Origin: Edaphobacter sp. 12200R-103
GTDB taxonomy: Bacteria; Acidobacteriota; Terriglobia; Terriglobales; Acidobacteriaceae
Reading direction: 5' to 3'
DNA length: 64,000 nt
Assembly: GCF_010093025.1 (NCBI RefSeq)
Contig: NZ_CP048114.1
Span: forward strand, 2,480,001-2,544,000
Made by a program: the position numbers and the translations under genes. The notes beneath the pieces are model-generated. The model did not search any database, was not told the DNA's origin, and saw only the letters and a list, made by a program, of their open reading frames with translations. Positions 1 to 64,000 of this stretch are shown in pieces; within the stretch, counting starts at the first letter, position 1, and each line of letters starts with the position of its first letter.

Positions 1-350
1 GCTGGGGCCGCATCATCAACGTCACCTCCGTCGTCGGAGAAGTGGGCCAGGCAGGTCAGGCCAACTATGCCGCCTCCAAAGCCGGCCTGATCGGCCTGAC
101 CAAGTCTCTCGCCCGCGAGCTGGCCAGCAGGACGATCACCGTCAACGCCGTCGCCCCCGGCTATATCGAGACCGCTATGACGGCCGTCCTGACTGACGAG
201 CAGAAGAAGATGAACGCACAGTACATTCCGATGGGCCGCGTCGGAACCGACTCCGAGGTCGCCCATGCCGTCGCCTTCCTCGCTTCTGAAGAGGCAAGCT
301 ACATCACCGGTCACACGCTCGATGTGAACGGTGGAATGCACATGGGATAG
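1..350 (+). CDS. fabG: 3-oxoacyl-ACP reductase FabG, C-terminal part
   Basis: Partial gene cut by the left window edge; about 115 C-terminal residues remain of a family usually near 245. It is a short-chain dehydrogenase: the NVTSVVG strand carrying the catalytic Ser is followed by the YAASKAG catalytic Tyr/Lys motif, then the [10 protein letters not shown] loop and the [21 protein letters not shown]-terminus typical of FabG. The family reduces 3-oxoacyl-ACP with NADPH in cytoplasmic fatty acid elongation. The reading frame runs in from the edge, so the first in-frame GTG at 42 is not the start. SDR paralogues resemble each other closely, so another SDR role cannot be excluded from the C-terminus alone. 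A GNAT gene follows 18 bp downstream on the same strand. Confidence 0.85.
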
Positions 351-368
351 TTTCCCGGGAATACGCGC

Positions 369-854
369 ATGCCTATTGCCATCTGCGAAGCCAGCCATAA
401 CTCCGAAGTCGCCGCAGCGCGCCTGCTGATGCGCGACTATGGAGACTACCTGGCGCACAATCCCTCGGGGGCCGAAAGCATCTGCCTCGCCAACTACGAG
501 CAGGAGCTTGCAACGCTTCCGGCAGGCTATGCCGTCATCCTGCTCGCTATGGTCGACGATGAGCCCGCCGGGTGCGTCGCTCTCCGCGAGCTCGACCGGC
601 AGCCACCCTCCTGCGAGATGAAACGCCTCTGGGTCGGGTCCCGTTTTCGCGGACTCGGCCTCGGACGCCGTCTCATCGAAGAAGCCATCCGGTGGGCCTC
701 TTTGCAGGGCTTCGATTTCATGTACCTCGACACCGTTCCCGCGGCCATGCCGGAGGCAGTCAGGCTCTACACCTCGCTCGGCTTCGTTCCCGTGGAGCGC
801 TACAACCAGAACCCGGTGGACGGGCTCGCATTCTTTGCGCTCCGTTTAAAGTAA
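369..854 (+). CDS. GNAT family N-acetyltransferase
   Basis: 161 residues, the usual size for a single GNAT domain. The acetyl-CoA pyrophosphate-binding motif is visible as RFRGLGLGRRLIEEA near residues 93-107, preceded by the beta-strand CEMKRLWV. The C-terminal part LYTSLGFVPVERY is the usual beta6-beta7 region. The protein should transfer an acetyl group from acetyl-CoA to an amine; the substrate is not predictable from sequence. It lies 18 bp after the fabG fragment and may be co-transcribed with it. The ATG at 369 opens directly into a GNAT first strand (MPIAICEAS), which supports this start. Confidence 0.85.
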   Translation: MPIAICEASHNSEVAAARLLMRDYGDYLAHNPSGAESICLANYEQELATLPAGYAVILLAMVDDEPAGCVALRELDRQPPSCEMKRLWVGSRFRGLGLGRRLIEEAIRWASLQGFDFMYLDTVPAAMPEAVRLYTSLGFVPVERYNQNPVDGLAFFALRLK

Positions 855-996
855 TGTCCGATAATGTGAGAAAGTTTTGTTGCTGTAAGAGGTTCCACCT
901 GCGCCTGGGGTTCAAGTAAAACTTAAACAAATCGCCTCATCCTGCTCCAGGCGAACCTCCGGTGGTACCAACGTCCATCTGCAACAAAGATAAAGA

Positions 997-1026
997 TTGA
1001 CCCTTGGCGCTGCCGCTGTTTACTTT
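997..1026 (+). promoter_or_regulatory. Possible sigma70-type promoter of the XRE gene
   Basis: TTGACC (997-1002) and TACTTT (1021-1026) are separated by 18 bp. This would place transcription start near 1033, downstream of the TTG at 1004, so an ATG at 1034 or 1043 becomes the more plausible start of the regulator gene. Acidobacterial promoter consensus is poorly defined; this is a pattern match only. Confidence 0.3.
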
Positions 1027-1042
1027 GTGGCTAATGGGAACC

Positions 1043-1447
1043 ATGCAAACACTTTCTGCCGACCTTCAAAACGAGTCCCCTGAAGCTCTGTCCATTGCGA
1101 TGAACATCGGGAATACGATTCGGGGCTATCGCCTCCAAAAAGGGATGTCCCAGGGCGATATCGAAAAACGCACAGGTCTTCTCCGCTGTTATCTTTCACG
1201 GGTCGAGAACGGACACACCGTTCCCTCGCTGGAAACCCTGCAGAAGATCGCCCGCGCCCTCGACCTGCAGTTGGCTGAGTTTTTCGCCGAAGAGATGGTC
1301 AGCAAGGAGATGTCTTCCCTGCACCTCGACGAGGATGAGATCCGGTTCCTGACCCAGGTGCAGCGTTACTCCGCCAACCTGAGCGAGAACGATCGCCGCC
1401 TGCTGCTGGCCATGGTACGCAAGTTCGCGCAGACCGCGCTCAGCTAA
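1043..1447 (+). CDS. XRE-family HTH transcriptional regulator
   Basis: About 134 residues. A helix-turn-helix of the XRE/lambda-repressor type is clear: NTIRGYRLQKGMSQGDIEKR, then TGLLRCYLSRVENGHTVPSL and ETLQKIARALDLQLAEFF. This is followed by about 50 residues of charged helix that may dimerise. The frame extends upstream to a TTG at 1004 and an ATG at 1034. I prefer ATG 1043, because GGGA precedes it and the possible promoter lies over the upstream codons, but ATG 1034 is equally compatible. No sensor domain is visible. The target is unknown; neighbours (a GNAT upstream, a metallophosphoesterase downstream) give no clear regulon. Confidence 0.85.
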   Translation: MQTLSADLQNESPEALSIAMNIGNTIRGYRLQKGMSQGDIEKRTGLLRCYLSRVENGHTVPSLETLQKIARALDLQLAEFFAEEMVSKEMSSLHLDEDEIRFLTQVQRYSANLSENDRRLLLAMVRKFAQTALS

Positions 1448-1563
1448 CGCACCGCAAACAAACGTCCAGCGCAGAGTCGAAGATGCCCGCTATCGGATTC
1501 GCATAACCGGATCCGACCCGGCAAATTCTTCGTCCTGTCACAAATACCGCATACCATGACCGC

Positions 1564-2484
1564 GTGACTACCCGCCGCGAGTTCCTCACCATCCTCGGCG
1601 CCACCGGCGTCGCTGCCGCAGCGCCCTCTTCTCTGCCGGCCGCTCCCCAGCCCGAGTCGTTCACCTTTATTTTCCTGACCGATACCCACATCCAGCCGGA
1701 GCTGGACGCGGCCAGGGGAACGGACATGGCCTTCAAAAAGGCGCGCAGCATCCGGGCCGACTTCGCCATCCAGGGCGGAGACCACGTCTTCGATTCGCTG
1801 GCCGTCCCCAAGCAGCGTGCGCTGTCGCTCTACGACCTCTACGAGAAGACCGAGCAGGATCTCGGCATGAAGGTGCACCACACCATCGGGAACCACGATG
1901 TGGTCGGCATCTTCCCCCAGAGCGGAGTCCCGCCGACCGACCCGCTCTACGGCAAGAAACTCTTCGGCGACCGTTTCGGCAAGCTCTATTACTCGTTCGA
2001 CCACAAGGGCCACCACTTCCTCGTGCTCGATTCCATCGGGGTCACCTCCGACCGCTCCTACGAGGGCCGCATCGATGCCGCCCAGATGGACTGGATCAGG
2101 CAGGACCTTGGCGCTGTGCCTGCGGGGACGCCGATTATCGTCTCTGTCCACATCCCCCTGGTGACGGCGTTCGACTCCTACGTCCCTGTCCCCGCAACAC
2201 CCCCGGCGCACCATGGCATGTCGGTAGCGAACTCCGCTGAGGTGATCAAGCTCTTTGAGGGCCACAATGTGCTTGGAGTCCTGCAGGGGCACACCCACAT
2301 CAACGAGCGGGTGGAGTGGCACGGCATCCCCTACATCACCTGTGGGGCCGTCTCCGGCAACTGGTGGAAGGGAACGCGCATGGGGACGCCGGAAGGCTTT
2401 ACCGTCGTGAATGTCGCCGATGGCAAGCTCACTACCCGCTATGAGACTTACGGGTTCAAGTCGGTCGATCCCCAGAACACCTGA
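1564..2484 (+). CDS. Tat-exported calcineurin-like metallophosphoesterase
   Basis: 306 residues with a GTG start. The N-terminus TTRREFLTILGATGVAAAAP is a twin-arginine signal ending near residue 28, so the folded metalloenzyme is probably exported to the periplasm. All metal-binding blocks of the family are present in order: DTHIQ (near 40), GGDHVFD (near 74), GNHD (near 109), SVHIP (near 197) and GHTH (near 241). The enzyme should hydrolyse a phosphomonoester or phosphodiester with a dinuclear metal centre; the substrate is unknown. It is flanked by an XRE regulator and, convergently, a DNA methyltransferase. Confidence 0.85.
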   Translation: MTTRREFLTILGATGVAAAAPSSLPAAPQPESFTFIFLTDTHIQPELDAARGTDMAFKKARSIRADFAIQGGDHVFDSLAVPKQRALSLYDLYEKTEQDLGMKVHHTIGNHDVVGIFPQSGVPPTDPLYGKKLFGDRFGKLYYSFDHKGHHFLVLDSIGVTSDRSYEGRIDAAQMDWIRQDLGAVPAGTPIIVSVHIPLVTAFDSYVPVPATPPAHHGMSVANSAEVIKLFEGHNVLGVLQGHTHINERVEWHGIPYITCGAVSGNWWKGTRMGTPEGFTVVNVADGKLTTRYETYGFKSVDPQNT

Positions 2485-2503
2485 GATTCAGCACACCTGA
2501 TCC

Positions 2504-3379
2504 TCAGCGCAGATAAGCAGCAAGACGCCGCTTCATGATTTTGACGGCGTCCGCATTCCGGTCCACCAGGACGAACCGTCGCCCGTGCTTCGCTGCCGCT
2601 TCACCTGTCGTTCCGCTTCCGGCAAAGAAGTCGAGCACGGTGTCTCCCGGCTTCGAGTGGACCTTCACGATCCGCTCCAAAACTCCCAGAGGTTTCTGGG
2701 TGGCATAGCCGGTCTTCTCCTTACCCGTTGGGGAGACGATGGTGTGCCACCAGACATCCGTCGGGGTCTTGCCTCGCGAGGCCTTCTCGGCACCCACCAG
2801 CCCCGGAGCCATATAGGGGATGCGGTCGCTCTCGTCGAGGTTGAAGGTGTAGCGCTTCGGGTCCTTCGTGTACCAGAGGATGTTGTCGTGCTTGGCTGGC
2901 CAGCGCTTTTTGGAGCGCGCGCCGTAGTCGTAGGCCCAGATGATCTCGTTCTGAAAGCAGTCGCGGCCGGAGACAGTACCGCCGTTGCTGAAGATCTCAT
3001 CCAGCATCACCTTGCAGTAGTGGACCTCGCGGTAATCGATGTGGAAGAAGAGCGAGCCTTCCGGCGCAAGAATTCTGTAGGCTTCTTCAAGGCGAGGGCG
3101 CAGGAATCCGAGGAAGTCGTCGAACTGGTCGTGGTAACCGTTATTCTCGCCTTTGGTGGTTATGGCCTCGGTGCGGTAGCGTCGGCCTCCGAAGCCGGTC
3201 CGGTCCCCGGCCTCATCGCGAACCGTCCGCAGCCGGGGCCGCTTCTGGACGCGGCCGGTATTAAAGGGTGGGTCGATATAGATCAGCTCGACGGATTCGC
3301 TCTCCATCTTCTGCAGAACCTTGAGGTTATCCCGCGTCAGGATGCGGTTCCCGGTTTTCGTCGACCCGTTCGCTTTCAT
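2504..3379 (-). CDS. Site-specific DNA methyltransferase (beta-class, N6A/N4C type)
   Basis: 291 residues. The catalytic motif IV is DPPFNTG at residues 36-42, and the S-adenosylmethionine-binding motif I, DFFAGSGTTGEAA, lies near the C-terminus (about residue 250). This order (IV before I) defines beta-class amino-methyltransferases. RNADAVKIMKRRL at the end is the usual tail. A basic stretch (residues 43-70) sits where a target-recognition region could lie. The product methylates adenine or cytosine exocyclic nitrogen; the target sequence cannot be read from the protein. No restriction endonuclease is adjacent, so it is either an orphan epigenetic methylase or a relic. It is divergent from the PP2C gene, with a perfect palindrome between them. 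Confidence 0.85.
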   Translation of the reverse strand: MKANGSTKTGNRILTRDNLKVLQKMESESVELIYIDPPFNTGRVQKRPRLRTVRDEAGDRTGFGGRRYRTEAITTKGENNGYHDQFDDFLGFLRPRLEEAYRILAPEGSLFFHIDYREVHYCKVMLDEIFSNGGTVSGRDCFQNEIIWAYDYGARSKKRWPAKHDNILWYTKDPKRYTFNLDESDRIPYMAPGLVGAEKASRGKTPTDVWWHTIVSPTGKEKTGYATQKPLGVLERIVKVHSKPGDTVLDFFAGSGTTGEAAAKHGRRFVLVDRNADAVKIMKRRLAAYLR

Positions 3380-3441
3380 CTTCTCCTCAACAGTAACTCA
3401 GTCTTTGCCTTCTTCCGGCTGGCGTGTATTGTTTTCTGCGA

Positions 3442-3460
3442 GCCTGAAAACTTTTCAGGC
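3442..3460. promoter_or_regulatory. Perfect 19-bp palindrome, operator-like
   Basis: GCCTGAAAA-C-TTTTCAGGC: two 9-bp arms around one central base. It sits between the divergent starts of the methyltransferase (3379, minus) and the PP2C phosphatase (3490, plus). It has no long T-run and lies 30 bp upstream of the phosphatase start. A dimeric-repressor operator is more likely than a terminator, but no cognate regulator is identifiable. Confidence 0.5.
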
Positions 3461-3489
3461 GAGGGACTCCCATTCGAACGATCTTCGCA

Positions 3490-4263
3490 ATGCTGTCGGA
3501 CCGCGGGCGGGTGAGACGCCATAACGAGGATGCGTGCGCCGCTGCGCCCCTGCACAATATCTTTGTTGTCTGCGACGGCATGGGGGGAGCCGCAGGTGGC
3601 GAGATCGCCAGCCATCTGGCGGCCGAAATCTTTGTCGCCCAGTTATCGCAGAACGGCGCAGAAGATCGCCCACAATTCCGGCGCCTGCAATCTCAGATTG
3701 CAGGCGCAGTTCAGGCCTCGAACCGGGCCGTCTACCAACAATCCCGCAAGACTCCGCACCTGTCCGGAATGGGAACGACGCTCGCAGGTCTGGCCTATAC
3801 TCCGACCGTGCACGACGACGCGGCGCAGCTTTCCGAAGCGCCCTTATGGGTGGTGCATGTGGGCGACAGCCGGTGTTACCGATGGCGCCAGCGACGGCTG
3901 GAGCTGCTGACGGAAGACCATTCCCTCGTCGAGGAGCAGGTCCGCGCCGGTCAGATTACGGCAGCGCAGGCGCTGGAATCGCCGATGAGAAACGTCATCA
4001 CCCGGGCCGTCGGTACGGAGCCGACAGTGGTCCCGGAGATCCACGAACACTACCCCCAGGCAGGCGACCTGTACCTTCTGACCTCCGACGGCCTGCCCCG
4101 CGAACTCTCCGAGAGCGAGATCGCGTCGATCCTTTGCAAAATACCCGCGGAGCCGACCCAGGCAGCGCTGCAGTCTGCCTGCCGGCAGCTGGTGGAGGCA
4201 GCCAATCAACGCGGCGGCAACGATAACATCACGGTTTTGCTGGTGGGGTTCGTCCCTGACTGA
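3490..4263 (+). CDS. PP2C-family serine/threonine protein phosphatase
   Basis: 257 residues, a single PP2C/PPM catalytic domain. Metal-binding and signature motifs are visible: RHNEDA near residue 10, CDGMGG near 28, GMGTTLAG near 94, HVGDSRCYR near 120, TSDGLPRE near 200 and [11 protein letters not shown] at the C-terminus. The enzyme removes phosphate from Ser/Thr residues and commonly opposes Hanks-type kinases; no kinase gene is in the window. The start codon is close to the first conserved motif, but no alternative ATG exists upstream before a stop at 3445. A 3-hydroxyacyl-CoA dehydrogenase follows 23 bp downstream. Confidence 0.9.
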
Positions 4264-4286
4264 ACCCGGTGAAGAGGACTTGGCTT

Positions 4287-5141
4287 ATGAGCGAGATCAG
4301 AACGATTGCCGTGCTGGGCGCAGGAACCATGGGGAACGGCATCGCGCACGTCGCGGCCCGCTCCGGGTTCCATGTGCTGCTTTGCGACATCGCGCAGAAT
4401 CTCCTGGAGGGCGGACTCGCCACGATCGAAAAGAACCTGGGGCGCGAGGTTGCGAAGGCGAAGATCACCAAGGCGGAGGGCGACGCGGCCCGCGCTCGCA
4501 TCGACCCTGTACTCGATCGCCAGGCGCTCTCGCGGTGCGATTTCGCCATTGAGGCAGCGACGGAGAGGTTCGAGATCAAACGCGAGATCTTTCGCGATCT
4601 CGACCGGATCCTTCGCCCCGAGGTCATTCTCGCAAGCAATACCAGCTCCATCTCGATCACAAAGCTGGCCGCGCAGACCTCCCGGCCTGGAAGAGTGATC
4701 GGGATGCACTTCTTTAATCCGGTCCCGATGATGCAGCTCGTGGAGGTGATCCGGGGCCTGCAGACCACGCAGGAGACATACGACAACGTGCACAGGCTCT
4801 CGCTCGCGCTGGACAAGACTCCCATCGAGGTCAACGATGCTGCGGGCTTCGTCTCCAACCGTGTGCTGATGCCTCTGATCAACGAGGCCATCTTTACGGT
4901 GATGGAAGGTGTCGCCACCGCCGAGGCCGTGGACAGGATCTTTCAGCTGGGGATGGCTCACCCGATGGGGCCGCTCACGCTGGCTGACTTTATTGGGCTA
5001 GATGTTTGCCTGGACATCATGCGCGTGCTCGAAGAGGGAACAGGCGACCCGAAGTACAGGCCCTGCCCGCTGCTGATCCGCATGGTCGATGCCGGGTGGC
5101 TGGGCCGAAAGACGGGGCGGGGCTTCTATGTTTACAGCTAA
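4287..5141 (+). CDS. 3-hydroxybutyryl-CoA dehydrogenase-type enzyme
   Basis: 284 residues, close to the usual 282 of single-function 3-hydroxyacyl-CoA dehydrogenases. The N-terminal NAD-binding Rossmann motif is [17 protein letters not shown]. Then come SNTSSISI and [15 protein letters not shown], which carries the catalytic His, the dimerisation helices of the C-terminal domain, and [11 protein letters not shown] at the end. It interconverts 3-hydroxyacyl-CoA and 3-oxoacyl-CoA in the cytoplasm, in beta-oxidation or butyrate-type metabolism. The frame is open from 4269, but ATG 4287 has GAAGAGG about 10 bp upstream and gives the canonical N-terminus. The MaoC-type hydratase gene downstream is consistent with acyl-CoA metabolism. 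Confidence 0.9.
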
Positions 5142-5204
5142 GCTGTAGCCGCAAGGCATTGCATCGTTGACCTGATTCGTCTCCGCAAATCTTTTCCATG
5201 AGGC

Positions 5205-5339
5205 GTCATCCTGAGCGGAGCGCGTCAGCGCGGAGTCGAAGGATCCGCGGTCTTGCCCGGCTTAGCCACCATCCTGAACCGCGGATCCTGCGACTGCACT
5301 TCTCGCGATAAGGCTGCGAGAAGCTCCGCTCAGGATGAC
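5205..5339. repeat. Large imperfect palindromic dispersed repeat, copy A
   Basis: About 135 bp bounded by GTCATCCTGAGCGGAGC and its inverse GCTCCGCTCAGGATGAC. Internal complementary segments GGATCCGCGGT and CCGCGGATCC let it fold into one long hairpin. Nearly the same sequence recurs inverted at 40642-40768. It occupies most of the gap between two acyl-CoA genes; the remaining bases to 5537 show no gene. Confidence 0.8.
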
Positions 5340-5537
5340 ACTTCTGCGGGGACGGCGAGGATGGTATCCCCGAATCGACGGCAATTATGCCGGACTGCCC
5401 CCTACCCGGCGTAACTACCATCATGCATCTTTGGGGCATCCGTCTCCGATTTCGGACATATGACAGATACCGGCGTAGTACACCTGGCACTGCAAGCTCT
5501 GCATGGGTACAGGTACACTACCGTGCAGGGAGATTCC

Positions 5538-5999
5538 ATGCCGAAAGAGATGTACTTTGAGGATTTCTACGTCGGCCAGAAGATGAATTCGGTCGCGAGC
5601 GCCAGGGTTACCGCCGAGGAGATCAAGGAGTTTGGCCAGAAATACGACCCGCAGCCGTTCCACCTGGACGAGGCTGCCGGCGAAGGTTCTTTTTTCAAGG
5701 GCCTCGCTGCATCGGGCTGGCTTACAGCCGCGATTGTCATGCGGCTACGGGTTCAGTCGGTTCCGGTTGCTGGCGGCATGATCGGCGCCGGGGTGGAGGA
5801 GATGCGCTGGACCCAGCCGGTGCGTCCGGGCGATGCCATCCGCACCGAGATCGAGGTCGTGGGGGTGCGCCATTCCAACTCCCGGCCAGACTACGGCGTC
5901 GTCCGCACGCGGACCCTCGCCTACAACCAGCGCGACGAGGTGGTTCTGCGCTCTACGGTCAACTTCCTCGCCCCTCTGCGCTCCGCTCCGCAAAAGTGA
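5538..5999 (+). CDS. MaoC-like dehydratase (hot-dog fold)
   Basis: 153 residues. FEDFYVGQK at the N-terminus, then the hydratase-2 core: EIKEFGQKYDPQPFHLDEAA with the catalytic Asp and His (D-x4-H), and GLAASGWLTAAIVMRL. The C-terminal RTLAYNQRDEVVLRSTVNFL strand is typical of MaoC domains. It probably hydrates an enoyl-CoA to (R)-3-hydroxyacyl-CoA in the cytoplasm. ATG 5538 follows GGGAGA at 6-8 bp; the frame extends upstream to 5460 but that region lacks family sequence. It overlaps the next small gene by 4 bp, so the two are translationally coupled. Confidence 0.85.
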   Translation: MPKEMYFEDFYVGQKMNSVASARVTAEEIKEFGQKYDPQPFHLDEAAGEGSFFKGLAASGWLTAAIVMRLRVQSVPVAGGMIGAGVEEMRWTQPVRPGDAIRTEIEVVGVRHSNSRPDYGVVRTRTLAYNQRDEVVLRSTVNFLAPLRSAPQK

Positions 6000-6256
6000 C
6001 AGAACAGGAACGTGCCTCCCTTCCATCGCTCGTCGACCAGGTGGTCATGCTGGAGACCGCTCAGGGGGAACACCTGGTCGTACAGGTCCTCTTTGTTTTC
6101 GACGAAGGCGAGACGCCCGACCTGTTTGGCATCGAGGTCATTCCCGGGGCAAAGGGAGGCTGGCTGAGGAAGAGTGATGCGGGACACTCTATTCTTCTCG
6201 ACGATATCGTTCGCGTCATGCCGGTGATCGCTGCTCCGGGGGAATCACACCAGTAA
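5996..6256 (+). CDS. Small conserved-looking acidic protein, function unknown
   Basis: 86 residues, GTG start overlapping the stop of the MaoC gene (GTGA), which implies co-translation. I do not recognise a family. The sequence alternates beta-strand-like segments (VVMLETAQGEHLVVQVLFVF, DLFGIEVIPGAKGGW, SILLDDIVRVMPV), suggesting a small beta-rich fold. No signal peptide or membrane segment is visible. The tight overlap suggests an accessory role to the hydratase, but that is inference. Confidence 0.6.
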   Translation: MTEQERASLPSLVDQVVMLETAQGEHLVVQVLFVFDEGETPDLFGIEVIPGAKGGWLRKSDAGHSILLDDIVRVMPVIAAPGESHQ

Positions 6257-6300
6257 CCTCCCTGAAAAACTCACAGCAATCCGGCGTATCTTAAAGAACC

Positions 6301-7290
6301 ATGATGCAAATGACAGTGCTCGCCTCGGGCTCCAAAGGGAACAGCACCGTCATCTCCTCCTCAAAGACCCGTGTCCTGGTGGATGCCGGTCTCTCGTGCC
6401 GCGAGCTGATGAAACGCATGGCCACGGTCGGGGAGGATCCTGCGAAGCTGGACGCCATCCTCATCACGCACGAACATCAGGATCATGTCAGCGGACTGGG
6501 CGTTCTGGCCAGAAAGCTGGGAATCCCCGTCTACTTCACCGAGCCTACGCATCGGGCGTGGGTGAGGATGATGAAGCCACGCACGACGATGTCGTATGCG
6601 CAGTGGCTGGCGCATGTGCAACAGGAAAAAGAGGCCCGTGCACAGGCTGTTGCTGCCAGCTCTGCTTCTGAGCCGGGCATCTGCGACAGCATGTCGGCTG
6701 CCGTGGAAGCGCCCTCGGCGCAGACGCTGTGCGAAGAGCCGGACGAGCCGGAGGCCGCGGCGCCGAAGTCCAAGGCAGATCCTGCCTCTTTGCCTGCCGT
6801 TGAGTACTTCCATTCCGGGCGCCAGTTCGTCATCGGCGATATCGAGATCACTCCCTTCACGATTCCGCACGACGCTGCCGATCCCTGTGGATTTGTCTTT
6901 TCGTCGGAAGGGATCCGCATGGCTATAGCGACAGACCTCGGCTACATGCCGCCGAATGTGAAGGCCGCGCTCAAGCGCATTGACGTTCTGTTGATTGAGT
7001 CCAATCACGACCTGGAGATGTTGAAAGACGGACCGTATCCCTGGAGCGTGAAGCAACGCGTCCTGTCGCGCGTAGGGCATCTTTCCAACCTGGCGATGGC
7101 CGAGTTTCTGGAACGGGACTATGACGGCAGCGCGGCCTATGTGGTGCTGGGACATCTGTCGGAGTCCAATAATGCCCCCGAGCTGGCCCGCATGACCGCC
7201 GAACAGGCGATGATGAGCCATCCGACGCTGCTGGGCAATCGAATTGTGCTGGCGGAGCAGGCTGCGCCGCTCGATCCTATCTACCTATAA
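6301..7290 (+). CDS. MBL-fold metallo-hydrolase (YycJ/WalJ-like)
   Basis: 329 residues. N-terminus VLASGSKGNSTVI and VDAGLSCRELMKRM match the YycJ/WalJ group of metallo-beta-lactamase-fold nucleases. The zinc motif HEHQDHVSGL is near residue 58; further ligands are in ITPFTIPHDAADPCGF and in ATDLGYM; VLGHLSESNN closes the site. The group is proposed to act as a 5'-3' exonuclease or RNase-like enzyme. Odd feature: residues about 95-160 form an Ala/Glu/Ser-rich low-complexity insertion not needed for the fold. The start could be either ATG of the tandem pair 6301/6304. It is separated from upstream genes by about 45 bp. Confidence 0.85.
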   Translation: MMQMTVLASGSKGNSTVISSSKTRVLVDAGLSCRELMKRMATVGEDPAKLDAILITHEHQDHVSGLGVLARKLGIPVYFTEPTHRAWVRMMKPRTTMSYAQWLAHVQQEKEARAQAVAASSASEPGICDSMSAAVEAPSAQTLCEEPDEPEAAAPKSKADPASLPAVEYFHSGRQFVIGDIEITPFTIPHDAADPCGFVFSSEGIRMAIATDLGYMPPNVKAALKRIDVLLIESNHDLEMLKDGPYPWSVKQRVLSRVGHLSNLAMAEFLERDYDGSAAYVVLGHLSESNNAPELARMTAEQAMMSHPTLLGNRIVLAEQAAPLDPIYL

Positions 7291-7402
7291 AACAGATACT
7301 TAGCCGCGGGGGAGAACCCTCCGGGTACACGGTCGGCTACGCAGGAGAAGAATCTTTCTGCCGTTGGAACTATCAAAAACGGTAGAATAGAAGTCTGAAC
7401 AA

Positions 7403-7894
7403 ATGATGAAAAAGATTGCATCGCATTCTGCTGTTTCAAGTCGGCATCACCGCGACGCCTGCACCGACCAGGTCGTGGGGGCGATCCTTTCGGGGTGGCG
7501 ATATGACATCTCGGGAATTTCGGCAGCGATGCGGACGGACTATGAACAGCATTTTGCTGAGTGCAGCTATTGTCGCCGCCGTCAGCGTATCGCCCGCACC
7601 ATCGATGTTCTGCTGATCTCCGTAAGCACGCTTTCGATTGTGGCCTTTCTGCTGGCCGTCGTGATCATTCACAGGTTTGAGCTGATTACGCACGTGGGTA
7701 AGGTCGAGTTGCACCTGAATCAGGCTCACGCCGTCGCAATCTCTCTGGAAGCCGTAGCCGTCGTCGGCTTGGTGCTCTCGACGCTGCTGTGGGTTCTGGT
7801 GGCCGTGGCCACGCCTCTCCCCGGCTTTCTGGGAGAGATCGTCCAGCAGCATCTTCCATCCGATCTTCGCAACCGCTTTACCAAGGCAGCCTGA
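7403..7894 (+). CDS. Two-helix membrane protein with zinc-finger (zf-HC2/ZAS-like) N-terminus
   Basis: 163 residues. The cytoplasmic N-terminus has Cys20 followed by H50-x3-C54-x2-C57 (HFAECSYC), the spacing of the zf-HC2/zinc anti-sigma signature. Two hydrophobic helices follow (about 68-92 and 112-143). Proteins with this layout often bind a sigma factor and release it after redox change or proteolysis. No sigma factor gene is adjacent, so the anti-sigma role is only inferred. The next gene is a rhomboid intramembrane protease, 100 bp downstream. Start: two tandem ATGs (7403, 7406). Confidence 0.6.
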   Translation: MMKKIASHSAVSSRHHRDACTDQVVGAILSGWRYDISGISAAMRTDYEQHFAECSYCRRRQRIARTIDVLLISVSTLSIVAFLLAVVIIHRFELITHVGKVELHLNQAHAVAISLEAVAVVGLVLSTLLWVLVAVATPLPGFLGEIVQQHLPSDLRNRFTKAA

Positions 7895-7994
7895 ACTTCG
7901 ACAGGGGTCAGAACACCTGGGGCTAAGAAGCCCCGTTCACTGTACCGGTCTTCGTCTCAGCTTCAGTGTTTGGTAGCTTAGAAGGAAAGACCCC

Positions 7995-8810
7995 ATGTCA
8001 TTCTCTTATCAGCCTGAAGGCGAGGTTCTCCCGCCGCACGGTGACCCTCCGGGCGCCTACATCGCAGAAGAGGTTCCTGCGCCCCGTCGCCGTACCCGCA
8101 GCATTCTTTCTGCCCCGGGAACCTATGTGCTGGTAGGGATCAACTGCGCCGTCTATCTCTGGATGGTGCTCCATGGCGTCGATCCGGCCACTCCGACTCC
8201 GGCGCAGCTGATTCACTTTGGCGCCAACGTTCCTTTGCTTGTACTCCACGGACAGTGGTACCGGCTGCTGAGCGCCATCTTTGTGCACGTCGGTCTGATC
8301 CATCTTTTGACCAACATGTGGTGCCTGTGGAACCTGGGGCTGCTGGGAGAGCCGTTGCTGGGTCCCTGGGGGATGACGGCGGTCTACGTCCTTACCGGCG
8401 TGGCAGGAAATCTGCTGAGCCTGCTGGTCAATATCGTGATGCACGATGTGGTCTCGGTGGGAGCAGGCGCCTCGGGCGCGGTCTTCGGAATTGCCGGAAT
8501 CCTGATTGTGCTGCTCTCCAACCGCAAGTTGCCCATTCCGGCCTTTGAACTCTATCGGCTGCGGCGCTCTGTGATCCAGTTTGCAGGCCTGAACCTTGTG
8601 ATCGGGCTGGCGACGATTGTGTTGCCGCTGATCCGCATCGATAACTCCGCCCATGTGGGAGGATTTCTCTCCGGCCTGGCGCTCGGGGTTCCGCTGGTGC
8701 CGCGAATGACCAGCGGCCGTGCGCGCTACCTGGCCCGGCAGAAGGTGACGTTCGCGGTTGCTGCACTGATTCTGGCGCTGTTCGGCCACTGGATCGCCAA
8801 CCTTCGATAA
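7995..8810 (+). CDS. Rhomboid-family intramembrane serine protease
   Basis: 271 residues. About 38 hydrophilic N-terminal residues precede six or seven membrane helices. The catalytic dyad is visible: Ser in GAGASGAVFG (near residue 160) and His in NSAHVGGFLSG (near 219). HVGLIHLLTNMWCLWNLG is the conserved HxxxHxxxN-type helix with loop residues. The family cleaves transmembrane helices inside the bilayer. ATG 7995 is preceded by AAGGAAAG. The substrate is unknown; the zinc-finger membrane protein immediately upstream is a candidate. A GGGGCT-AAGA-AGCCCC hairpin (7919-7934) lies between the two genes without a T-run. Confidence 0.9.
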   Translation: MSFSYQPEGEVLPPHGDPPGAYIAEEVPAPRRRTRSILSAPGTYVLVGINCAVYLWMVLHGVDPATPTPAQLIHFGANVPLLVLHGQWYRLLSAIFVHVGLIHLLTNMWCLWNLGLLGEPLLGPWGMTAVYVLTGVAGNLLSLLVNIVMHDVVSVGAGASGAVFGIAGILIVLLSNRKLPIPAFELYRLRRSVIQFAGLNLVIGLATIVLPLIRIDNSAHVGGFLSGLALGVPLVPRMTSGRARYLARQKVTFAVAALILALFGHWIANLR

Positions 8811-8822
8811 GGCCGTTGTTCC

Positions 8823-8857
8823 CGGTTGAGGTGCATCGGGACGTGTCACCTCAACCG
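8823..8857 (+). terminator. Hairpin after the rhomboid gene
   Basis: CGGTTGAGGTG (8823-8833) and CACCTCAACCG (8847-8857) form a perfect 11-bp stem with a 13-base loop, 13 bp after the rhomboid stop. No T-run follows, so it may be an RNA-stabilising 3' hairpin or a weak or factor-assisted terminator. Confidence 0.45.
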
Positions 8858-8888
8858 AAAGGCCTGGTAAAGGAACGGGGATCCAAGG

Positions 8889-8987
8889 ATGACACAGTCC
8901 GAGAAGGCGCGCAGGACATTCCTGGACGAAGTGCCTCAAGAAACCATGGCCTGCTGTGCCGGCACAGTCGTTCGGGAAAGCATTTAG
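8889..8987 (+). CDS. Possible 32-residue microprotein upstream of the VKOR gene
   Basis: An ATG at 8889 opens 32 codons ending in TAG at 8985-8987, 9 bp before the VKOR-like start. The product is hydrophilic (begins MTQSEKARRTFLDEVPQ) with a Cys-Cys pair near the C-terminus (ACCAG). GGAACGGGG lies about 8-15 bp upstream. The codon choice looks like the neighbours' and the spacing suggests translational coupling to VKOR. No family is recognised; it may be a chance frame. Confidence 0.35.
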   Translation: MTQSEKARRTFLDEVPQETMACCAGTVVRESI

Positions 8988-8996
8988 AATCAGGCG

Positions 8997-9452
8997 ATGA
9001 AGTATCTGGTGGCTCTGCTCGCAGTCGTGGGGATCGTCGTCGCATCGATGGCTCTGCATGTGCACTACATGGACCCCTCACAGGCGCCCCCCTGCGCCGT
9101 AACGGAGCGGTTCGACTGTGGCGCAGTGAATCACGGCCGTTTTGCGGTCTTTCCGCCGCGATCGTTCGATGAACCGGCCACCGGCGGACATCATATTCCG
9201 GTTGCTACCGTGGGAATTATTGGCTACGCTGCGATCGCGGTGTTTGCGCTGGCGGGATGGTGGTGGCTGGCCTTTCAGGCATCGTTTGCAGGTTTTCTCT
9301 GCGCATGCTTCCTCAGCTACATTGAGGCATTCATTATGGAGAAATGGTGCATCTACTGCTTATGGTCGCAGGGAATTATGACAGCGATTCTACTGCTCAC
9401 GGCAGTGATGCTCGCCATGCGGACACTGCGGGCACGGCGATACGAACGCTAG
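8997..9452 (+). CDS. Vitamin K epoxide reductase (VKOR)-like membrane oxidase
   Basis: 151 residues, four predicted membrane helices. The family's features are a first-helix protein with a periplasmic Cys pair region (PPCAVTERFDCGAVNH), a conserved segment leading into helix 2 (VATVGIIGYAAIAV), and the quinone-site CxxC motif EKWCIYCLWSQG near residue 118. Bacterial VKOR homologues reoxidise periplasmic thiol oxidases and pass electrons to quinone, replacing DsbB. This copy lacks a fused thioredoxin domain, so a separate DsbA-like partner is needed. mqnC, a menaquinone gene, lies 440 bp downstream, which would supply the electron acceptor, although the link is circumstantial. Confidence 0.8.
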   Translation: MKYLVALLAVVGIVVASMALHVHYMDPSQAPPCAVTERFDCGAVNHGRFAVFPPRSFDEPATGGHHIPVATVGIIGYAAIAVFALAGWWWLAFQASFAGFLCACFLSYIEAFIMEKWCIYCLWSQGIMTAILLLTAVMLAMRTLRARRYER

Positions 9453-9470
9453 AAAGGTGGAATTCGACGG

Positions 9471-9860
9471 ATGTGGCCTAGAGTGCTGAAGCAGCTGGTG
9501 GAGCTGTTACCCCATGTGTCGCGGCTGGTGCCCATCGCCGAACGCTACTTTTCCACGAAGGCATCGGGAGACCGCTCCAACGAGCTCGCCCTTGCTGCCC
9601 TTGCCGAAGGCATGCAGGCAGACATGGGCCAGGTCACCAAGGCACATGCAGGGTTGTACCGTCAGATCCAGGAGCAGGGAGCGCAGATTGCGGGCATCGG
9701 CGATGAGATCCGTCACGTTCGCGGTGCTCTCGATACCTCGGAGCGCAAGGTTGCTGCTCTGCAAGAGCGGGTGGAATCGCTCCAGCTCTGGATCCGCGTT
9801 GGCGTAAGCGCAATCGTCATCCTTCTGCTCGTGATCCTGCTGCTGCTGCTGCGCAGGTAG
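9471..9860 (+). CDS. Coiled-coil protein with C-terminal membrane anchor
   Basis: 129 residues, no family recognised. The middle (about residues 50-105) is heptad-like helix (GLYRQIQEQGAQIAGIGDEI, then ERKVAALQERVESLQ), ending in one strongly hydrophobic C-terminal helix (about 107-127) and RR. This is the layout of a tail-anchored protein with its bulk in the cytoplasm. The gene begins 18 bp after the VKOR stop and ends 33 bp before mqnC, so all three may be one transcript. RBS AAAGGTGG precedes the ATG. Confidence 0.6.
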   Translation: MWPRVLKQLVELLPHVSRLVPIAERYFSTKASGDRSNELALAALAEGMQADMGQVTKAHAGLYRQIQEQGAQIAGIGDEIRHVRGALDTSERKVAALQERVESLQLWIRVGVSAIVILLLVILLLLLRR

Positions 9861-9893
9861 TAGCTCGTCGGCTGAAAGGCGTAAAATTGCCGT

Positions 9894-10940
9894 ATGGGAA
9901 TCAGCCGCGAAGAGGCCCTGGACTGTTTCAGGAGCGACGATCTGATCGGGATTGGCATGGAGGCCGACGCGGTTCGCCGCCGGCTGCATCCTGAGGGCGT
10001 CGTCAGCTACATCATCGACCGCAATATCAACTACACCAACTTCTGCACGGAGTACTGCACCTTCTGCGCCTTCTATCGCCCTTTGAAGGGAAAGATGGCG
10101 GCCGAGGGCTACATCCTCGACTTCGAGACGATCTATCAGAAGATCGCCGAGACCGTGGAGATGGGCGGGACGGGTGTGCTGATGCAGGGCGGGCTGCACC
10201 CTGATCTGAAGATCGACTGGTTTGAGAGGCTGTTCCGTGGCATCAGAGAGCGGTTCCCGGAGGTCTGGCTGCACTGCCTTTCGGCGAGTGAGATTCTTGC
10301 CATCGCGGAGTATTCGGAGCTGAGCCTGCGGGACACCATCATGCGGCTACGTGACGCAGGGTTGCAGTCCATCCCGGGCGGTGGCGCGGAGATTCTGGAT
10401 GACGAGGTGCGGCATAGGATTGCGCGGCTGAAGTGCAAGACGGAAGACTGGGTCTCTGTCCATCGCACCGCACACGAGCTGGGAATGCGGACTACGGCGA
10501 CCATGATGTTCGGCGTGGGCGAGACCTTCGAGCAGCGCGTGAACCACTTTGAGGTGGTCCGGCGGCTGCAGGAGGAGACGGGCGGCTTTACTGCGTTCAT
10601 CCCCTGGAGCTTCCAGCCCAACAATACGGCGCTGGGTGGCCGGGGATGGGACGAGGCTACCTCGGTCGAGTACCTGAAGACGCTGGCGATCTCGCGGATG
10701 TACCTGGACAACATCGAAAACGTGCAGTCGAGCTGGGTGACGCAGGGCCTGAAGGTTCTGCAGATGGGGCTACGCTTTGGCGGCAACGATGTGGGTTCGG
10801 TGATGCTGGAGGAGAACGTGGTGAAGGCCGCGGGCACCTCCAACTGCACGACGGAGGAAGAGCTGCGGCGGATTATCCGCGATGCCGGCTTCAAGCCTGT
10901 CCAGCGCGATACTTTGTACCGGACGATGTTCCTGAACTAG
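9894..10940 (+). CDS. mqnC: Cyclic dehypoxanthinyl futalosine synthase MqnC
   Basis: 348 residues, the usual length. Radical-SAM cluster motif CTEYCTFCAFYR (C-x3-C-x2-C) near residues 45-55. MGGTGVLMQGGLHPDLKIDW and the C-terminal FIPWSFQPNNTAL are hallmarks of the MqnC/MqnE/CofH group. The N-terminus (SREEALDCF) and the SSWVTQGLKVLQMGLRFGGN segment fit MqnC rather than MqnE. It cyclises dehypoxanthinyl futalosine in the futalosine route to menaquinone. Other mqn genes are not in the window, as is common for this pathway. Confidence 0.9.
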   Translation: MGISREEALDCFRSDDLIGIGMEADAVRRRLHPEGVVSYIIDRNINYTNFCTEYCTFCAFYRPLKGKMAAEGYILDFETIYQKIAETVEMGGTGVLMQGGLHPDLKIDWFERLFRGIRERFPEVWLHCLSASEILAIAEYSELSLRDTIMRLRDAGLQSIPGGGAEILDDEVRHRIARLKCKTEDWVSVHRTAHELGMRTTATMMFGVGETFEQRVNHFEVVRRLQEETGGFTAFIPWSFQPNNTALGGRGWDEATSVEYLKTLAISRMYLDNIENVQSSWVTQGLKVLQMGLRFGGNDVGSVMLEENVVKAAGTSNCTTEEELRRIIRDAGFKPVQRDTLYRTMFLN

Positions 10941-10987
10941 GCGGCCTGCGAGCTGCGTTGTGGCGGGAGAGAGGCGGGAGTTCCCTT

Positions 10988-11009
10988 CCGCAAGAAAATT
11001 TTCTCGCGG
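10988..11009. terminator. Palindrome between convergent genes
   Basis: CCGC-A-AGAAAATTTTCT-C-GCGG, a 22-bp near-perfect palindrome (one mismatched pair), lying between the ends of mqnC and the convergent glycosyltransferase. Its position suggests a bidirectional transcription end, but it lacks a GC-rich stem followed by T-run, so the role is uncertain. Confidence 0.35.
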
Positions 11010-11015
11010 CCTCGG

Positions 11016-12620
11016 TTATGGAGTCACACTACCATCCGGTCTCACCGCCGACTTACGCACAAGGCAGACAGCGTTAGGGACTGGCAGCGGATACGGACAC
11101 GGCATCCACTCGCGAGCAAGGTAGTCCGCAGGCAAGGTCTCATTGATATAACTGGGCCACTCGACCAGCACATTGATGCGGTCACTATCCAGGTATTCGG
11201 GCATGTGGTGCGCCATGCCAGCTTTGAGCGCAGCCTCATTCAGCTTGCCGTCCAAGTTATCGACATTTCGATCGAAATACCCGATAGTGCCGCTTTGGAA
11301 AGAGCCGACGTGCGCGTTGGGATAATACTGCCGGATGTAACCAGCATCGATAAGCCAGTTATTTCCGACATAACCTCTGTGCAACGTGGCAAAGGCGTAA
11401 GACATGAAGAAACCAGCCAGCGGGATAACCACCAGCTCCGAACGCCTGATGATCGCCGGCTGTTCGGCAAACAGCATTGCCAATATCGGGATCGTAACGA
11501 TGACGATCACTGAGCTATACCGCACATAGAAACTGGGGACTGCAAAAAAAATGATGTAGACCATCACCAGGCTGACTCCGCCGGCCAGCCACGGCGAAAT
11601 CCTTTTAAGATACTGGCCGGGCGATGTCAGCCACGCCCGTGTCTCGGGGGAGCGCGTGAACAGGAACGCTACCAGCAGAACACTGACTGCTCCTAACAAA
11701 AAGAGGACAGGGACGGGAGAGTGACTGTAAATCCAGGGGAATACGTTGACCAGCACAGCTTCCGCCATGCGAGGAAAGCGGGCCAGATCCCTCATGCTTA
11801 TCAATCGACCTTCGGCGTGGCCGGAGGATGGCAACCACGATCCGCTGACACTATGAACAAAGAAGAACCAGGGACTTGTGATTGCCAACGCGATCAGGCC
11901 GCAGGTCACTACTTGCAGGGGAATCAATATGCGTCGTAACAAAAGAAATACTAGCAAGATCGCAAACAATATCCCGAAGTCGATTCGTGCCAGACCGGCG
12001 AAGCCGCCAGCCACCCCGAGTGCAATCACATCCTTCCAACTCGCCTTGCCCGCTTCGGACAGCCGCAGAGTCAGCCAGAAGCATAGAAGGATGAGACACA
12101 GATAGATACCAGTTTCGAGGCCGTACGTAAATAATCGGAATAAGTCGTAGCCGCAGAGCGTGAGAAAGAACGCGACAGTAAAAACAATTGGCTCGCGCTG
12201 CTTAGGTCCCAGGCTCGCCACCAGCTTTGCCATCATCCAGGCAAAAAAACAGAACAGTGCGCTGCCAAAGACGATCATTGCCCGGACAATCGTCCACTCA
12301 CTTCCATGGAACAGGTGGACAAGCCATGCCAGTCCAGCAAACACAAACGTGGCAAGCGGCTGGATCCCCGTCGCGGGTCGCCCATAGTTATAGACAATCT
12401 GATGCTTTGTGGCGATATTATCGGCAACCGTAAGCATGTAAAAGCCATCTTCGCCAACGGGCTTATTGCCCAACCACGGCCAGAAACTATGCGTAGCCTG
12501 GCTCGTCGGGAAACCGGCCGGAGCGTTGAAAGCCATCAGGCATGCATACGCCAGCAAAATGACAGTCGCAATCCCGCATAGCCAGTACGCTCCGCGTCGT
12601 GCAGAAGCTGCCTCTACCAT
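11016..12620 (-). CDS. Polytopic membrane glycosyltransferase-like protein (GT-C fold)
   Basis: About 534 residues with roughly 11-12 hydrophobic helices and a soluble C-terminal domain of about 110 residues. The first extracytoplasmic loop has GEDGFYMLTVADNIA and YNYGRPATGIQPL, the kind of acidic-residue loop seen in GT-C enzymes that use lipid-linked sugars. It probably moves a sugar from a polyprenyl carrier to a surface glycan or protein; the acceptor is unknown. The frame extends to 12791, but ATG 12620 has AGGGGG 5-6 bp upstream and begins just before the first helix, so I use it. A GT2 synthase lies divergently upstream. Confidence 0.65.
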   Translation of the reverse strand: MVEAASARRGAYWLCGIATVILLAYACLMAFNAPAGFPTSQATHSFWPWLGNKPVGEDGFYMLTVADNIATKHQIVYNYGRPATGIQPLATFVFAGLAWLVHLFHGSEWTIVRAMIVFGSALFCFFAWMMAKLVASLGPKQREPIVFTVAFFLTLCGYDLFRLFTYGLETGIYLCLILLCFWLTLRLSEAGKASWKDVIALGVAGGFAGLARIDFGILFAILLVFLLLRRILIPLQVVTCGLIALAITSPWFFFVHSVSGSWLPSSGHAEGRLISMRDLARFPRMAEAVLVNVFPWIYSHSPVPVLFLLGAVSVLLVAFLFTRSPETRAWLTSPGQYLKRISPWLAGGVSLVMVYIIFFAVPSFYVRYSSVIVIVTIPILAMLFAEQPAIIRRSELVVIPLAGFFMSYAFATLHRGYVGNNWLIDAGYIRQYYPNAHVGSFQSGTIGYFDRNVDNLDGKLNEAALKAGMAHHMPEYLDSDRINVLVEWPSYINETLPADYLAREWMPCPYPLPVPNAVCLVRKSAVRPDGSVTP

Positions 12621-13055
12621 TTTGCCCCCTGCCTGAAATCGAGTTCTGTTGTCTGGTTCCACACAGTCTAGCATTCCAAAGTACCTGATCAAATGACGGC
12701 TGAACTCGAACAACGTGCATCCAAACTTAGTCCTCAATTGGGCTTTATCTGCGCGCCCCCCAGTCGCCCCCAGGCATACAGTCGCTCGCACAGATTGTTT
12801 GACTGACGGGGAAGATGCTTCCTGGATTAGATATATTGCGACACGATTTTATAGGAGAGACTTTACATGCAAGCATGTTGCACCGGGAGCCGCTGTCCAA
12901 GATCAAAGAAGGACCGTGAAGAGCGTCCATGAAGAAAGAACTTCCGAAATAGCTTCACGTAAAATCCTGATTCGATAGAATTGAGCTGATCCGGAGCCGT
13001 TCACCTGCAATCTCTTATTTCATCGCTGATATCGAGCCTGACGTTTCTTCCCGCC
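12621..13055. other. Intergenic region between divergent glycosyltransferases
   Basis: No gene longer than about 25 codons is supported. It holds one small frame with a good ribosome site (AGGAGA, then ATG 12867, stop 12930-12932, 21 codons, basic and Cys-rich) and an AT-rich patch around 12826-12856 that could contain promoters. From 12990 the frame of the downstream GT2 gene is already open. Confidence 0.4.
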
Positions 13056-14678
13056 ATGCTGCTCGCTCCCCATGGGTTCAGCCACTATTGGAAGTCGCAT
13101 TACCTCGACCAGACCTTTAAGGGGCTCTATCGCTGGAATGCCTTCGATACCTGGCTGCTGATCCCGTACTTCGTCGTGATGATCATCCTGGCGTTCTACG
13201 GCATTCATCGTTATCAGCTGGTGTGGCTGTACTATCGAAACCGGAAGAATGCCAGCAGGTGGAATGAGCCTCCGGCGCGCTTTGCAGAGGGCCAGCTGCC
13301 GTTTGTTACGATCCAGCTCCCGATCTACAACGAGCAATTCGTGATTGACCGCCTGATTGACGCGTGCTGCAGGCTCAACTATCCGCGCGACCGCTTTGAG
13401 ATCCAGGTGCTGGATGATTCGACCGACGAGACCACAGAGGTCGCGCAGCAGATTGTCGAGCGCTACGCTACGGGTTTCCCGGGGATGGAGCCGCAGCCGA
13501 TCGTCTATATTCACCGCACGAATCGTCATGGCTTTAAGGCCGGGGCGCTGGATGCCGGGCTGAAAGTAGCGCGCGGTGAGTTTGTCGCGATCTTCGACGC
13601 GGACTTTGTGCCTCCGGGCGAATGGGTGATGCAGGTGATCCATCACTTTGCCGAATCGAACATCGGCATGGTGCAGACGCGATGGACGCATCTGAATCGC
13701 GACTACAGCTTCCTGACGCAGGTGGAGGCCATCATGCTGGATGGCCACTTTGTGCTGGAGCATGGGGGACGCTCGCGCGCGGGGGTGTTCTTCAACTTCA
13801 ACGGAACGGCGGGAATGTGGCGGCGTGAGACGATCGGGAGCGCCGGTGGGTGGCAGCACGATACGCTGACCGAGGACACCGACCTGAGCTATCGCGCGCA
13901 GATGGTGGGCTGGCAGTTCAAGTACCTGCAGGATGTGGAATGCCCTGCCGAACTTCCCATCGAGATGACGGCCTTCAAGACCCAGCAGGCTCGCTGGGCC
14001 AAGGGCCTGATCCAGACCGGCAAAAAGATCCTGCCGCGGGTGATGAAGAGCGACGTGCCGTGGCACACCAAGCTGGAGGCCTGGTACCACCTGACCGCCA
14101 ATATCAGCTATCCGTTGATGATCATTCTCAGTGTGCTGCTGATGCCGGCGATGATTATCCGAAGCTGGCAGGGGATGCTGCAGATGCTGCTGATCGATCT
14201 GCCGCTGTTTATGGCCAGCACGATGTCGATCTCGAGCTTCTATCTCGTCAGCCAGAAAGAGCTGTTTCCGAAGAGCTGGGGCAGGACGTTTCTATATCTT
14301 CCCTTCCTGATGGCGCTGGGTGTGGGCCTGACGATTACCAATACCAAGGCCGTGATGGAAGCGCTGTTCGGCGTGCAGAGCGCGTTTGCACGCACCCCGA
14401 AGTATCGCGTCAACAAGAAGGGCGAGAAGAGCCAGGCCAAGAAGTATCGCAAACGGCTTGGGATCATCCCGTGGATCGAGCTGGCGATTGGAAGCTACTT
14501 TGCCCTGACGGTGTGGTACGCCATCTCGACGGAGAACTACTTTACGGTTCCCTTCCTCGTCCTCTTCGTCTTCGGGTATTGGTATACGGGTCTGCTGAGC
14601 CTGCTGCAGGGACGCTTCGAGCGCTTTGGGACGGCCGGGCAGGAGTTCCATGAGAAGCCGTATCCGATGGGAATCTAA
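13056..14678 (+). CDS. Family 2 glycosyltransferase, cellulose-synthase-like
   Basis: 540 residues. N-terminal membrane helix (about 32-52), then a GT2 domain: FVTIQLPIYNEQFVIDRLID, VLDDSTDET, FDADFVPP (DxD), LTEDTDLSYRA (TED) and QQARWAKG (Q/RxxRW). Three or four C-terminal helices follow. The full D, D, D, QxxRW set indicates a processive, membrane-embedded polysaccharide synthase of the CESA/CslA type using a nucleotide sugar in the cytoplasm. No PilZ domain or BcsB partner is seen. The ATG at 13056 has no clear Shine-Dalgarno sequence, and the frame is open back to 12990 with a hydrophobic stretch, so the true start may be upstream (see findings). Confidence 0.85.
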   Translation: MLLAPHGFSHYWKSHYLDQTFKGLYRWNAFDTWLLIPYFVVMIILAFYGIHRYQLVWLYYRNRKNASRWNEPPARFAEGQLPFVTIQLPIYNEQFVIDRLIDACCRLNYPRDRFEIQVLDDSTDETTEVAQQIVERYATGFPGMEPQPIVYIHRTNRHGFKAGALDAGLKVARGEFVAIFDADFVPPGEWVMQVIHHFAESNIGMVQTRWTHLNRDYSFLTQVEAIMLDGHFVLEHGGRSRAGVFFNFNGTAGMWRRETIGSAGGWQHDTLTEDTDLSYRAQMVGWQFKYLQDVECPAELPIEMTAFKTQQARWAKGLIQTGKKILPRVMKSDVPWHTKLEAWYHLTANISYPLMIILSVLLMPAMIIRSWQGMLQMLLIDLPLFMASTMSISSFYLVSQKELFPKSWGRTFLYLPFLMALGVGLTITNTKAVMEALFGVQSAFARTPKYRVNKKGEKSQAKKYRKRLGIIPWIELAIGSYFALTVWYAISTENYFTVPFLVLFVFGYWYTGLLSLLQGRFERFGTAGQEFHEKPYPMGI

Positions 14679-14719
14679 CTGCCGACGCGCAGAAGGCGCT
14701 GTCTGCTGAGGAGTGTCCT

Positions 14720-16087
14720 GTGAAGAGAAGCCTTGGATTTCTCATCGTGCTGCTGCTGGGATTTACTGGCGCGTGCCAGGCCCTCGAATCGGTTCCAAAG
14801 GCTGAGTACCACCAGCGCCGCATTGCCCTTGCTGAACGCATAAAGACTGGCGTGGCAATCCTTTTTGCGAAGGAAGAACCCACACTTGAGTACCAGGACT
14901 TTCGCCAGGACGAAGACTTCTACTACCTGACGGGGTGGAACGAGCCGGGTGCGGCGATGGTGATTATTCCTCCTGCCGATGCGGAGCCGGAGACGCCGGG
15001 GACAGGCCTCGGTGGCCGCGCGGCGCAGGCGTATCGTGAGATCCTGTTTCTCCCCTCGCGTATTCCACGCATGGAGAAGTACACCGGCGCAAAGCTGGAT
15101 GCCGCGACTCCGAACGCCACCACGATCACGGGCTTCGATGAAGTGTTGCCGATGACCGAGCTGCCTGCCGTGCTGAACAAGCTGGCACTCTCGGATCGCA
15201 TGCGGATGCGGAATGTGTGGGCAGAGAAGAATTCAGCATCCACGAATGCTCTGCTCGGCTTTGTGGCCGCGACACTCAGGATGCCGGCGATCGATGTCGC
15301 CGAGGATGTCTCGGGCCCGCTGATGGAGATGCGCGCGATTAAGTCACCTGCAGAGGTGGAACTGATCCGCAAGGCATCAAACGCTTCCATCGCGGCGCAG
15401 CTTGCTGGTATGCGAGCAATCAAGCCTGGCGTTCGCGAACGTACCGTCGCGGGGATCGAGATTGAAACCATGATGCGGGAGGGTTGCGAACGTCCGAGCT
15501 ATCCGCCCATCGTCGGCTCGGGGCCAAACTCGACGATGCTGCATTACAGCGAGAACGCACGCACGATGCAGTCGGGCGACCTGGTTGTGATCGACGAGGC
15601 GGGTGAGTACAGCATGTATGCCTCCGACATTACGCGCACCATGCCGGTCAGTGGCCACTTCACGACGCGTCAGAGAGAGATCTACGACATTGTGTTGGGA
15701 GCGCAGAGAGCGGCGGCAGCGGCCTTTGTCGCGGGCAAGTCGAAGATCAACGACCCGGAGCACAAGCAGCCAGACTCACTGGATACAGTTGCTTTCAATT
15801 ACATCAATGCGCATGGAAAGGACCTGCACGGGGGTCCGCTGGGACAGTACATGGTGCATGGCATCGGTCACCTTGTGGGTATCGACGTGCATGATCCGTG
15901 GAACTACTCCAAACCGCTGGAGAAGGGGATGGTCTTTACGATCGAACCGGGAATCTATCTTCCGGAAGAGGGCTTCGGCGTGCGGATTGAGGATGTCTTC
16001 TATGTGGACGAGAATGGCCGGCTGGTGGACCTGATCGAGAAGCTGCCTCATGAAGCCGGTGAGATTGAATCGGTGATGCGGAGATAG
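14720..16087 (+). CDS. Exported Xaa-Pro aminopeptidase (M24B)
   Basis: 455 residues, GTG start with GAGGAG upstream. A cleavable signal peptide (KRSLGFLIVLLLGFTGACQA, cleavage near 22) sends it to the periplasm or, as Cys20 is near the site, possibly to a lipid anchor. N-terminal aminopeptidase-P domain, then the pita-bread domain with metal ligands: Asp in VVIDEAGEYS and ASDITRTMP, His in HGIGHLVGIDVHDP, Glu in FTIEPGIYL and VRIEDVFYV. It removes N-terminal residues before proline, probably in peptide scavenging. It lies 41 bp after the glycosyltransferase gene; a functional link is not evident. Confidence 0.9.
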   Translation: MKRSLGFLIVLLLGFTGACQALESVPKAEYHQRRIALAERIKTGVAILFAKEEPTLEYQDFRQDEDFYYLTGWNEPGAAMVIIPPADAEPETPGTGLGGRAAQAYREILFLPSRIPRMEKYTGAKLDAATPNATTITGFDEVLPMTELPAVLNKLALSDRMRMRNVWAEKNSASTNALLGFVAATLRMPAIDVAEDVSGPLMEMRAIKSPAEVELIRKASNASIAAQLAGMRAIKPGVRERTVAGIEIETMMREGCERPSYPPIVGSGPNSTMLHYSENARTMQSGDLVVIDEAGEYSMYASDITRTMPVSGHFTTRQREIYDIVLGAQRAAAAAFVAGKSKINDPEHKQPDSLDTVAFNYINAHGKDLHGGPLGQYMVHGIGHLVGIDVHDPWNYSKPLEKGMVFTIEPGIYLPEEGFGVRIEDVFYVDENGRLVDLIEKLPHEAGEIESVMRR

Positions 16088-16153
16088 GGCTCGCGCCCGG
16101 TGCGGGTGTTTCCTGCTCAAACAGGCATTTGTGGCTGCATCGGGAGAAGACAG

Positions 16154-16182
16154 GGATTCTTCGCCTATGGCTCAGAATGACG
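16154..16182. repeat. Short dispersed repeat fragment
   Basis: GGATTCTTCGCCTATGGCTC followed by AGAATGACG resembles the element at 50752-50778 (TTCTTCGCATTGCTCAGAATGAC). It is probably a half or decayed copy of a palindromic repeat family. Confidence 0.5.
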
Positions 16183-16210
16183 AGCGTGGAAGGATCTATC
16201 GTTGGCTTTG

Positions 16211-16240
16211 AAAAAGGCCCAGCCAATAGCTGGGCCTTTT
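16211..16240 (-). terminator. Rho-independent terminator
   Basis: AAAAGGCCCAGC (16212-16223) and GCTGGGCCTTTT (16229-16240) form a 12-bp stem with a 5-base loop. With A- and T-runs on both sides it can act in both directions, ending the outer-membrane protein transcript (minus) and possibly the aminopeptidase transcript (plus). Confidence 0.85.
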
Positions 16241-16256
16241 GGGTCCACCCTGCTCC

Positions 16257-17246
16257 TTACCAGCGAATGCCGATGGTGACCGGGAAGTATCCGGTGCGTT
16301 TGTTGTTCTCCGGATAGAGAGCACCCGGAGCTGTAGAGTTTGCACTGGGCTGATTGTCTACCCAGACGTAGCGAGCCTCGGCGTAGAGCTTCTGCGAGGC
16401 GAAGCGCGACAGGCGATAGGTGAATCCGATGCCACCGTTCACCCCGCCAGCGTTGTTGGAGTAGTGATCGAAGGTCTGGTTCTGTGTGAACTGGTAGCAG
16501 AAGCCGAAGTAGTCGCAGTAGACGCCGGTCGAAGGCAGCGTGAAGTTGGTGACCTTGCGGTAGAAGCCGCCGCCGCCGATGACATAGGCCCCGAGGCTGT
16601 CACCCTGGTAGTAGGTGTACATCGGGTTCAGCGTAAGGGACCATACGTGCGCGTTGCCGTCGAGTCCTGCAAAGCTGACCGGGGCGCCGGTGTCATCGAC
16701 CAGGCCGAGGTTGTTGTATCGGATGTACTGGCGATCGAGATTGCCGCCGGTCAGACCAAATTTGTCGTAATCCCACTGCAGCAGCACGGCAAACTTCTTG
16801 TTGAAGTTATACCCTCCCGCCACCTGAAACTTCCAGCTGAGATCGAGATCTTTCGCCGCCGATCCTGTTGGAAGGCTGAAGCCTCCGCCTGCAGCAAAGG
16901 TGTACTTGTTGGAGCCGTCGGCATGATGCCAGCGATCGCTGTAGTTCGTCCTGCGGCCATAGCGTCTGCGCGGAGGCGGCTGATCGGCGCCCGGACGAGG
17001 CATGAAGTTCTCCGCGGAAGCCACTTCATCGCTGCCGGAGGCACTGGAGCTGTAGCTGAGATCCGGGGGCCTGGTAAGGTCGATGGGCGCCATCAGGCTC
17101 TTCTTGAGATCGATTGTTTTTCCGGCAGAGAAGGATGCCGTCGTCTGCGCGGGGAGGCACAAAGCGGTCGCGGCACCGAAAAAAGCCACAGCCACGGTAC
17201 GGGACATCACCGTGAAGAGGCGATGTGATCTGGCACTCGAATACAT
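16257..17246 (-). CDS. Outer-membrane beta-barrel protein
   Basis: About 329 residues. Signal peptide ending at LCLPAQTTA, then a Pro/Arg-rich spacer (RPGADQPPPRRRYGRRTNY). The following 200 residues alternate polar and aromatic residues in beta-strand fashion (YTFAAGGGFSLPTG, WKFQVAGGYNFNKKFAVLLQ, TGYFPVTIGIRW) and end in an aromatic C-terminal strand. This resembles OmpA/OmpW-like 8-stranded barrels. The function is unknown. The frame runs up to 17483, but ATG 17246 has GGAG about 9 bp upstream and starts a proper signal peptide. It is bounded by terminators on both sides, so it is monocistronic. Confidence 0.75.
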   Translation of the reverse strand: MYSSARSHRLFTVMSRTVAVAFFGAATALCLPAQTTASFSAGKTIDLKKSLMAPIDLTRPPDLSYSSSASGSDEVASAENFMPRPGADQPPPRRRYGRRTNYSDRWHHADGSNKYTFAAGGGFSLPTGSAAKDLDLSWKFQVAGGYNFNKKFAVLLQWDYDKFGLTGGNLDRQYIRYNNLGLVDDTGAPVSFAGLDGNAHVWSLTLNPMYTYYQGDSLGAYVIGGGGFYRKVTNFTLPSTGVYCDYFGFCYQFTQNQTFDHYSNNAGGVNGGIGFTYRLSRFASQKLYAEARYVWVDNQPSANSTAPGALYPENNKRTGYFPVTIGIRW

Positions 17247-17369
17247 CTTTTTTACTCCTGAGTAGAATCTCCTGGTTCCCTGTAACCCTGTCTTTTCGTG
17301 CTTGTTGTGTAGGACGCACGAAAAGAGGTTTTGGATGACCCGGAATAAGGCAACTTCAGTGTATGCAAC

Positions 17370-17401
17370 AAAAAAGGGACATCCATAGGATGCCCCCTTT
17401 T
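17370..17401 (-). terminator. Rho-independent terminator of the RNase E/G gene
   Basis: Read on the minus strand, GGGGGCATCC-TAT-GGATGTCCC is followed by six T, 18 bp after the RNase stop. The stem has one mismatched pair. Confidence 0.85.
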
Positions 17402-17418
17402 CGTGTTTCGTCTCAAGT

Positions 17419-20400
17419 TTAGTGAATATCGAACTGCTCCGGGTGCAGGCTCGGATCGGACTTGACGAGGATGGTCTTGCCAACCATCTCCTCCATCTCC
17501 TGCAGCCACTTGGTGGAGGACTTCAACTGTTTGACCACATCCGGATGCACGCGCAACATCACATCACCGCGATCGAGATGCTTCGCCATCTTTCGCATCT
17601 CGATATAGATATCGTTGCAGACGGTGACGGGCGACTTGACCATTCCAGTTCCCGTGCAGATGTTGCAAGGTGTCGAGAGCGTGCGTTCCAGCGATTGCTT
17701 GACGCGCTTGCGGGTGATGGCGACCAGCCCGAAATCGTTAAACTGGAGAATCTTCGAAGGAGCGCGATCCTTCTTGAGTTCCTCTTCAAGCGCCCCCATC
17801 ACGCGATTGCGGTTCTTGCGCTCATCCATATCGATGAAGTCGATGATGATGATGCCGCCCAGGTCGCGCAGGCGAATCTGGCGCACGATCTCAGGGATGG
17901 CGTCGAGGTTGGTCTTGACGATGGTGTCCTCAAGACGCGCCGTCTTGCCCACATACTTGCCGGTGTTGATGTCGATTGCGACCAGGGCTTCCGTCTGGTT
18001 GATGACGATGGAGCCGCCGGATTTGAGCCAGACCTTTGAGCGAAGAGCCTTGTTGATCTCTTCGCCGATGCCGAACTGTTCAAAGAGCGGCGTCTCCTTG
18101 GTGTAAAGCTTTACGCGGCGAATCAGGCTTGGCTGGAAACGCTGCAGGAAGCGGAGGACACGCTCGTATTCGGTTTCGGTGTCGACCCAGATGGCTGAGA
18201 AGTTGTCGGTGACCTGGTCGCGCAGGATGCGCTCGACAAGGTTGAGATCGTGATAGATGAGTGCGGGAGATTTTGATGACTCCGAACGCTGCTTAATATC
18301 GGCCCAGAGATTGAGCAGGAAACGAAGATCGGAGCGAAGCTCATCCTCGGTGGCTCCCGCCGCAGCCGTGCGAACGATGAAGCCGCCGGGGGCATTTCCC
18401 TTCTCGCTCAGCAGAATCTCCTTGAGACGGCGGCGTTCGCCGTCCGATTCGATCTTGCGGGAGACACCGGTGTGATTGACCGTCGGCATGAAGACCAGGA
18501 AGCGTCCCGGAAGAGCGATGTGCGAGGTGATGCGCGCGCCCTTCTTCGCAATCGGCTCTTTCGCGATCTGGACCAGGATCTCCTGTCCGGGCTTGAGAAG
18601 CTCGGTGATTGCGGGCATATCGGTCGCCTGCATGGAGCTGCGCCCGCGACTGCGTCCACCTCTCTCGTGCTCTCCGCCGCCGGTGGGGCGACGCTCGCGT
18701 CCGCGGCGGTCGCGACGTCCACGGCGGCGCTCGAAGTCACGGCCCCGTTCCTGTCCATCCTGCGCAGGAGCGGCCTCTTCCTCGGACAGGGCAACAGGCT
18801 CCCCCTCTTCGGCGAACTCATCCTGCGCGAGATCGTCTTCGCTCTCTTCGACGGCTACATACTGCGTGCTGAAAGAGCTGTCATCGATGGCGTCCTCTTC
18901 CTCGAAGTCGTCTTCGTCATCTTCAACGCCGGCGCTGGTGATCTCATCGATAGACATCTCGCGGATCATCGTGCCAAGGTCGGCAGCTCCTTCGAGCGTC
19001 TCTTCTTCATCCAAATCGTCGAGCTCTTCGATGGAGGAGGCATGAAGTATGGCCGCATCCGAGCCTTCCTCTTCGTCGAAGATCTCCTCTTCGACGACTT
19101 CACCGGCGCCGGCTTCAAAGGCCTGGTGCTCTGCTTCCTCCTCGACGGGATCGGAGACAGGAGCTGGCGAGACCATCTCGCCTGTGGCATGAATGGAGGT
19201 GACCTCGTGCGAGGCTGCGGTCTCCGCTGTAACCGGAGTCTGAATCTCACTGACGGACTCGTCCGTGGCTTCGACGATCAGCGGAGCTACGGGCTCGTCG
19301 AGATGCTCGACTTCCTCGATCTCCGCGTGTGGCAACTCAGTGTGGGCCGCTGCTGCCTCCTCCAGCGCAGGTGCTTCTTCTTCTGCGGAAGGGCTGTGGC
19401 GAAACTCGCTGGGAGGCACCGGATCGACGCGGTAGGAGACCGAAGCTTCCGTGGGCTCGTACTCCACCGGCTCGGTCTTCTCCTCAGAAGAGAGAGAAAC
19501 GGCGGAGACAGGCAGTTCCTCAGCGGCTGCCTCTGCAGCATGAGCCTTCTCCGACTCTACAGGAGCAGGGGCCGTCTGTTTACGATGGCGCGAGAGCGAT
19601 TCACCCGGCAGCACAAATCCGCCGTCCCATCCGGCCGGAATCTCATAGCCGGGAGCGGTAGGGGCTGCGACGGCAGGTGTCGTCTTATTCTGTGCTTGTT
19701 CCGCCGGCTCGCCGCCGGTCCGGTACTTGGAGAGCGATTCCCCCGGGAGCACGATTATCGGCTGCGATTCACCTTCGGACTCAGAAGGTCCGGAGGCTTC
19801 TTCCAAACCATAAAGCGAGCTCTTCGGGGCAAATCCCCGGGGAGTGCGACGGTCGCGGCGGCCACGTCCACGGTCACGATCGCCATAGCCCGTCCGCTCT
19901 TCGCGGCCGGTGCTTTGCGGCTCTGTTTCCACAGGCGCCTCGGCTTCAGCCGGAACGGGTTCCGCGGTGGCTTCAAAGTCGTAGGAGGGCTCTTCCGGAG
20001 CGACCTCGGGCGAGAGATCGTTTGCCGGCTCAGCGGCATTCTGACGGCCTCTTCCGCGACGGCGGCCACGACGGCCTCTCCAGCGTCGGCTGCCATCGGC
20101 TCCGGGAGCGCCTTCGCCGATGCTCTCTCCATTTTCGGAGGTCAGCTCTTCAGGAGCCTCCAGGGACTCCGCCGCATATCCATCTTCGGAGGCGTATTCG
20201 TCGGAGGCGGTGGGTTGCTGCGATGGGGCCTGATGCGGCAGCTCCTGGCGGTTGCGATCGCGATCGCGACGGCGTCCTCTTCCACCACGGGTCGGTTCCT
20301 CCGCCGCGGAGGCCTCTCCATCACTGGAACCGCCTTGATCTCGGCTTCCGCGATCACGCCTTCCACCGCGCTGACCGCCGTCGCTGTCGAAGTCAGCCGA

Positions 20401-20637
20401 GTCGCCAGCCTCTTCCATAAAGTCGGTGATGTAGAGGAAAGCGTCGCGTTCGAGGCCGATGTCCACAAAGCTGGACTGCATGCCCGGCAATACCCTGGTG
20501 ACTCGACCGTTATAGATCGATCCGGCGAGAGTGTATTCATTCTCGCGCTCGTAATAAATCTCTGAGAGGGCGTCGTTTTCGACGATGGCAAGCCGCGTCT
20601 CGTGCGGCGTGCTTGAAATGTAAATCTCTTTCGACAT
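17419..20637 (-). CDS. Ribonuclease E/G with giant insertion in its S1 domain
   Basis: 1072 residues, against about 490 for RNase G. Residues 1-75 are the N-terminus and first half of the S1 domain (IYISSTPHETRLAIVENDAL, YNGRVTRVLPGMQSSFVDIG, AFLYITDF). The fold resumes near residue 683 (GQEILVQIAKEPIAKKGARI) and continues through the RNase-H-like and DNase-I-like parts. Catalytic metal ligands are in ALVAIDINTGK and IIIDFIDMDER (near 930), with the Zn-link CNICTGTG near 987. The intervening 600 residues are Arg/Gly-rich, then Glu/Ala-rich acidic, then Arg/Gly-rich again, so disordered and likely RNA- or protein-binding. A motif VLPGESLS recurs in it. It processes and degrades RNA in the cytoplasm, perhaps as a degradosome scaffold. 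No E. coli-type C-terminal tail exists. Confidence 0.9.
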   Translation of the reverse strand: MSKEIYISSTPHETRLAIVENDALSEIYYERENEYTLAGSIYNGRVTRVLPGMQSSFVDIGLERDAFLYITDFMEEAGDSADFDSDGGQRGGRRDRGSRDQGGSSDGEASAAEEPTRGGRGRRRDRDRNRQELPHQAPSQQPTASDEYASEDGYAAESLEAPEELTSENGESIGEGAPGADGSRRWRGRRGRRRGRGRQNAAEPANDLSPEVAPEEPSYDFEATAEPVPAEAEAPVETEPQSTGREERTGYGDRDRGRGRRDRRTPRGFAPKSSLYGLEEASGPSESEGESQPIIVLPGESLSKYRTGGEPAEQAQNKTTPAVAAPTAPGYEIPAGWDGGFVLPGESLSRHRKQTAPAPVESEKAHAAEAAAEELPVSAVSLSSEEKTEPVEYEPTEASVSYRVDPVPPSEFRHSPSAEEEAPALEEAAAAHTELPHAEIEEVEHLDEPVAPLIVEATDESVSEIQTPVTAETAASHEVTSIHATGEMVSPAPVSDPVEEEAEHQAFEAGAGEVVEEEIFDEEEGSDAAILHASSIEELDDLDEEETLEGAADLGTMIREMSIDEITSAGVEDDEDDFEEEDAIDDSSFSTQYVAVEESEDDLAQDEFAEEGEPVALSEEEAAPAQDGQERGRDFERRRGRRDRRGRERRPTGGGEHERGGRSRGRSSMQATDMPAITELLKPGQEILVQIAKEPIAKKGARITSHIALPGRFLVFMPTVNHTGVSRKIESDGERRRLKEILLSEKGNAPGGFIVRTAAAGATEDELRSDLRFLLNLWADIKQRSESSKSPALIYHDLNLVERILRDQVTDNFSAIWVDTETEYERVLRFLQRFQPSLIRRVKLYTKETPLFEQFGIGEEINKALRSKVWLKSGGSIVINQTEALVAIDINTGKYVGKTARLEDTIVKTNLDAIPEIVRQIRLRDLGGIIIIDFIDMDERKNRNRVMGALEEELKKDRAPSKILQFNDFGLVAITRKRVKQSLERTLSTPCNICTGTGMVKSPVTVCNDIYIEMRKMAKHLDRGDVMLRVHPDVVKQLKSSTKWLQEMEEMVGKTILVKSDPSLHPEQFDIH

Positions 20638-21234
20638 TCTTCTGCTCTTTCTGCCCGATGGGCGGCAGACGCGGCAGAGAGAAATCGCGAACTATTTCAG
20701 ACGAAACACTCGCCTGGTACAGCTCTCCGGAAAACGGACAGGGTATGGAACAGATGCAGACTCGAATGAGCGTTCGATGGAGGGTAAACAACTCTGCCAA
20801 CAGACCTGACGTGAGATACTGTCAGATTGGAACGATCAGGATCGGATACGCCGGGGGGACCTTCGAGCAACTGCGAGCATGCGGACTTTGTGACCAGAAC
20901 GACCTCAAATTGCAGGGCTTGAGGCGGGGCCGTTTGCCATCCGGATGCATTCATCTTCCGTGAAACCTGTCCGGCCAACGGAATGATTGTCTCTCGCCTG
21001 GCCGGCCTTTTTTCAAAATCTTTTTATCGCCGCTCCCGGCAACCGTGCCTGAGAAGAGCGGGTATCGCTGACAGGGCATCTACAGCCCTTCAGAATCTTT
21101 CTCTAGTATTGCACTAAATTCCGGGCAATGGCGAGTCTTATGGAAGATACCCGCAAATTGCTGAAAAAACTACAGGATTGACGAGGCGAGCGTGCGGCTG
21201 GAGACAGGCGAGGGGCGTCAGCCCTCCCTGCTGC
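20638..21234. other. Intergenic region with an orphan terminator-like hairpin
   Basis: No protein gene is supported in these 600 bases. CCGGCCA (20971-20977) pairs with TGGCCGG (20999-21005), followed by CC and six T (21008-21013): a plus-strand terminator-like hairpin with a long loop and no annotated gene before it. The region is the leader side of the RNase E/G gene and the left edge of the island. Confidence 0.4.
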
Positions 21235-22475
21235 GCATTGATGGCCGGCAGTTCGTTTCCAGAACTTGTGATGGATAGCTATCTGCCGATGCTGTATCCG
21301 TAGCCGTGTTCGATCTTCGGCTCCGGTGCAGCAGTGGCTTTCTCCATGCCAATCTGCGGTGTATGCGCACTCTGCTGCGAGACATCGCGTCCAAGTGCTT
21401 GCCCCAGCTTGCTACGGTCATTGGTGAAGAGCTGCGCATCCACTGCGCCGCGCGGGATCGATACATAGGCCATGCGGTTGTTGAGTAGGTCTTTGGCGGC
21501 AAGCTCGGTATCGACATGCACCGGTCTGCGGTCTGTCCTTGGCTGGAATGGCTGGTTACTGCATAGCCATGATCCAGATGCGGATGCTTGGCCGGATCGA
21601 TCCAGACAGTCTTCCTATCGTCCATGCGCAGACTCATCCGGTCGTTCTTGATGCGCTCGACTGTCGCCAGTTAACGGTTAGCGACCTTCAATTCACTCGC
21701 AGGAGCGGTGAACTGTACGCGGTCTCCCCTGGAAAAGGCACGCTCTTTTTCCCGATAGACAGAGACGCCCAACTGCCGACGCGGGTCGTAGCTTCGCTCA
21801 ATTCCATCCCTGGTCTCCACGGTCAGGCGGTTACTCTGCCCGTCCACATTGGTCACACGGGAATACTCGCCTTTGCCGATTCCGGTTTCTTTGGAGGCAC
21901 GGTTGTAGCGGACGACATCACCCACTTCATAGTTCTCCGCCCAGGTGCGAGCCGCGCCGGTCAGCTCCTGCCGTGGCACCAGCGTCCGAACTGTATGTTC
22001 TTCGTGACTCACAACACCCCGCACTTGCTGTTCGGCATGGATCACCTGGTTGATTTCCATCCGTGAGCGGTTGTCGGGAGAAACAACCAAGGTGTTTTCA
22101 GGGCTCCTGGCTTACTCCTTCGCAATGGCTTCGATCCGCTCTTCCCGGCCTTTGAAGTCATGCACTCGACCCTGTTGCTCCAGTTTCTGAAGCGCTCCAC
22201 TGACATCGCCTTTGGCAAGCTGCTCCACCACCTGTTTCAGTTCTGGGTCTTCTGGCGCACGATCTGATCGAGCGAAACCGTCTTCATGCCTGCCTGCTGC
22301 AACTGCGCGAATGGTCTACCCGCTTCCACGGCCTCATGCTGTCGCTTGTCGCCCACCAGCAACACGCGGCCATTCGGGTGCGGGCGAGTCAGGAACTCGT
22401 GCATCTCCTTGGTGGAAGCGAGTGAGGATTCGTCCAACACGTAGAGACGTTTTTCACCTGTATCCGACTTTTCTC
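21235..22475 (-). pseudogene. Decayed MobF-type conjugative relaxase/helicase (TrwC/TraI-like)
   Basis: Conceptual translation on the minus strand in order: LYVLDESSLAS (Walker B of the helicase), RVLLVGDKRQHEAVEAGRPF, LDQIVRQK, a GVVSHEE segment, GDVVRYNRASKETG, HLDHGYAVTSHSSQGQTADR (helicase motif VI-like) and LLNNRMAYVSIPRGA. These belong to the C-terminal helicase half of MobF relaxases, which nick and unwind DNA for conjugation. The coding sequence is broken: frameshifts near 22245 and 21525, a TAA near 22117 and another TAA near 21680. The N-terminal relaxase domain and helicase motif I are missing, cut where a GH39 relic begins on the other strand. The C-terminus ends in divergent sequence near 21235. 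This is clear residue of a conjugative element. Confidence 0.85.
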
Positions 22476-23272
22476 CTCGTGCAAGGCGGCTTTCTCGACG
22501 AGCATGGCAAGAGCGACACCAAACTCTCCCTTCGCCGGACGCGATTATCGGCGACGTGAGAAAGGTCCGCCAGCAGATTCAGTCCTCCGCCTTCCCCAAC
22601 CTGCCGCTCTACTTCACCGAGTGGAGCACGAGCTACACGCCGCGCGACTCCGTACACACCTCTTACATCAGTGCGCCTTATATCCTTACCAAGCTCAAGG
22701 AATCGCAGGGTTTGGCGCAAGGGATGAGCTACTGGACCTACACCGATCTCTTTGAGGAGCCTGGGCCGCCCACAGCGCCTTTTCAAGGTGGCTTTGGGCT
22801 GCTGAACCCCGAAGGCATTCGCAAGCCCGCCTTCTTCGCTTACAAGTACCTCCACGAACTCCAGGGTGAGGCCGTTCCCTGCGATGATCCACACCTGGAT
22901 TGCCACCGGCCATGGCAATGTAGAGGCTCTAATCCGGGACTTCTCCCAGCCTCACCAGAACATCAGTAACAGGTCTTTCTACACTAAGGTGGTTCCAAAC
23001 CACCCTGCTGCTCCGCTGACCGTGCAAGTGAAGCATCTCGTTCCCGGTAAGCTATATCGAGTCAAGATACTCAGGACCGGCTTTCAGCCAACGACGCGTA
23101 CTCCGCTTACCTGGAGATGGGTTCGCCCAAGATCATGAACGCTGCGGCAGTTCGACATCTGAACGCCATCACGCGCGACCGTCCGGAGAAGAACAAGCTT
23201 CTATGAGCCAGCACCGAAGGGCGAATCGAACTCAAGCTCCCGATGCGCTCGAATGACCTCGTTCTTGTTACT
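22470..23272 (+). pseudogene. Relic of a GH39 beta-xylosidase-like enzyme (C-terminal part)
   Basis: Pieces in different frames join into one GH39-type sequence: GGFLDEHGKSDTKLSL, DAIIGDVRKVRQQIQSSAF, LPLYFTEWSTSYTPRDSVH (the nucleophile-like Glu in TEW), MSYWTYTDLFEEPGPP, FGLLNPEGIRKPAFFAYKYL, then after a frameshift near 22885 TWIATGHGNVEALIRDFSQP and LVPGKLYRVKILRTGF, and finally RIELKLPMRSNDLVLVTLS near 23220-23270. At least three frameshifts are needed, and the first half of the catalytic domain is absent. GH39 enzymes release xylose from xylo-oligosaccharides. It abuts the relaxase relic tail to tail-of-origin at 22470, a recombination join. Confidence 0.8.
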
Positions 23273-23301
23273 CTTTCCGCTACATCTCGATCTCCGAGAA
23301 G

Positions 23302-25392
23302 CTACTGAAGAAGCTCCGCATCCAGCGGGGCAAGAACCATGCTTCCCTCAAACCTGCGGCCACTGAGTATGCCGGTTGCGGGATGCGAGAGCGGAATCAT
23401 CTTCTTCTCACCAGTGGTATTTACGTAGAGCGTTCTACCTTCTACAACGCGAGCGTACACACCCTCCGGAGTAGTCGGTCCAGCCTTCACTCCGGCCAGT
23501 GTCTCTGCGTACTTCAGGGCAGGAGCAATCGAGGAGGCGTTTGCCGGGACTGCGACATAGAGTGCCTTCCCGCGGCCAAAGGAGTTGCTTGTAAGGTAGG
23601 GTGAGCGTTCGCGAGTATTCGTAAGAGCAAAGATTATTTTTGCTGTCGATGGCTCCAGCACCTCATAGCGACGTACGGAAAGATCGGTCTGCTTGCCGTT
23701 GATCTCGACTATCAGCGATGGAACCGAGTCGTAGAATGCATTCGTCTTCAGGCCGAAGACGTCGCTCAGGGCGCCGGGGAGTGGAGTGTCGAACCACAGG
23801 CCAGACTCGTTTACCTTGGCGGAGAATGCTGTCATGAGCACCGTCCCACCATTCCGCACGTAGGTTCGCAGGGCGCTTGCGCTGGCCGAGTCCATGACGT
23901 AGTCCGCAGGTACAACCACAAGTTTGTACTGCGAAAGATCGGTATGTCCCGGGTTGATGAAGGCAGTGTCCACGTTCGCGCGGAACAGGGGCTCAAACGC
24001 ACCTTGTACCTGGTCTGTATAGGAGGGTTTGAAGTATTGGAGCGTCGTGTTTGAGGGGCCGTTCGGATGCGAGTCGACGAAGGAGTCGAACGAGTATGCG
24101 ATCGCTACCTCGGGATGGGTATAGCGAGGAAAGCCAAGGGGTGCAAGCCGCTTGAACTCCGCCGCGATCCTGGCGAACTCATCTACCTTCCACGACGGCG
24201 TGTTGTCGTGATCCACCAATCCAAAGAGCGCCTGCTCTTCGCCTCCGCGATGGCTGTTGAAGGTCCACGCGAGGATACCTTGGGTTCCGAGAGCAAGTCC
24301 TAAATACGCGTACATCCGGCTTCGACCGGGAGTTCCGTAGAAGCCGCCGCCACCTGCAGTAAACTCGTTGAACCAGATCGGTGTTGGGAGATCGCCCTTC
24401 GTAAGCAAGGCTCCCATCGCTCCGCTGACAGGATCGCCAGGATAAAATCCTTCTGCCCCGTAAGAGACATAAGATTTGTAGCTGCTGAGGTAATCGAAGC
24501 CGCGACGCGGCGATGTGTCCCAGAGATTTGAGATCGCCGGCAAATCTGGCATGTCGTGCCGCCGTATTGCTTCGAGTTCACTAAGCCGTTCGATCACAAC
24601 ATCAGACCAGAAGCGGTGGAGATCGAGGAAGCGCTCGGACGGTCCCGGGCCCTCGGCGAGCGGTAGATCAACTTCGTCGAAGCTATCCAGATGACGCGAC
24701 CATCGCTGCGTCGCCCATGCCCGATTCAAAGCGTTCAGGTTCCCATACTTCTCCTTCAACCATTCGATAAAGCGCAACCGATCTGCGGGAGAGTAGGAGA
24801 GATAGCCGTTGCCGATCTCATTGTCGTAACCGACGGCGATGATTGCGGGGTTATGCGCATAACGCTTCATCATCGTGTCGGCGAGCAGGTTTACCTCGCG
24901 GACATAGTCTGGATCGCTGATGTCATCCATGTACCGCTCGGCTGGCGGCAACCGCGTCCCATTCTGCGCGATGATGTCCACTCCAGGGTAGCGGTGATGC
25001 AGCCAGATAGGGGCAGGCGAACCCGGAATATCCAGGATCACTCGAATGCCATTCTTCTGCATCTGGTCCAGAATGCGGTCAAACCACTCGAAGGTGAACT
25101 TGCCCTGTGCCGGCTCAAACGCATCCCAGGAGAGATCACCCATGCGTACGATGTTGAAGCCGGCACGGTGCATGATGGCGATATCCTGTTCGATTTCAGC
25201 GGGCGAACGGTCTACCGGCTGGTAGCAAGTTCCCACAAAGAGTTGCCCGGGCCCCGGCCAGTTCGGCTTCGGGGTTTGAGCCGAGAGCGGCACGGCCTGA
25301 GATCGCAGCGGTGTAACAGTCAGCGTGCCGAAGGCTGTGAGCAGCGAGGCATAGAGCAGAGCTGAGAGCTGGAACCGACAGCAGCGTGACAA
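23302..25392 (-). CDS. Exported GH42 beta-galactosidase
   Basis: 696 residues with a signal peptide (cleavage near LRSQAVP). The TIM barrel starts QLFVGTCYQPVDRSPAEIEQ and IMHRAGFNIVRMGDLSWDAF. The acid/base Glu is in GYDNEIGNG (near 190) and the nucleophile Glu in WFNEFTAGGGG (near 343), both at GH42 spacing. A trimerisation-like domain (VVVPADYVMDSASASAL, GGTVLMTAFSAKVNE) and a small C-terminal beta domain follow. It removes terminal beta-galactose from oligosaccharides in the periplasm. It lies 49 bp downstream of the GH35 gene, so they are one operon. In this island galactose side chains of xyloglucan are the likely substrate; arabinogalactan is an alternative. Confidence 0.9.
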   Translation of the reverse strand: MSRCCRFQLSALLYASLLTAFGTLTVTPLRSQAVPLSAQTPKPNWPGPGQLFVGTCYQPVDRSPAEIEQDIAIMHRAGFNIVRMGDLSWDAFEPAQGKFTFEWFDRILDQMQKNGIRVILDIPGSPAPIWLHHRYPGVDIIAQNGTRLPPAERYMDDISDPDYVREVNLLADTMMKRYAHNPAIIAVGYDNEIGNGYLSYSPADRLRFIEWLKEKYGNLNALNRAWATQRWSRHLDSFDEVDLPLAEGPGPSERFLDLHRFWSDVVIERLSELEAIRRHDMPDLPAISNLWDTSPRRGFDYLSSYKSYVSYGAEGFYPGDPVSGAMGALLTKGDLPTPIWFNEFTAGGGGFYGTPGRSRMYAYLGLALGTQGILAWTFNSHRGGEEQALFGLVDHDNTPSWKVDEFARIAAEFKRLAPLGFPRYTHPEVAIAYSFDSFVDSHPNGPSNTTLQYFKPSYTDQVQGAFEPLFRANVDTAFINPGHTDLSQYKLVVVPADYVMDSASASALRTYVRNGGTVLMTAFSAKVNESGLWFDTPLPGALSDVFGLKTNAFYDSVPSLIVEINGKQTDLSVRRYEVLEPSTAKIIFALTNTRERSPYLTSNSFGRGKALYVAVPANASSIAPALKYAETLAGVKAGPTTPEGVYARVVEGRTLYVNTTGEKKMIPLSHPATGILSGRRFEGSMVLAPLDAELLQ

Positions 25393-25441
25393 TGTTTTCT
25401 CCTCCAGGTAAGTTGGGTTGTGGACGGCGTCGGGTCGACAG

Positions 25442-27121
25442 TCAGAACGTTTGCAGGCGCACCCTTAGCCAAATTGCCTCTTTGCCGAAGTTCAGGCCGT
25501 AATCCGTCTGGTCGCCGTTCCAGAGACGCGTGCGTACCCACTGACCGCCCTGATAGCTGCCTTCTTCCACGATGTCCCACATGCGATGGCGGTTGGAAGC
25601 GGTGCCCGTGGGGTTGAAGTCCACCCGGCACTGACGGCCGGTCACAAGGAACTCGTCGGGGCCCAGGCTGACGATCAGCGCCTCTCCCTCCGGTGCTTTA
25701 TTGCCGGGTGCTGCCGTACCCATTCCGAATGCGGGCAACCCGAAGGAAACAGTAGATTGCCAGTGAGCAGGCTTTCCGGCGCTTCCCGGCAGTTTCACCT
25801 CAGCGGTGTGATGGGCTGGATCCTCCGCTACGCCCCGGACGCGGTCGTCGCGCAGCCAGGTAGCAAGCTCCCGCTGCAGGGGACCTGCCACGGCATAGTT
25901 CCAGGCGAATGGCGCAAGCGTCTGTTCATCGAGCCGCTTCGCCCCGAGTGGAAAGCTGGAGTAGCCCGTTGCATCCATCCCAAATGGAGAGAAACCGAAG
26001 GCTCCGTGGCCTAGAGCCGAGCTAAAGTAGCGTGCGTAGTCAGCGCGGTTGCCCATCTCTGGGATGAACAATGCGTTCCAGGAGAAGGCGTACTGATCGA
26101 GAACCGCAGTGTACTTTGCGTAGTCAGGCAGGTAGATATCAGGCGCCAGCGCATCGAGCGAGGGCGCCGTAGCATGCCACAAGGCAAGCACGTCATAGGT
26201 AGGGCCACCGCTTTCATAGGTCAGCGGAGCGCTCGGCTGTAGTGGGTCCCGCAGCGCTGCGTTTACATACATCGGCAGCGGGAGCACGGCCTTTCCAGCC
26301 GCCGTAACGGCCTCCACGTAACGCGCGATGGACCACGCGCAGAAAAACTCATCTGCATCGGCTTTGAAGACCTCAGCCCACGTGCCTTTGCTATCGTGCA
26401 TTCCCATGCTGTTGAGCACGGCGGCGGGCACAGGAGCGGCAAAAGCAACGTTCGCTTCCTTTCCGTTATCCCGCATCGAGCCCCAGACGCCGGTCTCGTT
26501 CTCCACCTGAACCATCAGGACAATGTGGTCAGGGTCCGCACTTTTGATGTGTTTCATCAGTGCAGTAAATGCTCGGATGTCAGCCGCGAGTGTCTCTTTA
26601 CCGAACGGCGAGAGCGAAAAGACCGGCTCACCGTCGGGCTTGCGAACGAGCGGAAATCGCTGCGGGTCACTTTTGACCCAATGGGGCGCATAGCCTGGAC
26701 TGCCGTTCTTCCACGTACCAAACCAGAGCAATACGAGATGCAGACGGTGCGCACGAGCGCCGGTAAGGAGGGCATCCACCTGAGAGAAATCGAAATGCCC
26801 TTCCTCCGGCTCCAGTGTCTCCCAATACACCGGGGCCTCCACCGTATTCGCACCAAGCTCTGCCATAGTGGTCCAAACGGCAGGCAGCGTCGACGGCCAG
26901 GCCGACGAGTTATTTATTTGTGCTCCCAGCATGAGGAAAGGAGTGCCATCCACAATCAGCGCCGGATGACGACCGGTCCTGTCGATGCGCGGAAGCTGAG
27001 TAACTATTTGTTGGGTAAATATTCGCGGAGCGACGGCGAGAAGTATAAAAAGCAATATGCCGAGGCGGCAGCGATGCCTTTTCGGCGCGCCTCCATAATG
27101 CAGCGTCTTTTTCTGTATCAA
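25442..27121 (-). CDS. Exported GH35-type beta-galactosidase (with DUF5597-like C-terminus)
   Basis: 559 residues, hydrophobic signal sequence (ILLFILLAVAPRIFTQ). Features of the GH35 clan: FLMLGAQINNSSAWPSTLPA, LGANTVEAPVYWETLEPEEG, LVLLWFGTWKNG, and the acid/base Glu in MVQVENETGVWGSM (near 206). The likely nucleophile is in FIPEMGN (near 360). The C-terminal 180 residues form a beta domain like that of Caulobacter/Xanthomonas-type GH35 proteins. It cleaves beta-galactosides; related enzymes act on galactosylated xyloglucan. It leads an operon with GH42. A cluster of TCTGTCA sites lies just upstream. Confidence 0.82.
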   Translation of the reverse strand: MIQKKTLHYGGAPKRHRCRLGILLFILLAVAPRIFTQQIVTQLPRIDRTGRHPALIVDGTPFLMLGAQINNSSAWPSTLPAVWTTMAELGANTVEAPVYWETLEPEEGHFDFSQVDALLTGARAHRLHLVLLWFGTWKNGSPGYAPHWVKSDPQRFPLVRKPDGEPVFSLSPFGKETLAADIRAFTALMKHIKSADPDHIVLMVQVENETGVWGSMRDNGKEANVAFAAPVPAAVLNSMGMHDSKGTWAEVFKADADEFFCAWSIARYVEAVTAAGKAVLPLPMYVNAALRDPLQPSAPLTYESGGPTYDVLALWHATAPSLDALAPDIYLPDYAKYTAVLDQYAFSWNALFIPEMGNRADYARYFSSALGHGAFGFSPFGMDATGYSSFPLGAKRLDEQTLAPFAWNYAVAGPLQRELATWLRDDRVRGVAEDPAHHTAEVKLPGSAGKPAHWQSTVSFGLPAFGMGTAAPGNKAPEGEALIVSLGPDEFLVTGRQCRVDFNPTGTASNRHRMWDIVEEGSYQGGQWVRTRLWNGDQTDYGLNFGKEAIWLRVRLQTF

Positions 27122-27156
27122 CGTTAGGTCTATCAGCGACTAACCCTTAGGTGACT

Positions 27157-27219
27157 TCTGTCAGACAGATTCAAATGAATGACAGAGCAACCCTCATGCG
27201 CTTTCATTTATCTGTCAGA
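27157..27219. promoter_or_regulatory. Cluster of TCTGTCA sites upstream of the GH35-GH42 operon
   Basis: TCTGTC-A-GACAGA (27157-27169) is a perfect 13-bp palindrome; TGACAGA occurs at 27180-27186 and TCTGTCAGA at 27211-27219. The three copies lie 36-98 bp upstream of the GH35 start, between it and the convergently placed end of the regulator gene. This is a plausible operator array; the binding protein is unknown. Confidence 0.45.
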
Positions 27220-27333
27220 TGTCACGTTTTTGAATCAAACTGGAGCTACTCTAACATAGCCTTGAACGATCAGTTGGCACGCATACTTGCCCGCAGCGCA
27301 ATGTAAATGTTGCGCGTATCCGGCTTGCTTGGC

Positions 27334-28713
27334 TTACCATTGCCGCGTGGCGACAATCTCCATCGACGAAGGCTTGAAGTCGATGATCTTGATGTGGAGA
27401 ACGGCTTGAAAGTTTCGCTTGAGCCAATCTGGTCCGAGCTGTGCCCGAAGCGATCTCACATAGTCCGGTTTGCATAAGAACTCTGCAGCAGCAAGCGTCC
27501 CGTGCCCTCCAAGTCCCGCCACGGCCACCATGGGTGCGGCATCATCTTTAGCAACCAGCCGCGTAATGATCGCGTAATCGTCGGTATCGTGAAGATCATC
27601 GGAAGCGTGCAGATCCCATCCCTTGTCGGGATGATCACGGTCCTTGATCCAGTTCCGACCACGGCGAACAAAGGGCAGGTTCTTCGTCATGTCTCTGGTG
27701 ATGAGGTTATTCGCACCACCGATCAACACGGCTGAATGCTCCCTCATCTCGCTGAAAGAGATGTCGTTCGGAAAGCGTTCGTCGAAATCCTTGCCGTAGC
27801 GCGTCAGCATGCGAACTATCTCTGTCGTGGCTGCAACGTCCGCCAACGCGACAAAGCTATCGGGCGCTGGGTAGAGACCGGTGGAAGCGAAGCTCTGATC
27901 CGGCTTGAGGGGAGGAAAGAACTCCATGCCCTCCGAATTCTGCTCATCGGCTCCTGTCTTACTCAGGTATTCGTCGATCTCGTGTTCACCCATCCGGTAT
28001 ACCGCGTTGCTGCCTATGGAAATCAAAATCGGCCTGGGATCTGCCAGCATTGGCGCCCAGAACTGTCGAACTGGGTCGCTCACACGATGGACATACCAGA
28101 TACCCGTTAGCCCGACGATCAATAAAGCCGTCGTCAAAAGAGCGGCGAGCCGTCTGGACAGGCGAAATGGGAATGATCTGTGTAACTCCTCAACCCCACT
28201 TTGGGCCGGCACCTCCTCGATGCCTGGCATAGTGCTCAATGATCTCAGAGGAGTGCTCTCCACCGACAAAAGAGAGGCGAGTGGGGACAGAGGAGATACA
28301 TCTTGCTCTGGCGGAGAAGGGGGAGCAGCTACCTCGCTGGGCCAGACAAAAGTGGCTCGATACGAGCCTGACGGAACATCGATCTTGACGTGTGGAGGCT
28401 CGAGAAGGGCCTGATAATACAGCGCTAATCGCTTCCGCAAATCCGCAGCGCGAATTCGAACCACTGGATCGTCGCCGGGCTCATAGTCTGGCCTGCGGCC
28501 GAAGACCTCTTTGCCGATGACGCGTTCGCGCAACAGTCCCGGTTCGCCCGCCAGAGTGTGCTCCACGATATAGCGCAGCAGCTGTTGACACTGGGTTGTC
28601 GAGCGCAGCGGCTGGCTTCGCAGCAACTCTTCCAGAGCTTTCCACACGTCCTGCTGCTGCTCGGCATTCAAAGAATGTTCGGCATCAGGTATTTCGTGAG
28701 GATTGGCCTGCAT
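27334..28713 (-). CDS. Membrane-anchored regulator-like protein of an acidobacterial family
   Basis: About 459 residues. The N-terminal block (QCQQLLRYIVEHTLAGEPGL, then RVIGKEVFGRRPDYEPGDDP, VVRIRAADLRKRLALYY) is a domain found in front of adenylate cyclase, TPR and transcriptional-regulator proteins in Acidobacteriota and alphaproteobacteria. I read it as a regulatory or DNA-binding module. One membrane helix follows (about 190-212), then a 250-residue extracytoplasmic domain (ILISIGSNAVYRMGEHEID, VLIGGANNLITRD). This is the layout of a one-component sensor that detects a periplasmic ligand. It is divergent from the GH31 gene and so is the best local candidate for control of the island. The start is ATG 28713 (TTG 28719 also possible). 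The function is inferred. Confidence 0.55.
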   Translation of the reverse strand: MQANPHEIPDAEHSLNAEQQQDVWKALEELLRSQPLRSTTQCQQLLRYIVEHTLAGEPGLLRERVIGKEVFGRRPDYEPGDDPVVRIRAADLRKRLALYYQALLEPPHVKIDVPSGSYRATFVWPSEVAAPPSPPEQDVSPLSPLASLLSVESTPLRSLSTMPGIEEVPAQSGVEELHRSFPFRLSRRLAALLTTALLIVGLTGIWYVHRVSDPVRQFWAPMLADPRPILISIGSNAVYRMGEHEIDEYLSKTGADEQNSEGMEFFPPLKPDQSFASTGLYPAPDSFVALADVAATTEIVRMLTRYGKDFDERFPNDISFSEMREHSAVLIGGANNLITRDMTKNLPFVRRGRNWIKDRDHPDKGWDLHASDDLHDTDDYAIITRLVAKDDAAPMVAVAGLGGHGTLAAAEFLCKPDYVRSLRAQLGPDWLKRNFQAVLHIKIIDFKPSSMEIVATRQW

Positions 28714-28937
28714 TCGCAATACCGAGGTATGTTACCTCCTTCCGAAGCGCTGGTCAATTCAAAAGAATGAACAACTTAGGCGGGAATACCTGCAAGAGAG
28801 CTGTAGTGAACCTTGTCGGCCCCAGCTTGGTGAGCGTTTAGTCGTTGGGATCAGAAACGACTTCAGACCCATGTTCTGTATGTGACACAGATGCAATCGG
28901 ACATGTGGATTACCGCTTCATCGAAAGGATTGCAATT

Positions 28938-31322
28938 TTGGCTTTCGCTTGCCCCACCCGCAGATTGTTGCCTATCTGCTTCTGCGCAGTACTAGCGACA
29001 ACACTGTTCCCGTCCGTCTCTGCCCAACAAGTGTTCAACCGCGGAGCCGCGACTGTCGTGATCGAGCCATACGCACCCAACATCGTCAGGATCAGCCTGA
29101 GCCTGCGCCACGACGATGCCGTCGCCGCGCCTGGATACGGCATCGTAGCTCGATCCTCAATGATGGGGTGGAAGAGCTCCCATACAGAGAACGCCGACAC
29201 GCTCCGTTCAATTGACTTGCAGGTCAGTGTTGCCTCCTCACCGAAGGCCCATGGTTCGGGGAGCCATGACGGTGGCGAGATCGGTCGTTTCTTCAGCGGC
29301 TCGACCCCTGGAGTCGGCATCCACATCGCCAAAGGCGATGGCACGCATCTGCTGGACCTGCAAGGCTGGCAAATGGCGGTCCCGAATCACAAGGATGGCA
29401 CGGCATGGCTGAACAATGACCGCCGCCCGTCGGACCCACCATTCTTCACCGTGGGAGCTACTTTTTCCGCCGCCCCGGACGAGCATGACTACGGCTTGGG
29501 GCAAAACCAGGAGGGCTATCTGGATCGCCGTGGCCATGTGCTGCGGTGCGCACACGACTACAACGCACCCGGAGGGCAAAGCGTCTGTGTGCCGTTCATG
29601 GTGACGAATCAGGGGTATGCGCTGCTGTGGGACAATCCTTCACGCACCACTGTCAGCCTGGGCTTTAACGGACAGAACACCTTCCAGAGTGAGGTGGGCC
29701 GGCGGGTCAGCTTCTTCATCATCACAGGTAAGAGCTACGATGATTTTTATCGCGGTTACCGTCTGCTGACCGGTGACACACCGATGCTTCCGAAGAGCGC
29801 CTACGGCTTCATCCAAAGCAAACAGCGGTACAGCTCGCAGGCAGAGTTGATGGAGGTGGCGAAGGGATATCGCGATCGGCACCTGCCCATCGATGATCTC
29901 GTCATAGACTGGTTCACTTACACGAAGATGGGCCAGATGGACATGGACCCCGAGGCTTGGCCTGATCCGGTGGGCATGCTTCGAGATCTCCACGCAATGA
30001 ACTATCACGTCATGATCAGCGTGTGGCCGCGCTTCGTGCCAGGAAGCCGTTTCTTCAACACTCTTCAGGCCAAGGGTTGGTTTGAGCACCTTGCCGACGG
30101 CACCCCGACCAACGGGCTGCCATACGACCGTGCCGGCAGCGACATCGACACGACCAATCCCGACGCAGCGAAGTGGTACTGGAACATCATCAAGGAAAAC
30201 TACGTCACAAAAGGCTTCGATGCTTTCTGGGCCGATGAGACTGAGCCCGATCTACCGCCAAACGGTAGCTACTTCAAGATCGGTCCTGGCACCGAATACT
30301 TCAATGTCTATCCTCTGTTTCATACGGCCGCCTTTTATCAAGGCATGCGGCGGGATATGAAGGAGCGTGCATTGGTTCTGGCACGTGATAGCTATCTCGG
30401 CGCACAGCATAACGGCGCCATCTTCTGGAGTTCGGACATCTCGCCCACATGGGATGTGCTGAAGCGGCAGGTGCCTACTGGCATCAACTTCGTCGCTTCT
30501 GGCATGCCCTATTGGTCGACTGACATTGGGGGATGGCAAGCACTTCCGGCGACGCACAAGCCCGAGCATCCCCCATTGCTCGACCCAAGCGACGCTCGAG
30601 ATGTAGTGGGCGGCTACGATGACTATCCCGAACTGTATACACGATGGTTCGAGTACGGTGCCTTTCAGCCCAACTTCCGCACACATGGCACACGCCCACA
30701 CAACGAAGTTTGGAGTTATGGAAAAGAAGCGGAGCCTATTCTCGAGAAGTATCTTCGCCTGCGCTATCAACTTATGCCCTACATCTATTCACTGGGCTGG
30801 GCGGCGCATCAGAGCGGTGCACCATTTATGCGCGGACTTTTCATGGACTTTGGCAACGATCCCAACGCTGCCAATATTCGCGACGAGTATATGTTTGGCC
30901 CGGCGTTCCTGGTGGCACCCATGGTCGAACAGGGCATGACTACACGCAAGGTATATCTGCCGGCCGGCACAGACTGGTACAACTTCTGGACGAATCAACG
31001 TCTGCATGGCGGTCAGACCATCACGGCGCAGGCACCGATCGATACGATTCCACTGTTCGTGCGCGCCGGCTCGATCGTGCCTATAGGCACACCCATCGAG
31101 AGCACCAATCAGAAGCAAACCATCGAGAAGCTACGGGTCTACCCCGGCGCAGACGGCGACTTCACACTTTACCGCGACGACGGACGCACATACGCCTACG
31201 AACGGGGAGACTTTCAGATCACCGAGATCCACTGGAACGAGGCTGAGAAGAAACTGACGCACACCGGAGCATCTGCATGGACGGGATCCGAAGCATCGCT
31301 CGTGGAGATCGTGCACCCATGA
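28938..31322 (+). CDS. Exported GH31 alpha-xylosidase (or alpha-glucosidase)
   Basis: About 794 residues from a TTG start. The frame is open from 28845, but TTG 28938 has AAGGA 8 bp upstream and yields a good signal peptide (RRLLPICFCAVLATTLF, then SVSAQ), so I prefer it. The GH31 domain shows DYGLGQNQEGYLDRRG, LVIDWFTYTKMGQMDMD, nucleophile Asp in DAFWADETEPD (near 431), acid/base Asp in AIFWSSDISPTW (near 499), then YWSTDIGGW and FEYGAFQPNFRTHG. Related subgroups include the alpha-xylosidases of xyloglucan loci. It would release alpha-1,6-xylose from the non-reducing end of xyloglucan oligosaccharides. An alpha-glucosidase role is not excluded. Confidence 0.85.
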   Translation: MAFACPTRRLLPICFCAVLATTLFPSVSAQQVFNRGAATVVIEPYAPNIVRISLSLRHDDAVAAPGYGIVARSSMMGWKSSHTENADTLRSIDLQVSVASSPKAHGSGSHDGGEIGRFFSGSTPGVGIHIAKGDGTHLLDLQGWQMAVPNHKDGTAWLNNDRRPSDPPFFTVGATFSAAPDEHDYGLGQNQEGYLDRRGHVLRCAHDYNAPGGQSVCVPFMVTNQGYALLWDNPSRTTVSLGFNGQNTFQSEVGRRVSFFIITGKSYDDFYRGYRLLTGDTPMLPKSAYGFIQSKQRYSSQAELMEVAKGYRDRHLPIDDLVIDWFTYTKMGQMDMDPEAWPDPVGMLRDLHAMNYHVMISVWPRFVPGSRFFNTLQAKGWFEHLADGTPTNGLPYDRAGSDIDTTNPDAAKWYWNIIKENYVTKGFDAFWADETEPDLPPNGSYFKIGPGTEYFNVYPLFHTAAFYQGMRRDMKERALVLARDSYLGAQHNGAIFWSSDISPTWDVLKRQVPTGINFVASGMPYWSTDIGGWQALPATHKPEHPPLLDPSDARDVVGGYDDYPELYTRWFEYGAFQPNFRTHGTRPHNEVWSYGKEAEPILEKYLRLRYQLMPYIYSLGWAAHQSGAPFMRGLFMDFGNDPNAANIRDEYMFGPAFLVAPMVEQGMTTRKVYLPAGTDWYNFWTNQRLHGGQTITAQAPIDTIPLFVRAGSIVPIGTPIESTNQKQTIEKLRVYPGADGDFTLYRDDGRTYAYERGDFQITEIHWNEAEKKLTHTGASAWTGSEASLVEIVHP

Positions 31323-31457
31323 ACTCCCGCTTCCGCTGCGAGAAACGCGCCTCGCCAACACGCGCGGGATAGGCTTGCCTCTTCATCAGCGCAACTCCTT
31401 GGCCGACTAAGTACTACCCATCACCATCACGATCCACCTATTTGTTGTGAGGACCAC

Positions 31458-34400
31458 ATGACACAGACTTATCCATCGTTTTTCCACCGCAGCCGCATCT
31501 TTGCAGCTGTCATCATCATGGCGATCGTTGCCCTGGGGACCTCAGGTCGCCTCTGCGCTCAAACCACCGCGAGCATCTCCGGTACAGTGGAAGATACAAC
31601 AGGTGCCGTTATTCCCGGTGCACAGGTCACCTTGACGAACACCAACACGGCGGAGGTCCGTACGCTGCAGACCAACGAGGTCGGATACTTTACCTTTGCG
31701 GGTATTGTTCCCGGAACCTACAAGGTGGACATCAGCGCGAAGGGATTCCGGCGCTTCGAAGCACCGAGCATCGCCGTCAATGGAGGTGATTTCCGCTCAC
31801 TGCCAAACCTGAAGCTCGAAACAGGAGGTGCAAGTGAACAGGTGACTGTTTCCACCTACGCCGATGCACTTGCGCCGCAAGACTCCGGGGAACGATCTTC
31901 GCTGCTTACGACAAAGGACATCGAGCGCTTACCGCTGGTAAGCCGCAACGCTAGCGAACTGTTGAAGGTCCTGCCTGGCGTCACTACCACGGCGAACGGC
32001 GCCGGAAACGGTACAAGCTTCGACTTCACCGACACGGGCAGCACCGGTTCGACGGTCGGAGTCGGCCTCAACACGAACGGCGCGCCGTACCGCGGCGGCA
32101 CGGCTTACCTGCTCGACGGCGCCAACATCATCGACCCTGGCTGCTCCTGCTGGTCGATCGCCACAGTCAATCCGGATATGACCCAGGAAGTCAAGGTTCA
32201 GAGCTCCAACTTTGGAGCTGACGCACCCCAGGGACCGGTCGTCATCAACGTGACCAGCCGTGCCGGTGGCGCTAACTATCATGGACAGGTCTACTACTAC
32301 GTACGTAACTCTGCGCTGAACGCGAACACTTACCAGAATAACCAGAACCACCAGCCAAAGCCTTACGCGAGCTATAACTATCCCGGCATCAGCATTGGTG
32401 GCCCGATCCAGATTCCGCATACCAACATTGGTAAGAACCATCAACTGCTCTTTTGGGCTGGCTTCGAAGACTTCCGCCAAACTCTGCCTGCAGCGCAGCC
32501 CGTGACCTCGTTCGTTCCGAGCACGGCGATGCGTAGTGGCAACTTTAGCTTGACAGATCCAGAGAACGCCGCTTTATGCGCCCACAGTACGGGATCCAAT
32601 GATTTCTGCAAACCCTTGACGGGAGGCTTTGCGCCGGACGGTACTCCGCTCTCTGGAACGCAGGTTCCCACGCAATACCTGGACTCCAATGCCCTCGCGT
32701 TGCTTAAGCTCTTCCCGATGGCCAACACGAATCCTTCCGGCAACGCGAGTGGCTACAACTACTACTTCCAGCCCACCAACGTTCACAACGGTTATGTCTA
32801 CCGTGGCCGAGTCGACTATAACCCCAACAGCACGAACAAGGTGTTCGTCAGCTACCAGCATGGTGCGGACTCAGAGACTAACCCCGTTCACATCTATTAC
32901 ACCCCAGGGGATGCTGTGCTCTATCCGGGTGGACCACTGGTCAGCACACAGATCGCGAACGTTCTCGCCGGCAACTTTATTCACGTCTTCAACGCATCCA
33001 CGACAAATGAGATCCGGGTTGCGCGCGGTTGGACCTCGAATCCGTATACGGCTCAGAATCTGGCCGCCATCCAGAAATCTGCTGTTGGTTACACGTACAA
33101 CACGGTCTTCAACTCGGCATCCAATCTTGTCCCTTCGATTAGTGCTGCCGGTGATCGCACGCTGCCGGACATCTCCCAACCGGATTTGTTCGCGCAGGGT
33201 GGCAGCTTTCCTTCCGATAAGAGCTCGCTGACGATCTCCGATGACTTCACAGCGGTCTATCGCACTCATACGTTCAAGGTCGGCGGGTACTTCAACCGTT
33301 CGGGCAATGCCCAGGGCACCTATGGATATCCGAATGGCGACTTCAGCTTCGGAGGCACACCGCTGCCTGATCAGATCACAGGCAAGCAGATCGGCACCAA
33401 TAACCCTCTTGCGAATTACCTGATGGGAATCGCAAGCGGCTTCACCCAGGCCAATGTCAATCCTACGCAGAACCTCTTCTATCACGTCGGTGCGGGCTAC
33501 TTTCTTGACAACTGGAAAACGACATCGCATCTCACACTTAACCTGGGACTTCGAGTTGAGCATATCGGTCGTTGGCAAGATGGCTCGGGCATTGGTATCG
33601 CTGTATGGGAACCCAATCGTTATGAGACCGACCTTTCGGCAAACAAAGCCTATCCTGGCATCTACTGGAAGGCTATCGACGGAACGTTGCCAAACGGCGG
33701 CGCTCCTGTACAGACACTTTTGCTCGAGCCCCGTCTCGGACTCGCCTATGATGTGCATGGCAATGGCAAGACGGTCGTTCGTGGCGGCTGGGCGAGTTAT
33801 CGCTGGAACGATGCCATCAACGGCGCTTCGGGCGCTTTGACGACAGCACAGGGTACACGTACGTTCAACACGAATTCCGGCAATGCCATTACGTTCGCAC
33901 AGATAAGCGCTTTGTCTTCCAATGCGGCTAATTTGGGTTCGCTGGCGTCCAGCGTCACCGCCCTCGATCCGGGCGACGACAAGCTGGGGAACAGCTATGC
34001 CTATAACCTCACGGTTTCACAGCAGTTGCCCGATAACATGCTCCTCGAAGTCGCCTATGTTGGCAATAACACCCAGAACATCTTGCTCGGTGGGCAAAGC
34101 GACTCCGTGGGTGTTGGCGGAGCGCAGCTCATCAACCAAAACAAAATCCCTCTTGGAGGCTTGTTCCAACACGATCCTGTCACCGGCGCGGCTGCTCCCG
34201 CAGATCCCGAGAGTGTTCCCAATATCGTCGATTACTATCCTTACTACAAAGGCTACGGCACCAGTTCGATCTCCGTGCTTTCGCATGGTGGGTACTCCAA
34301 CTACAACGGTGCGCAAGTGAGCTTGGCCAAGCAGAGCGGCCGCATCACCTTCATGGTCAACTACACCTATAGCAAGTCGCTTGGCATTCTGTCTTCGACA

Positions 34401-35063
34401 CTGGATGCCTTCAACATCCACAATAACTATGGCGTACTCTCCATCGATCGTCCACATGTCGTCAATACGTCTTATGCCTTTGACCTGGGGCGTCCGGTAC
34501 ATAATGCACTGCTCGGCGGTTTTGTGAACGGGTGGACCCTATCGGGAATTACACAGTGGCAAGCTGGTGGCAATATGCAGGCTAACGTAAGCCAGAATCT
34601 TGGTTTGACAATCAATAACACTGCGACGGGCCGTCAAATTACCTCGAACACGTACTACGGAACACCGGCGCAAACGATTCTGCCCATTACGACCTGCAAC
34701 CCGAACTCAAATCTCGGTACATATCAACACATCAATTTGAGCTGCATTACTGCGCCGCAGGTTGGGCAGGTGGGGCTTCGTCAATTACCTTATCTTTCGC
34801 TCGCATCCTATTTCGATTCCGATCTTGGTCTTTATAAGACCTTCCACGTTCATGACAGCCAAAATATAGAGTTACGTGGACAGGCTCTCAATTTCCTCAA
34901 TCATCCGTTGCCGGGTTACAGCACCGGCAGCCTGGTGCAACCCGTCTTCAATACCACCGATGATCGAACATTCACACGCGCCAAATCACCCGTCGGCCGT
35001 GGTGTCACCGACACGAAGTTCACCCAACGCACACTTCTGTTAGCCGTCAAGTACGTCTTCTAA
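31458..35063 (+). CDS. TonB-dependent receptor with carboxypeptidase-regulatory-like N-domain
   Basis: 1201 residues. Signal peptide (IIMAIVALGTSGRLCAQT), then an Ig-like carboxypeptidase-regulatory domain (ASISGTVEDTTGAVIPGAQV, ending near 120), a plug domain (LPLVSRNASELLKVLPGVTT, YLLDGANIIDP, GPVVINVTSRAGGANYHGQV) and a long barrel ending in the aromatic strand LLLAVKYVF. This is the Oar/SusC-like type typical of Acidobacteriota. It takes large ligands across the outer membrane using TonB energy. Sitting between GH31 and GH3 genes, it is probably the oligosaccharide transporter of the locus. TGAGGAC precedes the ATG by 6 bp. No SusD-like partner is present, as expected outside Bacteroidota. 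Confidence 0.9.
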   Translation: MTQTYPSFFHRSRIFAAVIIMAIVALGTSGRLCAQTTASISGTVEDTTGAVIPGAQVTLTNTNTAEVRTLQTNEVGYFTFAGIVPGTYKVDISAKGFRRFEAPSIAVNGGDFRSLPNLKLETGGASEQVTVSTYADALAPQDSGERSSLLTTKDIERLPLVSRNASELLKVLPGVTTTANGAGNGTSFDFTDTGSTGSTVGVGLNTNGAPYRGGTAYLLDGANIIDPGCSCWSIATVNPDMTQEVKVQSSNFGADAPQGPVVINVTSRAGGANYHGQVYYYVRNSALNANTYQNNQNHQPKPYASYNYPGISIGGPIQIPHTNIGKNHQLLFWAGFEDFRQTLPAAQPVTSFVPSTAMRSGNFSLTDPENAALCAHSTGSNDFCKPLTGGFAPDGTPLSGTQVPTQYLDSNALALLKLFPMANTNPSGNASGYNYYFQPTNVHNGYVYRGRVDYNPNSTNKVFVSYQHGADSETNPVHIYYTPGDAVLYPGGPLVSTQIANVLAGNFIHVFNASTTNEIRVARGWTSNPYTAQNLAAIQKSAVGYTYNTVFNSASNLVPSISAAGDRTLPDISQPDLFAQGGSFPSDKSSLTISDDFTAVYRTHTFKVGGYFNRSGNAQGTYGYPNGDFSFGGTPLPDQITGKQIGTNNPLANYLMGIASGFTQANVNPTQNLFYHVGAGYFLDNWKTTSHLTLNLGLRVEHIGRWQDGSGIGIAVWEPNRYETDLSANKAYPGIYWKAIDGTLPNGGAPVQTLLLEPRLGLAYDVHGNGKTVVRGGWASYRWNDAINGASGALTTAQGTRTFNTNSGNAITFAQISALSSNAANLGSLASSVTALDPGDDKLGNSYAYNLTVSQQLPDNMLLEVAYVGNNTQNILLGGQSDSVGVGGAQLINQNKIPLGGLFQHDPVTGAAAPADPESVPNIVDYYPYYKGYGTSSISVLSHGGYSNYNGAQVSLAKQSGRITFMVNYTYSKSLGILSSTLDAFNIHNNYGVLSIDRPHVVNTSYAFDLGRPVHNALLGGFVNGWTLSGITQWQAGGNMQANVSQNLGLTINNTATGRQITSNTYYGTPAQTILPITTCNPNSNLGTYQHINLSCITAPQVGQVGLRQLPYLSLASYFDSDLGLYKTFHVHDSQNIELRGQALNFLNHPLPGYSTGSLVQPVFNTTDDRTFTRAKSPVGRGVTDTKFTQRTLLLAVKYVF

Positions 35064-35107
35064 CTCTGCCCCAATTGGCGTGCAGGCTTCTCCCAAGGAG
35101 CCTGCAT

Positions 35108-35347
35108 TTCGCGCATCTGAACTCGAAGGTCGAGCGCCCTTGTCAGGAGGTGAAGGCGTTTCAGCGCATTCACCTCGCAGCGGGGCAAACCCATGCCATC
35201 GAACTTGAAGTGCCCATACCGAGCCTCGCTTACTGGAATACGGCTGCGCGCCGGTTTATCGTGGAGGCGGACCGGATCCAGGTTCGGGTAGGCGGCTCCA
35301 GCGATTCGCTGCCGCTCCAAGCAGACGCGGTTGTCTCCGATCGGTAA
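35108..35347 (+). pseudogene. C-terminal fragment of a GH3 beta-glucosidase
   Basis: The translated segment LNSKVERPCQEVKAFQRIHL, AAGQTHAIELEVPIPSLAYW and FIVEADRIQVRVGGSSDSLP is the fibronectin-III-like C-terminal domain of GH3 enzymes, ending in TAA at 35345-35347. Everything upstream of the domain is missing. It lies directly before an intact GH3 gene whose own C-terminus is similar in plan, so it is the stump of a second or ancestral GH3 copy. It has no start signal and is probably not translated. Confidence 0.75.
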
Positions 35348-35406
35348 CGCTTCACGATGGAAGCACCGGCATTTCGCAAAATAGAGCCTGCAACCCGGAG
35401 GATAGT

Positions 35407-37608
35407 TTGAGATCTCGCTTTTTCTTCACGATGGTCGTCATCAGTGCTGTCTCCATTCCTGCGCAGGAGACATCTGCACCACAGCCCTGGATGAATCCTC
35501 GACTGTCCCCAGATCAGCGGGCCGATCTGGTCGTCCACCAGCTCACACTGCCGGAGAAGATTCAGCTAGTGCACGGAATAGGATGGGGACCCCTGAGGCC
35601 CGGCGACCCGGTTCCTCCTGACAACAATGGAGGTGCCGGTGAGGTGCAGGGCATTCCACGTCTCGGCATCCCCTCCCTGCAACAAGCTGACTCGGCTGTC
35701 GGCGTCAGAATGGCAGCCGCGCAGAGCCGGTATGCCACACTGCTGCCAAGTGTGCTCGGCGCCGCAGCGAGTTGGGATGTCAAGGCGGCGCACCTCTACG
35801 GAGATATCATCGGCCGCGAACTCCGTGCGCAGGGTTACAACCAGTCGATCGGCGGGGGCGTCAATCTGGCTCGCGATCCACGCAATGGCCGTCTCTTTGA
35901 ATACCCCGGTGAAGATCCGTTGCTAGCAGGGGTCACCGTCGGTCACGTCATCCAGGGCATACAGGCAAATAAAGTGATGGCCGACATCAAGCATTATGCG
36001 TTCAACGATCAGGAGACGGGCCGCACAGTCGTTGATGTGCATATATCCAGGAAGTCTGCGCACGAAAGCGACCTCCTCGCCTTCGAGCTGGGTATACGCA
36101 TCGGGCAACCGTCAAGCGTCATGTGCTCCTACAACAAGGTCGAGGGTGACTGGTCCTGCGAAAACAAGTGGCTGCTGAATGACGTGCTCAAGGGCGAGTG
36201 GAAGTTTCCCGGCTTCGTTGTCTCTGACTGGGAGGCCACTCACTCCACGACGAAGGCGGCACTCGCCGGTCTCGATATGGAGATGCCTGGATCACAGTTC
36301 TTCGGTACTCCTCTAGAAGACGCCGTGCGTAACGGCAAGGTACCTCAGGCGCGGTTGGACGACATGGTGCACCGATTATTGCGATCCATGTTTGCCGCCG
36401 GTGTCATTGACGATCCATCCCTTCCGCGAAAGGTTGTCGATCCCTTCCGGGGAAGGGATGACGCACAGCAAATCGAGGAAGAAAGCATCGTTCTGCTCAA
36501 GAACAACCGCGGCGCTCTACCGCTGGTTGCAAATAGATTGCAACGCGTCGTGGTCATCGGCGCCCATGCTGATGTAGGTGTAATCTCGGGGGGCGGCTCC
36601 GCACAAGTCGACGCACCGGGTGGCAACGCAATCTCACCCGATAAGCCTACGAAGTGGGGCGAGGCTGTCTACTTCCCGTCTTCTCCTCTACGTTACATTC
36701 GCGAGCATGCGCCCAACGCTCAAGTCAGCTTCGATGCGGGCACAGACCCAGCCATGGCGGCGCAGGCGGCCAGGGGCGCGGATGCCGTACTCATCTTCGC
36801 CGATCAGTATATGAGCGAAGGCGGAGACGCGCCTACCCTAGCGCTACCGGGGAATCAGAACGCATTGATCGCCGCGGTCGCAAAAGCAAATCCGCACACC
36901 TTGGTGATTCTGGAAACAGGCAATCCCGTGTCAATGCCTTGGATTGATGACGTACAAGGGGTGTTGGAGGCGTGGTATCCGGGGATCGGCGGGGGACAGG
37001 CCATCGCCAACGTACTCTTTGGCTCTGTGGATCCGTCCGGCAAATTGCCAATCACCTTTCCGCGTAGCGAAAAAGATCTACCACATCCCCGGATTTTCGG
37101 CATGACCTACAAAACCCCCGCAAACGGTGGGCTACCTGAGCATTGGGTATCGGAAGAGAAAACCGCTAGCTTCCCGGCCGATTACACCGAGGGTGTTCGC
37201 TTCGGCTACAAATGGTTCGAATCCGAGCAGAAGCAACCCCTTTTTCCGTTTGGATTCGGGCTTAGTTACACGCACTTCACTTATGACGATCTTCAGATTG
37301 ACAGCGACAAAAAGCAGGTTCATTTCCGCGTACGGAACGATGGACAACGGTCCGGGACCGAGGTCGCGCAGGCATATGTACAACTGCCTCCCTCCTCAGG
37401 GGAAAAGTTCATGCGGCTTGCCGGGTGGGGAAGGGTCACACTTGCACCGGGCGCTTCACACCAAGTCACGGTACAACTTGAGCCTCTTGCACTTGCCTCA
37501 TGGAATGAGCCTGCGGAAAAATGGGATTGGACACACGGCGACTACACGGTAAAGGTAGGACGGTCCTCCGCAGACATCGCTTTGAGTGGGCATCTCAGGA
37601 TGCAATGA
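35407..37608 (+). CDS. Exported GH3 beta-glucosidase
   Basis: 733 residues, TTG start with GGAGG 6-10 bp upstream; signal peptide FFFTMVVISAVSIPAQ. N-terminal barrel with GIPSLQQADSAVGVRM, GREL, KHYAFNDQE and the nucleophile Asp in GFVVSDWEATHST (near 274). Then the alpha/beta sandwich (IVLLKNNRGALPL, VVIGAHAD, ADAVLIFADQYMSEGGDAPT) and a fibronectin-III-like C-terminus (SGTEVAQAYVQLPPSSGEKF). It hydrolyses terminal beta-glucose from cello- or xyloglucan oligosaccharides in the periplasm. Subfamily substrates vary (some are beta-xylosidases), so the exact sugar is inferred from context. GH29 follows 60 bp downstream. Confidence 0.9.
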   Translation: MRSRFFFTMVVISAVSIPAQETSAPQPWMNPRLSPDQRADLVVHQLTLPEKIQLVHGIGWGPLRPGDPVPPDNNGGAGEVQGIPRLGIPSLQQADSAVGVRMAAAQSRYATLLPSVLGAAASWDVKAAHLYGDIIGRELRAQGYNQSIGGGVNLARDPRNGRLFEYPGEDPLLAGVTVGHVIQGIQANKVMADIKHYAFNDQETGRTVVDVHISRKSAHESDLLAFELGIRIGQPSSVMCSYNKVEGDWSCENKWLLNDVLKGEWKFPGFVVSDWEATHSTTKAALAGLDMEMPGSQFFGTPLEDAVRNGKVPQARLDDMVHRLLRSMFAAGVIDDPSLPRKVVDPFRGRDDAQQIEEESIVLLKNNRGALPLVANRLQRVVVIGAHADVGVISGGGSAQVDAPGGNAISPDKPTKWGEAVYFPSSPLRYIREHAPNAQVSFDAGTDPAMAAQAARGADAVLIFADQYMSEGGDAPTLALPGNQNALIAAVAKANPHTLVILETGNPVSMPWIDDVQGVLEAWYPGIGGGQAIANVLFGSVDPSGKLPITFPRSEKDLPHPRIFGMTYKTPANGGLPEHWVSEEKTASFPADYTEGVRFGYKWFESEQKQPLFPFGFGLSYTHFTYDDLQIDSDKKQVHFRVRNDGQRSGTEVAQAYVQLPPSSGEKFMRLAGWGRVTLAPGASHQVTVQLEPLALASWNEPAEKWDWTHGDYTVKVGRSSADIALSGHLRMQ

Positions 37609-37668
37609 AGTTCCAGACCAAGTCTTCACCTCGTGCAACATGCGCAGCACCTCTCGAAGGAGATATCA

Positions 37669-39342
37669 ATGAGTTCAGGCTATCTGTCCCGTCGATCGAT
37701 GGTAAAGCAGAGCTGTCTTGCCGCGGCTGCTACGGCGTCGCCGCTCGCCGCACTTCTCCGCGCACAGACTGGGATCGCTAGTGGCAACCAGATCATGAGC
37801 GGTAAATACCTCCCGACATGGGAGTCGCTGAAGCAATGGCAAATGCCTGAGTGGTTTCGGGATGCAAAGTTCGGCATATGGGCTCATTGGAGCGCGCAAT
37901 GTGTACCCGAACAGGGCGATTGGTACGCTCGTAACATGTACATCCAGGGGAGCCCGCAATACGAGTATCACTGCAGAACCTACGGGCACCCCACGAAGGT
38001 CGGATTCAAGGAAATTGATCACCTATGGAAGGCCGAACGATGGCAGCCCGAACAGTTGATGGATCTATATATCAAGACGGGAGCAAAGTACTTTTATGCC
38101 CTCGGCTGTCATCACGACAATCTTGACTGCTTCGATTCCACCTATCACCAGTGGAACACTACCCGGGTCGGACCTGGGAAAGATATCGTCGGGACCTGGG
38201 AGAAGCTGGCTCGTCAGCGTGGTTTGCGCTTTGGCATCTCCAATCACTCTTCGCATGCGTGGCATTGGTTCCAGCCGGCATACGGCTACGATCCGGAAGG
38301 TGCCTTCGCGGGTCGGCGCTACGATGCTTACACACTGACCAAGGGTGACGGCCGCGGTACATGGTGGGAAGGACTCGACCCACAGGAGCTCTACACCGGC
38401 CGTAACATCGTCATGCCGGATGGTATCCAGACCGTGGCGAACGCAAATGCGTGGCACGCCAGCGGCGATGGCAAGTGGCACGAGGAGCCGCCGCCTGCGA
38501 ACCCTGCCTTCACCCGGAACTGGTTTCTGCGCTGCAAGGAGATGATCGACAAATACAAGCCGGACATGTTGTATTTCGATGACACAGAGCTACCACTCGG
38601 CCAGGCGGGCCTCGACATTGTTGCGCACTACTACAACGCAAATATGAGTTGGCACAACGGACACGAAGAGGCCGTCGTGGCAGCAAAGGAGTACACGCCT
38701 GCGCACATGGGTGCCACCATGCTGGACATCGAACGAGGTCGAGCCCAGGGAATTCTGGAAGCCCCGTGGCAAACCGATACTTGTATCGGCGATTGGCACT
38801 ACCGCCGCTCCCTGTTTGAGGAGCACGCTTACAAACGTCCGAGCACGGTCGCGCAGATGCTGATCGACATCGTTAGTAAGAATGGCAACCTGATGCTCAA
38901 CATTCCCGTGAGAGGAGATGGCTCCATCGATGAGGATGAGCACGAATTCCTACGCGATTTCGGTGCCTGGATGGCTGTTCATGGTGAGGCCATCTACGGG
39001 ACGCGACCGTTTACGATCTATGGCGAAGGCCCTCCTGACGTGATAGGTTCACATAATTTCAACGAACTGAGATCAAGGCCATACACCGCAGAAGACATCC
39101 GGTTTACCTGTAAGGGAGATCAGCTTTATGCCTTCGCACTCGGCTGGCCATCGGATGGGGTGTTGCGTGTAAAGAGTCTCCACAAAGGCAACTCGGTTTT
39201 GCCTCAACCTATTGGCGCCATTGAGATGCTTGGATATAAGGGGCTGCTGAACTTTAAGCAGGACGCAGCATCGCTCGAAATCCGATTTCCTGCACGCAAC
39301 CCGGAGGCCCTCGACGTTTATGCGTTGAAGATCCTTAGGTGA
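37669..39342 (+). CDS. Exported GH29 alpha-L-fucosidase
   Basis: About 557 residues. ATG 37669 follows GAAGGAGATATCA (Shine-Dalgarno 8-11 bp away); the frame extends to 37633 but that start has no site. The N-terminus YLSRRSMVKQSCLAAAATA is a twin-arginine-like signal. The catalytic barrel has WFRDAKFGIWAHWSAQCVPE, the His-rich HHDNLDCFDS, ISNHSSHAWHW and the nucleophile Asp in MLYFDDTELP (near 303). It then has SKNGNLMLNIPVRGDG and a C-terminal beta domain. It releases alpha-L-fucose, here most plausibly the terminal fucose on galactose of xyloglucan side chains. It is the last gene of the GH31-TonB receptor-GH3-GH29 run. Confidence 0.9.
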   Translation: MSSGYLSRRSMVKQSCLAAAATASPLAALLRAQTGIASGNQIMSGKYLPTWESLKQWQMPEWFRDAKFGIWAHWSAQCVPEQGDWYARNMYIQGSPQYEYHCRTYGHPTKVGFKEIDHLWKAERWQPEQLMDLYIKTGAKYFYALGCHHDNLDCFDSTYHQWNTTRVGPGKDIVGTWEKLARQRGLRFGISNHSSHAWHWFQPAYGYDPEGAFAGRRYDAYTLTKGDGRGTWWEGLDPQELYTGRNIVMPDGIQTVANANAWHASGDGKWHEEPPPANPAFTRNWFLRCKEMIDKYKPDMLYFDDTELPLGQAGLDIVAHYYNANMSWHNGHEEAVVAAKEYTPAHMGATMLDIERGRAQGILEAPWQTDTCIGDWHYRRSLFEEHAYKRPSTVAQMLIDIVSKNGNLMLNIPVRGDGSIDEDEHEFLRDFGAWMAVHGEAIYGTRPFTIYGEGPPDVIGSHNFNELRSRPYTAEDIRFTCKGDQLYAFALGWPSDGVLRVKSLHKGNSVLPQPIGAIEMLGYKGLLNFKQDAASLEIRFPARNPEALDVYALKILR

Positions 39343-39487
39343 AGTACCCAAAATATAAGCTTAAACGCCAAGCCCCTTCACTTACTCCGAAGGCTTTCTC
39401 AATGCGGAGCGCCATATCCCCGGAAAAGATCAGCCTTGCCGTTGAGCAGGCTGGACAACCTACGTGCAATGCCGGCTCGTGCGCGAG

Positions 39488-39528
39488 GATTTGCCGCTAA
39501 GAACGCCCCGACGGGGCAGCGGCAAATC
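39488..39528. repeat. Strong inverted repeat beside the integrase end
   Basis: GATTTGCCGCT (39488-39498) and AGCGGCAAATC (39518-39528) are perfect 11-bp arms, with an inner GCCCC-GAC-GGGGC hairpin at 39505-39517. It lies between the convergent ends of the fucosidase and the integrase relic. It may be a terminator without T-run, or part of a recombination site. The rest of 39343-39487 shows no gene. Confidence 0.6.
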
Positions 39529-39534
39529 AGAACC

Positions 39535-39561
39535 AATATCTAAAGAGATAAATTAGATATT
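39535..39561. repeat. AT-rich perfect inverted repeat at the integrase 3' end
   Basis: AATATCTAA (39535-39543), 9-base spacer, TTAGATATT (39553-39561). It overlaps the integrase stop codon. This position and inverted 9-bp half-sites are what a tyrosine-recombinase core site looks like, but no second copy at the other island edge was found by eye. Confidence 0.45.
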
Positions 39562-40640
39562 GAACTTCCTGCGCCCGTCTCCGCTGCTTTTGACGCTTTG
39601 GCCCTGGTAACGTCCACTTCCGGTTGAGGCAACTCCCATCCCGCCATGCCTTGTAACACGCGGTCGTCGTGCTTGATGGTGTTCACATGCCCATAGTGTT
39701 CCTCGATCATGTGGACGGAGGTTCCCATCTGTTCGGCAAGGAAATACACGTCCACACCTTCCTGCAATCGCAGCGTGGCGTAAGTATGCCGGAAGCAATA
39801 CATCGAGCGCGGAACGCCCTGCGTTCCGCGCAAATTCGCTTCGTTCAGAAGATCGGCAATCAGTGAGTTGTAAAGAGTCTTTGCGGGCTTGCCCGTGATG
39901 TTGGTAAAGACTCTATCCTCTGGTTGCGTTGCTTTGGAGATGGCGCGGATGCGTTCCAGATAATCTCCAACACTCTTGGGCGCAACAAGCTTGCGCGATT
40001 TGCCCTTGCCTTGCACGAATAGGACGACAATCTCTCGTCCCTCGCGGTCTTTTGCGGGCATGATGCGCGCCAGCGGAGATTCTTCATCTCCGCTGGCCTC
40101 ATGCCTGTATTGCAGGAGATCAGGATCATGTTGTAGGTGACGGTCCGATACCAGACGCTCGAAGGCTTATCGGTTTCACCAATCCACTTGCGGCCTACAG
40201 TCTGGAGCTTACGGTACTCTTCCAGCGTGAACTCATCCCGCCGCATCGTCTTGAGCTTTGGGCGCTCATCGAAGCGCTGGCTTGCGGAAACGTACCGTTT
40301 CTTGATGGCGTAATTCATCACCGCGCCGAAGATCGACATCTCAAAGCGGATGGTGGAATCGCTGATAAAGGGAATCGTTCTTTCTTCGGAAGGCTTGACC
40401 TCAATCGGTTTCAAAACTCGGATGCCCAAGGTCTGTTGAACCTTGGTGCGGCGCTCGGCTTCGTTATCCGCGAAGGTTTGGGCCATCTCTTCGCTGACCT
40501 CCCGAACGCCGTTGCGCTTGTTGCGCCCCGCGCCGTTCACCCGACGCCACGCTGGATAGCCGCCCCAAAGCTCATCCCCGATAAGGTGAACCTGCGTGGA
40601 ACCGACATATCGGTCTAAAGCGCCTTCGATGATGGCGCGA
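39540..40640 (-). pseudogene. Frameshifted tyrosine recombinase (integrase)
   Basis: Two frames join into one phage/ICE-type integrase. The first gives the core-binding domain (FISDSTIRFEMSIFGAVMNY, DEFTLEEYRKLQ) and the first catalytic Arg (MILISCNTGMRPAEMKNLRW). After a one-base loss near 40066 the second frame continues with VVLFVQGKGKSRKLVAPKSV, the CFRHTYATL box and HYGHVNTIKH, and ends at 39540. The usual N-terminal arm-binding domain is missing; instead the frame runs into the palindromic repeat at 40642. It would have catalysed site-specific insertion of the island; as it stands it should be inactive. Confidence 0.85.
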
Positions 40641-40641
40641 A

Positions 40642-40768
40642 CCTGAGCGCAGTCTCTCGCAGTCTTGTCGCGAGAAGCGGAGTCGAAGGATCTGCGGTCT
40701 GCCGGCCTCAACCACCATCCAACCGCAGATCCTTCGACTTCGCGCTGACGCGCTCCGCTCAGGATGAC
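40642..40768. repeat. Large imperfect palindromic dispersed repeat, copy B
   Basis: Inverse orientation of the element at 5205-5339: reading the minus strand, GTCATCCTGAGCGGAGC, GTCGAAGGATCTGCGGT, then the complementary ACCGCAGATCCTTCGACT and CTTCTCGCGAC, ending in CCTGAGCGC-like sequence. It truncates the integrase relic and separates it from rodA. Confidence 0.8.
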
Positions 40769-40817
40769 GTATCCGGGTATTTTGCGCGACGGCGATGGCA
40801 TTTAAGACAGAGACACC

Positions 40818-41918
40818 CTAGTTCACGAAGCGACGCATCCTGACGTTCATTACAATTCCCAGCGCGAGGAAGGTGAACAGGATGGACGATCCGCCGTAGC
40901 TCATTAGCGGAAGCGGAATGCCCGTGACCGGCATCAGTCCGACCACCATACCAATGTTGACAAAGATTTGAAACAGGATGACCGCAACGGTCCCCATGAT
41001 GATGTACGTACCGGGAAGATCGGCCGCCGTCTGGGCGTTCTGGATCAGGCGCATCAGGATGAGGAAGTAGAGCAGCAGGACCCCCATGGCTCCGACAAAA
41101 CCGTGTTCCTCGCAGAAAGCAGCAAAGATAAAGTCCGTGTAGGGAATGGGAAGGAAGTCGCCCTGGGTCTGAGTTCCCTTGTTGGCGCCTTTGCCCCAAA
41201 TCCCCCCGGAGCCGACGGCGATCAGAGATTGCCGGATCTGGTATCCCGAGCCCCTGGGATCGGAGTCCGGATCGAGAAAGGCGTTGATACGGGCCTGCTG
41301 GTAGGGCTTGAGGCGCTTCCCGCTCTTCCAGGCGATTCCTCCCAAAAGGACGACCATCAGGGCGATAACCCCAATCTGCTTCGGACGGATTCCTCCTAGA
41401 AACAGCCCTGAAACAAGGATGGGGAAGTAGGTCAGGGAGGTTCCCAGGTCAGGTTGGGTCAAAACGAGCCCCATGGGGACGCAGATGAGGGCGACTGCCT
41501 TTCCGATGTCGCGCCAAGACAGCTCCTTGCCGGCAAGATTCCAGAAATAACGGGCAGCGACGATGATGAGGACCAGCTTGACCCACTCAGAGGGCTGAAA
41601 GTGAATTCCTCCTCCGAGATTGATCCAGCGGCGCGCGCCAAGGACTTTCTGACCGGCAACTTTGACCGCAAGCAGGGAGAGGATACTAATTCCATAGGCC
41701 CAGGGAGCGATGTCGAGCAGCCGATGGTAGTCGATCATCGAGATCAGGAACATCAGCACCAGACCAATGGCAAGAAAGCCGATCTGCTTGTGGTCAAAGC
41801 CGTGGAATTTGGTGTGCACCGTCGCGGACTTGATCTCGAGCACGCTGATCACCGACAGCACGACTACGAATCCGAGCAGGACCCAGTCAAAATCGCGATA
41901 AGAGGAGAGACGAAACAT
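40818..41918 (-). CDS. rodA: Rod-shape SEDS peptidoglycan polymerase RodA
   Basis: 366 residues, ten predicted membrane helices, family length. SEDS signatures: GARRWINLGGGIHFQPSEWV (the conserved region with the catalytic-loop-side residues), TQPDLGTSLTYFPIL, GSGGIWGKGANKGTQTQGDF, IPYTDFIFAAFCEEHGFVGA and LPLMSYGGSSILFTFLALGI. RodA polymerises lipid II glycan chains for lateral wall growth, working with PBP2. It is the last gene of mreC-mreD-mrdA-rodA, 49 bp after mrdA. It is RodA rather than FtsW because of the elongasome neighbours. Confidence 0.93.
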   Translation of the reverse strand: MFRLSSYRDFDWVLLGFVVVLSVISVLEIKSATVHTKFHGFDHKQIGFLAIGLVLMFLISMIDYHRLLDIAPWAYGISILSLLAVKVAGQKVLGARRWINLGGGIHFQPSEWVKLVLIIVAARYFWNLAGKELSWRDIGKAVALICVPMGLVLTQPDLGTSLTYFPILVSGLFLGGIRPKQIGVIALMVVLLGGIAWKSGKRLKPYQQARINAFLDPDSDPRGSGYQIRQSLIAVGSGGIWGKGANKGTQTQGDFLPIPYTDFIFAAFCEEHGFVGAMGVLLLYFLILMRLIQNAQTAADLPGTYIIMGTVAVILFQIFVNIGMVVGLMPVTGIPLPLMSYGGSSILFTFLALGIVMNVRMRRFVN

Positions 41919-41967
41919 CTTCAGAGTGTTGTATCAGTGTAGTTTGAGTTGAACGCGGTCGAAATGT

Positions 41968-43902
41968 TTAGTTGCTTTGCGGCGCTCCCTCGGGGGAGGC
42001 TGGTTCGCCATTCTGGCCGGGGGTAGCGACACCAGATGGAGCAGGTGGAGCAGCCTGGGCGATGCGGAGATTATTTTCCCTACGGCGCTGCTTGGTGACG
42101 TAGGCATTGATGATCTGGGCGCCGAGCTTGGCGGAGTTTGCTCCCCAGTCGCCGTTCTCCCACAGAACAGCGACGACAATGTCCGGATTCCGACGCGGGG
42201 CCATTCCCACAAACCACGCGTTCGGAACGGTCTTGTGGCCGCCACCGCTGCGCGCGAGGGCTGCATGGCTCATCACCTGCGCCGTACCGGTCTTGCCGGC
42301 AAAGTCGATTCCCTCCAGGTGCGAGGCCGCGGCGGTCCCGGTGACGGTTGTTGCGGCCATCGCATCGGTGATGATCTGCCAGTTCTCCGAAGTCATGGGG
42401 ACCGTCTTCTCTCCCGAGCCTGGGAAGGTCTCATGGATAGCCTCAAGCTGATCGGGTGGAACCTCATCGGGAAAGACAAGATGCGGACGATGCAGAATGC
42501 CGCCTGAGGCGATGCCCCCGATGGCCCTGGCAAGCTGGAGAGGCGTCGCGGCAACGGCTCCCTGGCCGATGCCGACGGAGATCACCTCGCCGGCGTACCA
42601 CTTCTCGTGAAAGGTCTTCATCTTCCAGGCAGTTGAGGGCATCGTGCCAGCCGCCTCGTCGGGCAGATCCACCCCCGTTCTCTCACCGAAGCCAAGTGCA
42701 TCCGCGTACTTCGCGATGGTGTCGATCCCAAGCTTGTTGGCCAGCGTGTAATAGAAGACGTCACACGACCACGGGATCGCATGATCGATGTCGACCATCC
42801 CGTGGCGCTTGTCGCAGGCGAAGAAATGACCGTAGAAGGTGGCCCCGCCGTTGCACATGACGCGCAGGTTCTGGGCCTCGTTCTCCTCAAGCCCGGCGTA
42901 GGACATGATGATCTTGAAGGTCGATCCGGGAGCGAGCTGCGCCTGGATCGCCTTATCCAGCAGAGGATGGTCGGGGTTGTTGAGAATCTCGTTCCAGTAG
43001 CTTCGGCTGAGCCGGACGGAGAATTCGTTGGGATCGAAGGTGGGCCGGGAGACCAGCGCCAGAATCTCACCCGTATGCGGGTCCAGCGCGATGGCGGCGC
43101 CGGTTTTGCCCTCCATCGCCTTCTCGGCTGCCATCTGGACGTCGAGGTCAATGGTCAGGCGAATATCCTTGCCGGGGATGGCCATCGTCTCGCCCATCTG
43201 CCCGATCTCTTTTCCGTGAGAGTTGACGATGACATCGCGGCTTCCATCGACGCCTCGCAGAAGAGCGTCGTACGTGGCCTCGACGCCGGACTTTCCGACG
43301 ACGTCGCCGGGCTGGTAGAAGGCGTACTTCTCCTTATTAAGGTCTTCTTCGGAAATCTCGCCCACGTAGCCGATCAGGTGTGCGGCGAAGCCACCGCGCG
43401 GATAGACCCTGCGCTGCTCCTCAAGGGTCTCAAGCTCTGGAAGCTCGTTACGGTGGGCCTCGATAAATGCCTGTTCGTCGGGAGTGATGTCCTGCTTGAG
43501 CGGAATGGGCTGATACTTCGGCGCCGATTGAAAACGCTTGACCGCCGCCTGGATCTGCTCGACTGTGAGGTGAAGTCCCGCGGCGATCATGGGAAGATCA
43601 GCATTCAGGTCTTTTATCTGTTCGCGCAAAAGATAGCAGGAGACGGACGGATAGTTGTCGACCAGAAGGCGTCCCTCGCGGTCGAAGAGCCTTCCCCGAG
43701 GCGCCATGACTGGAACCTTGCGGATGCGGTTGGCCTGGGCCAGCGCGCGGAAGTTGTCGGCGCTGACGACCTCAAGCCGCCACAGACCGATGGAGAGGAC
43801 GAGCAGGACCGCGGCCACGATGTACTGGGCGATATGCAGTTTGGCCACCGGCAGCTTCTCTGCCTTTCCCGCGGCCAGCTCGGTTTGCGGATTCAGTTCC
43901 AT
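41968..43902 (-). CDS. mrdA: Penicillin-binding protein 2 (MrdA)
   Basis: 644 residues. One N-terminal membrane helix (about 27-47), pedestal domain (IRKVPVMAPRGRLFDREGRL, YPSVSCYLL), then the transpeptidase domain: active-site serine in APGSTFKIIMSYAG (SxxK), SCDVFYYTLANKLG (SxD as in PBP2) and AGKTGTAQV (KTG). It cross-links peptidoglycan in the periplasm with RodA. The C-terminal 30 residues are Pro/Ala-rich and disordered. GGAGAG lies just upstream of the ATG. It begins 37 bp after mreD. Confidence 0.93.
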   Translation of the reverse strand: MELNPQTELAAGKAEKLPVAKLHIAQYIVAAVLLVLSIGLWRLEVVSADNFRALAQANRIRKVPVMAPRGRLFDREGRLLVDNYPSVSCYLLREQIKDLNADLPMIAAGLHLTVEQIQAAVKRFQSAPKYQPIPLKQDITPDEQAFIEAHRNELPELETLEEQRRVYPRGGFAAHLIGYVGEISEEDLNKEKYAFYQPGDVVGKSGVEATYDALLRGVDGSRDVIVNSHGKEIGQMGETMAIPGKDIRLTIDLDVQMAAEKAMEGKTGAAIALDPHTGEILALVSRPTFDPNEFSVRLSRSYWNEILNNPDHPLLDKAIQAQLAPGSTFKIIMSYAGLEENEAQNLRVMCNGGATFYGHFFACDKRHGMVDIDHAIPWSCDVFYYTLANKLGIDTIAKYADALGFGERTGVDLPDEAAGTMPSTAWKMKTFHEKWYAGEVISVGIGQGAVAATPLQLARAIGGIASGGILHRPHLVFPDEVPPDQLEAIHETFPGSGEKTVPMTSENWQIITDAMAATTVTGTAAASHLEGIDFAGKTGTAQVMSHAALARSGGGHKTVPNAWFVGMAPRRNPDIVVAVLWENGDWGANSAKLGAQIINAYVTKQRRRENNLRIAQAAPPAPSGVATPGQNGEPASPEGAPQSN

Positions 43903-43939
43903 ATCTCTCCAGGGTATGAGACTTTGACGAACACGACGG

Positions 43940-44464
43940 TCACTCCGCTCGCTTGGTCCTGTCCAGCAAAAGGAAGACAGGGATAGCGATGAATGCGTTC
44001 GCCAGGGCGCGCAGAAGCTCCTGCCCCCAGTACAGGTGGAGCTGCGTAAGCCCCAGCAGCCTGCGGTCGATCAGAAAGAGAATCAGGCTGCTGAGGATCG
44101 AAAAGACAAAGTTCATCAGAAAACGGGTGGTGAGATTGTCGACATCCACCTGAATTCCGATGCTGGCCGCAATATAACCGATGACCGACTTCGCCATGCC
44201 ATTGACCCCGATGGGACGGGCGGTCAGTGCATCCTGCAGCAACCCGATCGCGGCTCCTGTGATGGTTCCGACCGCGGGGCTGCGCCGAGAGACGGCAAAG
44301 AAGATCACCACGATGAGCGGAAGGTCCAGCATGGAAAAGCGCCAGTAAAGTTTGGACAGCAGGACCTGGAGGACGACAGCGGCCACGGGAACCAACAGGG
44401 CCACCACAGGGGAGAAGCTGTGCTCCTCGATCTCTCGGCGGGATGTATAGCTGAGGCTGGGCAT
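43940..44464 (-). CDS. mreD: Rod shape-determining protein MreD
   Basis: 174 residues, five or six hydrophobic helices, usual MreD size. Family-like features: LLSKLYWRFSMLDLPLIVVI near the N-terminal third, GTITGAAIGLLQDAL and GVNGMAKSVIGYIAA. MreD is an inner-membrane partner of MreC in the elongasome. It lies 5 bp after mreC and before mrdA. Sequence conservation in the family is low, so the call rests partly on position. Confidence 0.88.
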   Translation of the reverse strand: MPSLSYTSRREIEEHSFSPVVALLVPVAAVVLQVLLSKLYWRFSMLDLPLIVVIFFAVSRRSPAVGTITGAAIGLLQDALTARPIGVNGMAKSVIGYIAASIGIQVDVDNLTTRFLMNFVFSILSSLILFLIDRRLLGLTQLHLYWGQELLRALANAFIAIPVFLLLDRTKRAE

Positions 44465-44469
44465 AGAGA

Positions 44470-45753
44470 TCAGTTGTCAGGACCGGGGTCCGCCGGCTTG
44501 GGGCGGAGCTCCGTTTCCCCCGGCGCAGTTGGAGCCGCACTGGAATTCTGTTCGCGGCTGGGTTGAGCTGAAGGTGTCGGAGCTGCCGGGTAGGTCGTCT
44601 CCTGATTTTCTGCTCCCGGCTTCAGAGAAGAGGCCGGAGGCGTCGCTCCGGGGGTGTAACGGTCGGGATGGAGCGTGGGAACCGGTTTCGGGACGGGAAG
44701 ATTGACGGTCGCAGGAGTAACCGGGGCGGTGCCGTCCGCCGGCTTCTGGTCTTCATGAAGGCTGGGCAGTTTTTCGGCGATGATCTGTGCTGCCGACTGG
44801 GCAGCAGCCTCCTCGGCCGCCTCTTCTGCAGCGGCCTTTTCCTCTTCCATCTGCTTCGCTGTGGCCGCACCTTTAGCCAGGTCCTTCTGGGCCAGAGAAG
44901 GAAGCTGGTCCTGGGTTCCGGTGATCACGAGAACCTCCTCGAGCTGGAAGAGGTTAGCAGACGGCTTGATGGCGATCAGGGTGTAGGGCTGGTGGTCGGG
45001 ATCGGGCGTGATGGACTCAATTGTTCCAACGTTGAGCCCGCGCGGGTAGATCTGGTCGCCACCCGAGGTCAACACCCTCTCCCCCGGCTTGATGCGGGAG
45101 TCCGGGGTCAGATTATTGATCACGACGTGGCCTTCCTGACTGCCGTGCAGGATTCCCCGGATGCGGGTGGAGGCCAGCAAAACACCGGCGCCAGAGCTGA
45201 GATCGTTAATCAGCAGAACCTGGGAGGTATGCGACATCGTCTCCCGGATCTTGCCGACGATGCCATCGGGCGTGATAACGGCCTGGTCCACCTTCAACCC
45301 ATCCTCACTGCCTTTATCAATGTAGAGAATACGGGATTGATCGGTGCCGCTGGTGCCGATGACCTGGGCCGCCACGGTGGAGGTTACATAATGACGCTGG
45401 AAGTTCAACAGGGTCTGAAGGCGCTGCCCCTGCAGAGCATCCTGCGCCAATTCTGCCTGTTCCAGACGGAGGCGGGCCACCTCGTCTTTCAGCTCCCGGT
45501 TCTGCTGACGGGTATTGCGAAGGTCGATGTAGTTGGACCAGGCATAGCGGATGTTGAAACCGACTCCATGAAAGAGTTTTTCCACAGGTGCGATCGCTCC
45601 GACAACCCAGGTGCGAAGCAGAGTAACCTTCTTCCCTTCCGGCGCGCCGCCGTCGGGAGCCTGGCGTACCTGGATGGCCAGACCGATGGTCTGCGCCAAC
45701 AGCACAATCACCAGGACCAGCACATTTTTGAATCGTGTGAAGAAGGACTCCAT
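44470..45753 (-). CDS. mreC: Rod shape-determining protein MreC
   Basis: 427 residues. Membrane helix at 9-27 (NVLVLVIVLLAQTIGLAI), coiled coil about 75-110 (QNRELKDEVARLRLEQAEL), then the two-beta-barrel periplasmic part (VIGTSGTDQSRILYIDKGSE, GIVGKIRETMSHTSQVLLIN, GVLLASTRIRGILHGSQEGH). The last 130 residues are an Ala/Glu then Pro/Thr-rich tail, longer than in E. coli MreC. MreC scaffolds PBP2 and RodA. It is first in the operon; mreB is not here but at 58469 on the other strand. Confidence 0.92.
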   Translation of the reverse strand: MESFFTRFKNVLVLVIVLLAQTIGLAIQVRQAPDGGAPEGKKVTLLRTWVVGAIAPVEKLFHGVGFNIRYAWSNYIDLRNTRQQNRELKDEVARLRLEQAELAQDALQGQRLQTLLNFQRHYVTSTVAAQVIGTSGTDQSRILYIDKGSEDGLKVDQAVITPDGIVGKIRETMSHTSQVLLINDLSSGAGVLLASTRIRGILHGSQEGHVVINNLTPDSRIKPGERVLTSGGDQIYPRGLNVGTIESITPDPDHQPYTLIAIKPSANLFQLEEVLVITGTQDQLPSLAQKDLAKGAATAKQMEEEKAAAEEAAEEAAAQSAAQIIAEKLPSLHEDQKPADGTAPVTPATVNLPVPKPVPTLHPDRYTPGATPPASSLKPGAENQETTYPAAPTPSAQPSREQNSSAAPTAPGETELRPKPADPGPDN

Positions 45754-45839
45754 GGATTTCTTAATTATCCCGCGAGTGTCGATCCCGTGCAGACTCCGGG
45801 GTATAGCGCTTTTGGGTCACAAGCCCAGATTGGAAGCGA

Positions 45840-46973
45840 TCAGAAGAGAGTTGAGGCAAACCGGACCAGCCCCTCGCGCCAGAGGATATAGCTGTGCGTT
45901 CCCTCAGGCTCCTCGAGCTGGACCTTCTGTCCTTTTTTGCTGAGCCAGGCGGCCAGGCGGCGATTGCTCTCCAGCAGTTCATCATCCTTGCCGCAGACCA
46001 TCCAAACAGGTCTGGCAGAGGGGCTAAAGTGTAACAGGTCGACGTCGAACTTCAGATCTTTCAATGCGGAGCTCTCACCGCCAACCCATCCGAAGCGTTC
46101 CGGATGGCCCAGCCCGATCATCATGCTCTCCAGCCCGCCCATGGACGCCCCCAGGATAGCGGTTCCCTCAGGATCTTTGCGAACGTTATACGTCGACGAG
46201 ACCTGAGGCATGACTTCGTTGAGCAGAGCCTTTTCAAACAGCCGCAGATTCCGCTTCACCGCAGCCGGATCGTTCCATAGGTCGTAGTCGTCGGCAAAAT
46301 GCATCTCGCCGTATCCCAGCGGCATGACGACGATCATGGGCCGGGCTTTCTTCTGAGCGATCAGGTTGTCGAGGATCAGGTTGGCCTGGCCGAAGCGGTT
46401 CCAACTGTCCGGACGATCTCCCCAGACGTGCAGCAGATAGAGGACAGGATAGGGCTTCGCTTTCGGGTCGTATCCGGGTGGGGTATAGACGACGAAGCTG
46501 CTGCGGTTCCCCGGCAGACCGACGACGTATTTTGTGACGTACTCGTGCGTGGTCACGGCACCGCGAGGAGCACTTGCCTGCTCCCAGGGCTCCGGTGGAC
46601 GTCCCGGGATCAGCAGAAGATCGTTTCCGTAGCGCCTCGAGGAGCTCTGAGGATCGTGCACGGTCTGAGGCTTGCCGTCGAGGGCGAAACGATAACCGTA
46701 GATCTCTGGGCGCAGAGGTCCAGTGGTAACGCTCCATATGCCATTTGGCTCTTTATGCATCGGAATGCGGGCAGCGCGATTTTCAAGGACCAGCTCTACA
46801 CTTCTGGCTGCAGGCGCGAAGTAGCGAAAGGTGACAGTATGGTCAGCGTGAATCTCGGTCGATCGAAAACTGGGCGCGGGCTGCGCGGGCACTGGACGGC
46901 TGAGAAAAAGTCCCAGGATGACCAGGACCCAGGTGCGGAATGCCTTGCATACCTTGTTGGAACGGCAGGTCAT
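45840..46973 (-). CDS. Exported alpha/beta-hydrolase esterase (Fes/feruloyl-esterase type)
   Basis: About 377 residues. Signal sequence (WVLVILGLFLSRPVPAQ), an N-terminal Ig-like/CBM48-like domain (RYFAPAARSVELVLENRAA, GIWSVTTGPLRPEIYGYRF), then the esterase D fold: FVVYTPPGYDPKAKPYPVLY, the nucleophile Ser in GASMGGLESMMIGLG, an acidic residue near VCGKDDELLES and His in EGTHSYILWREGL. Members cleave feruloyl, acetyl or enterobactin-type esters; this Ig-domain arrangement is common among plant-polysaccharide esterases. It is not in the island proper. The start is ATG 46973; TTG 46982 is possible. Confidence 0.82.
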   Translation of the reverse strand: MTCRSNKVCKAFRTWVLVILGLFLSRPVPAQPAPSFRSTEIHADHTVTFRYFAPAARSVELVLENRAARIPMHKEPNGIWSVTTGPLRPEIYGYRFALDGKPQTVHDPQSSSRRYGNDLLLIPGRPPEPWEQASAPRGAVTTHEYVTKYVVGLPGNRSSFVVYTPPGYDPKAKPYPVLYLLHVWGDRPDSWNRFGQANLILDNLIAQKKARPMIVVMPLGYGEMHFADDYDLWNDPAAVKRNLRLFEKALLNEVMPQVSSTYNVRKDPEGTAILGASMGGLESMMIGLGHPERFGWVGGESSALKDLKFDVDLLHFSPSARPVWMVCGKDDELLESNRRLAAWLSKKGQKVQLEEPEGTHSYILWREGLVRFASTLF

Positions 46974-47033
46974 CAACGACAAGTGTAGCGGATGTCGCCT
47001 GTAATCCTGAATGTGCAGCGCATAATAGATGGG

Positions 47034-48080
47034 ATGCCATTTCGCTCCGGTTTCGTCTCTATCATCGGCCGCCCCAATGCGGGCAAATCAACTCTGCTGA
47101 ATGCGCTGCTTGGCCAGAAGCTAGCCATCGTTACCCATAAGCCGCAGACGACGCGCACGCGCATTCATGGGGTGCTGGAGGCGCCGCTGCGCAAGAAGAG
47201 CCGCACCGATCCGGGCCGGCCGGCGTCACAGGTTGTGCTGGTCGATACCCCCGGCATCCATAAAGCAGCCACACACCTGGACCGACGCATGATGCAGGAG
47301 GTGCAGGATGCACTGGAGTCGCGCGACCTGGTGCTGTTCCTGGTGGACTCGACACATCGGCTTCCGCGCGAGGAAAACGACCGAGAGGATAAGTCGCCGG
47401 GAGCGGCAAAACGGAAGCTCTCCGCGGCCGAGGACGAGTTTGCCTTGTCCTTTGTGAAGACGCTTACCTGTCCCGTGATCCTAGTGCTGAACAAGATCGA
47501 TGCGGTTCCAAAGGCCGATCTGCTGCCGCTGATCGCGCACTGGAGCTCACTCCATAACTTCGCGGCGGTCATTCCGATCTCAGCCCGAAAAAAACAAGGT
47601 TTAGATCTTCTGCTGGACCAGGTCGTGGCGAAGCTGCCGGAGGGCAGGCGTTATTTCCCGAAGCATCAGCTGACCGATCAGCCGGAGCGGTTTCTTGTCG
47701 CTGAGATCATTCGCGAAAAGATTCTGCTGCTGACGGGGGAGGAGGTTCCTTACGCCACGGCGGTCGTCGTCGAAAAGTTTGAAGAACCCGCCTCAATGAG
47801 GAAGATGAAGGATGGCAAGCTGCCGGTCACAAAGATCGCCGCGGCGATCTTCTGCGAGCGCGCCGGACAGAAGGCAATCCTGATCGGCAAGGGCGGCGAG
47901 ATGCTGAAGCGCATCGGCACGACTGCGCGCAAAGAGATCGAATCGCTGCTGGGCACGCGGGTCTTCCTGGAGCTGTTCGTCAAGGTGCAGGAAGACTGGA
48001 GAAGCTCCAGCAGCTTTGTTGAGGACCTCGACTGGCGGCGGCAGTTGGAAGAGATCGCCATGAAGCAGCCCAAGGAGTAA
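47034..48080 (+). CDS. era: GTPase Era
   Basis: About 348 residues. G1 GRPNAGKSTLLNALLGQKL, G2 and switch region THKPQTTRTRIHGV, G3 LVDTPGIHKA, G4 NKIDAVPK, G5 SARKKQGL, then the KH domain with IGKGGEMLKRIGTTARKEIE. Era binds the 3' end of 16S rRNA and supports 30S assembly. ATG 47034 gives the canonical FRSGFVSIIGRPN start; the frame extends to 46992. An additional charged insert (near residues 105-135) lengthens the G domain relative to E. coli Era (301 residues). Confidence 0.95.
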   Translation: MPFRSGFVSIIGRPNAGKSTLLNALLGQKLAIVTHKPQTTRTRIHGVLEAPLRKKSRTDPGRPASQVVLVDTPGIHKAATHLDRRMMQEVQDALESRDLVLFLVDSTHRLPREENDREDKSPGAAKRKLSAAEDEFALSFVKTLTCPVILVLNKIDAVPKADLLPLIAHWSSLHNFAAVIPISARKKQGLDLLLDQVVAKLPEGRRYFPKHQLTDQPERFLVAEIIREKILLLTGEEVPYATAVVVEKFEEPASMRKMKDGKLPVTKIAAAIFCERAGQKAILIGKGGEMLKRIGTTARKEIESLLGTRVFLELFVKVQEDWRSSSSFVEDLDWRRQLEEIAMKQPKE

Positions 48081-48134
48081 GGGACTGTCATCCAACTCAC
48101 CGTCTGCTTGCATTTGATTTACGGAATATCTCTA

Positions 48135-48278
48135 AAGGTGTCATTTCGGCCGAAGCCTCTCACCGTTTTAGCGTGAGAGGCGCAGTGGAGAAATCTGCTT
48201 CTCCACCGGAGCCAGGAGGAGTCCCGGGAGAACAGCAGATTCCTCCACTCCGCTGCGCTACGGTCGGAATGACACCTT
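48135..48278. repeat. Palindromic dispersed repeat, second family
   Basis: AAGGTGTCATTTCGGCCGAAGC at the left pairs with the right end GTCGGAATGACACCTT. Inner complementary blocks include CAGTGGAGAAATCTGC and GCAGATTCCTCCACTCCGCT, and CTCTCACC/GGTGAGAG-type minor stems. About 144 bp fold as one hairpin. It is related in style but not sequence to the 5205 and 40642 elements. The remaining bases to 48512 hold no other supported gene. Confidence 0.7.
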
Positions 48279-48512
48279 CAAAAAGAACGGATGTTCCATG
48301 ACCAGTCGGATGACTCATCCGAGGAATGCGCGGTGCGACTTGACGCCCCTCCGGGGAGTTCATATCCTCCTCGCATCTATAGAATTGCGAGACTACGGCT
48401 CGGAGATTGCGGTTCCGGCGTTAGCGATAACGGAATGCAGGACCAGCCCGCATTAGGACAGAACAACGGAGAAAGGTGGAGACGGTTGCGCGATAACAAT
48501 TCCGGCTGGGAG

Positions 48513-49445
48513 ATGAATCGCAGAAAATTTGTGAAGTTTGCGGCACAGGCGACCGCGGCTGCGGCGCTGCCGGTCGTTGCAAGGGCTGAAACGGCGACGA
48601 AGTACAAACCATTCACGCTCGGCCTGCTGATCAAACCGTTTCCCAATCCTGAAGAGAAGATCGCGCTGGTGCGCCGGCTCGGCCTCTCCACGTGCTTCCT
48701 CTCCGTGGACGACTACATCGGCAAGTTCACGCCGGATTTGGTGCGCAGGATGCGCGACTCCCTCGACAAGCACCAGGTCATTGCGACGACCGCTGAGGTG
48801 GTGCGCCCGGAGCCGCTGAAATGGAACTTCCTCGATGGCCCCTCGACGATCGGCATCGTTCCGCCGAAGTATCGCGCTGCACGCATCGACGCGCTCAAGC
48901 AGACCTCGGACTTTGCAAAGCAGCTCGGAATCGACAAGATTCAGACGCACTGCGGCTTTATGCCGGAGAATCCGCGAGACCCGCTCTATCCGGAAACCGT
49001 TGCGGCGATTAAAGAGCTGACACTGCACTGCGCCGGGAACGGACAGAGCTTCCTTATGGAGACCGGCCAGGAGACCCCTACGACCATGTTGCGGGTGATT
49101 AAGGACGTCAATCATCCTGCTCTGGGTGTGGGCCTCGATACGGCCAACCTGATTCTGTACGGCAAGGCAAACCCTGTCGATGCGATCAAGATCCTTGGGC
49201 CGTACATCCGCGCCATGCATGCGAAGGATGGCAAGTGGCCCACGAATCCCATGGAACTGGGCCAGGAGGTCGTGATCGGGAAGGGTGAGGTCGACTTCGC
49301 CGCAGTCTTCAGCGGTCTGAAAGCTGTGGGCTATCAGGGTGCCGTCACCATCGAGCGCGAGACCTCAGGACCGCAGCAGATTGAGGATGTCCGCGAGGAG
49401 AAGATGTACCTCGAACGGATTCTCGCCCAACAAAAGATCTCGTAG
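48513..49445 (+). CDS. Tat-exported sugar phosphate isomerase/epimerase-like TIM barrel
   Basis: 310 residues from ATG 48513 (GGGAG just upstream; the frame is open from 48291 but upstream residues look non-coding). N-terminus NRRKFVKFAAQATAAAALPV is a twin-arginine signal. The body is an AP-endonuclease-2-type TIM barrel: LGLLIKPFPNPEEKIALVRR, LGIDKIQTHCGFMPEN, MLRVIKDVNHPALGVGLDTA, MHAKDG and a C-terminal GYQGAVTIERETSG. Metal-binding Glu/His/Asp residues are in these blocks. Exported members of this group act on sugars rather than DNA. It is followed 29 bp later by a Tat-exported Gfo/Idh/MocA protein, so the pair probably forms a pathway. Confidence 0.82.
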   Translation: MNRRKFVKFAAQATAAAALPVVARAETATKYKPFTLGLLIKPFPNPEEKIALVRRLGLSTCFLSVDDYIGKFTPDLVRRMRDSLDKHQVIATTAEVVRPEPLKWNFLDGPSTIGIVPPKYRAARIDALKQTSDFAKQLGIDKIQTHCGFMPENPRDPLYPETVAAIKELTLHCAGNGQSFLMETGQETPTTMLRVIKDVNHPALGVGLDTANLILYGKANPVDAIKILGPYIRAMHAKDGKWPTNPMELGQEVVIGKGEVDFAAVFSGLKAVGYQGAVTIERETSGPQQIEDVREEKMYLERILAQQKIS

Positions 49446-49474
49446 ACAAAAGCCATATAAAAAGGAAATCGCGA

Positions 49475-50737
49475 ATGGATCGACGGAAGTTTGTGCAGGG
49501 AGCTGCTACCGCATACGGATTGATGATCGTAAAACCGGAGACTGCATTCGGATATGCGGCCAATTCGCGGGTTCGCTGGGGATTGCTGGGATGCGGCCGG
49601 AGAGGAACCTCTGTCGCAACCTCGTTTGCGAAGAATGCGGGCGTGGAGATCGTCGCGCTGGCCGACATCTTCCCGGACCAGCTCGCAACCGCGAAGACGC
49701 ACTTCGATGCTGTGAATGCATCGCTCAATCTTCCGTCCATCGACAAACAGCGCATGTTTCGCGGGCACGAGGCTTCCCACGCCATCGCAGCCTGCAAGGA
49801 CGTCGATGCCGTGCAGATCTCGACGCCACCGTTCTTTCATATCGAGCACCTCGATACCGTTACGGCCGCAGGCAAGCATGCGTATTGCGAGAAGCCGACG
49901 GGAGTCGATGTTCCGCAGACCCGTCGCGCTCTTGATATCGCCCGCCGCGAGAACGGCAAGGTAAGCATGGCTGTCGGATTCCAGATTCGCTCCGCACCGC
50001 CGTTCGTGGAGCTTACGCGACGGATTCATTCCGGTCAGATAGGAGATATCGCGCAGATCGCAGCGTTCTACAACGCTCCCCCTGCGGTCATGGTCGACAA
50101 GGGAGCGCCTTCGTCCGATGAGTATCGCCTTCGCAACTGGCTGCTGTACCGGAACCTCTCGGGCGACATTCTGCTGGAGCAGAACATTCACGTCATCGAT
50201 GTCTGCAACTGGGTGATGAAGACGCATCCGGTGTCCGCGTTTGCGAAGAGCAGCCGCAAGGTCGTCAAGAACCCGGGCAATACGTCCGACAACTACGAGG
50301 TGATCTTCACCTATCCGGACGGTGTGGAGCTGAGCTTCTCATCGACGCAGTTCAACAAGAACAACTTCTTCGATGTTTCCGAACGCTTCTTCGGTTCCGA
50401 AGGACTTGCCGATGCCCCTTACAGCGGAGCCCTCCAGATACGCGGCACGCAGCCGTGGGTGTGGAGCTCCGGCAACGGCGTCAGCACAGGGCAGTTTGCT
50501 GCGAACGGATCGTTCAGCGACAATCTGGCGGAAGCCGACTCCATGAAGGACCAGGACTTCGTACAGAGCATCGTATCGGGCAAGCTGCAGAATCAGATCG
50601 CAGCAGGAGTCGACACTGCCCGCAGCTGCATGATGGCACGTAAATCCGCAGAGACGGGGCGCAGCGTCACGTGGCAGGAGATCGAGGCCGACACGGAGGC
50701 CTATTCGCTCGGAATGGATCTGAAGCAGTTCACTTAG
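49475..50737 (+). CDS. Tat-exported Gfo/Idh/MocA-family oxidoreductase
   Basis: 420 residues. Tat signal DRRKFVQGAATAYGLMIVKP. Rossmann domain: WGLLGCGRRGTSVATSFAKN, EIVALADIFPDQL, HAYCEKPTGVD (catalytic EKP motif). The C-terminal alpha/beta domain begins near 165 with VGFQIRSAPPFVELTRRIHS. Because it folds with NAD(P) before Tat export, it may carry a tightly bound cofactor, as in glucose-fructose oxidoreductase. The substrate is unknown; sugar or inositol oxidation is the family norm. It forms a two-gene unit with the isomerase-like gene. Confidence 0.85.
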   Translation: MDRRKFVQGAATAYGLMIVKPETAFGYAANSRVRWGLLGCGRRGTSVATSFAKNAGVEIVALADIFPDQLATAKTHFDAVNASLNLPSIDKQRMFRGHEASHAIAACKDVDAVQISTPPFFHIEHLDTVTAAGKHAYCEKPTGVDVPQTRRALDIARRENGKVSMAVGFQIRSAPPFVELTRRIHSGQIGDIAQIAAFYNAPPAVMVDKGAPSSDEYRLRNWLLYRNLSGDILLEQNIHVIDVCNWVMKTHPVSAFAKSSRKVVKNPGNTSDNYEVIFTYPDGVELSFSSTQFNKNNFFDVSERFFGSEGLADAPYSGALQIRGTQPWVWSSGNGVSTGQFAANGSFSDNLAEADSMKDQDFVQSIVSGKLQNQIAAGVDTARSCMMARKSAETGRSVTWQEIEADTEAYSLGMDLKQFT

Positions 50738-50751
50738 TGATCTTCTGATCC

Positions 50752-50778
50752 GTCATTCTTCGCATTGCTCAGAATGAC
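50752..50778. repeat. Short palindromic dispersed repeat
   Basis: GTCATTCTTCGCATTGCTCAGAATGAC has 8-bp terminal arms (GTCATTCT/AGAATGAC) and resembles the sequence at 16154-16182. It lies between convergent genes and may act as a weak terminator. Confidence 0.5.
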
Positions 50779-50819
50779 GAGGTATCAGCGACGACACCGG
50801 AGCGAGAGCAGCTCTGTGG

Positions 50820-52195
<1,376 letters not shown>

Positions 52196-52199
<4 letters not shown>

Positions 52200-54568
52200 G
52201 CCGTAACACCTCCATCTCCGCTTACCACGGCTGCCGTCTCCGATTCGCCATCCTGGCCGATGGCAGGGCGCAGCTCAATGATGAACTTCGCTCCTGCGGG
52301 AACATTCTTTTCGGCCCGGATGGTCCCCTGATGCTCCTGAACGATCTTTGCCGCGATCGCAAGGCCGAGGCCGGTGCCCCGCTCCTTGGTGGAGAAATAT
52401 GGGAGAAACAGCCTTTCGCGCATCTCGTCGGTCAGCCCTGAGCCTGTATCGGCGACAGTCAGCTCGACCATGCCGTTTTCGAGCAGACCGGTCGAAATCC
52501 GCAGCTCGCGCAGCAGGCTGGACTGCATCGCCTCGGCGGCGTTATCGATCAGGTTGCCGAGCGCACGCTTGAGGGCCTCGGGATCTGCCATCACCAGCGG
52601 AAGTCCCCTCGCCATCCGCTGAATCACTGTAATCGTCTGCATCCGTCCGGCAAACATCGCCAGCGAGTTTTCGACGATGGTGTTGAGGTCGGCAGGGCGG
52701 GGTTTGGCGGTTGGAAACTCCGCCAGCGCAGAGAACTGATCAACGAGCGACCGCATACTTTCAACCGAGCCGGAGATGACCTCGCTGCAGCGGCGAATGA
52801 CCTGCGGCGACGGCGATTCAATCTGGTGGAAGCGCAGCGTCTCTGAGAGGCGATCGATGTGACGTCGAATTTGTTCTGCGCTCAGGCCGATGGGAGTCAG
52901 CGGATTCTTGATCTCGTGGGCGACGCGACGCGCAACCTCTTTCCATGCCGATTGCTTCTGCGCATGCAGCAGTTCGGTCGCATCTTCAATCACCAGTACG
53001 TAGCCGCGATGTTCGCGCCTTGGCCGTTCCTTGATGGCGGCCGTCTCCAGTAGAGCCACGGTAATCAGAAGATTGAGGGTGCCGCTCAATCCCTCCGAGT
53101 GAGGCGCCGCCAGCTCGATCTCGCTTGACGCCGTGCCCATGCGGTGACTGCGGCGAATCAGCCGATCAAGAAGTTCGACCAGATCAGCGGGAAATACCTC
53201 TTTGATAGCCAGGCCGAGAAACGGCCTCTGTCCTCCCGGATCGATCAGTTCACTGAGAGCACGATTTGTCAGCAGTATCCTGCGATCGGAGTCGAGCATT
53301 GCGACCCCGTTGGGGATCGTCTCGAGCATGGTTTCCAGTTCGCCGCGACGGGCCTCCAGCGCTGCATTGGCCGCGCTCAACTGCACGGTAGATTCCTCTA
53401 CCGCCCGGCGGCTACCTTCAAGATCGGCGGCCATGAGATTGAAGCTGCGAACCAGTTCGCCAAGCTCCTGCGTGGCGCTCTCCTGGACGCGGCGAGCGTA
53501 ATCGCCGGCAGCGATGGCGGCCATCGCATCGGCCAGGGCCTCTACCGGTTTGGTGACCTGTTTTGAAAGATGCAGCGCGAGCCAGCTGGAGGAGAACAGC
53601 GCGAGGCACGTCATCATCAGCAGCAGGAGCATGTAAAGATTGCGAAGCTGGCGCCGGCTGCGGAAGAGCGTCCAGTAAGTATCGGCCGCTGAACGAAGCG
53701 TCGACATTGTGTCCGCAAGACCATGGGGCATGGGCAGCCCAACCACGACCATCACGCTATCCCGCGCCGTCGCCGTGCCGAGGGCATAATCTGTATCGCC
53801 CACGCTGAAGACGGGCGTGTCGCTGCGCCGCGCAGTGGCGAAGATAGCTCCGTTTCGCGAGATGCCTCCGTTGGAGGAGACAATTTCGCCGCCTTTCTTC
53901 TGGCTATTATCCGAAGCGGACTCAGGCGCCCAGGGTTTTACCCGCACGACGGCACTGCCTTCCGGGACTTGGAAAGATGCGATCAGCTGCTGATCGCGAT
54001 AGACAGCGACAAATCCGCTCTGCAGCGTAATCTCATGGCGGCGCAGCACGCCCTGCACCTCAGCGCTGTAGGCCGCTAGTGGCGCGGCGGTCACATCAGG
54101 AAGCGTGGTTGCGATCGATTCGGCCTCTGCACGCGCATTGGCTGTGGTGTACCGGGCCAGTTCGAAGGCCATGTTCGTGCTGGCGTCACGCATCTCCGTC
54201 ACTGGCTGCGAAAACCAGCGCTCAACGGCGCGATTCAACAGCAGATAACTGAAGGCGAACATGAAGGAGATGGGCAGCAGGCTGACGAGGACTGCCCCCC
54301 ATAGCATGCGGGTGCGCAGCCTGGTTCCCATCACATTGCTGCGCTGATCCGCATATAACTTCAACACGTTACGGACCAGCATGATCAACACTGCGACAAA
54401 CAGCAGGAAGGCGACGATGGACAGTCCCGTGTAGATGAAGATCTGTCCGGTCGTCTCCGGATCGAGGAAGCGCTTGTTGAACGCATTGAGAGCTGCCAGG
54501 GCCGCAAACAGCACAAGCAGGCAGGTTCCCAGCGCGATGCTCAGTACCTTCCGCCTGCTATCGTTCAT
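52196..54568 (-). CDS. NtrY-like membrane sensor histidine kinase
   Basis: 790 residues. Three N-terminal membrane helices (about 10-30, 42-66, 92-112), a 210-residue periplasmic sensor region, a fourth helix (about 320-340), HAMP (LHLSKQVTKPVEALADAMAA), a PAS-like domain (LETIPNGVAMLDSDRRILLT), HisKA with the phospho-His in RVAHEIKNPLTPIGLSAEQI (near 551), and the ATPase domain: N-box LIDNAAEAM, G1 DTGSGL, G2 GTGLGLAIA. This architecture matches NtrY, which senses nitrogen or redox state with NtrX. It lies 21 bp after ald and overlaps the regulator. Confidence 0.88.
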
Positions 54569-54589
54569 CGAAGACCTCCGCGGGGCAAA

Positions 54590-55702
54590 CTACAGCAGCT
54601 CTGCCACGCTCTTCCAGTCGCGCTTCTGGGCGGCGGCTACAGCCTCATAGGTCAGCACGCCACCATAGGTGTTGACTCCCTCTGCGATTCCCTTGTCCTC
54701 ACGGATGGCCTCACGGGCTCCGAGCTTCGCCAGCTTCATGACATAGGGGAAGGTGGCGTTGGTAAGGGCAAGCGTCGAGGTATTCGGAACCGCAGCAGGC
54801 ATATTGGTCACGCAATAATGCACGACGCCATTTATCTCGAAGGAAGGATCGCTGTGCGTGGTCGGATGCGCCGTCTCGATGCAGCCTCCCTGGTCGATGG
54901 CCACGTCAACGATGACTGCGCCCTTCTTCATCTTTTCGACCATTGCTCGGGTTACGATCTTTGGAGCAGCCGCACCTGGAATGAGTACGCCGCCGATCAG
55001 CAGGTCAGCCTCACTCGCCGCGCGAGCGATATTGTAGCTATTCGACGCCACGGTAAAGACGCGCCCGTTGAAGATGTCGTCCAGCTCGCGCAGGCGGTTC
55101 AGGTTCAGGTCGATCAGGGTGACCCTGGCACCCATTCCGAGAGCGATCTTTGCAGCGTTGGTGCCCACAATGCCACCACCGATGATGCAGACCGATGCCG
55201 GAGGAACGCCCGGAACACCGCCCAGCAGCAAGCCGCGCCCGCCGTGTTCTTTCGTAAGGTATTCGGCGCCAACCTGGACGCTCAACCTGCCTGCGACCTC
55301 GCTCATGGGGGTCAGCAGCGGCAGTGCCCCGGCGCGGTCACGCACGGTCTCGTAGGCGATCCCTGTAACCTTCTTTTCAAGCAGAGCATCTGTCAGTTGT
55401 TTCAGTGGAGCGAGGTGCAGGTAGGTAAAGAGGACGAGTCCCTCGCGAAAGTGGCGATACTCGGTTTCAATGGGCTCTTTCACCTTGACCACCATGTCGG
55501 CCAACCGCCAGACATCATAGGCCGAGCCCACGATCTCAGCTCCGGCATCCTGATACTCGTCGTCGGGCATTGCCGAGAGAGCACCGGCGGTATGCTCGAC
55601 CAGCACCTTATGGCCTGCCTCAACCAGAGCCTTTACACCCGCAGGAGTGATACCGACCCGGCTTTCGTGATCCTTTACTTCCTTCGGGACCCCAATGATC
55701 AT
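54590..55702 (-). CDS. ald: Alanine dehydrogenase
   Basis: 370 residues, family length 371. [20 protein letters not shown] (with substrate-binding Arg), HEGLVLF-like segment [13 protein letters not shown] with catalytic His, [20 protein letters not shown], the NAD-binding [29 protein letters not shown] with catalytic Asp and the C-terminal [20 protein letters not shown]. It interconverts L-alanine and pyruvate plus ammonia with NAD in the cytoplasm. It is the first gene of an apparent ald-kinase-regulator operon, which ties the two-component system to nitrogen or alanine supply. Confidence 0.95.
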
Positions 55703-55764
55703 CTTCTCGACACCCCAGAATTGATTGTATCTATTTCAGGCACTCAGCTATCCTGACCTTAGGT

Positions 55765-56970
55765 ATGGGCCTCCCCAATCGCGAGACAGTCAGTTTTCCG
55801 CAGACCACCGCCTCTGTCCTGCTGGACCTCATCCGTGGTTTAGCAGCAATACTGGTTCTGCTCTCTCATTGGAAGATTCTTTACTTTGTCGATTATCCGA
55901 AGATTCCGTCCCACCGGATTTTTTTCGCTTTCCCCTATGTTCTGGCAGCTGCGGGGCATCAGGCCGTCCTCATCTTTTTCGTTCTGAGCGGATACCTGAT
56001 CGGGGGCAGCATTTTTCGATCCGTCGATCGAGGCGCCTGGAGCTGGAAATCCTACCTGACCCACAGATTCGTCCGCCTCTGGGTCGTTTTGATTCCAGGA
56101 CTGGTGCTGGGCGGCCTGCTGGATTGGACCGGCATGCATCTCCGGCTGACTCAGACTCTTTACAGCGTTCCGAGCCCTAAGACACACAGTCTCGATATCG
56201 CACACACCCTGGCGCCGCATATCTTTTGGGGAAATGTGGCGTTTCTACAAACCGTTCTGGTGCCGGTCTTTGGTTCGAATGGATCCCTGTGGAGCCTTGC
56301 AAACGAATTCTGGTATTACCTTCTATTTCCACTTCTTTGGCTGGCTCTTACACGCAATTCCAAAACCCCGGTTTCACTCGTTCGCCGGATCATTTATCTA
56401 TGCCTATTCCTTGCGCTCGCATGGTTTTTACGATCGTCCCTGCTTAATCTCTTCCCGGTCTGGCTCGCCGGCACTCTGCTTGCGCGTATCCCTCCGCCCT
56501 CTTTCGGGCCGAAGATAAGGGCGACGTGCGCGCTGCTTTATTTCGTCCTGTTGATGCTGAGCACAAAAGTTCACGCACTGCCCGGCCTTGAACAGGATTA
56601 TGTCCTCGGCATTGTCACCTTCTTTTTCTTCTGGAGCATCCTTTCCGCCCGTGAACGAGCTGCGGATTCACGATTCACTCACTTCTCCCGGAACATCTCA
56701 CGATTTTCCTACACCCTTTACGTCGTTCATATGCCGGCATTGCTGTTTCTCACGGCTCTTTTTGCCGGATATAACCTGTGGAGTCCCACTGATCTTCGCC
56801 ACCACGCAATGGCTCTTGTGATTCTGGCTGCAGTTCTCCTGTACGCGTGGATCATCGCAACGTTTACCGAGTTCCGGACAGATCGCGTGCGGCGCTGGGT
56901 GGAAAATCTGCTGGGAGCCGACCGCCCCCACCAGAAGTCCTCTTCTGTCGCGGTGCAATCCAAGGGCTGA
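55765..56970 (+). CDS. Acyltransferase-3 family membrane protein
   Basis: 401 residues, about ten hydrophobic helices. Family block at the N-terminus: LDLIRGLAAILVLLSHWKIL, with the R/H pair, then IFFVLSGYLIGGSIF and LWSLANEFWYYLLFP. C-terminal ISRFSYTLYVVHMPALLF is the usual last conserved helix. The family O-acetylates sugars of exopolysaccharides, O-antigen or peptidoglycan across the inner membrane. The partner glycan is not identifiable. It is divergent from ald and followed by a second family member. Confidence 0.88.
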   Translation: MGLPNRETVSFPQTTASVLLDLIRGLAAILVLLSHWKILYFVDYPKIPSHRIFFAFPYVLAAAGHQAVLIFFVLSGYLIGGSIFRSVDRGAWSWKSYLTHRFVRLWVVLIPGLVLGGLLDWTGMHLRLTQTLYSVPSPKTHSLDIAHTLAPHIFWGNVAFLQTVLVPVFGSNGSLWSLANEFWYYLLFPLLWLALTRNSKTPVSLVRRIIYLCLFLALAWFLRSSLLNLFPVWLAGTLLARIPPPSFGPKIRATCALLYFVLLMLSTKVHALPGLEQDYVLGIVTFFFFWSILSARERAADSRFTHFSRNISRFSYTLYVVHMPALLFLTALFAGYNLWSPTDLRHHAMALVILAAVLLYAWIIATFTEFRTDRVRRWVENLLGADRPHQKSSSVAVQSKG

Positions 56971-57083
56971 GGACTCGGCCATGTCTGGAATCCGAACCGG
57001 CAATGGTCTACGTTGAGGATGAATTCCGTCTTCAACACACAACAGAATTCAACTGCTCTTTATCCTGATTAGAATGCGAGCAC

Positions 57084-58286
57084 ATGCCAACTCCCCAACG
57101 ACACTTCGCCCCCATTGATTTCAAGTCGCGGTTCCCAGCTCTCGACGGAATCAGGGCATTGGCCATTGTTATGGTTTTTGCTTTCCATTACGGAGGCGGA
57201 ACGCATGGCGGCACTTTTTTAAATCTGATCAACCAGATCAGGCTGCGAGGATGGACCGGCGTTGACCTCTTCTTTACGCTATCGGGCTTTCTGATCACCG
57301 GGATTCTGTACGACACACGAACGGACTCGCACTTCTTCAAGCGCTTTTTTGCCCGACGCAGCGTGCGAATCTTTCCGATCTTCTACCTCGTCCTGCTGAT
57401 ATTCGCGATCCTGACTCCGATCCTTCACTACCAGTGGAAGATTGGACATGCGCTGTTTCCTTTTTACCTGGGAAACCTCTCCCTGGCGGCAGACCCCTCG
57501 CTTGAGACGATCCAGTCGGCGACACATCCAGCCTGGTCAGCGCATCTGGTGCACTTCTGGACCCTGTGCGTTGAAGAGCAGTTCTACCTTATCTGGCCGC
57601 TGGTCGTGTGGCTGGTTCGCGACCGCATTCGGCTGATCCGGATCGCCGGCGGCCTTTCCGTTCTGGCGCTGTTGCTCCGTGTCGCCATGGTGGCAACGGT
57701 TCCCGTGTCCAAGCTGGACACATGGATGGCCCACCAGCTTCCGTTCCGGATGGATTCCCTGTTGCTGGGCGCCATCCTGGCGCTTGTTCTTCGCGGGCCC
57801 AACTCTGATACGTGGCAGCGGCAATGCAGATGGTGTTTCCTGTCGTCGATCCTGGCTTTCATAGGGCTTTCAATCGCTGCCCCCCAGGAAAACGCTCCCT
57901 GGCTAAACACCATTGGTTTCTCACTACTGGCGCTGATGTCGGCAGGGCTTATCGGAGCGACCCTGCGGCCTGGGTCCCCCGCTTTCCGCCTCTTCAACCT
58001 GAAACCCCTGAGGACACTGGGCAAGTATAGCTACGGCTTTTACGTCTATCATCTGCTCTGGGCCGGGGCTTGGGCAGCCCTCATCAGCGATCTGACCCAT
58101 CGATTTCACTCCTCCGTCCTGGCGAACGCCATCTCCGATGTCCTTAACTTTGTCGTGACGTTCTTTGTGGCAAAGATCAGCTACGACTTCTTCGAAGTCC
58201 GCTTCCTGCGATTCAAGAAGAACTTCGAATACGATTCCGAGCTCCGGGAGCATAAAACAAACTTCGCAGAAGAGCTGAAGGCCTGA
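57084..58286 (+). CDS. Acyltransferase-3 family membrane protein, second copy
   Basis: 400 residues. FPALDGIRALAIVMVFAFHY (RxxA..H motif), GWTGVDLFFTLSGFLITGIL, FARRSVRIFPIFYLVLLIF, HFWTLCVEEQFYLIWPLVVW and LGKYSYGFYVYHLLWAGAW. This is the OafA/OatA-like pattern without the extra SGNH domain. It is divergent in sequence from the 55765 protein, so not a recent duplicate. It should acetylate a surface polysaccharide. It lies upstream of mreB, with about 180 bp between. Confidence 0.88.
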   Translation: MPTPQRHFAPIDFKSRFPALDGIRALAIVMVFAFHYGGGTHGGTFLNLINQIRLRGWTGVDLFFTLSGFLITGILYDTRTDSHFFKRFFARRSVRIFPIFYLVLLIFAILTPILHYQWKIGHALFPFYLGNLSLAADPSLETIQSATHPAWSAHLVHFWTLCVEEQFYLIWPLVVWLVRDRIRLIRIAGGLSVLALLLRVAMVATVPVSKLDTWMAHQLPFRMDSLLLGAILALVLRGPNSDTWQRQCRWCFLSSILAFIGLSIAAPQENAPWLNTIGFSLLALMSAGLIGATLRPGSPAFRLFNLKPLRTLGKYSYGFYVYHLLWAGAWAALISDLTHRFHSSVLANAISDVLNFVVTFFVAKISYDFFEVRFLRFKKNFEYDSELREHKTNFAEELKA

Positions 58287-58468
58287 TCCGTGGGATAGGC
58301 TGGACATGAGCCGGCAATGGCTCTCCCAAATCGGGCTTCAGTGACGTCTCAGGCACCCCACAGCGCTTGCATCTCGCCGTACAATAACCCTAACTATCGT
58401 CCATCAGAAGGCCCGCACCCCGAATGCCCTCGAATTCGTTCAACACCCGGTACTCCCGCATCCACAAC

Positions 58469-59488
58469 ATGCGGTCTCTTTTCAGCTTGTTTTCCAGTGA
58501 CTTAGCGATTGATCTGGGGACCGCCAATACCCTCGTCTTTGCCCGCAGCAAGGGCATCATCGTCAACGAGCCCTCCATCATCGCCGTCAACAAGGTGACG
58601 AACGAGGTCGAGGCCGTCGGTAAAGAAGCCAAGGAGATGCTCGGCCGCACGCCGGGTAACATCGTTGCCATCAAGCCGATGAAGGACGGCGTCATCGCCG
58701 ACTTCCGGCATACCGAGAAGATGCTGAACTACTTCATCCAGAAGGCGCATAACCGCAAGATGATGGTTCATCCCCGCATCGTCATCGGCGTTCCTTCCGA
58801 GATTACGCAGGTGGAAAAGCGCGCCGTCATGGATTCGGCCTACCGCGCCAAGGCATCGGAGGTGCACCTGGTCGAGCAGGCGATGGTCGCCGCCATCGGG
58901 GCCGGTCTGCCAATCACCGAGGCGGGCGGAAACATGGTGGTTGATATCGGCGGTGGAACGACTGACATTGCCGTCATCTCGCTGGCCGGCATCGTCTACT
59001 CGCGCTCCGTCCGCATGGCCGGCAACCAGATGGACGAGGCCGTCATCACCTACCTGAAGCGTAAGTACAACCTGCTGATCGGCGAGCGCACCGGCGAACA
59101 GATCAAGATGCAGCTTGGATCGGCCTTTCCGCTGGACAAGCCGCTCTCCATGGAGGTCAAGGGACGCAACCTGATCGAAGGCGTGCCAAAGACCATCACT
59201 ATCGACGACTCTGAGATTCGCGAGGCGCTATCAGAGTGCATCTCGACGATCATCAATGCCATCCGCGTGGCCCTGGAGCGGACCCCGCCGGAGCTTTCGG
59301 CCGACATCTCCGACCGTGGCATCGTGCTGACCGGCGGCGGCGCCCTGATCAAGAATCTCGACAAACGCATCCGCGAAGAGACGGGGCTGCCAGTCTCGAT
59401 CGCAGACGATCCTCTCGCCTCGGTCGTACTTGGGACAGGCAAGATGCTCTCCGACTTCAACCTTCTGCGGAAGATCTCGATCGATTAA
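58469..59488 (+). CDS. mreB: Rod shape-determining actin MreB
   Basis: 339 residues. Actin-fold nucleotide motifs: DLGTANTLVFARSKGIIVNE (phosphate 1), DIGGGTTDIAVISLAG (phosphate 2), GGGALIKNLDKRI (adenosine) and PTH-like IVIGVPSEITQVEKRAV. The N-terminal amphipathic MRSLFSLFSSD is the membrane-binding helix. ATG 58469 gives this start; the frame is open from 58424. MreB filaments steer the RodA/PBP2 machinery. Unusually it is 13 kb from mreCD and monocistronic, followed by a strong terminator. TACAAT at 58380-58385 could be its -10 box. Confidence 0.96.
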   Translation: MRSLFSLFSSDLAIDLGTANTLVFARSKGIIVNEPSIIAVNKVTNEVEAVGKEAKEMLGRTPGNIVAIKPMKDGVIADFRHTEKMLNYFIQKAHNRKMMVHPRIVIGVPSEITQVEKRAVMDSAYRAKASEVHLVEQAMVAAIGAGLPITEAGGNMVVDIGGGTTDIAVISLAGIVYSRSVRMAGNQMDEAVITYLKRKYNLLIGERTGEQIKMQLGSAFPLDKPLSMEVKGRNLIEGVPKTITIDDSEIREALSECISTIINAIRVALERTPPELSADISDRGIVLTGGGALIKNLDKRIREETGLPVSIADDPLASVVLGTGKMLSDFNLLRKISID

Positions 59489-59514
59489 GTCTGGTTCAAC
59501 GGATTCATTCACGG

Positions 59515-59543
59515 AAAAGCCCGGCGGACCGCCGGGCTTTTTT
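59515..59543 (+). terminator. Rho-independent terminator after mreB
   Basis: AAAAGCCCGGCGG (59515-59527) and CCGCCGGGCTTTT (59529-59541) plus two more T give a 9-bp GC core with A/T flanks, 27 bp after the mreB stop. Confidence 0.9.
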
Positions 59544-59604
59544 CATTTCGTCCGGCCAGAAGGCGGAAGACGCCAGAGCTTACCCACCGAGGATGAAGTA
59601 GACG

Positions 59605-60669
59605 TCACGGCATTGGTGAAGCATCCTGAACTGCATCAGCCTCTTTGCCCGCCTCTTCACTCTCCGCCGCTATCCTGCTCAGGCTGACCTGTTCCACCTG
59701 CGCGAAGATCAACCCCGCCGGGATAATGCAGAGGAAGGTCACCACCAGCAACAACGCACCACATGCTGTCGCCGCCTCAATGGGAGCGCCGTAGAAGGTG
59801 TGCATCGCCGCCGCCGTTACGGCAATCTGCGTAAACCACCCTACGATAGGCAGCTGCAGCAGACTTCCTCCAATACTCGCAGCCATCAGCAGCATGGCCC
59901 GTGAAAAGGACAGGTTTGCCAGCTCCGGCGTCTGGACGAAGGCATGCGCCGTCTGCACATACGCTGAAGCGATCATGCCCCACATCAGCAGCGAGATCAC
60001 CGTGACGACGATCAACTCCCGCCAGCTCTTCAGCGCATTCAGGCCCTCGCGGAATCCAATGATCTTGTCGGCGATGCTTTGCGCGGCGTTTTCGGAGAGC
60101 GGGTTCAGGACCGCTTTCGCAAACCCCGCTACGACGCCGCCAGCCACTCGCACCGCAATAGCGAACAGCGCGATAAACAGCGTAAATGCCAGGCTCCACA
60201 GCCCGGCGCGCATGAAGACCTGCTGATGGGGCATATTCTTCGGCATGAAGGCCAGTGCCGTCGAAAAGATCACCGCCGCCGCACCCAGGTCGAACATCCT
60301 CTCCAGCGTGTACACCGCGACCTGCGAGCTGAGCGGAAGCCCGATCTTGCGAGCCACAAGATACGGCCGCGTCAGGTCCGCCAGCCGTCCGAAGAGAGCT
60401 ACCGCCGTAAACCCGATAAACTGCGGACCGATCAACGCGCTGGCCTTCACCTTTTTGGTAGGCTCTACCATTACGCTCCAGCGCACGGAACGAAGCCAGT
60501 ACGTCGCGTAAATCAGCGCAATTCCCGCGACGGCGTGACCGCCCTGAATGTGCCGCAACTGTTCGCCGAAGTTTTTCCAGTCGAAATGGATCCGGTCGCG
60601 ATAGACAAAGACAATCACCGCGAGCACAGCAATAAGAACCGCCCACAGGACTCCGCTTCGTCTCTTCAT
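59605..60669 (-). CDS. Lysylphosphatidylglycerol-synthase-type transmembrane protein
   Basis: 354 residues, about eight membrane helices. The block YWLRSVRWSVMVEPTKKV, LIGPQFIGFTAVALFGRLAD, RPYLVARKIGLPLSSQVAVY and LERMFDLG is the LPG_synthase_TM (UPF0104) family signature. The C-terminal aminoacyl-transfer domain of MprF is absent, so the product is the flippase-like half only. Homologues act in lipid or polyprenyl-sugar translocation; the substrate is unknown. It forms a minus-strand run with the lytic transglycosylase upstream. Confidence 0.85.
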   Translation of the reverse strand: MKRRSGVLWAVLIAVLAVIVFVYRDRIHFDWKNFGEQLRHIQGGHAVAGIALIYATYWLRSVRWSVMVEPTKKVKASALIGPQFIGFTAVALFGRLADLTRPYLVARKIGLPLSSQVAVYTLERMFDLGAAAVIFSTALAFMPKNMPHQQVFMRAGLWSLAFTLFIALFAIAVRVAGGVVAGFAKAVLNPLSENAAQSIADKIIGFREGLNALKSWRELIVVTVISLLMWGMIASAYVQTAHAFVQTPELANLSFSRAMLLMAASIGGSLLQLPIVGWFTQIAVTAAAMHTFYGAPIEAATACGALLLVVTFLCIIPAGLIFAQVEQVSLSRIAAESEEAGKEADAVQDASPMP

Positions 60670-60699
60670 GGAAAAGTTTCCCTTCGCTTCTGCTAATCG

Positions 60700-61452
60700 T
60701 TATTGCTTCGTGCGTGCAACCTGCTCGTTCGAGCCCGAGCTTCGCTTTCGGCGGTTGAACTCGCGGATGACACGGGCCACATATGCTCGCGTCTCCGCAT
60801 AAGGAGGAATCCCGTGGTATCGGTCCACCGCCGCCGGTCCGGCATTGTAGGCAGCCAGCGCCAGGGCAACATTATTGTGGTAGCGGGTCAGCAGCATATC
60901 CAGGTACGCTGTTCCGCCGTTGATGTTGTCCTTCGGCGCAAAGGCGTCTTCCACTCCCAGCTTCTGTGCCGTCGCAGGCATCAACTGCATCAGGCCCTGT
61001 GCGCCAACCCGGGAGACGGCTCGAACACGCCCACCGCTCTCGGCCTTGACCACGCTCGCCAGCAGATCGGAGTCGATATTATGCTGCCCTCCCGCGCTGG
61101 CCAGCATCGTGTGCATCTCTTCCCGCGTAAGCGTCGTGACTGCGGGGCTCTGTGCCGAGGAAGAGGCCGGGGATGGAGTTTCGAGAATCACCGGATTATC
61201 GGGAACCGGCTCGACCCGCACGACTGCATCGGCTGCAACATCCATGTAGTTCGCCGTGGTGGAGCTTGAATCCGGCGAGACAAGATAGAGCCGCACATGG
61301 TCCCCATGCGTCTCCTGCCGTGCGCAATCCAATTCAAAGCCGTTCCGCAGGGTTACATGCTCGGCGGCATGTGCCATCGGGCTTGGCAGCAGGGCCATCG
61401 CAGTCAAAACGCCCTGCCAGCCGAACGACCTGAATCGCAGTCTCACATCCAA
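60700..61452 (-). CDS. Exported lytic transglycosylase (SLT domain)
   Basis: 250 residues. Signal peptide ending at PMAHAAE, then a 70-residue beta region (VTLRNGFELDCARQETHGDH) of unknown role. The SLT domain begins near 130: catalytic Glu in ASVVKAESGGRVRAVSRVGA, QGLMQLMPATAQKLGV, DNINGGTAYLDMLL and NVALALAAYNAGPAAVDRYH. It cleaves the glycan strand of peptidoglycan, forming anhydro-MurNAc. The start could be TTG 61452 or GTG 61446. It lies 30 bp upstream of the membrane protein gene, probably co-transcribed. Confidence 0.88.
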   Translation of the reverse strand: MDVRLRFRSFGWQGVLTAMALLPSPMAHAAEHVTLRNGFELDCARQETHGDHVRLYLVSPDSSSTTANYMDVAADAVVRVEPVPDNPVILETPSPASSSAQSPAVTTLTREEMHTMLASAGGQHNIDSDLLASVVKAESGGRVRAVSRVGAQGLMQLMPATAQKLGVEDAFAPKDNINGGTAYLDMLLTRYHNNVALALAAYNAGPAAVDRYHGIPPYAETRAYVARVIREFNRRKRSSGSNEQVARTKQ

Positions 61453-61482
61453 AAGCCTATCATCCGGCCCCGGATCGATCCT

Positions 61483-62457
61483 TTACACCAAAGACGGATG
61501 TGGCTCCTCGGCCAGCGCTGCCTCCAGGGCAACCGCTACGCCATCTTCTGTATGGCGCCTGCCCATCACCCAGCCTCGCGCAGCTCCCACATCCTTCAGG
61601 TCTTCCGGGGCGTTGGCCATCAACACGGCCTGTCCCGCCATCTCCAGCATGGAGACGTCATTCCAGTTATCGCCGATCGCCAGAATCTCCACCGGGTCGA
61701 TTCCGCGGCTCTCAGCCAGGCTCAGGACTGCTCCTCCCTTGCTGCAGCCTGCCGGCAGAAGATCCACAATGCTCAGATTCCGCTCCGGATACTCCGTCCT
61801 GTGCAGTGCGGCCTCCGGAGCAAGATCAGCTCCTGTGCCCTCCCGCCGCACCTCGCTCCTGCGCAATGGCGTCAGGCCCACTCCCAGAACCTTCGGGTCG
61901 CCCAGCAGCTTCGCCTCGGCCTCTCGCATCCGCTCGATCGTGCCACATAACATCATCTGGATCAGCCCCTCGCGTCCGAGGGCATGCTCCATCGGCACGA
62001 CACGCTCAATATAAGGCTCATTGGCTGCCATCCACCGGCTGATGCTGCCGTTCAGCTCTTCCATCTCTTCAACCACCAGAGCCCCATGCACATCGTCGCC
62101 ATCGGCCTGCACCCGGTCAAAGGTGACCAGCAGCGACCGCCGAAACTCGTCCATGTGGCCCACCAGCCACTTCGCTGTCTCCTCCTCCAGCAGGGTCCGC
62201 TTCACCAGCCGCGCTCCAAGCGTGCGCACGACCGCTCCGTTCGAACTGATGAGACCATTTTCCTCGCCCAGCCCCAGCCCCCGCAGCACCTTCATGGCGT
62301 AGCTGTGCCGCCGTCCGGTCGCAACGACGACCTCCACCCCGGCCTGTTCGGCAGACTTCAGGGCGGCAAGGTTCCTCGCGCTCACCTGCCCGTCCGGTCC
62401 CAGCAGCGTCCCGTCCATATCCACAGCAACCATGCGCAACCGGTGGCTTTTACCCAT
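61483..62457 (-). CDS. HAD-superfamily phosphatase, Cof type
   Basis: About 324 residues from ATG 62457 (the frame is open to 62508). Motif I MVAVDMDGTLLG with D13/D15, motif II VVATGRR, a C2-type cap domain in the middle, motif III Lys in GCSKGGAVLSLAE and motif IV AIGDNWNDVSMLEMAG. This is the Cof/YbiV group of cytoplasmic sugar- or nucleotide-phosphate phosphatases. The substrate is unknown. It is divergent from thrC. Confidence 0.88.
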   Translation of the reverse strand: MGKSHRLRMVAVDMDGTLLGPDGQVSARNLAALKSAEQAGVEVVVATGRRHSYAMKVLRGLGLGEENGLISSNGAVVRTLGARLVKRTLLEEETAKWLVGHMDEFRRSLLVTFDRVQADGDDVHGALVVEEMEELNGSISRWMAANEPYIERVVPMEHALGREGLIQMMLCGTIERMREAEAKLLGDPKVLGVGLTPLRRSEVRREGTGADLAPEAALHRTEYPERNLSIVDLLPAGCSKGGAVLSLAESRGIDPVEILAIGDNWNDVSMLEMAGQAVLMANAPEDLKDVGAARGWVMGRRHTEDGVAVALEAALAEEPHPSLV

Positions 62458-62602
62458 ATCCCATTCTCTCACCGCGAGATCTTTCACTCCCGACAGACTA
62501 AAAAGCATCTATCGCGGGTGCCCCATCTTCGCCACGCCGTGGCTAAAGGTGGGTTTGCAGGATTCTCATCCTCCAATTCGCCCCTCTAGTAGCATCGAAG
62601 TC

Positions 62603-63859
62603 ATGCCCCGCATCGCCTTCCTCGAGTGCTCCCGCTGCCAAAACCACGTCTCTGCCGAAGCCCCGCAGACCGTCTGCCCCGCCTGCACCGGCTCTCTCTA
62701 CGTCCGGTACGACATGGACGAGCTGAAGCGCACCTCGCGACGGGACGACATTGCGATCAGAGCCGCTGCATCTCCAGCGAGCCTCGGCATGTGGCGCTAC
62801 TCCGCTGTCCTTCCTGACGTCACTCCCGTCACCCTCGGCGAGGGCTGGACTCCCATGATCCACTCCCGCCGCTACCCCGGCCTCTCTATTAAGGAGGAAG
62901 GCGCCAACCCGACCGGCACCTTCAAGGCCCGGGGGCTCGGCATGGCCGTCACGATGGCGAAACACTACGGCCTTCAGCACCTTGCCGTTCCCTCCGCGGG
63001 AAACGCGGCCAGCGCCCTCGCCGCCTACGCCGCCGCCGCCCAGATGCAGGCCCACATCTTTATGCCGCAGGACGTTCCCTTCGCCAACTACCTGGAAGGC
63101 ATCGTCTACGGCTCCGACGTCACCCTTGTCGACGGACTCATCTCCGACTGCGCCCACCTCGTCGGCGAAAAGATCAAGGCGCAGAAAGAAGCCAACACTC
63201 CCGCAGCAGAGACATGGTTCGACATCTCCACCCTCAAGGAGCCCTATCGCGTCGAAGGCAAAAAGACCATGGGGTACGAGCTCGTCGAGCAGCTCGGCTG
63301 GACCTACCCCGACGCCGTCTTCTACCCCACCGGCGGGGGCGTCGGCCTGATCGGCATGTGGAAGGCTTTCGAGGAGATGGAACAACTCGGATGGGTCAGC
63401 GGCAAACGCCCGAAGATGTATGCTCTCCAATCCTCTGGTTGCGACCCCATCGTCAAAGCCTTTGAAGAAGACAAGCCCACAAGCGAGTTCTTCCAGAACG
63501 CCGACACCTTCGCCGCAGGACTCCGCGTCCCCAAGCCCTACGGCGACTACATCATCCTCGACATCCTCCAGCAGTCCGGCGGCAAGGCCATCGCCAGCGA
63601 CGACGCCACCATTCTCCAGAGCATCCTCGACTACGCACGCAACGAGGGCATCTTCCTCTCTCCCGAAGGCGCTGCCGCAACCGCGGCATACGACCAGCTC
63701 CTTGCATCCGGCGAACTCAAGCCTACCGACAAGGTCGTCCTCTTCAACACCGGCGCCGGCCTCAAGTACACCGACATGACCGCCGAGGCCATGCACCTGC
63801 GCAGGCCCGGAAGCCTGCCCACCAGCCTGCCCGTGGGAGGCATCATTACCCCACAGTAA
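62603..63859 (+). CDS. thrC: Threonine synthase
   Basis: 418 residues. N-terminal zinc-ribbon-like cysteines (LECSRCQNHV, CPACTG), then TLGEGWTPMIHSRRYPG, and the PLP lysine K108 in GANPTGTFKARGLG. Further PLP-fold blocks are VPSAGNAASALAAYAAAAQM, PTGGGVGLIGMWKAF and LFNTGAGLKYTDM. It converts O-phosphohomoserine to threonine. The frame extends upstream to 62432, but ATG 62603 starts the conserved sequence. A long antisense open frame lies across the gene because of high GC in third positions and is not coding. Confidence 0.92.
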   Translation: MPRIAFLECSRCQNHVSAEAPQTVCPACTGSLYVRYDMDELKRTSRRDDIAIRAAASPASLGMWRYSAVLPDVTPVTLGEGWTPMIHSRRYPGLSIKEEGANPTGTFKARGLGMAVTMAKHYGLQHLAVPSAGNAASALAAYAAAAQMQAHIFMPQDVPFANYLEGIVYGSDVTLVDGLISDCAHLVGEKIKAQKEANTPAAETWFDISTLKEPYRVEGKKTMGYELVEQLGWTYPDAVFYPTGGGVGLIGMWKAFEEMEQLGWVSGKRPKMYALQSSGCDPIVKAFEEDKPTSEFFQNADTFAAGLRVPKPYGDYIILDILQQSGGKAIASDDATILQSILDYARNEGIFLSPEGAAATAAYDQLLASGELKPTDKVVLFNTGAGLKYTDMTAEAMHLRRPGSLPTSLPVGGIITPQ

Positions 63860-63890
63860 AATTTTGGCTACTGACAGCCCTGCGACCGAG

Positions 63891-64000
63891 ATGAGCCTTT
63901 TGCCCTCACAATTTCCTGTGCTTTCGTCCGATTTCTTCCTGCGATCTCCGGACATCGTCGCACGCGACATCCTTGGTAAGGTCCTGGTACATCGTCGCAG
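63891..64000 (+). CDS. 3-methyladenine DNA glycosylase (MPG/AAG type), N-terminal fragment
   Basis: Partial gene cut by the right edge; 36 full codons are present. LSSDFFLRSPDIVARDILGK and VLVHRR is the conserved N-terminus of the AAG/MPG alkyl-purine glycosylase family (FF-xR-x..VA-x-xLLG pattern). The enzyme excises alkylated purines in base-excision repair. ATG 63891 lies 31 bp after thrC, so they may be co-transcribed. Too little remains to judge the active site. Confidence 0.8.
   Translation, partial: MSLLPSQFPVLSSDFFLRSPDIVARDILGKVLVHRR

Follow-up and report, generated by a model that had tools for sequence, protein, structure and literature searches.

An inserted gene island in Edaphobacter with a candidate transmembrane regulator and a possible role in the utilisation of xyloglucan oligosaccharides

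The genome of the soil acidobacterium Edaphobacter sp. 12200R-103 contains, within the 64,000-nt stretch analysed here (the window; GCF_010093025.1, NZ_CP048114.1, positions 2,480,001-2,544,000 of the forward strand), an island whose gene set was inserted and is now mosaic in its identity to that of the relative KBS 146. There is about an even chance that this is a mobile island for the utilisation of xyloglucan oligosaccharides under the control of a transmembrane one-component regulator. This explanation is built on the observed gene content, the insertion, the mosaic identity, the recurrent gene pairing, and the conserved paired sites, and we infer the substrate, the sensing, the DNA binding, and the direction of control. 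The features are, in window coordinates:

21122..40824, no strand, the 19.7-kb island, inserted between an RNase E/G-family gene and rodA
21674..22578, minus strand, helicase/relaxase-like remnant, broken into two pieces (Pfam on one piece)
22547..22879, plus strand, decayed GH39 remnant at the left end of the island (Glyco_hydro_39, 79 bits, profile positions 248-356 of 472)
23302..25392, minus strand, GH42 (Pfam, 210 bits, plus trimerisation domain)
25442..27121, minus strand, GH35 with DUF5597 (PF01301 33.5 bits, DUF5597 112.5 bits)
27334..28719, minus strand, transmembrane regulator (no Pfam family)
28726..28736, minus strand, site B, GGTAACATACC on the regulator strand, overlying the regulator -10 box
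28729..28757, minus strand, promoter-like TTGACC-17-TAACAT of the regulator (sequence reading)
28801..28815, minus strand, site A, CAAGGTTCACTACAG (conserved pattern)
28845..31322, plus strand, GH31, alpha-xylosidase-like, without PA14 (Pfam, 290 bits)
31458..35063, plus strand, TonB-dependent receptor (Pfam OMP_b-brl_4, CarboxypepD_reg, Plug)
35106..35109, no strand, junction at which KBS 146 has 1.97 kb extra including a further GH3 (comparison with KBS 146)
35407..37608, plus strand, GH3, beta-glucosidase-like (Pfam)
37633..39342, plus strand, GH29 (Pfam, 278 bits)
39543..40645, minus strand, tyrosine integrase remnant, broken (a complete integrase of 473 aa in this genome aligns with its pieces)

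The flanks of the island lie only 112 bp apart in KBS 146, representing the empty site, and the gene set is found there at another genomic place. One piece of the helicase/relaxase-like remnant (22240-22578) matches AAA_30 with 78 bits and the other (21674-22111) matches nothing in Pfam; the label relaxase is our assumption. Of the integrase remnant one piece has a weak Pfam match and the other none, and the GH39 is likewise broken in KBS 146. Compared with KBS 146, the island consists of patches of 97-100% identity in a background near the identity of the core genes, and the GH3 sited there between the receptor and the GH3 is absent from the Edaphobacter island. The island as a whole is not taken for a recent transfer, because near-identity is limited to patches and much of the island diverges from KBS 146 about as the core genes do. 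The island is an example of an acidobacterial polysaccharide locus that has been moved and recombined between relatives. It is larger than the original prediction had assumed (about 21.1-40.8 kb), and the integrase and helicase/relaxase-like remnants, the decayed GH39, and the count of one GH3 fewer than in KBS 146 are further additions to that prediction.

The five glycosidases, the TonB receptor, and the membrane regulator proposed earlier are real. The enzymes and the receptor belong to Pfam families, the regulator has a hydrophobic stretch and a modelled helix, and GH42, GH35, GH31, receptor, GH3, GH29, and regulator are all uninterrupted reading frames. N-terminal hydrophobic stretches, as predicted from hydropathy, are consistent with export. 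The glycosidases contain motifs for the catalytic acids, which presumably have this role in GH3, GH29, and GH42. For GH31 and GH35 the role of the motifs is taken from the relevant parts of PMC8245568 and PMC4285296, respectively. The expected absence of SusD was borne out, as no island protein scanned with Pfam matched it, and among these proteins the receptor has no SusD-like partner, the mark of Bacteroidota-type PULs.

The five best PDB matches of the GH31 are all alpha-xylosidases, and the enzyme keeps the positions D564/D640 (catalytic acids) and W453 (the C5-selecting aromatic of the -1 subsite), whose roles in alpha-xylosidase GH31 enzymes are described in part of PMC8245568. A grouping with starch-type enzymes, which had been named as an argument against the xyloglucan reading, was not seen, judging from the best matches. 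The tryptophan itself is not decisive because the second GH31 of the genome, located in a pectin-type neighbourhood, also has a tryptophan at this place. The PA14 domain of the xyloglucan-specific GH31 is absent (Pfam; gap in the alignment) and the stacking tryptophan W524 is replaced by G. By its best solved relatives the GH35 is of the XacGalD/CjBgl35A type and closest to xyloglucan-type galactosidases; its NCBIfam GH35_fam score of 481 bits is slightly below the cut-off of 500. The xyloglucan reading also draws on related loci, some of which combine the island-type GH31 with GH3, GH35, or a GH74-like propeller protein. L159 unites the regulator (51%), receptor (67%), GH31 (71%), and two GH3 genes (69% and 48%), L157 has the receptor, the regulator, GH35 (62%), and GH3 (74%), and in L078 the genes for a GH74-like propeller, GH35, GH3, and the island-type GH31 directly follow one another. 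Xylose isomerase, searched for with TIGR02630 only, has no match in the genome, which counts against the xyloglucan reading. The proposed order in which the enzymes act is tentative, as are the proposed roles of GH42 and GH29 in a xyloglucan set: the other 79 GH31 loci contain no GH42 above 26%, and the best solved relatives of the GH29 include an exo-alpha-L-galactosidase. What stands of the proposed acidobacterial counterpart of the Cellvibrio xyloglucan locus is the type of the GH35, the best matches of the GH31, the kept W453/D564/D640, and the TonB receptor, and what does not is PA14, W524, and the completeness of the set.

The Cellvibrio japonicus locus is composed of xyl31A, bgl35A, a TBDR, and afc95A and, as far as it is described in the cited part of PMC4285296, shares with the island the GH31, the same type of GH35, a fucosidase, a TonB receptor, and the absence of an endo-xyloglucanase from the locus. 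In contrast, the island has GH29 instead of GH95, a GH31 without PA14, and additional GH42 and GH3 genes, is located on an insertion, and includes a linked regulator, whereas the xyloglucan-sensing proteins of Cellvibrio japonicus are given as unknown in that text. The Xanthomonas locus (GH74, GH31, GH35, GH95, an esterase, and two TBDTs, according to the cited part of PMC8245568) has GH31, GH35, and the TonB receptor in common with the island. Unlike this locus the island has no GH74, GH95, or esterase, and it has a GH31 without PA14 and a GH3 in the locus.

The enzyme set had been called complete, with a backbone cutter that must be elsewhere. Neither claim was supported: the genome searches (GH74-like, GH12, GH9, and the strongest of three GH5 hits) found no endo-xyloglucanase, and the additional GH3 of KBS 146 is missing. 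GH12 and GH9 gave no match in the genome with positive control searches, and the GH44 search had no match in the controls either, so that its result is uninformative. The strongest GH5 hit is nearest to 9ku5, CelC, and exo-1,3-glucanases. A hidden GH74 was rejected, as the best that the GH74-like query from Rhodanobacter gives in the Edaphobacter genome is a stretch of 60 residues at 35% identity (E 3e-4). We presume the GH74 identity of this query from a motif, BNR/Vps10 matches, and a CBM2 in one relative; no library names it GH74. PF15902 has 13 match rows at four places in the genome (276, 572-574, 1862-1863, and 4110 kb), and the protein at 572 kb had no match to a GH74 structure. Because these searches found no endo-xyloglucanase, the island is read as an oligosaccharide scavenger and not as a complete degrader.

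It is nevertheless conceivable, albeit quite unlikely, that the cell cuts polymeric xyloglucan by an endo-enzyme whose family went unrecognised or lay outside the searches. The genome is estimated to be 96% complete, and such an enzyme might be one of the other two GH5 hits, the 276-kb BNR/Vps10 frame, a GH44, or a member of GH16, GH45, or a further family; however, GH12 and GH9 are missing with working controls, and neither the short GH74-like match nor the relatives of the best GH5 point to such an enzyme. Another alternative concerns the unity of the island. Among 80 GH31 loci, GH29 is found in one and a close GH42 in one, both being tied to GH31 only in KBS 146. GH29 (81%), GH2, GH42 (70%), and an intact GH39 are together in L153, which has no GH31 and no regulator within the 20 kb examined. 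Together with the patchy identity to KBS 146 this could point to a composite island, in which a regulator-GH31-receptor-GH3 core was joined by GH42, GH39, and GH29 genes directed at a different fucosylated glycan of the galactan type, and the seven genes would then not serve one substrate. However, genes of the same direction are separated by short gaps (49 bp between GH35 and GH42, 24 bp between GH3 and GH29) and the whole set is jointly present at a different place in KBS 146, and we regard a composite island as possible but doubtful.

A third alternative concerns the two GGT-N4-TAC sites, which are 76 bp apart in the regulator promoter region. At least one site is present in 17 of 23 distinct regulator promoters and two are present in 13, compared with 4.3% and 0.29% of the control windows for a pattern chosen after looking, and the core site is absent in six (L045, L131, L134, L136, L138, L157). 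The patterns are post hoc because they were derived from reading 18 regulator upstream regions, in which inverted repeats of at least 7 bases were sought and only some have them. The later test comprised 24 regions, with L129 being the same contig place as L010, since both lie on contigs of 235,255 bases. Outside the pattern-finding set were L004, L045, L129, L131, L133, and L137, five being independent after removing L129, and of the five, L004, L133, and L137 contain exact site A. When loci were initially scored by GGTAnnnTACC only, the signal was weaker (7 of 15 loci in the Fisher sum at 6 of 8 or less), and the distant own-genome paralogues L139 and L140 have 6 of 8. The sites might simply be promoter elements recognised by an acidobacterial sigma factor and not operators, given that site B overlies a sigma-70-type -10 box with a -35 box at 17-18 bp and that GGTAnnnTACC is not enriched (19 in 112 stretches versus 23 in one mononucleotide shuffle). 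We hold this to be the less probable explanation: the -10 hexamer does not include the GG and CC of site B, site A has the same core, and the long A pattern occurs 16 times in the 112 stretches, 14 of these at regulator promoters, versus 5 in the shuffle.

Under the preferred reading as a scavenging island, the TonB receptor would, as its family suggests, bring xyloglucan oligosaccharides set free by other organisms into the periplasm. By the Cellvibrio and Xanthomonas models, fucose would be taken off by GH29 and galactose by GH35 and perhaps also GH42, with GH31 removing xylose and GH3 removing glucose in turn from the non-reducing end. The outer domain of the regulator would sense the ligand and the inner domain would act on both GGT-N4-TAC sites. 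Of these, site B overlies the -10 box of the regulator-GH35-GH42 arm, and site A precedes the GH31-receptor-GH3-GH29 arm. The regulator may govern both gene sets via these two matching sites and, with one site per arm, a single 125-bp region would set both arms. Having a candidate sensor and a predicted operator reduces the question of control to a one-protein experiment.

Acidobacteria are abundant in soils, and among the literature matches listed (titles and abstract openings) there was no paper on the control of acidobacterial polysaccharide loci. The regulator matches no family in Pfam or NCBIfam. Its hydropathy maximum (residues 192-210) is within the modelled helix 185-213, suggesting a single membrane helix between two domains. 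Regulators of the ToxR/CadC kind combine an inner DNA-binding-like domain, one membrane helix, and an outer domain in one polypeptide, as described in part of PMC10269533, a layout that the island regulator may share, whereas the island regulator has no Pfam match and is linked to TonB receptors and glycosidases; 'TonB' and 'glycoside' do not occur in the main text of that paper as available. According to the same text, the Acidobacteriae are above average in transmembrane transcription regulators per genome. It could be that the Acidobacteriaceae control TonB-receptor/glycosidase loci by a class of transmembrane one-component regulators peculiar to them, distinct from both hybrid two-component systems and ECF/anti-sigma pairs. 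Such a regulator would bind GGT-N4-TAC sites in pairs, mostly spaced by 76-78 bp and covering two divergent promoters, with the regulator-receptor-glycosidase module being traded between relatives on integrase-bearing islands; we give this proposal the same weight as its negation. In all 11 other genomes of the same family sampled with the regulator, the regulator gene is divergent to GH31 (five) or to the TonB receptor (six).

The genes of the island are arranged in two divergent arms, which are separated by a single 125-bp region (28720-28844; start codons as predicted, the values being approximate):

Left arm, minus strand: regulator, then GH35 after 212 bp, then GH42 after 49 bp
Right arm, plus strand: GH31, TonB receptor, GH3 and GH29, with successive gaps of 135, 343 and 24 bp

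The original prediction had seen in these genes a complete set of exo-enzymes for fucosylated xyloglucan. The glycosidases, the receptor and the regulator are all real and the polymer is plausible, but completeness was overstated. The more novel features had been missed: the island is a mosaic that has moved, and its regulator is accompanied by paired sites.

The top five PDB matches of the GH31 are all alpha-xylosidases; entry 6dru is presumably Aspergillus AxlA, which fits a reference in a paper on XacXyl31. The GH31 keeps the XacXyl31 positions W453, D564 and D640, has a G at W524, and does not contain a PA14 domain. The W453 position is W in 71 of the 77 rows of its cluster (F in the other six), and likewise in the other GH31 of the same genome. 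In a tree of 33 rows (midpoint root, long branches, alpha-glucosidase references not included) it belongs to a clade of 20 rows including Dyella, Asticcacaulis, Lysobacterales and Cellvibrionaceae members, which is split from XacXyl31, CjXyl31A and BoGH31A with 100/100 support. The second GH31 of the genome lies at 256-277 kb (L099, L100) beside GH106, GH28, MGH1-like hydrolase and GH141_M-type proteins, by its look a pectin locus. The GH35 best matches the PDB entries 8fa4 (562 bits), 7kmn (561 bits; we take this to be XacGalD), 3u7v and the Bgl35A entries (497 bits). The GH29 reaches 279.5 bits with an alpha-L-fucosidase and 279.2 bits with an exo-alpha-L-galactosidase, its best solved relatives. 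The GH3 is closest to beta-glucosidases and stays below every NCBIfam cut-off in the profile search, and the GH42 matches beta-galactosidases with 187 bits at most. An endo-xyloglucanase was not found in the genome (one contig, completeness estimated at 96%) by GH74-like, GH12 and GH9 searches or in the strongest of three GH5 hits, and the profile search did not find xylose isomerase TIGR02630.

The RNase E/G-side and rodA-side flanks are 19.7 kb apart in the window versus 112 bp in Acidobacteriaceae bacterium KBS 146 (L001), assigned to the same genus in the genome listing, where the gene set sits elsewhere (about 964.2-984.3 kb of the contig). In 500-bp steps, the island is 97.4-99.8% identical to KBS 146 at 25.0-26.5 kb (end of GH42 and part of GH35), 97.2-100% at 35.5-40.5 kb (GH3, GH29, integrase), and 78.6-93.4% outside these patches; rodA and PBP2, the core reference, are 79% and 82% identical. 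Thus, near-identical patches lie on a background close to core identity. The GH3-GH29 stretch has partial matches in 102 of the 398 family genomes searched, and is found in full length only in its own genome and KBS 146 (97%). The receptor-GH3 interval is about 1.97 kb longer in KBS 146 and holds a further GH3. Because a GH3 of the same cluster is present at the same place in L005, loss in the window's line seems likelier than gain. The right end of the island carries a broken integrase, an intact 473-aa relative of which is encoded elsewhere in the genome, and the left end a remnant of a helicase/relaxase-like gene. The intact tyrosine integrase (L098:10833-12254) shares 92.6% protein identity with one of another genus (L133:11967-13394, genome G136), which is 1.6 kb away from a regulator-GH31 locus. 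The left-end remnant resembles an AAA_30/UvrD_C_2 protein of Granulicella sp. L46 (L021:3-1142), whose gene is close to those for a GH3, a GH42 and this GH31. At 40642-40768 the window has a dispersed repeat, roughly 127 bp long, that matches dozens of places in its own genome and also many in KBS 146.

A tblastn search (E 1e-20) of 80 GH31 loci picked by similarity, of which several lie on short contigs, detected the regulator in 11, GH35 (39% or more) in six, GH3 (57% or more) in nine, GH29 in one, and GH42 in seven, exceeding 26% identity only in KBS 146. The fullest related cores are L159 and L157. GH74-like propeller genes are near this GH31 in four of the 80 loci (L064, L071, L078, L079).

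The regulator has 505 database relatives among 8000 candidates scored; the 120 listed are without name or 'hypothetical', two also being labelled 'Adenylate cyclase'. At E 1e-60 it is present in 12 of 150 family genomes, its own counted, and was not found in the sample's three other same-genus genomes; L159, a same-genus genome outside the sample, has it. The gene divergent from it is a GH31 in five of 11 other loci (L128-L131, L133) and a TonB receptor in six (L132, L134-L138), the regulator positions in L131 and L137 being taken from the genome similarity search instead of ORF calling. A 190-aa ORF between regulator and GH31 in L133 we take as spurious. Ten of the 11 fetched stretches contain a GH31; the exception, L132, encodes a GH29 together with an MFS transporter. 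Because these ten GH31s vary (31-73% identity to that of the window; W in six, A in three and Y in one at the W453 position), the regulator family does not seem, judged by its linked genes, to be tied to a single sugar. Three distant relatives in the same genome (L139, L140, L141) are near TonB receptors, with GH26/GH92 in two of the stretches.

The putative sites B (GGTAACATACC) and A (CAAGGTTCACTACAG), given on the regulator strand, have GGT-N4-TAC in common and are 76 bp apart, start to start. Across 112 stretches totalling 2.17 Mb, some of which overlap, there are 16 occurrences of the long A pattern (14 at regulator promoters, the remainder in L052 and L140), versus five in one mononucleotide shuffle. 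GGTAnnnTACC occurs 19 times versus 23 in the shuffle, yet 15 are at regulator promoters; site B is therefore unusual by place, not by number. The core is present in 18 of 24 regulator regions and twice in 14 (17 and 13 of the 23 distinct regions, as L129 duplicates L010), and was not found in six distinct ones. Control windows of 340 bases, the regulator regions tested spanning 300-510, have one core in 4.3% and two in 0.29%. By our grouping, the 13 distinct two-site regions fall into about eight lineages (window and L001; L010, L011, L015 and L128; L033 and L051; L004; L037; L135; L137; L159). The sites are mostly 76-78 bp apart (58 in L033/L051, 68 in L137, 87 in L135). A -35 element TTGAC(A/C/T) at 17-18 bp accompanies 11 of the 13 distinct exact-B loci examined (L132 counted, L137 left out), and was not found in L132 and L135. 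In Edaphobacter lichenicola X5P2 both patterns occur 62 bp apart (L052:15488-15564), with no regulator found nearby in the fetched stretch. They lie upstream of a 698-aa ORF, presumably a GH28-type protein, and another ORF, which we read as GH27-like; this pair is possibly an orphan target, or due to chance.
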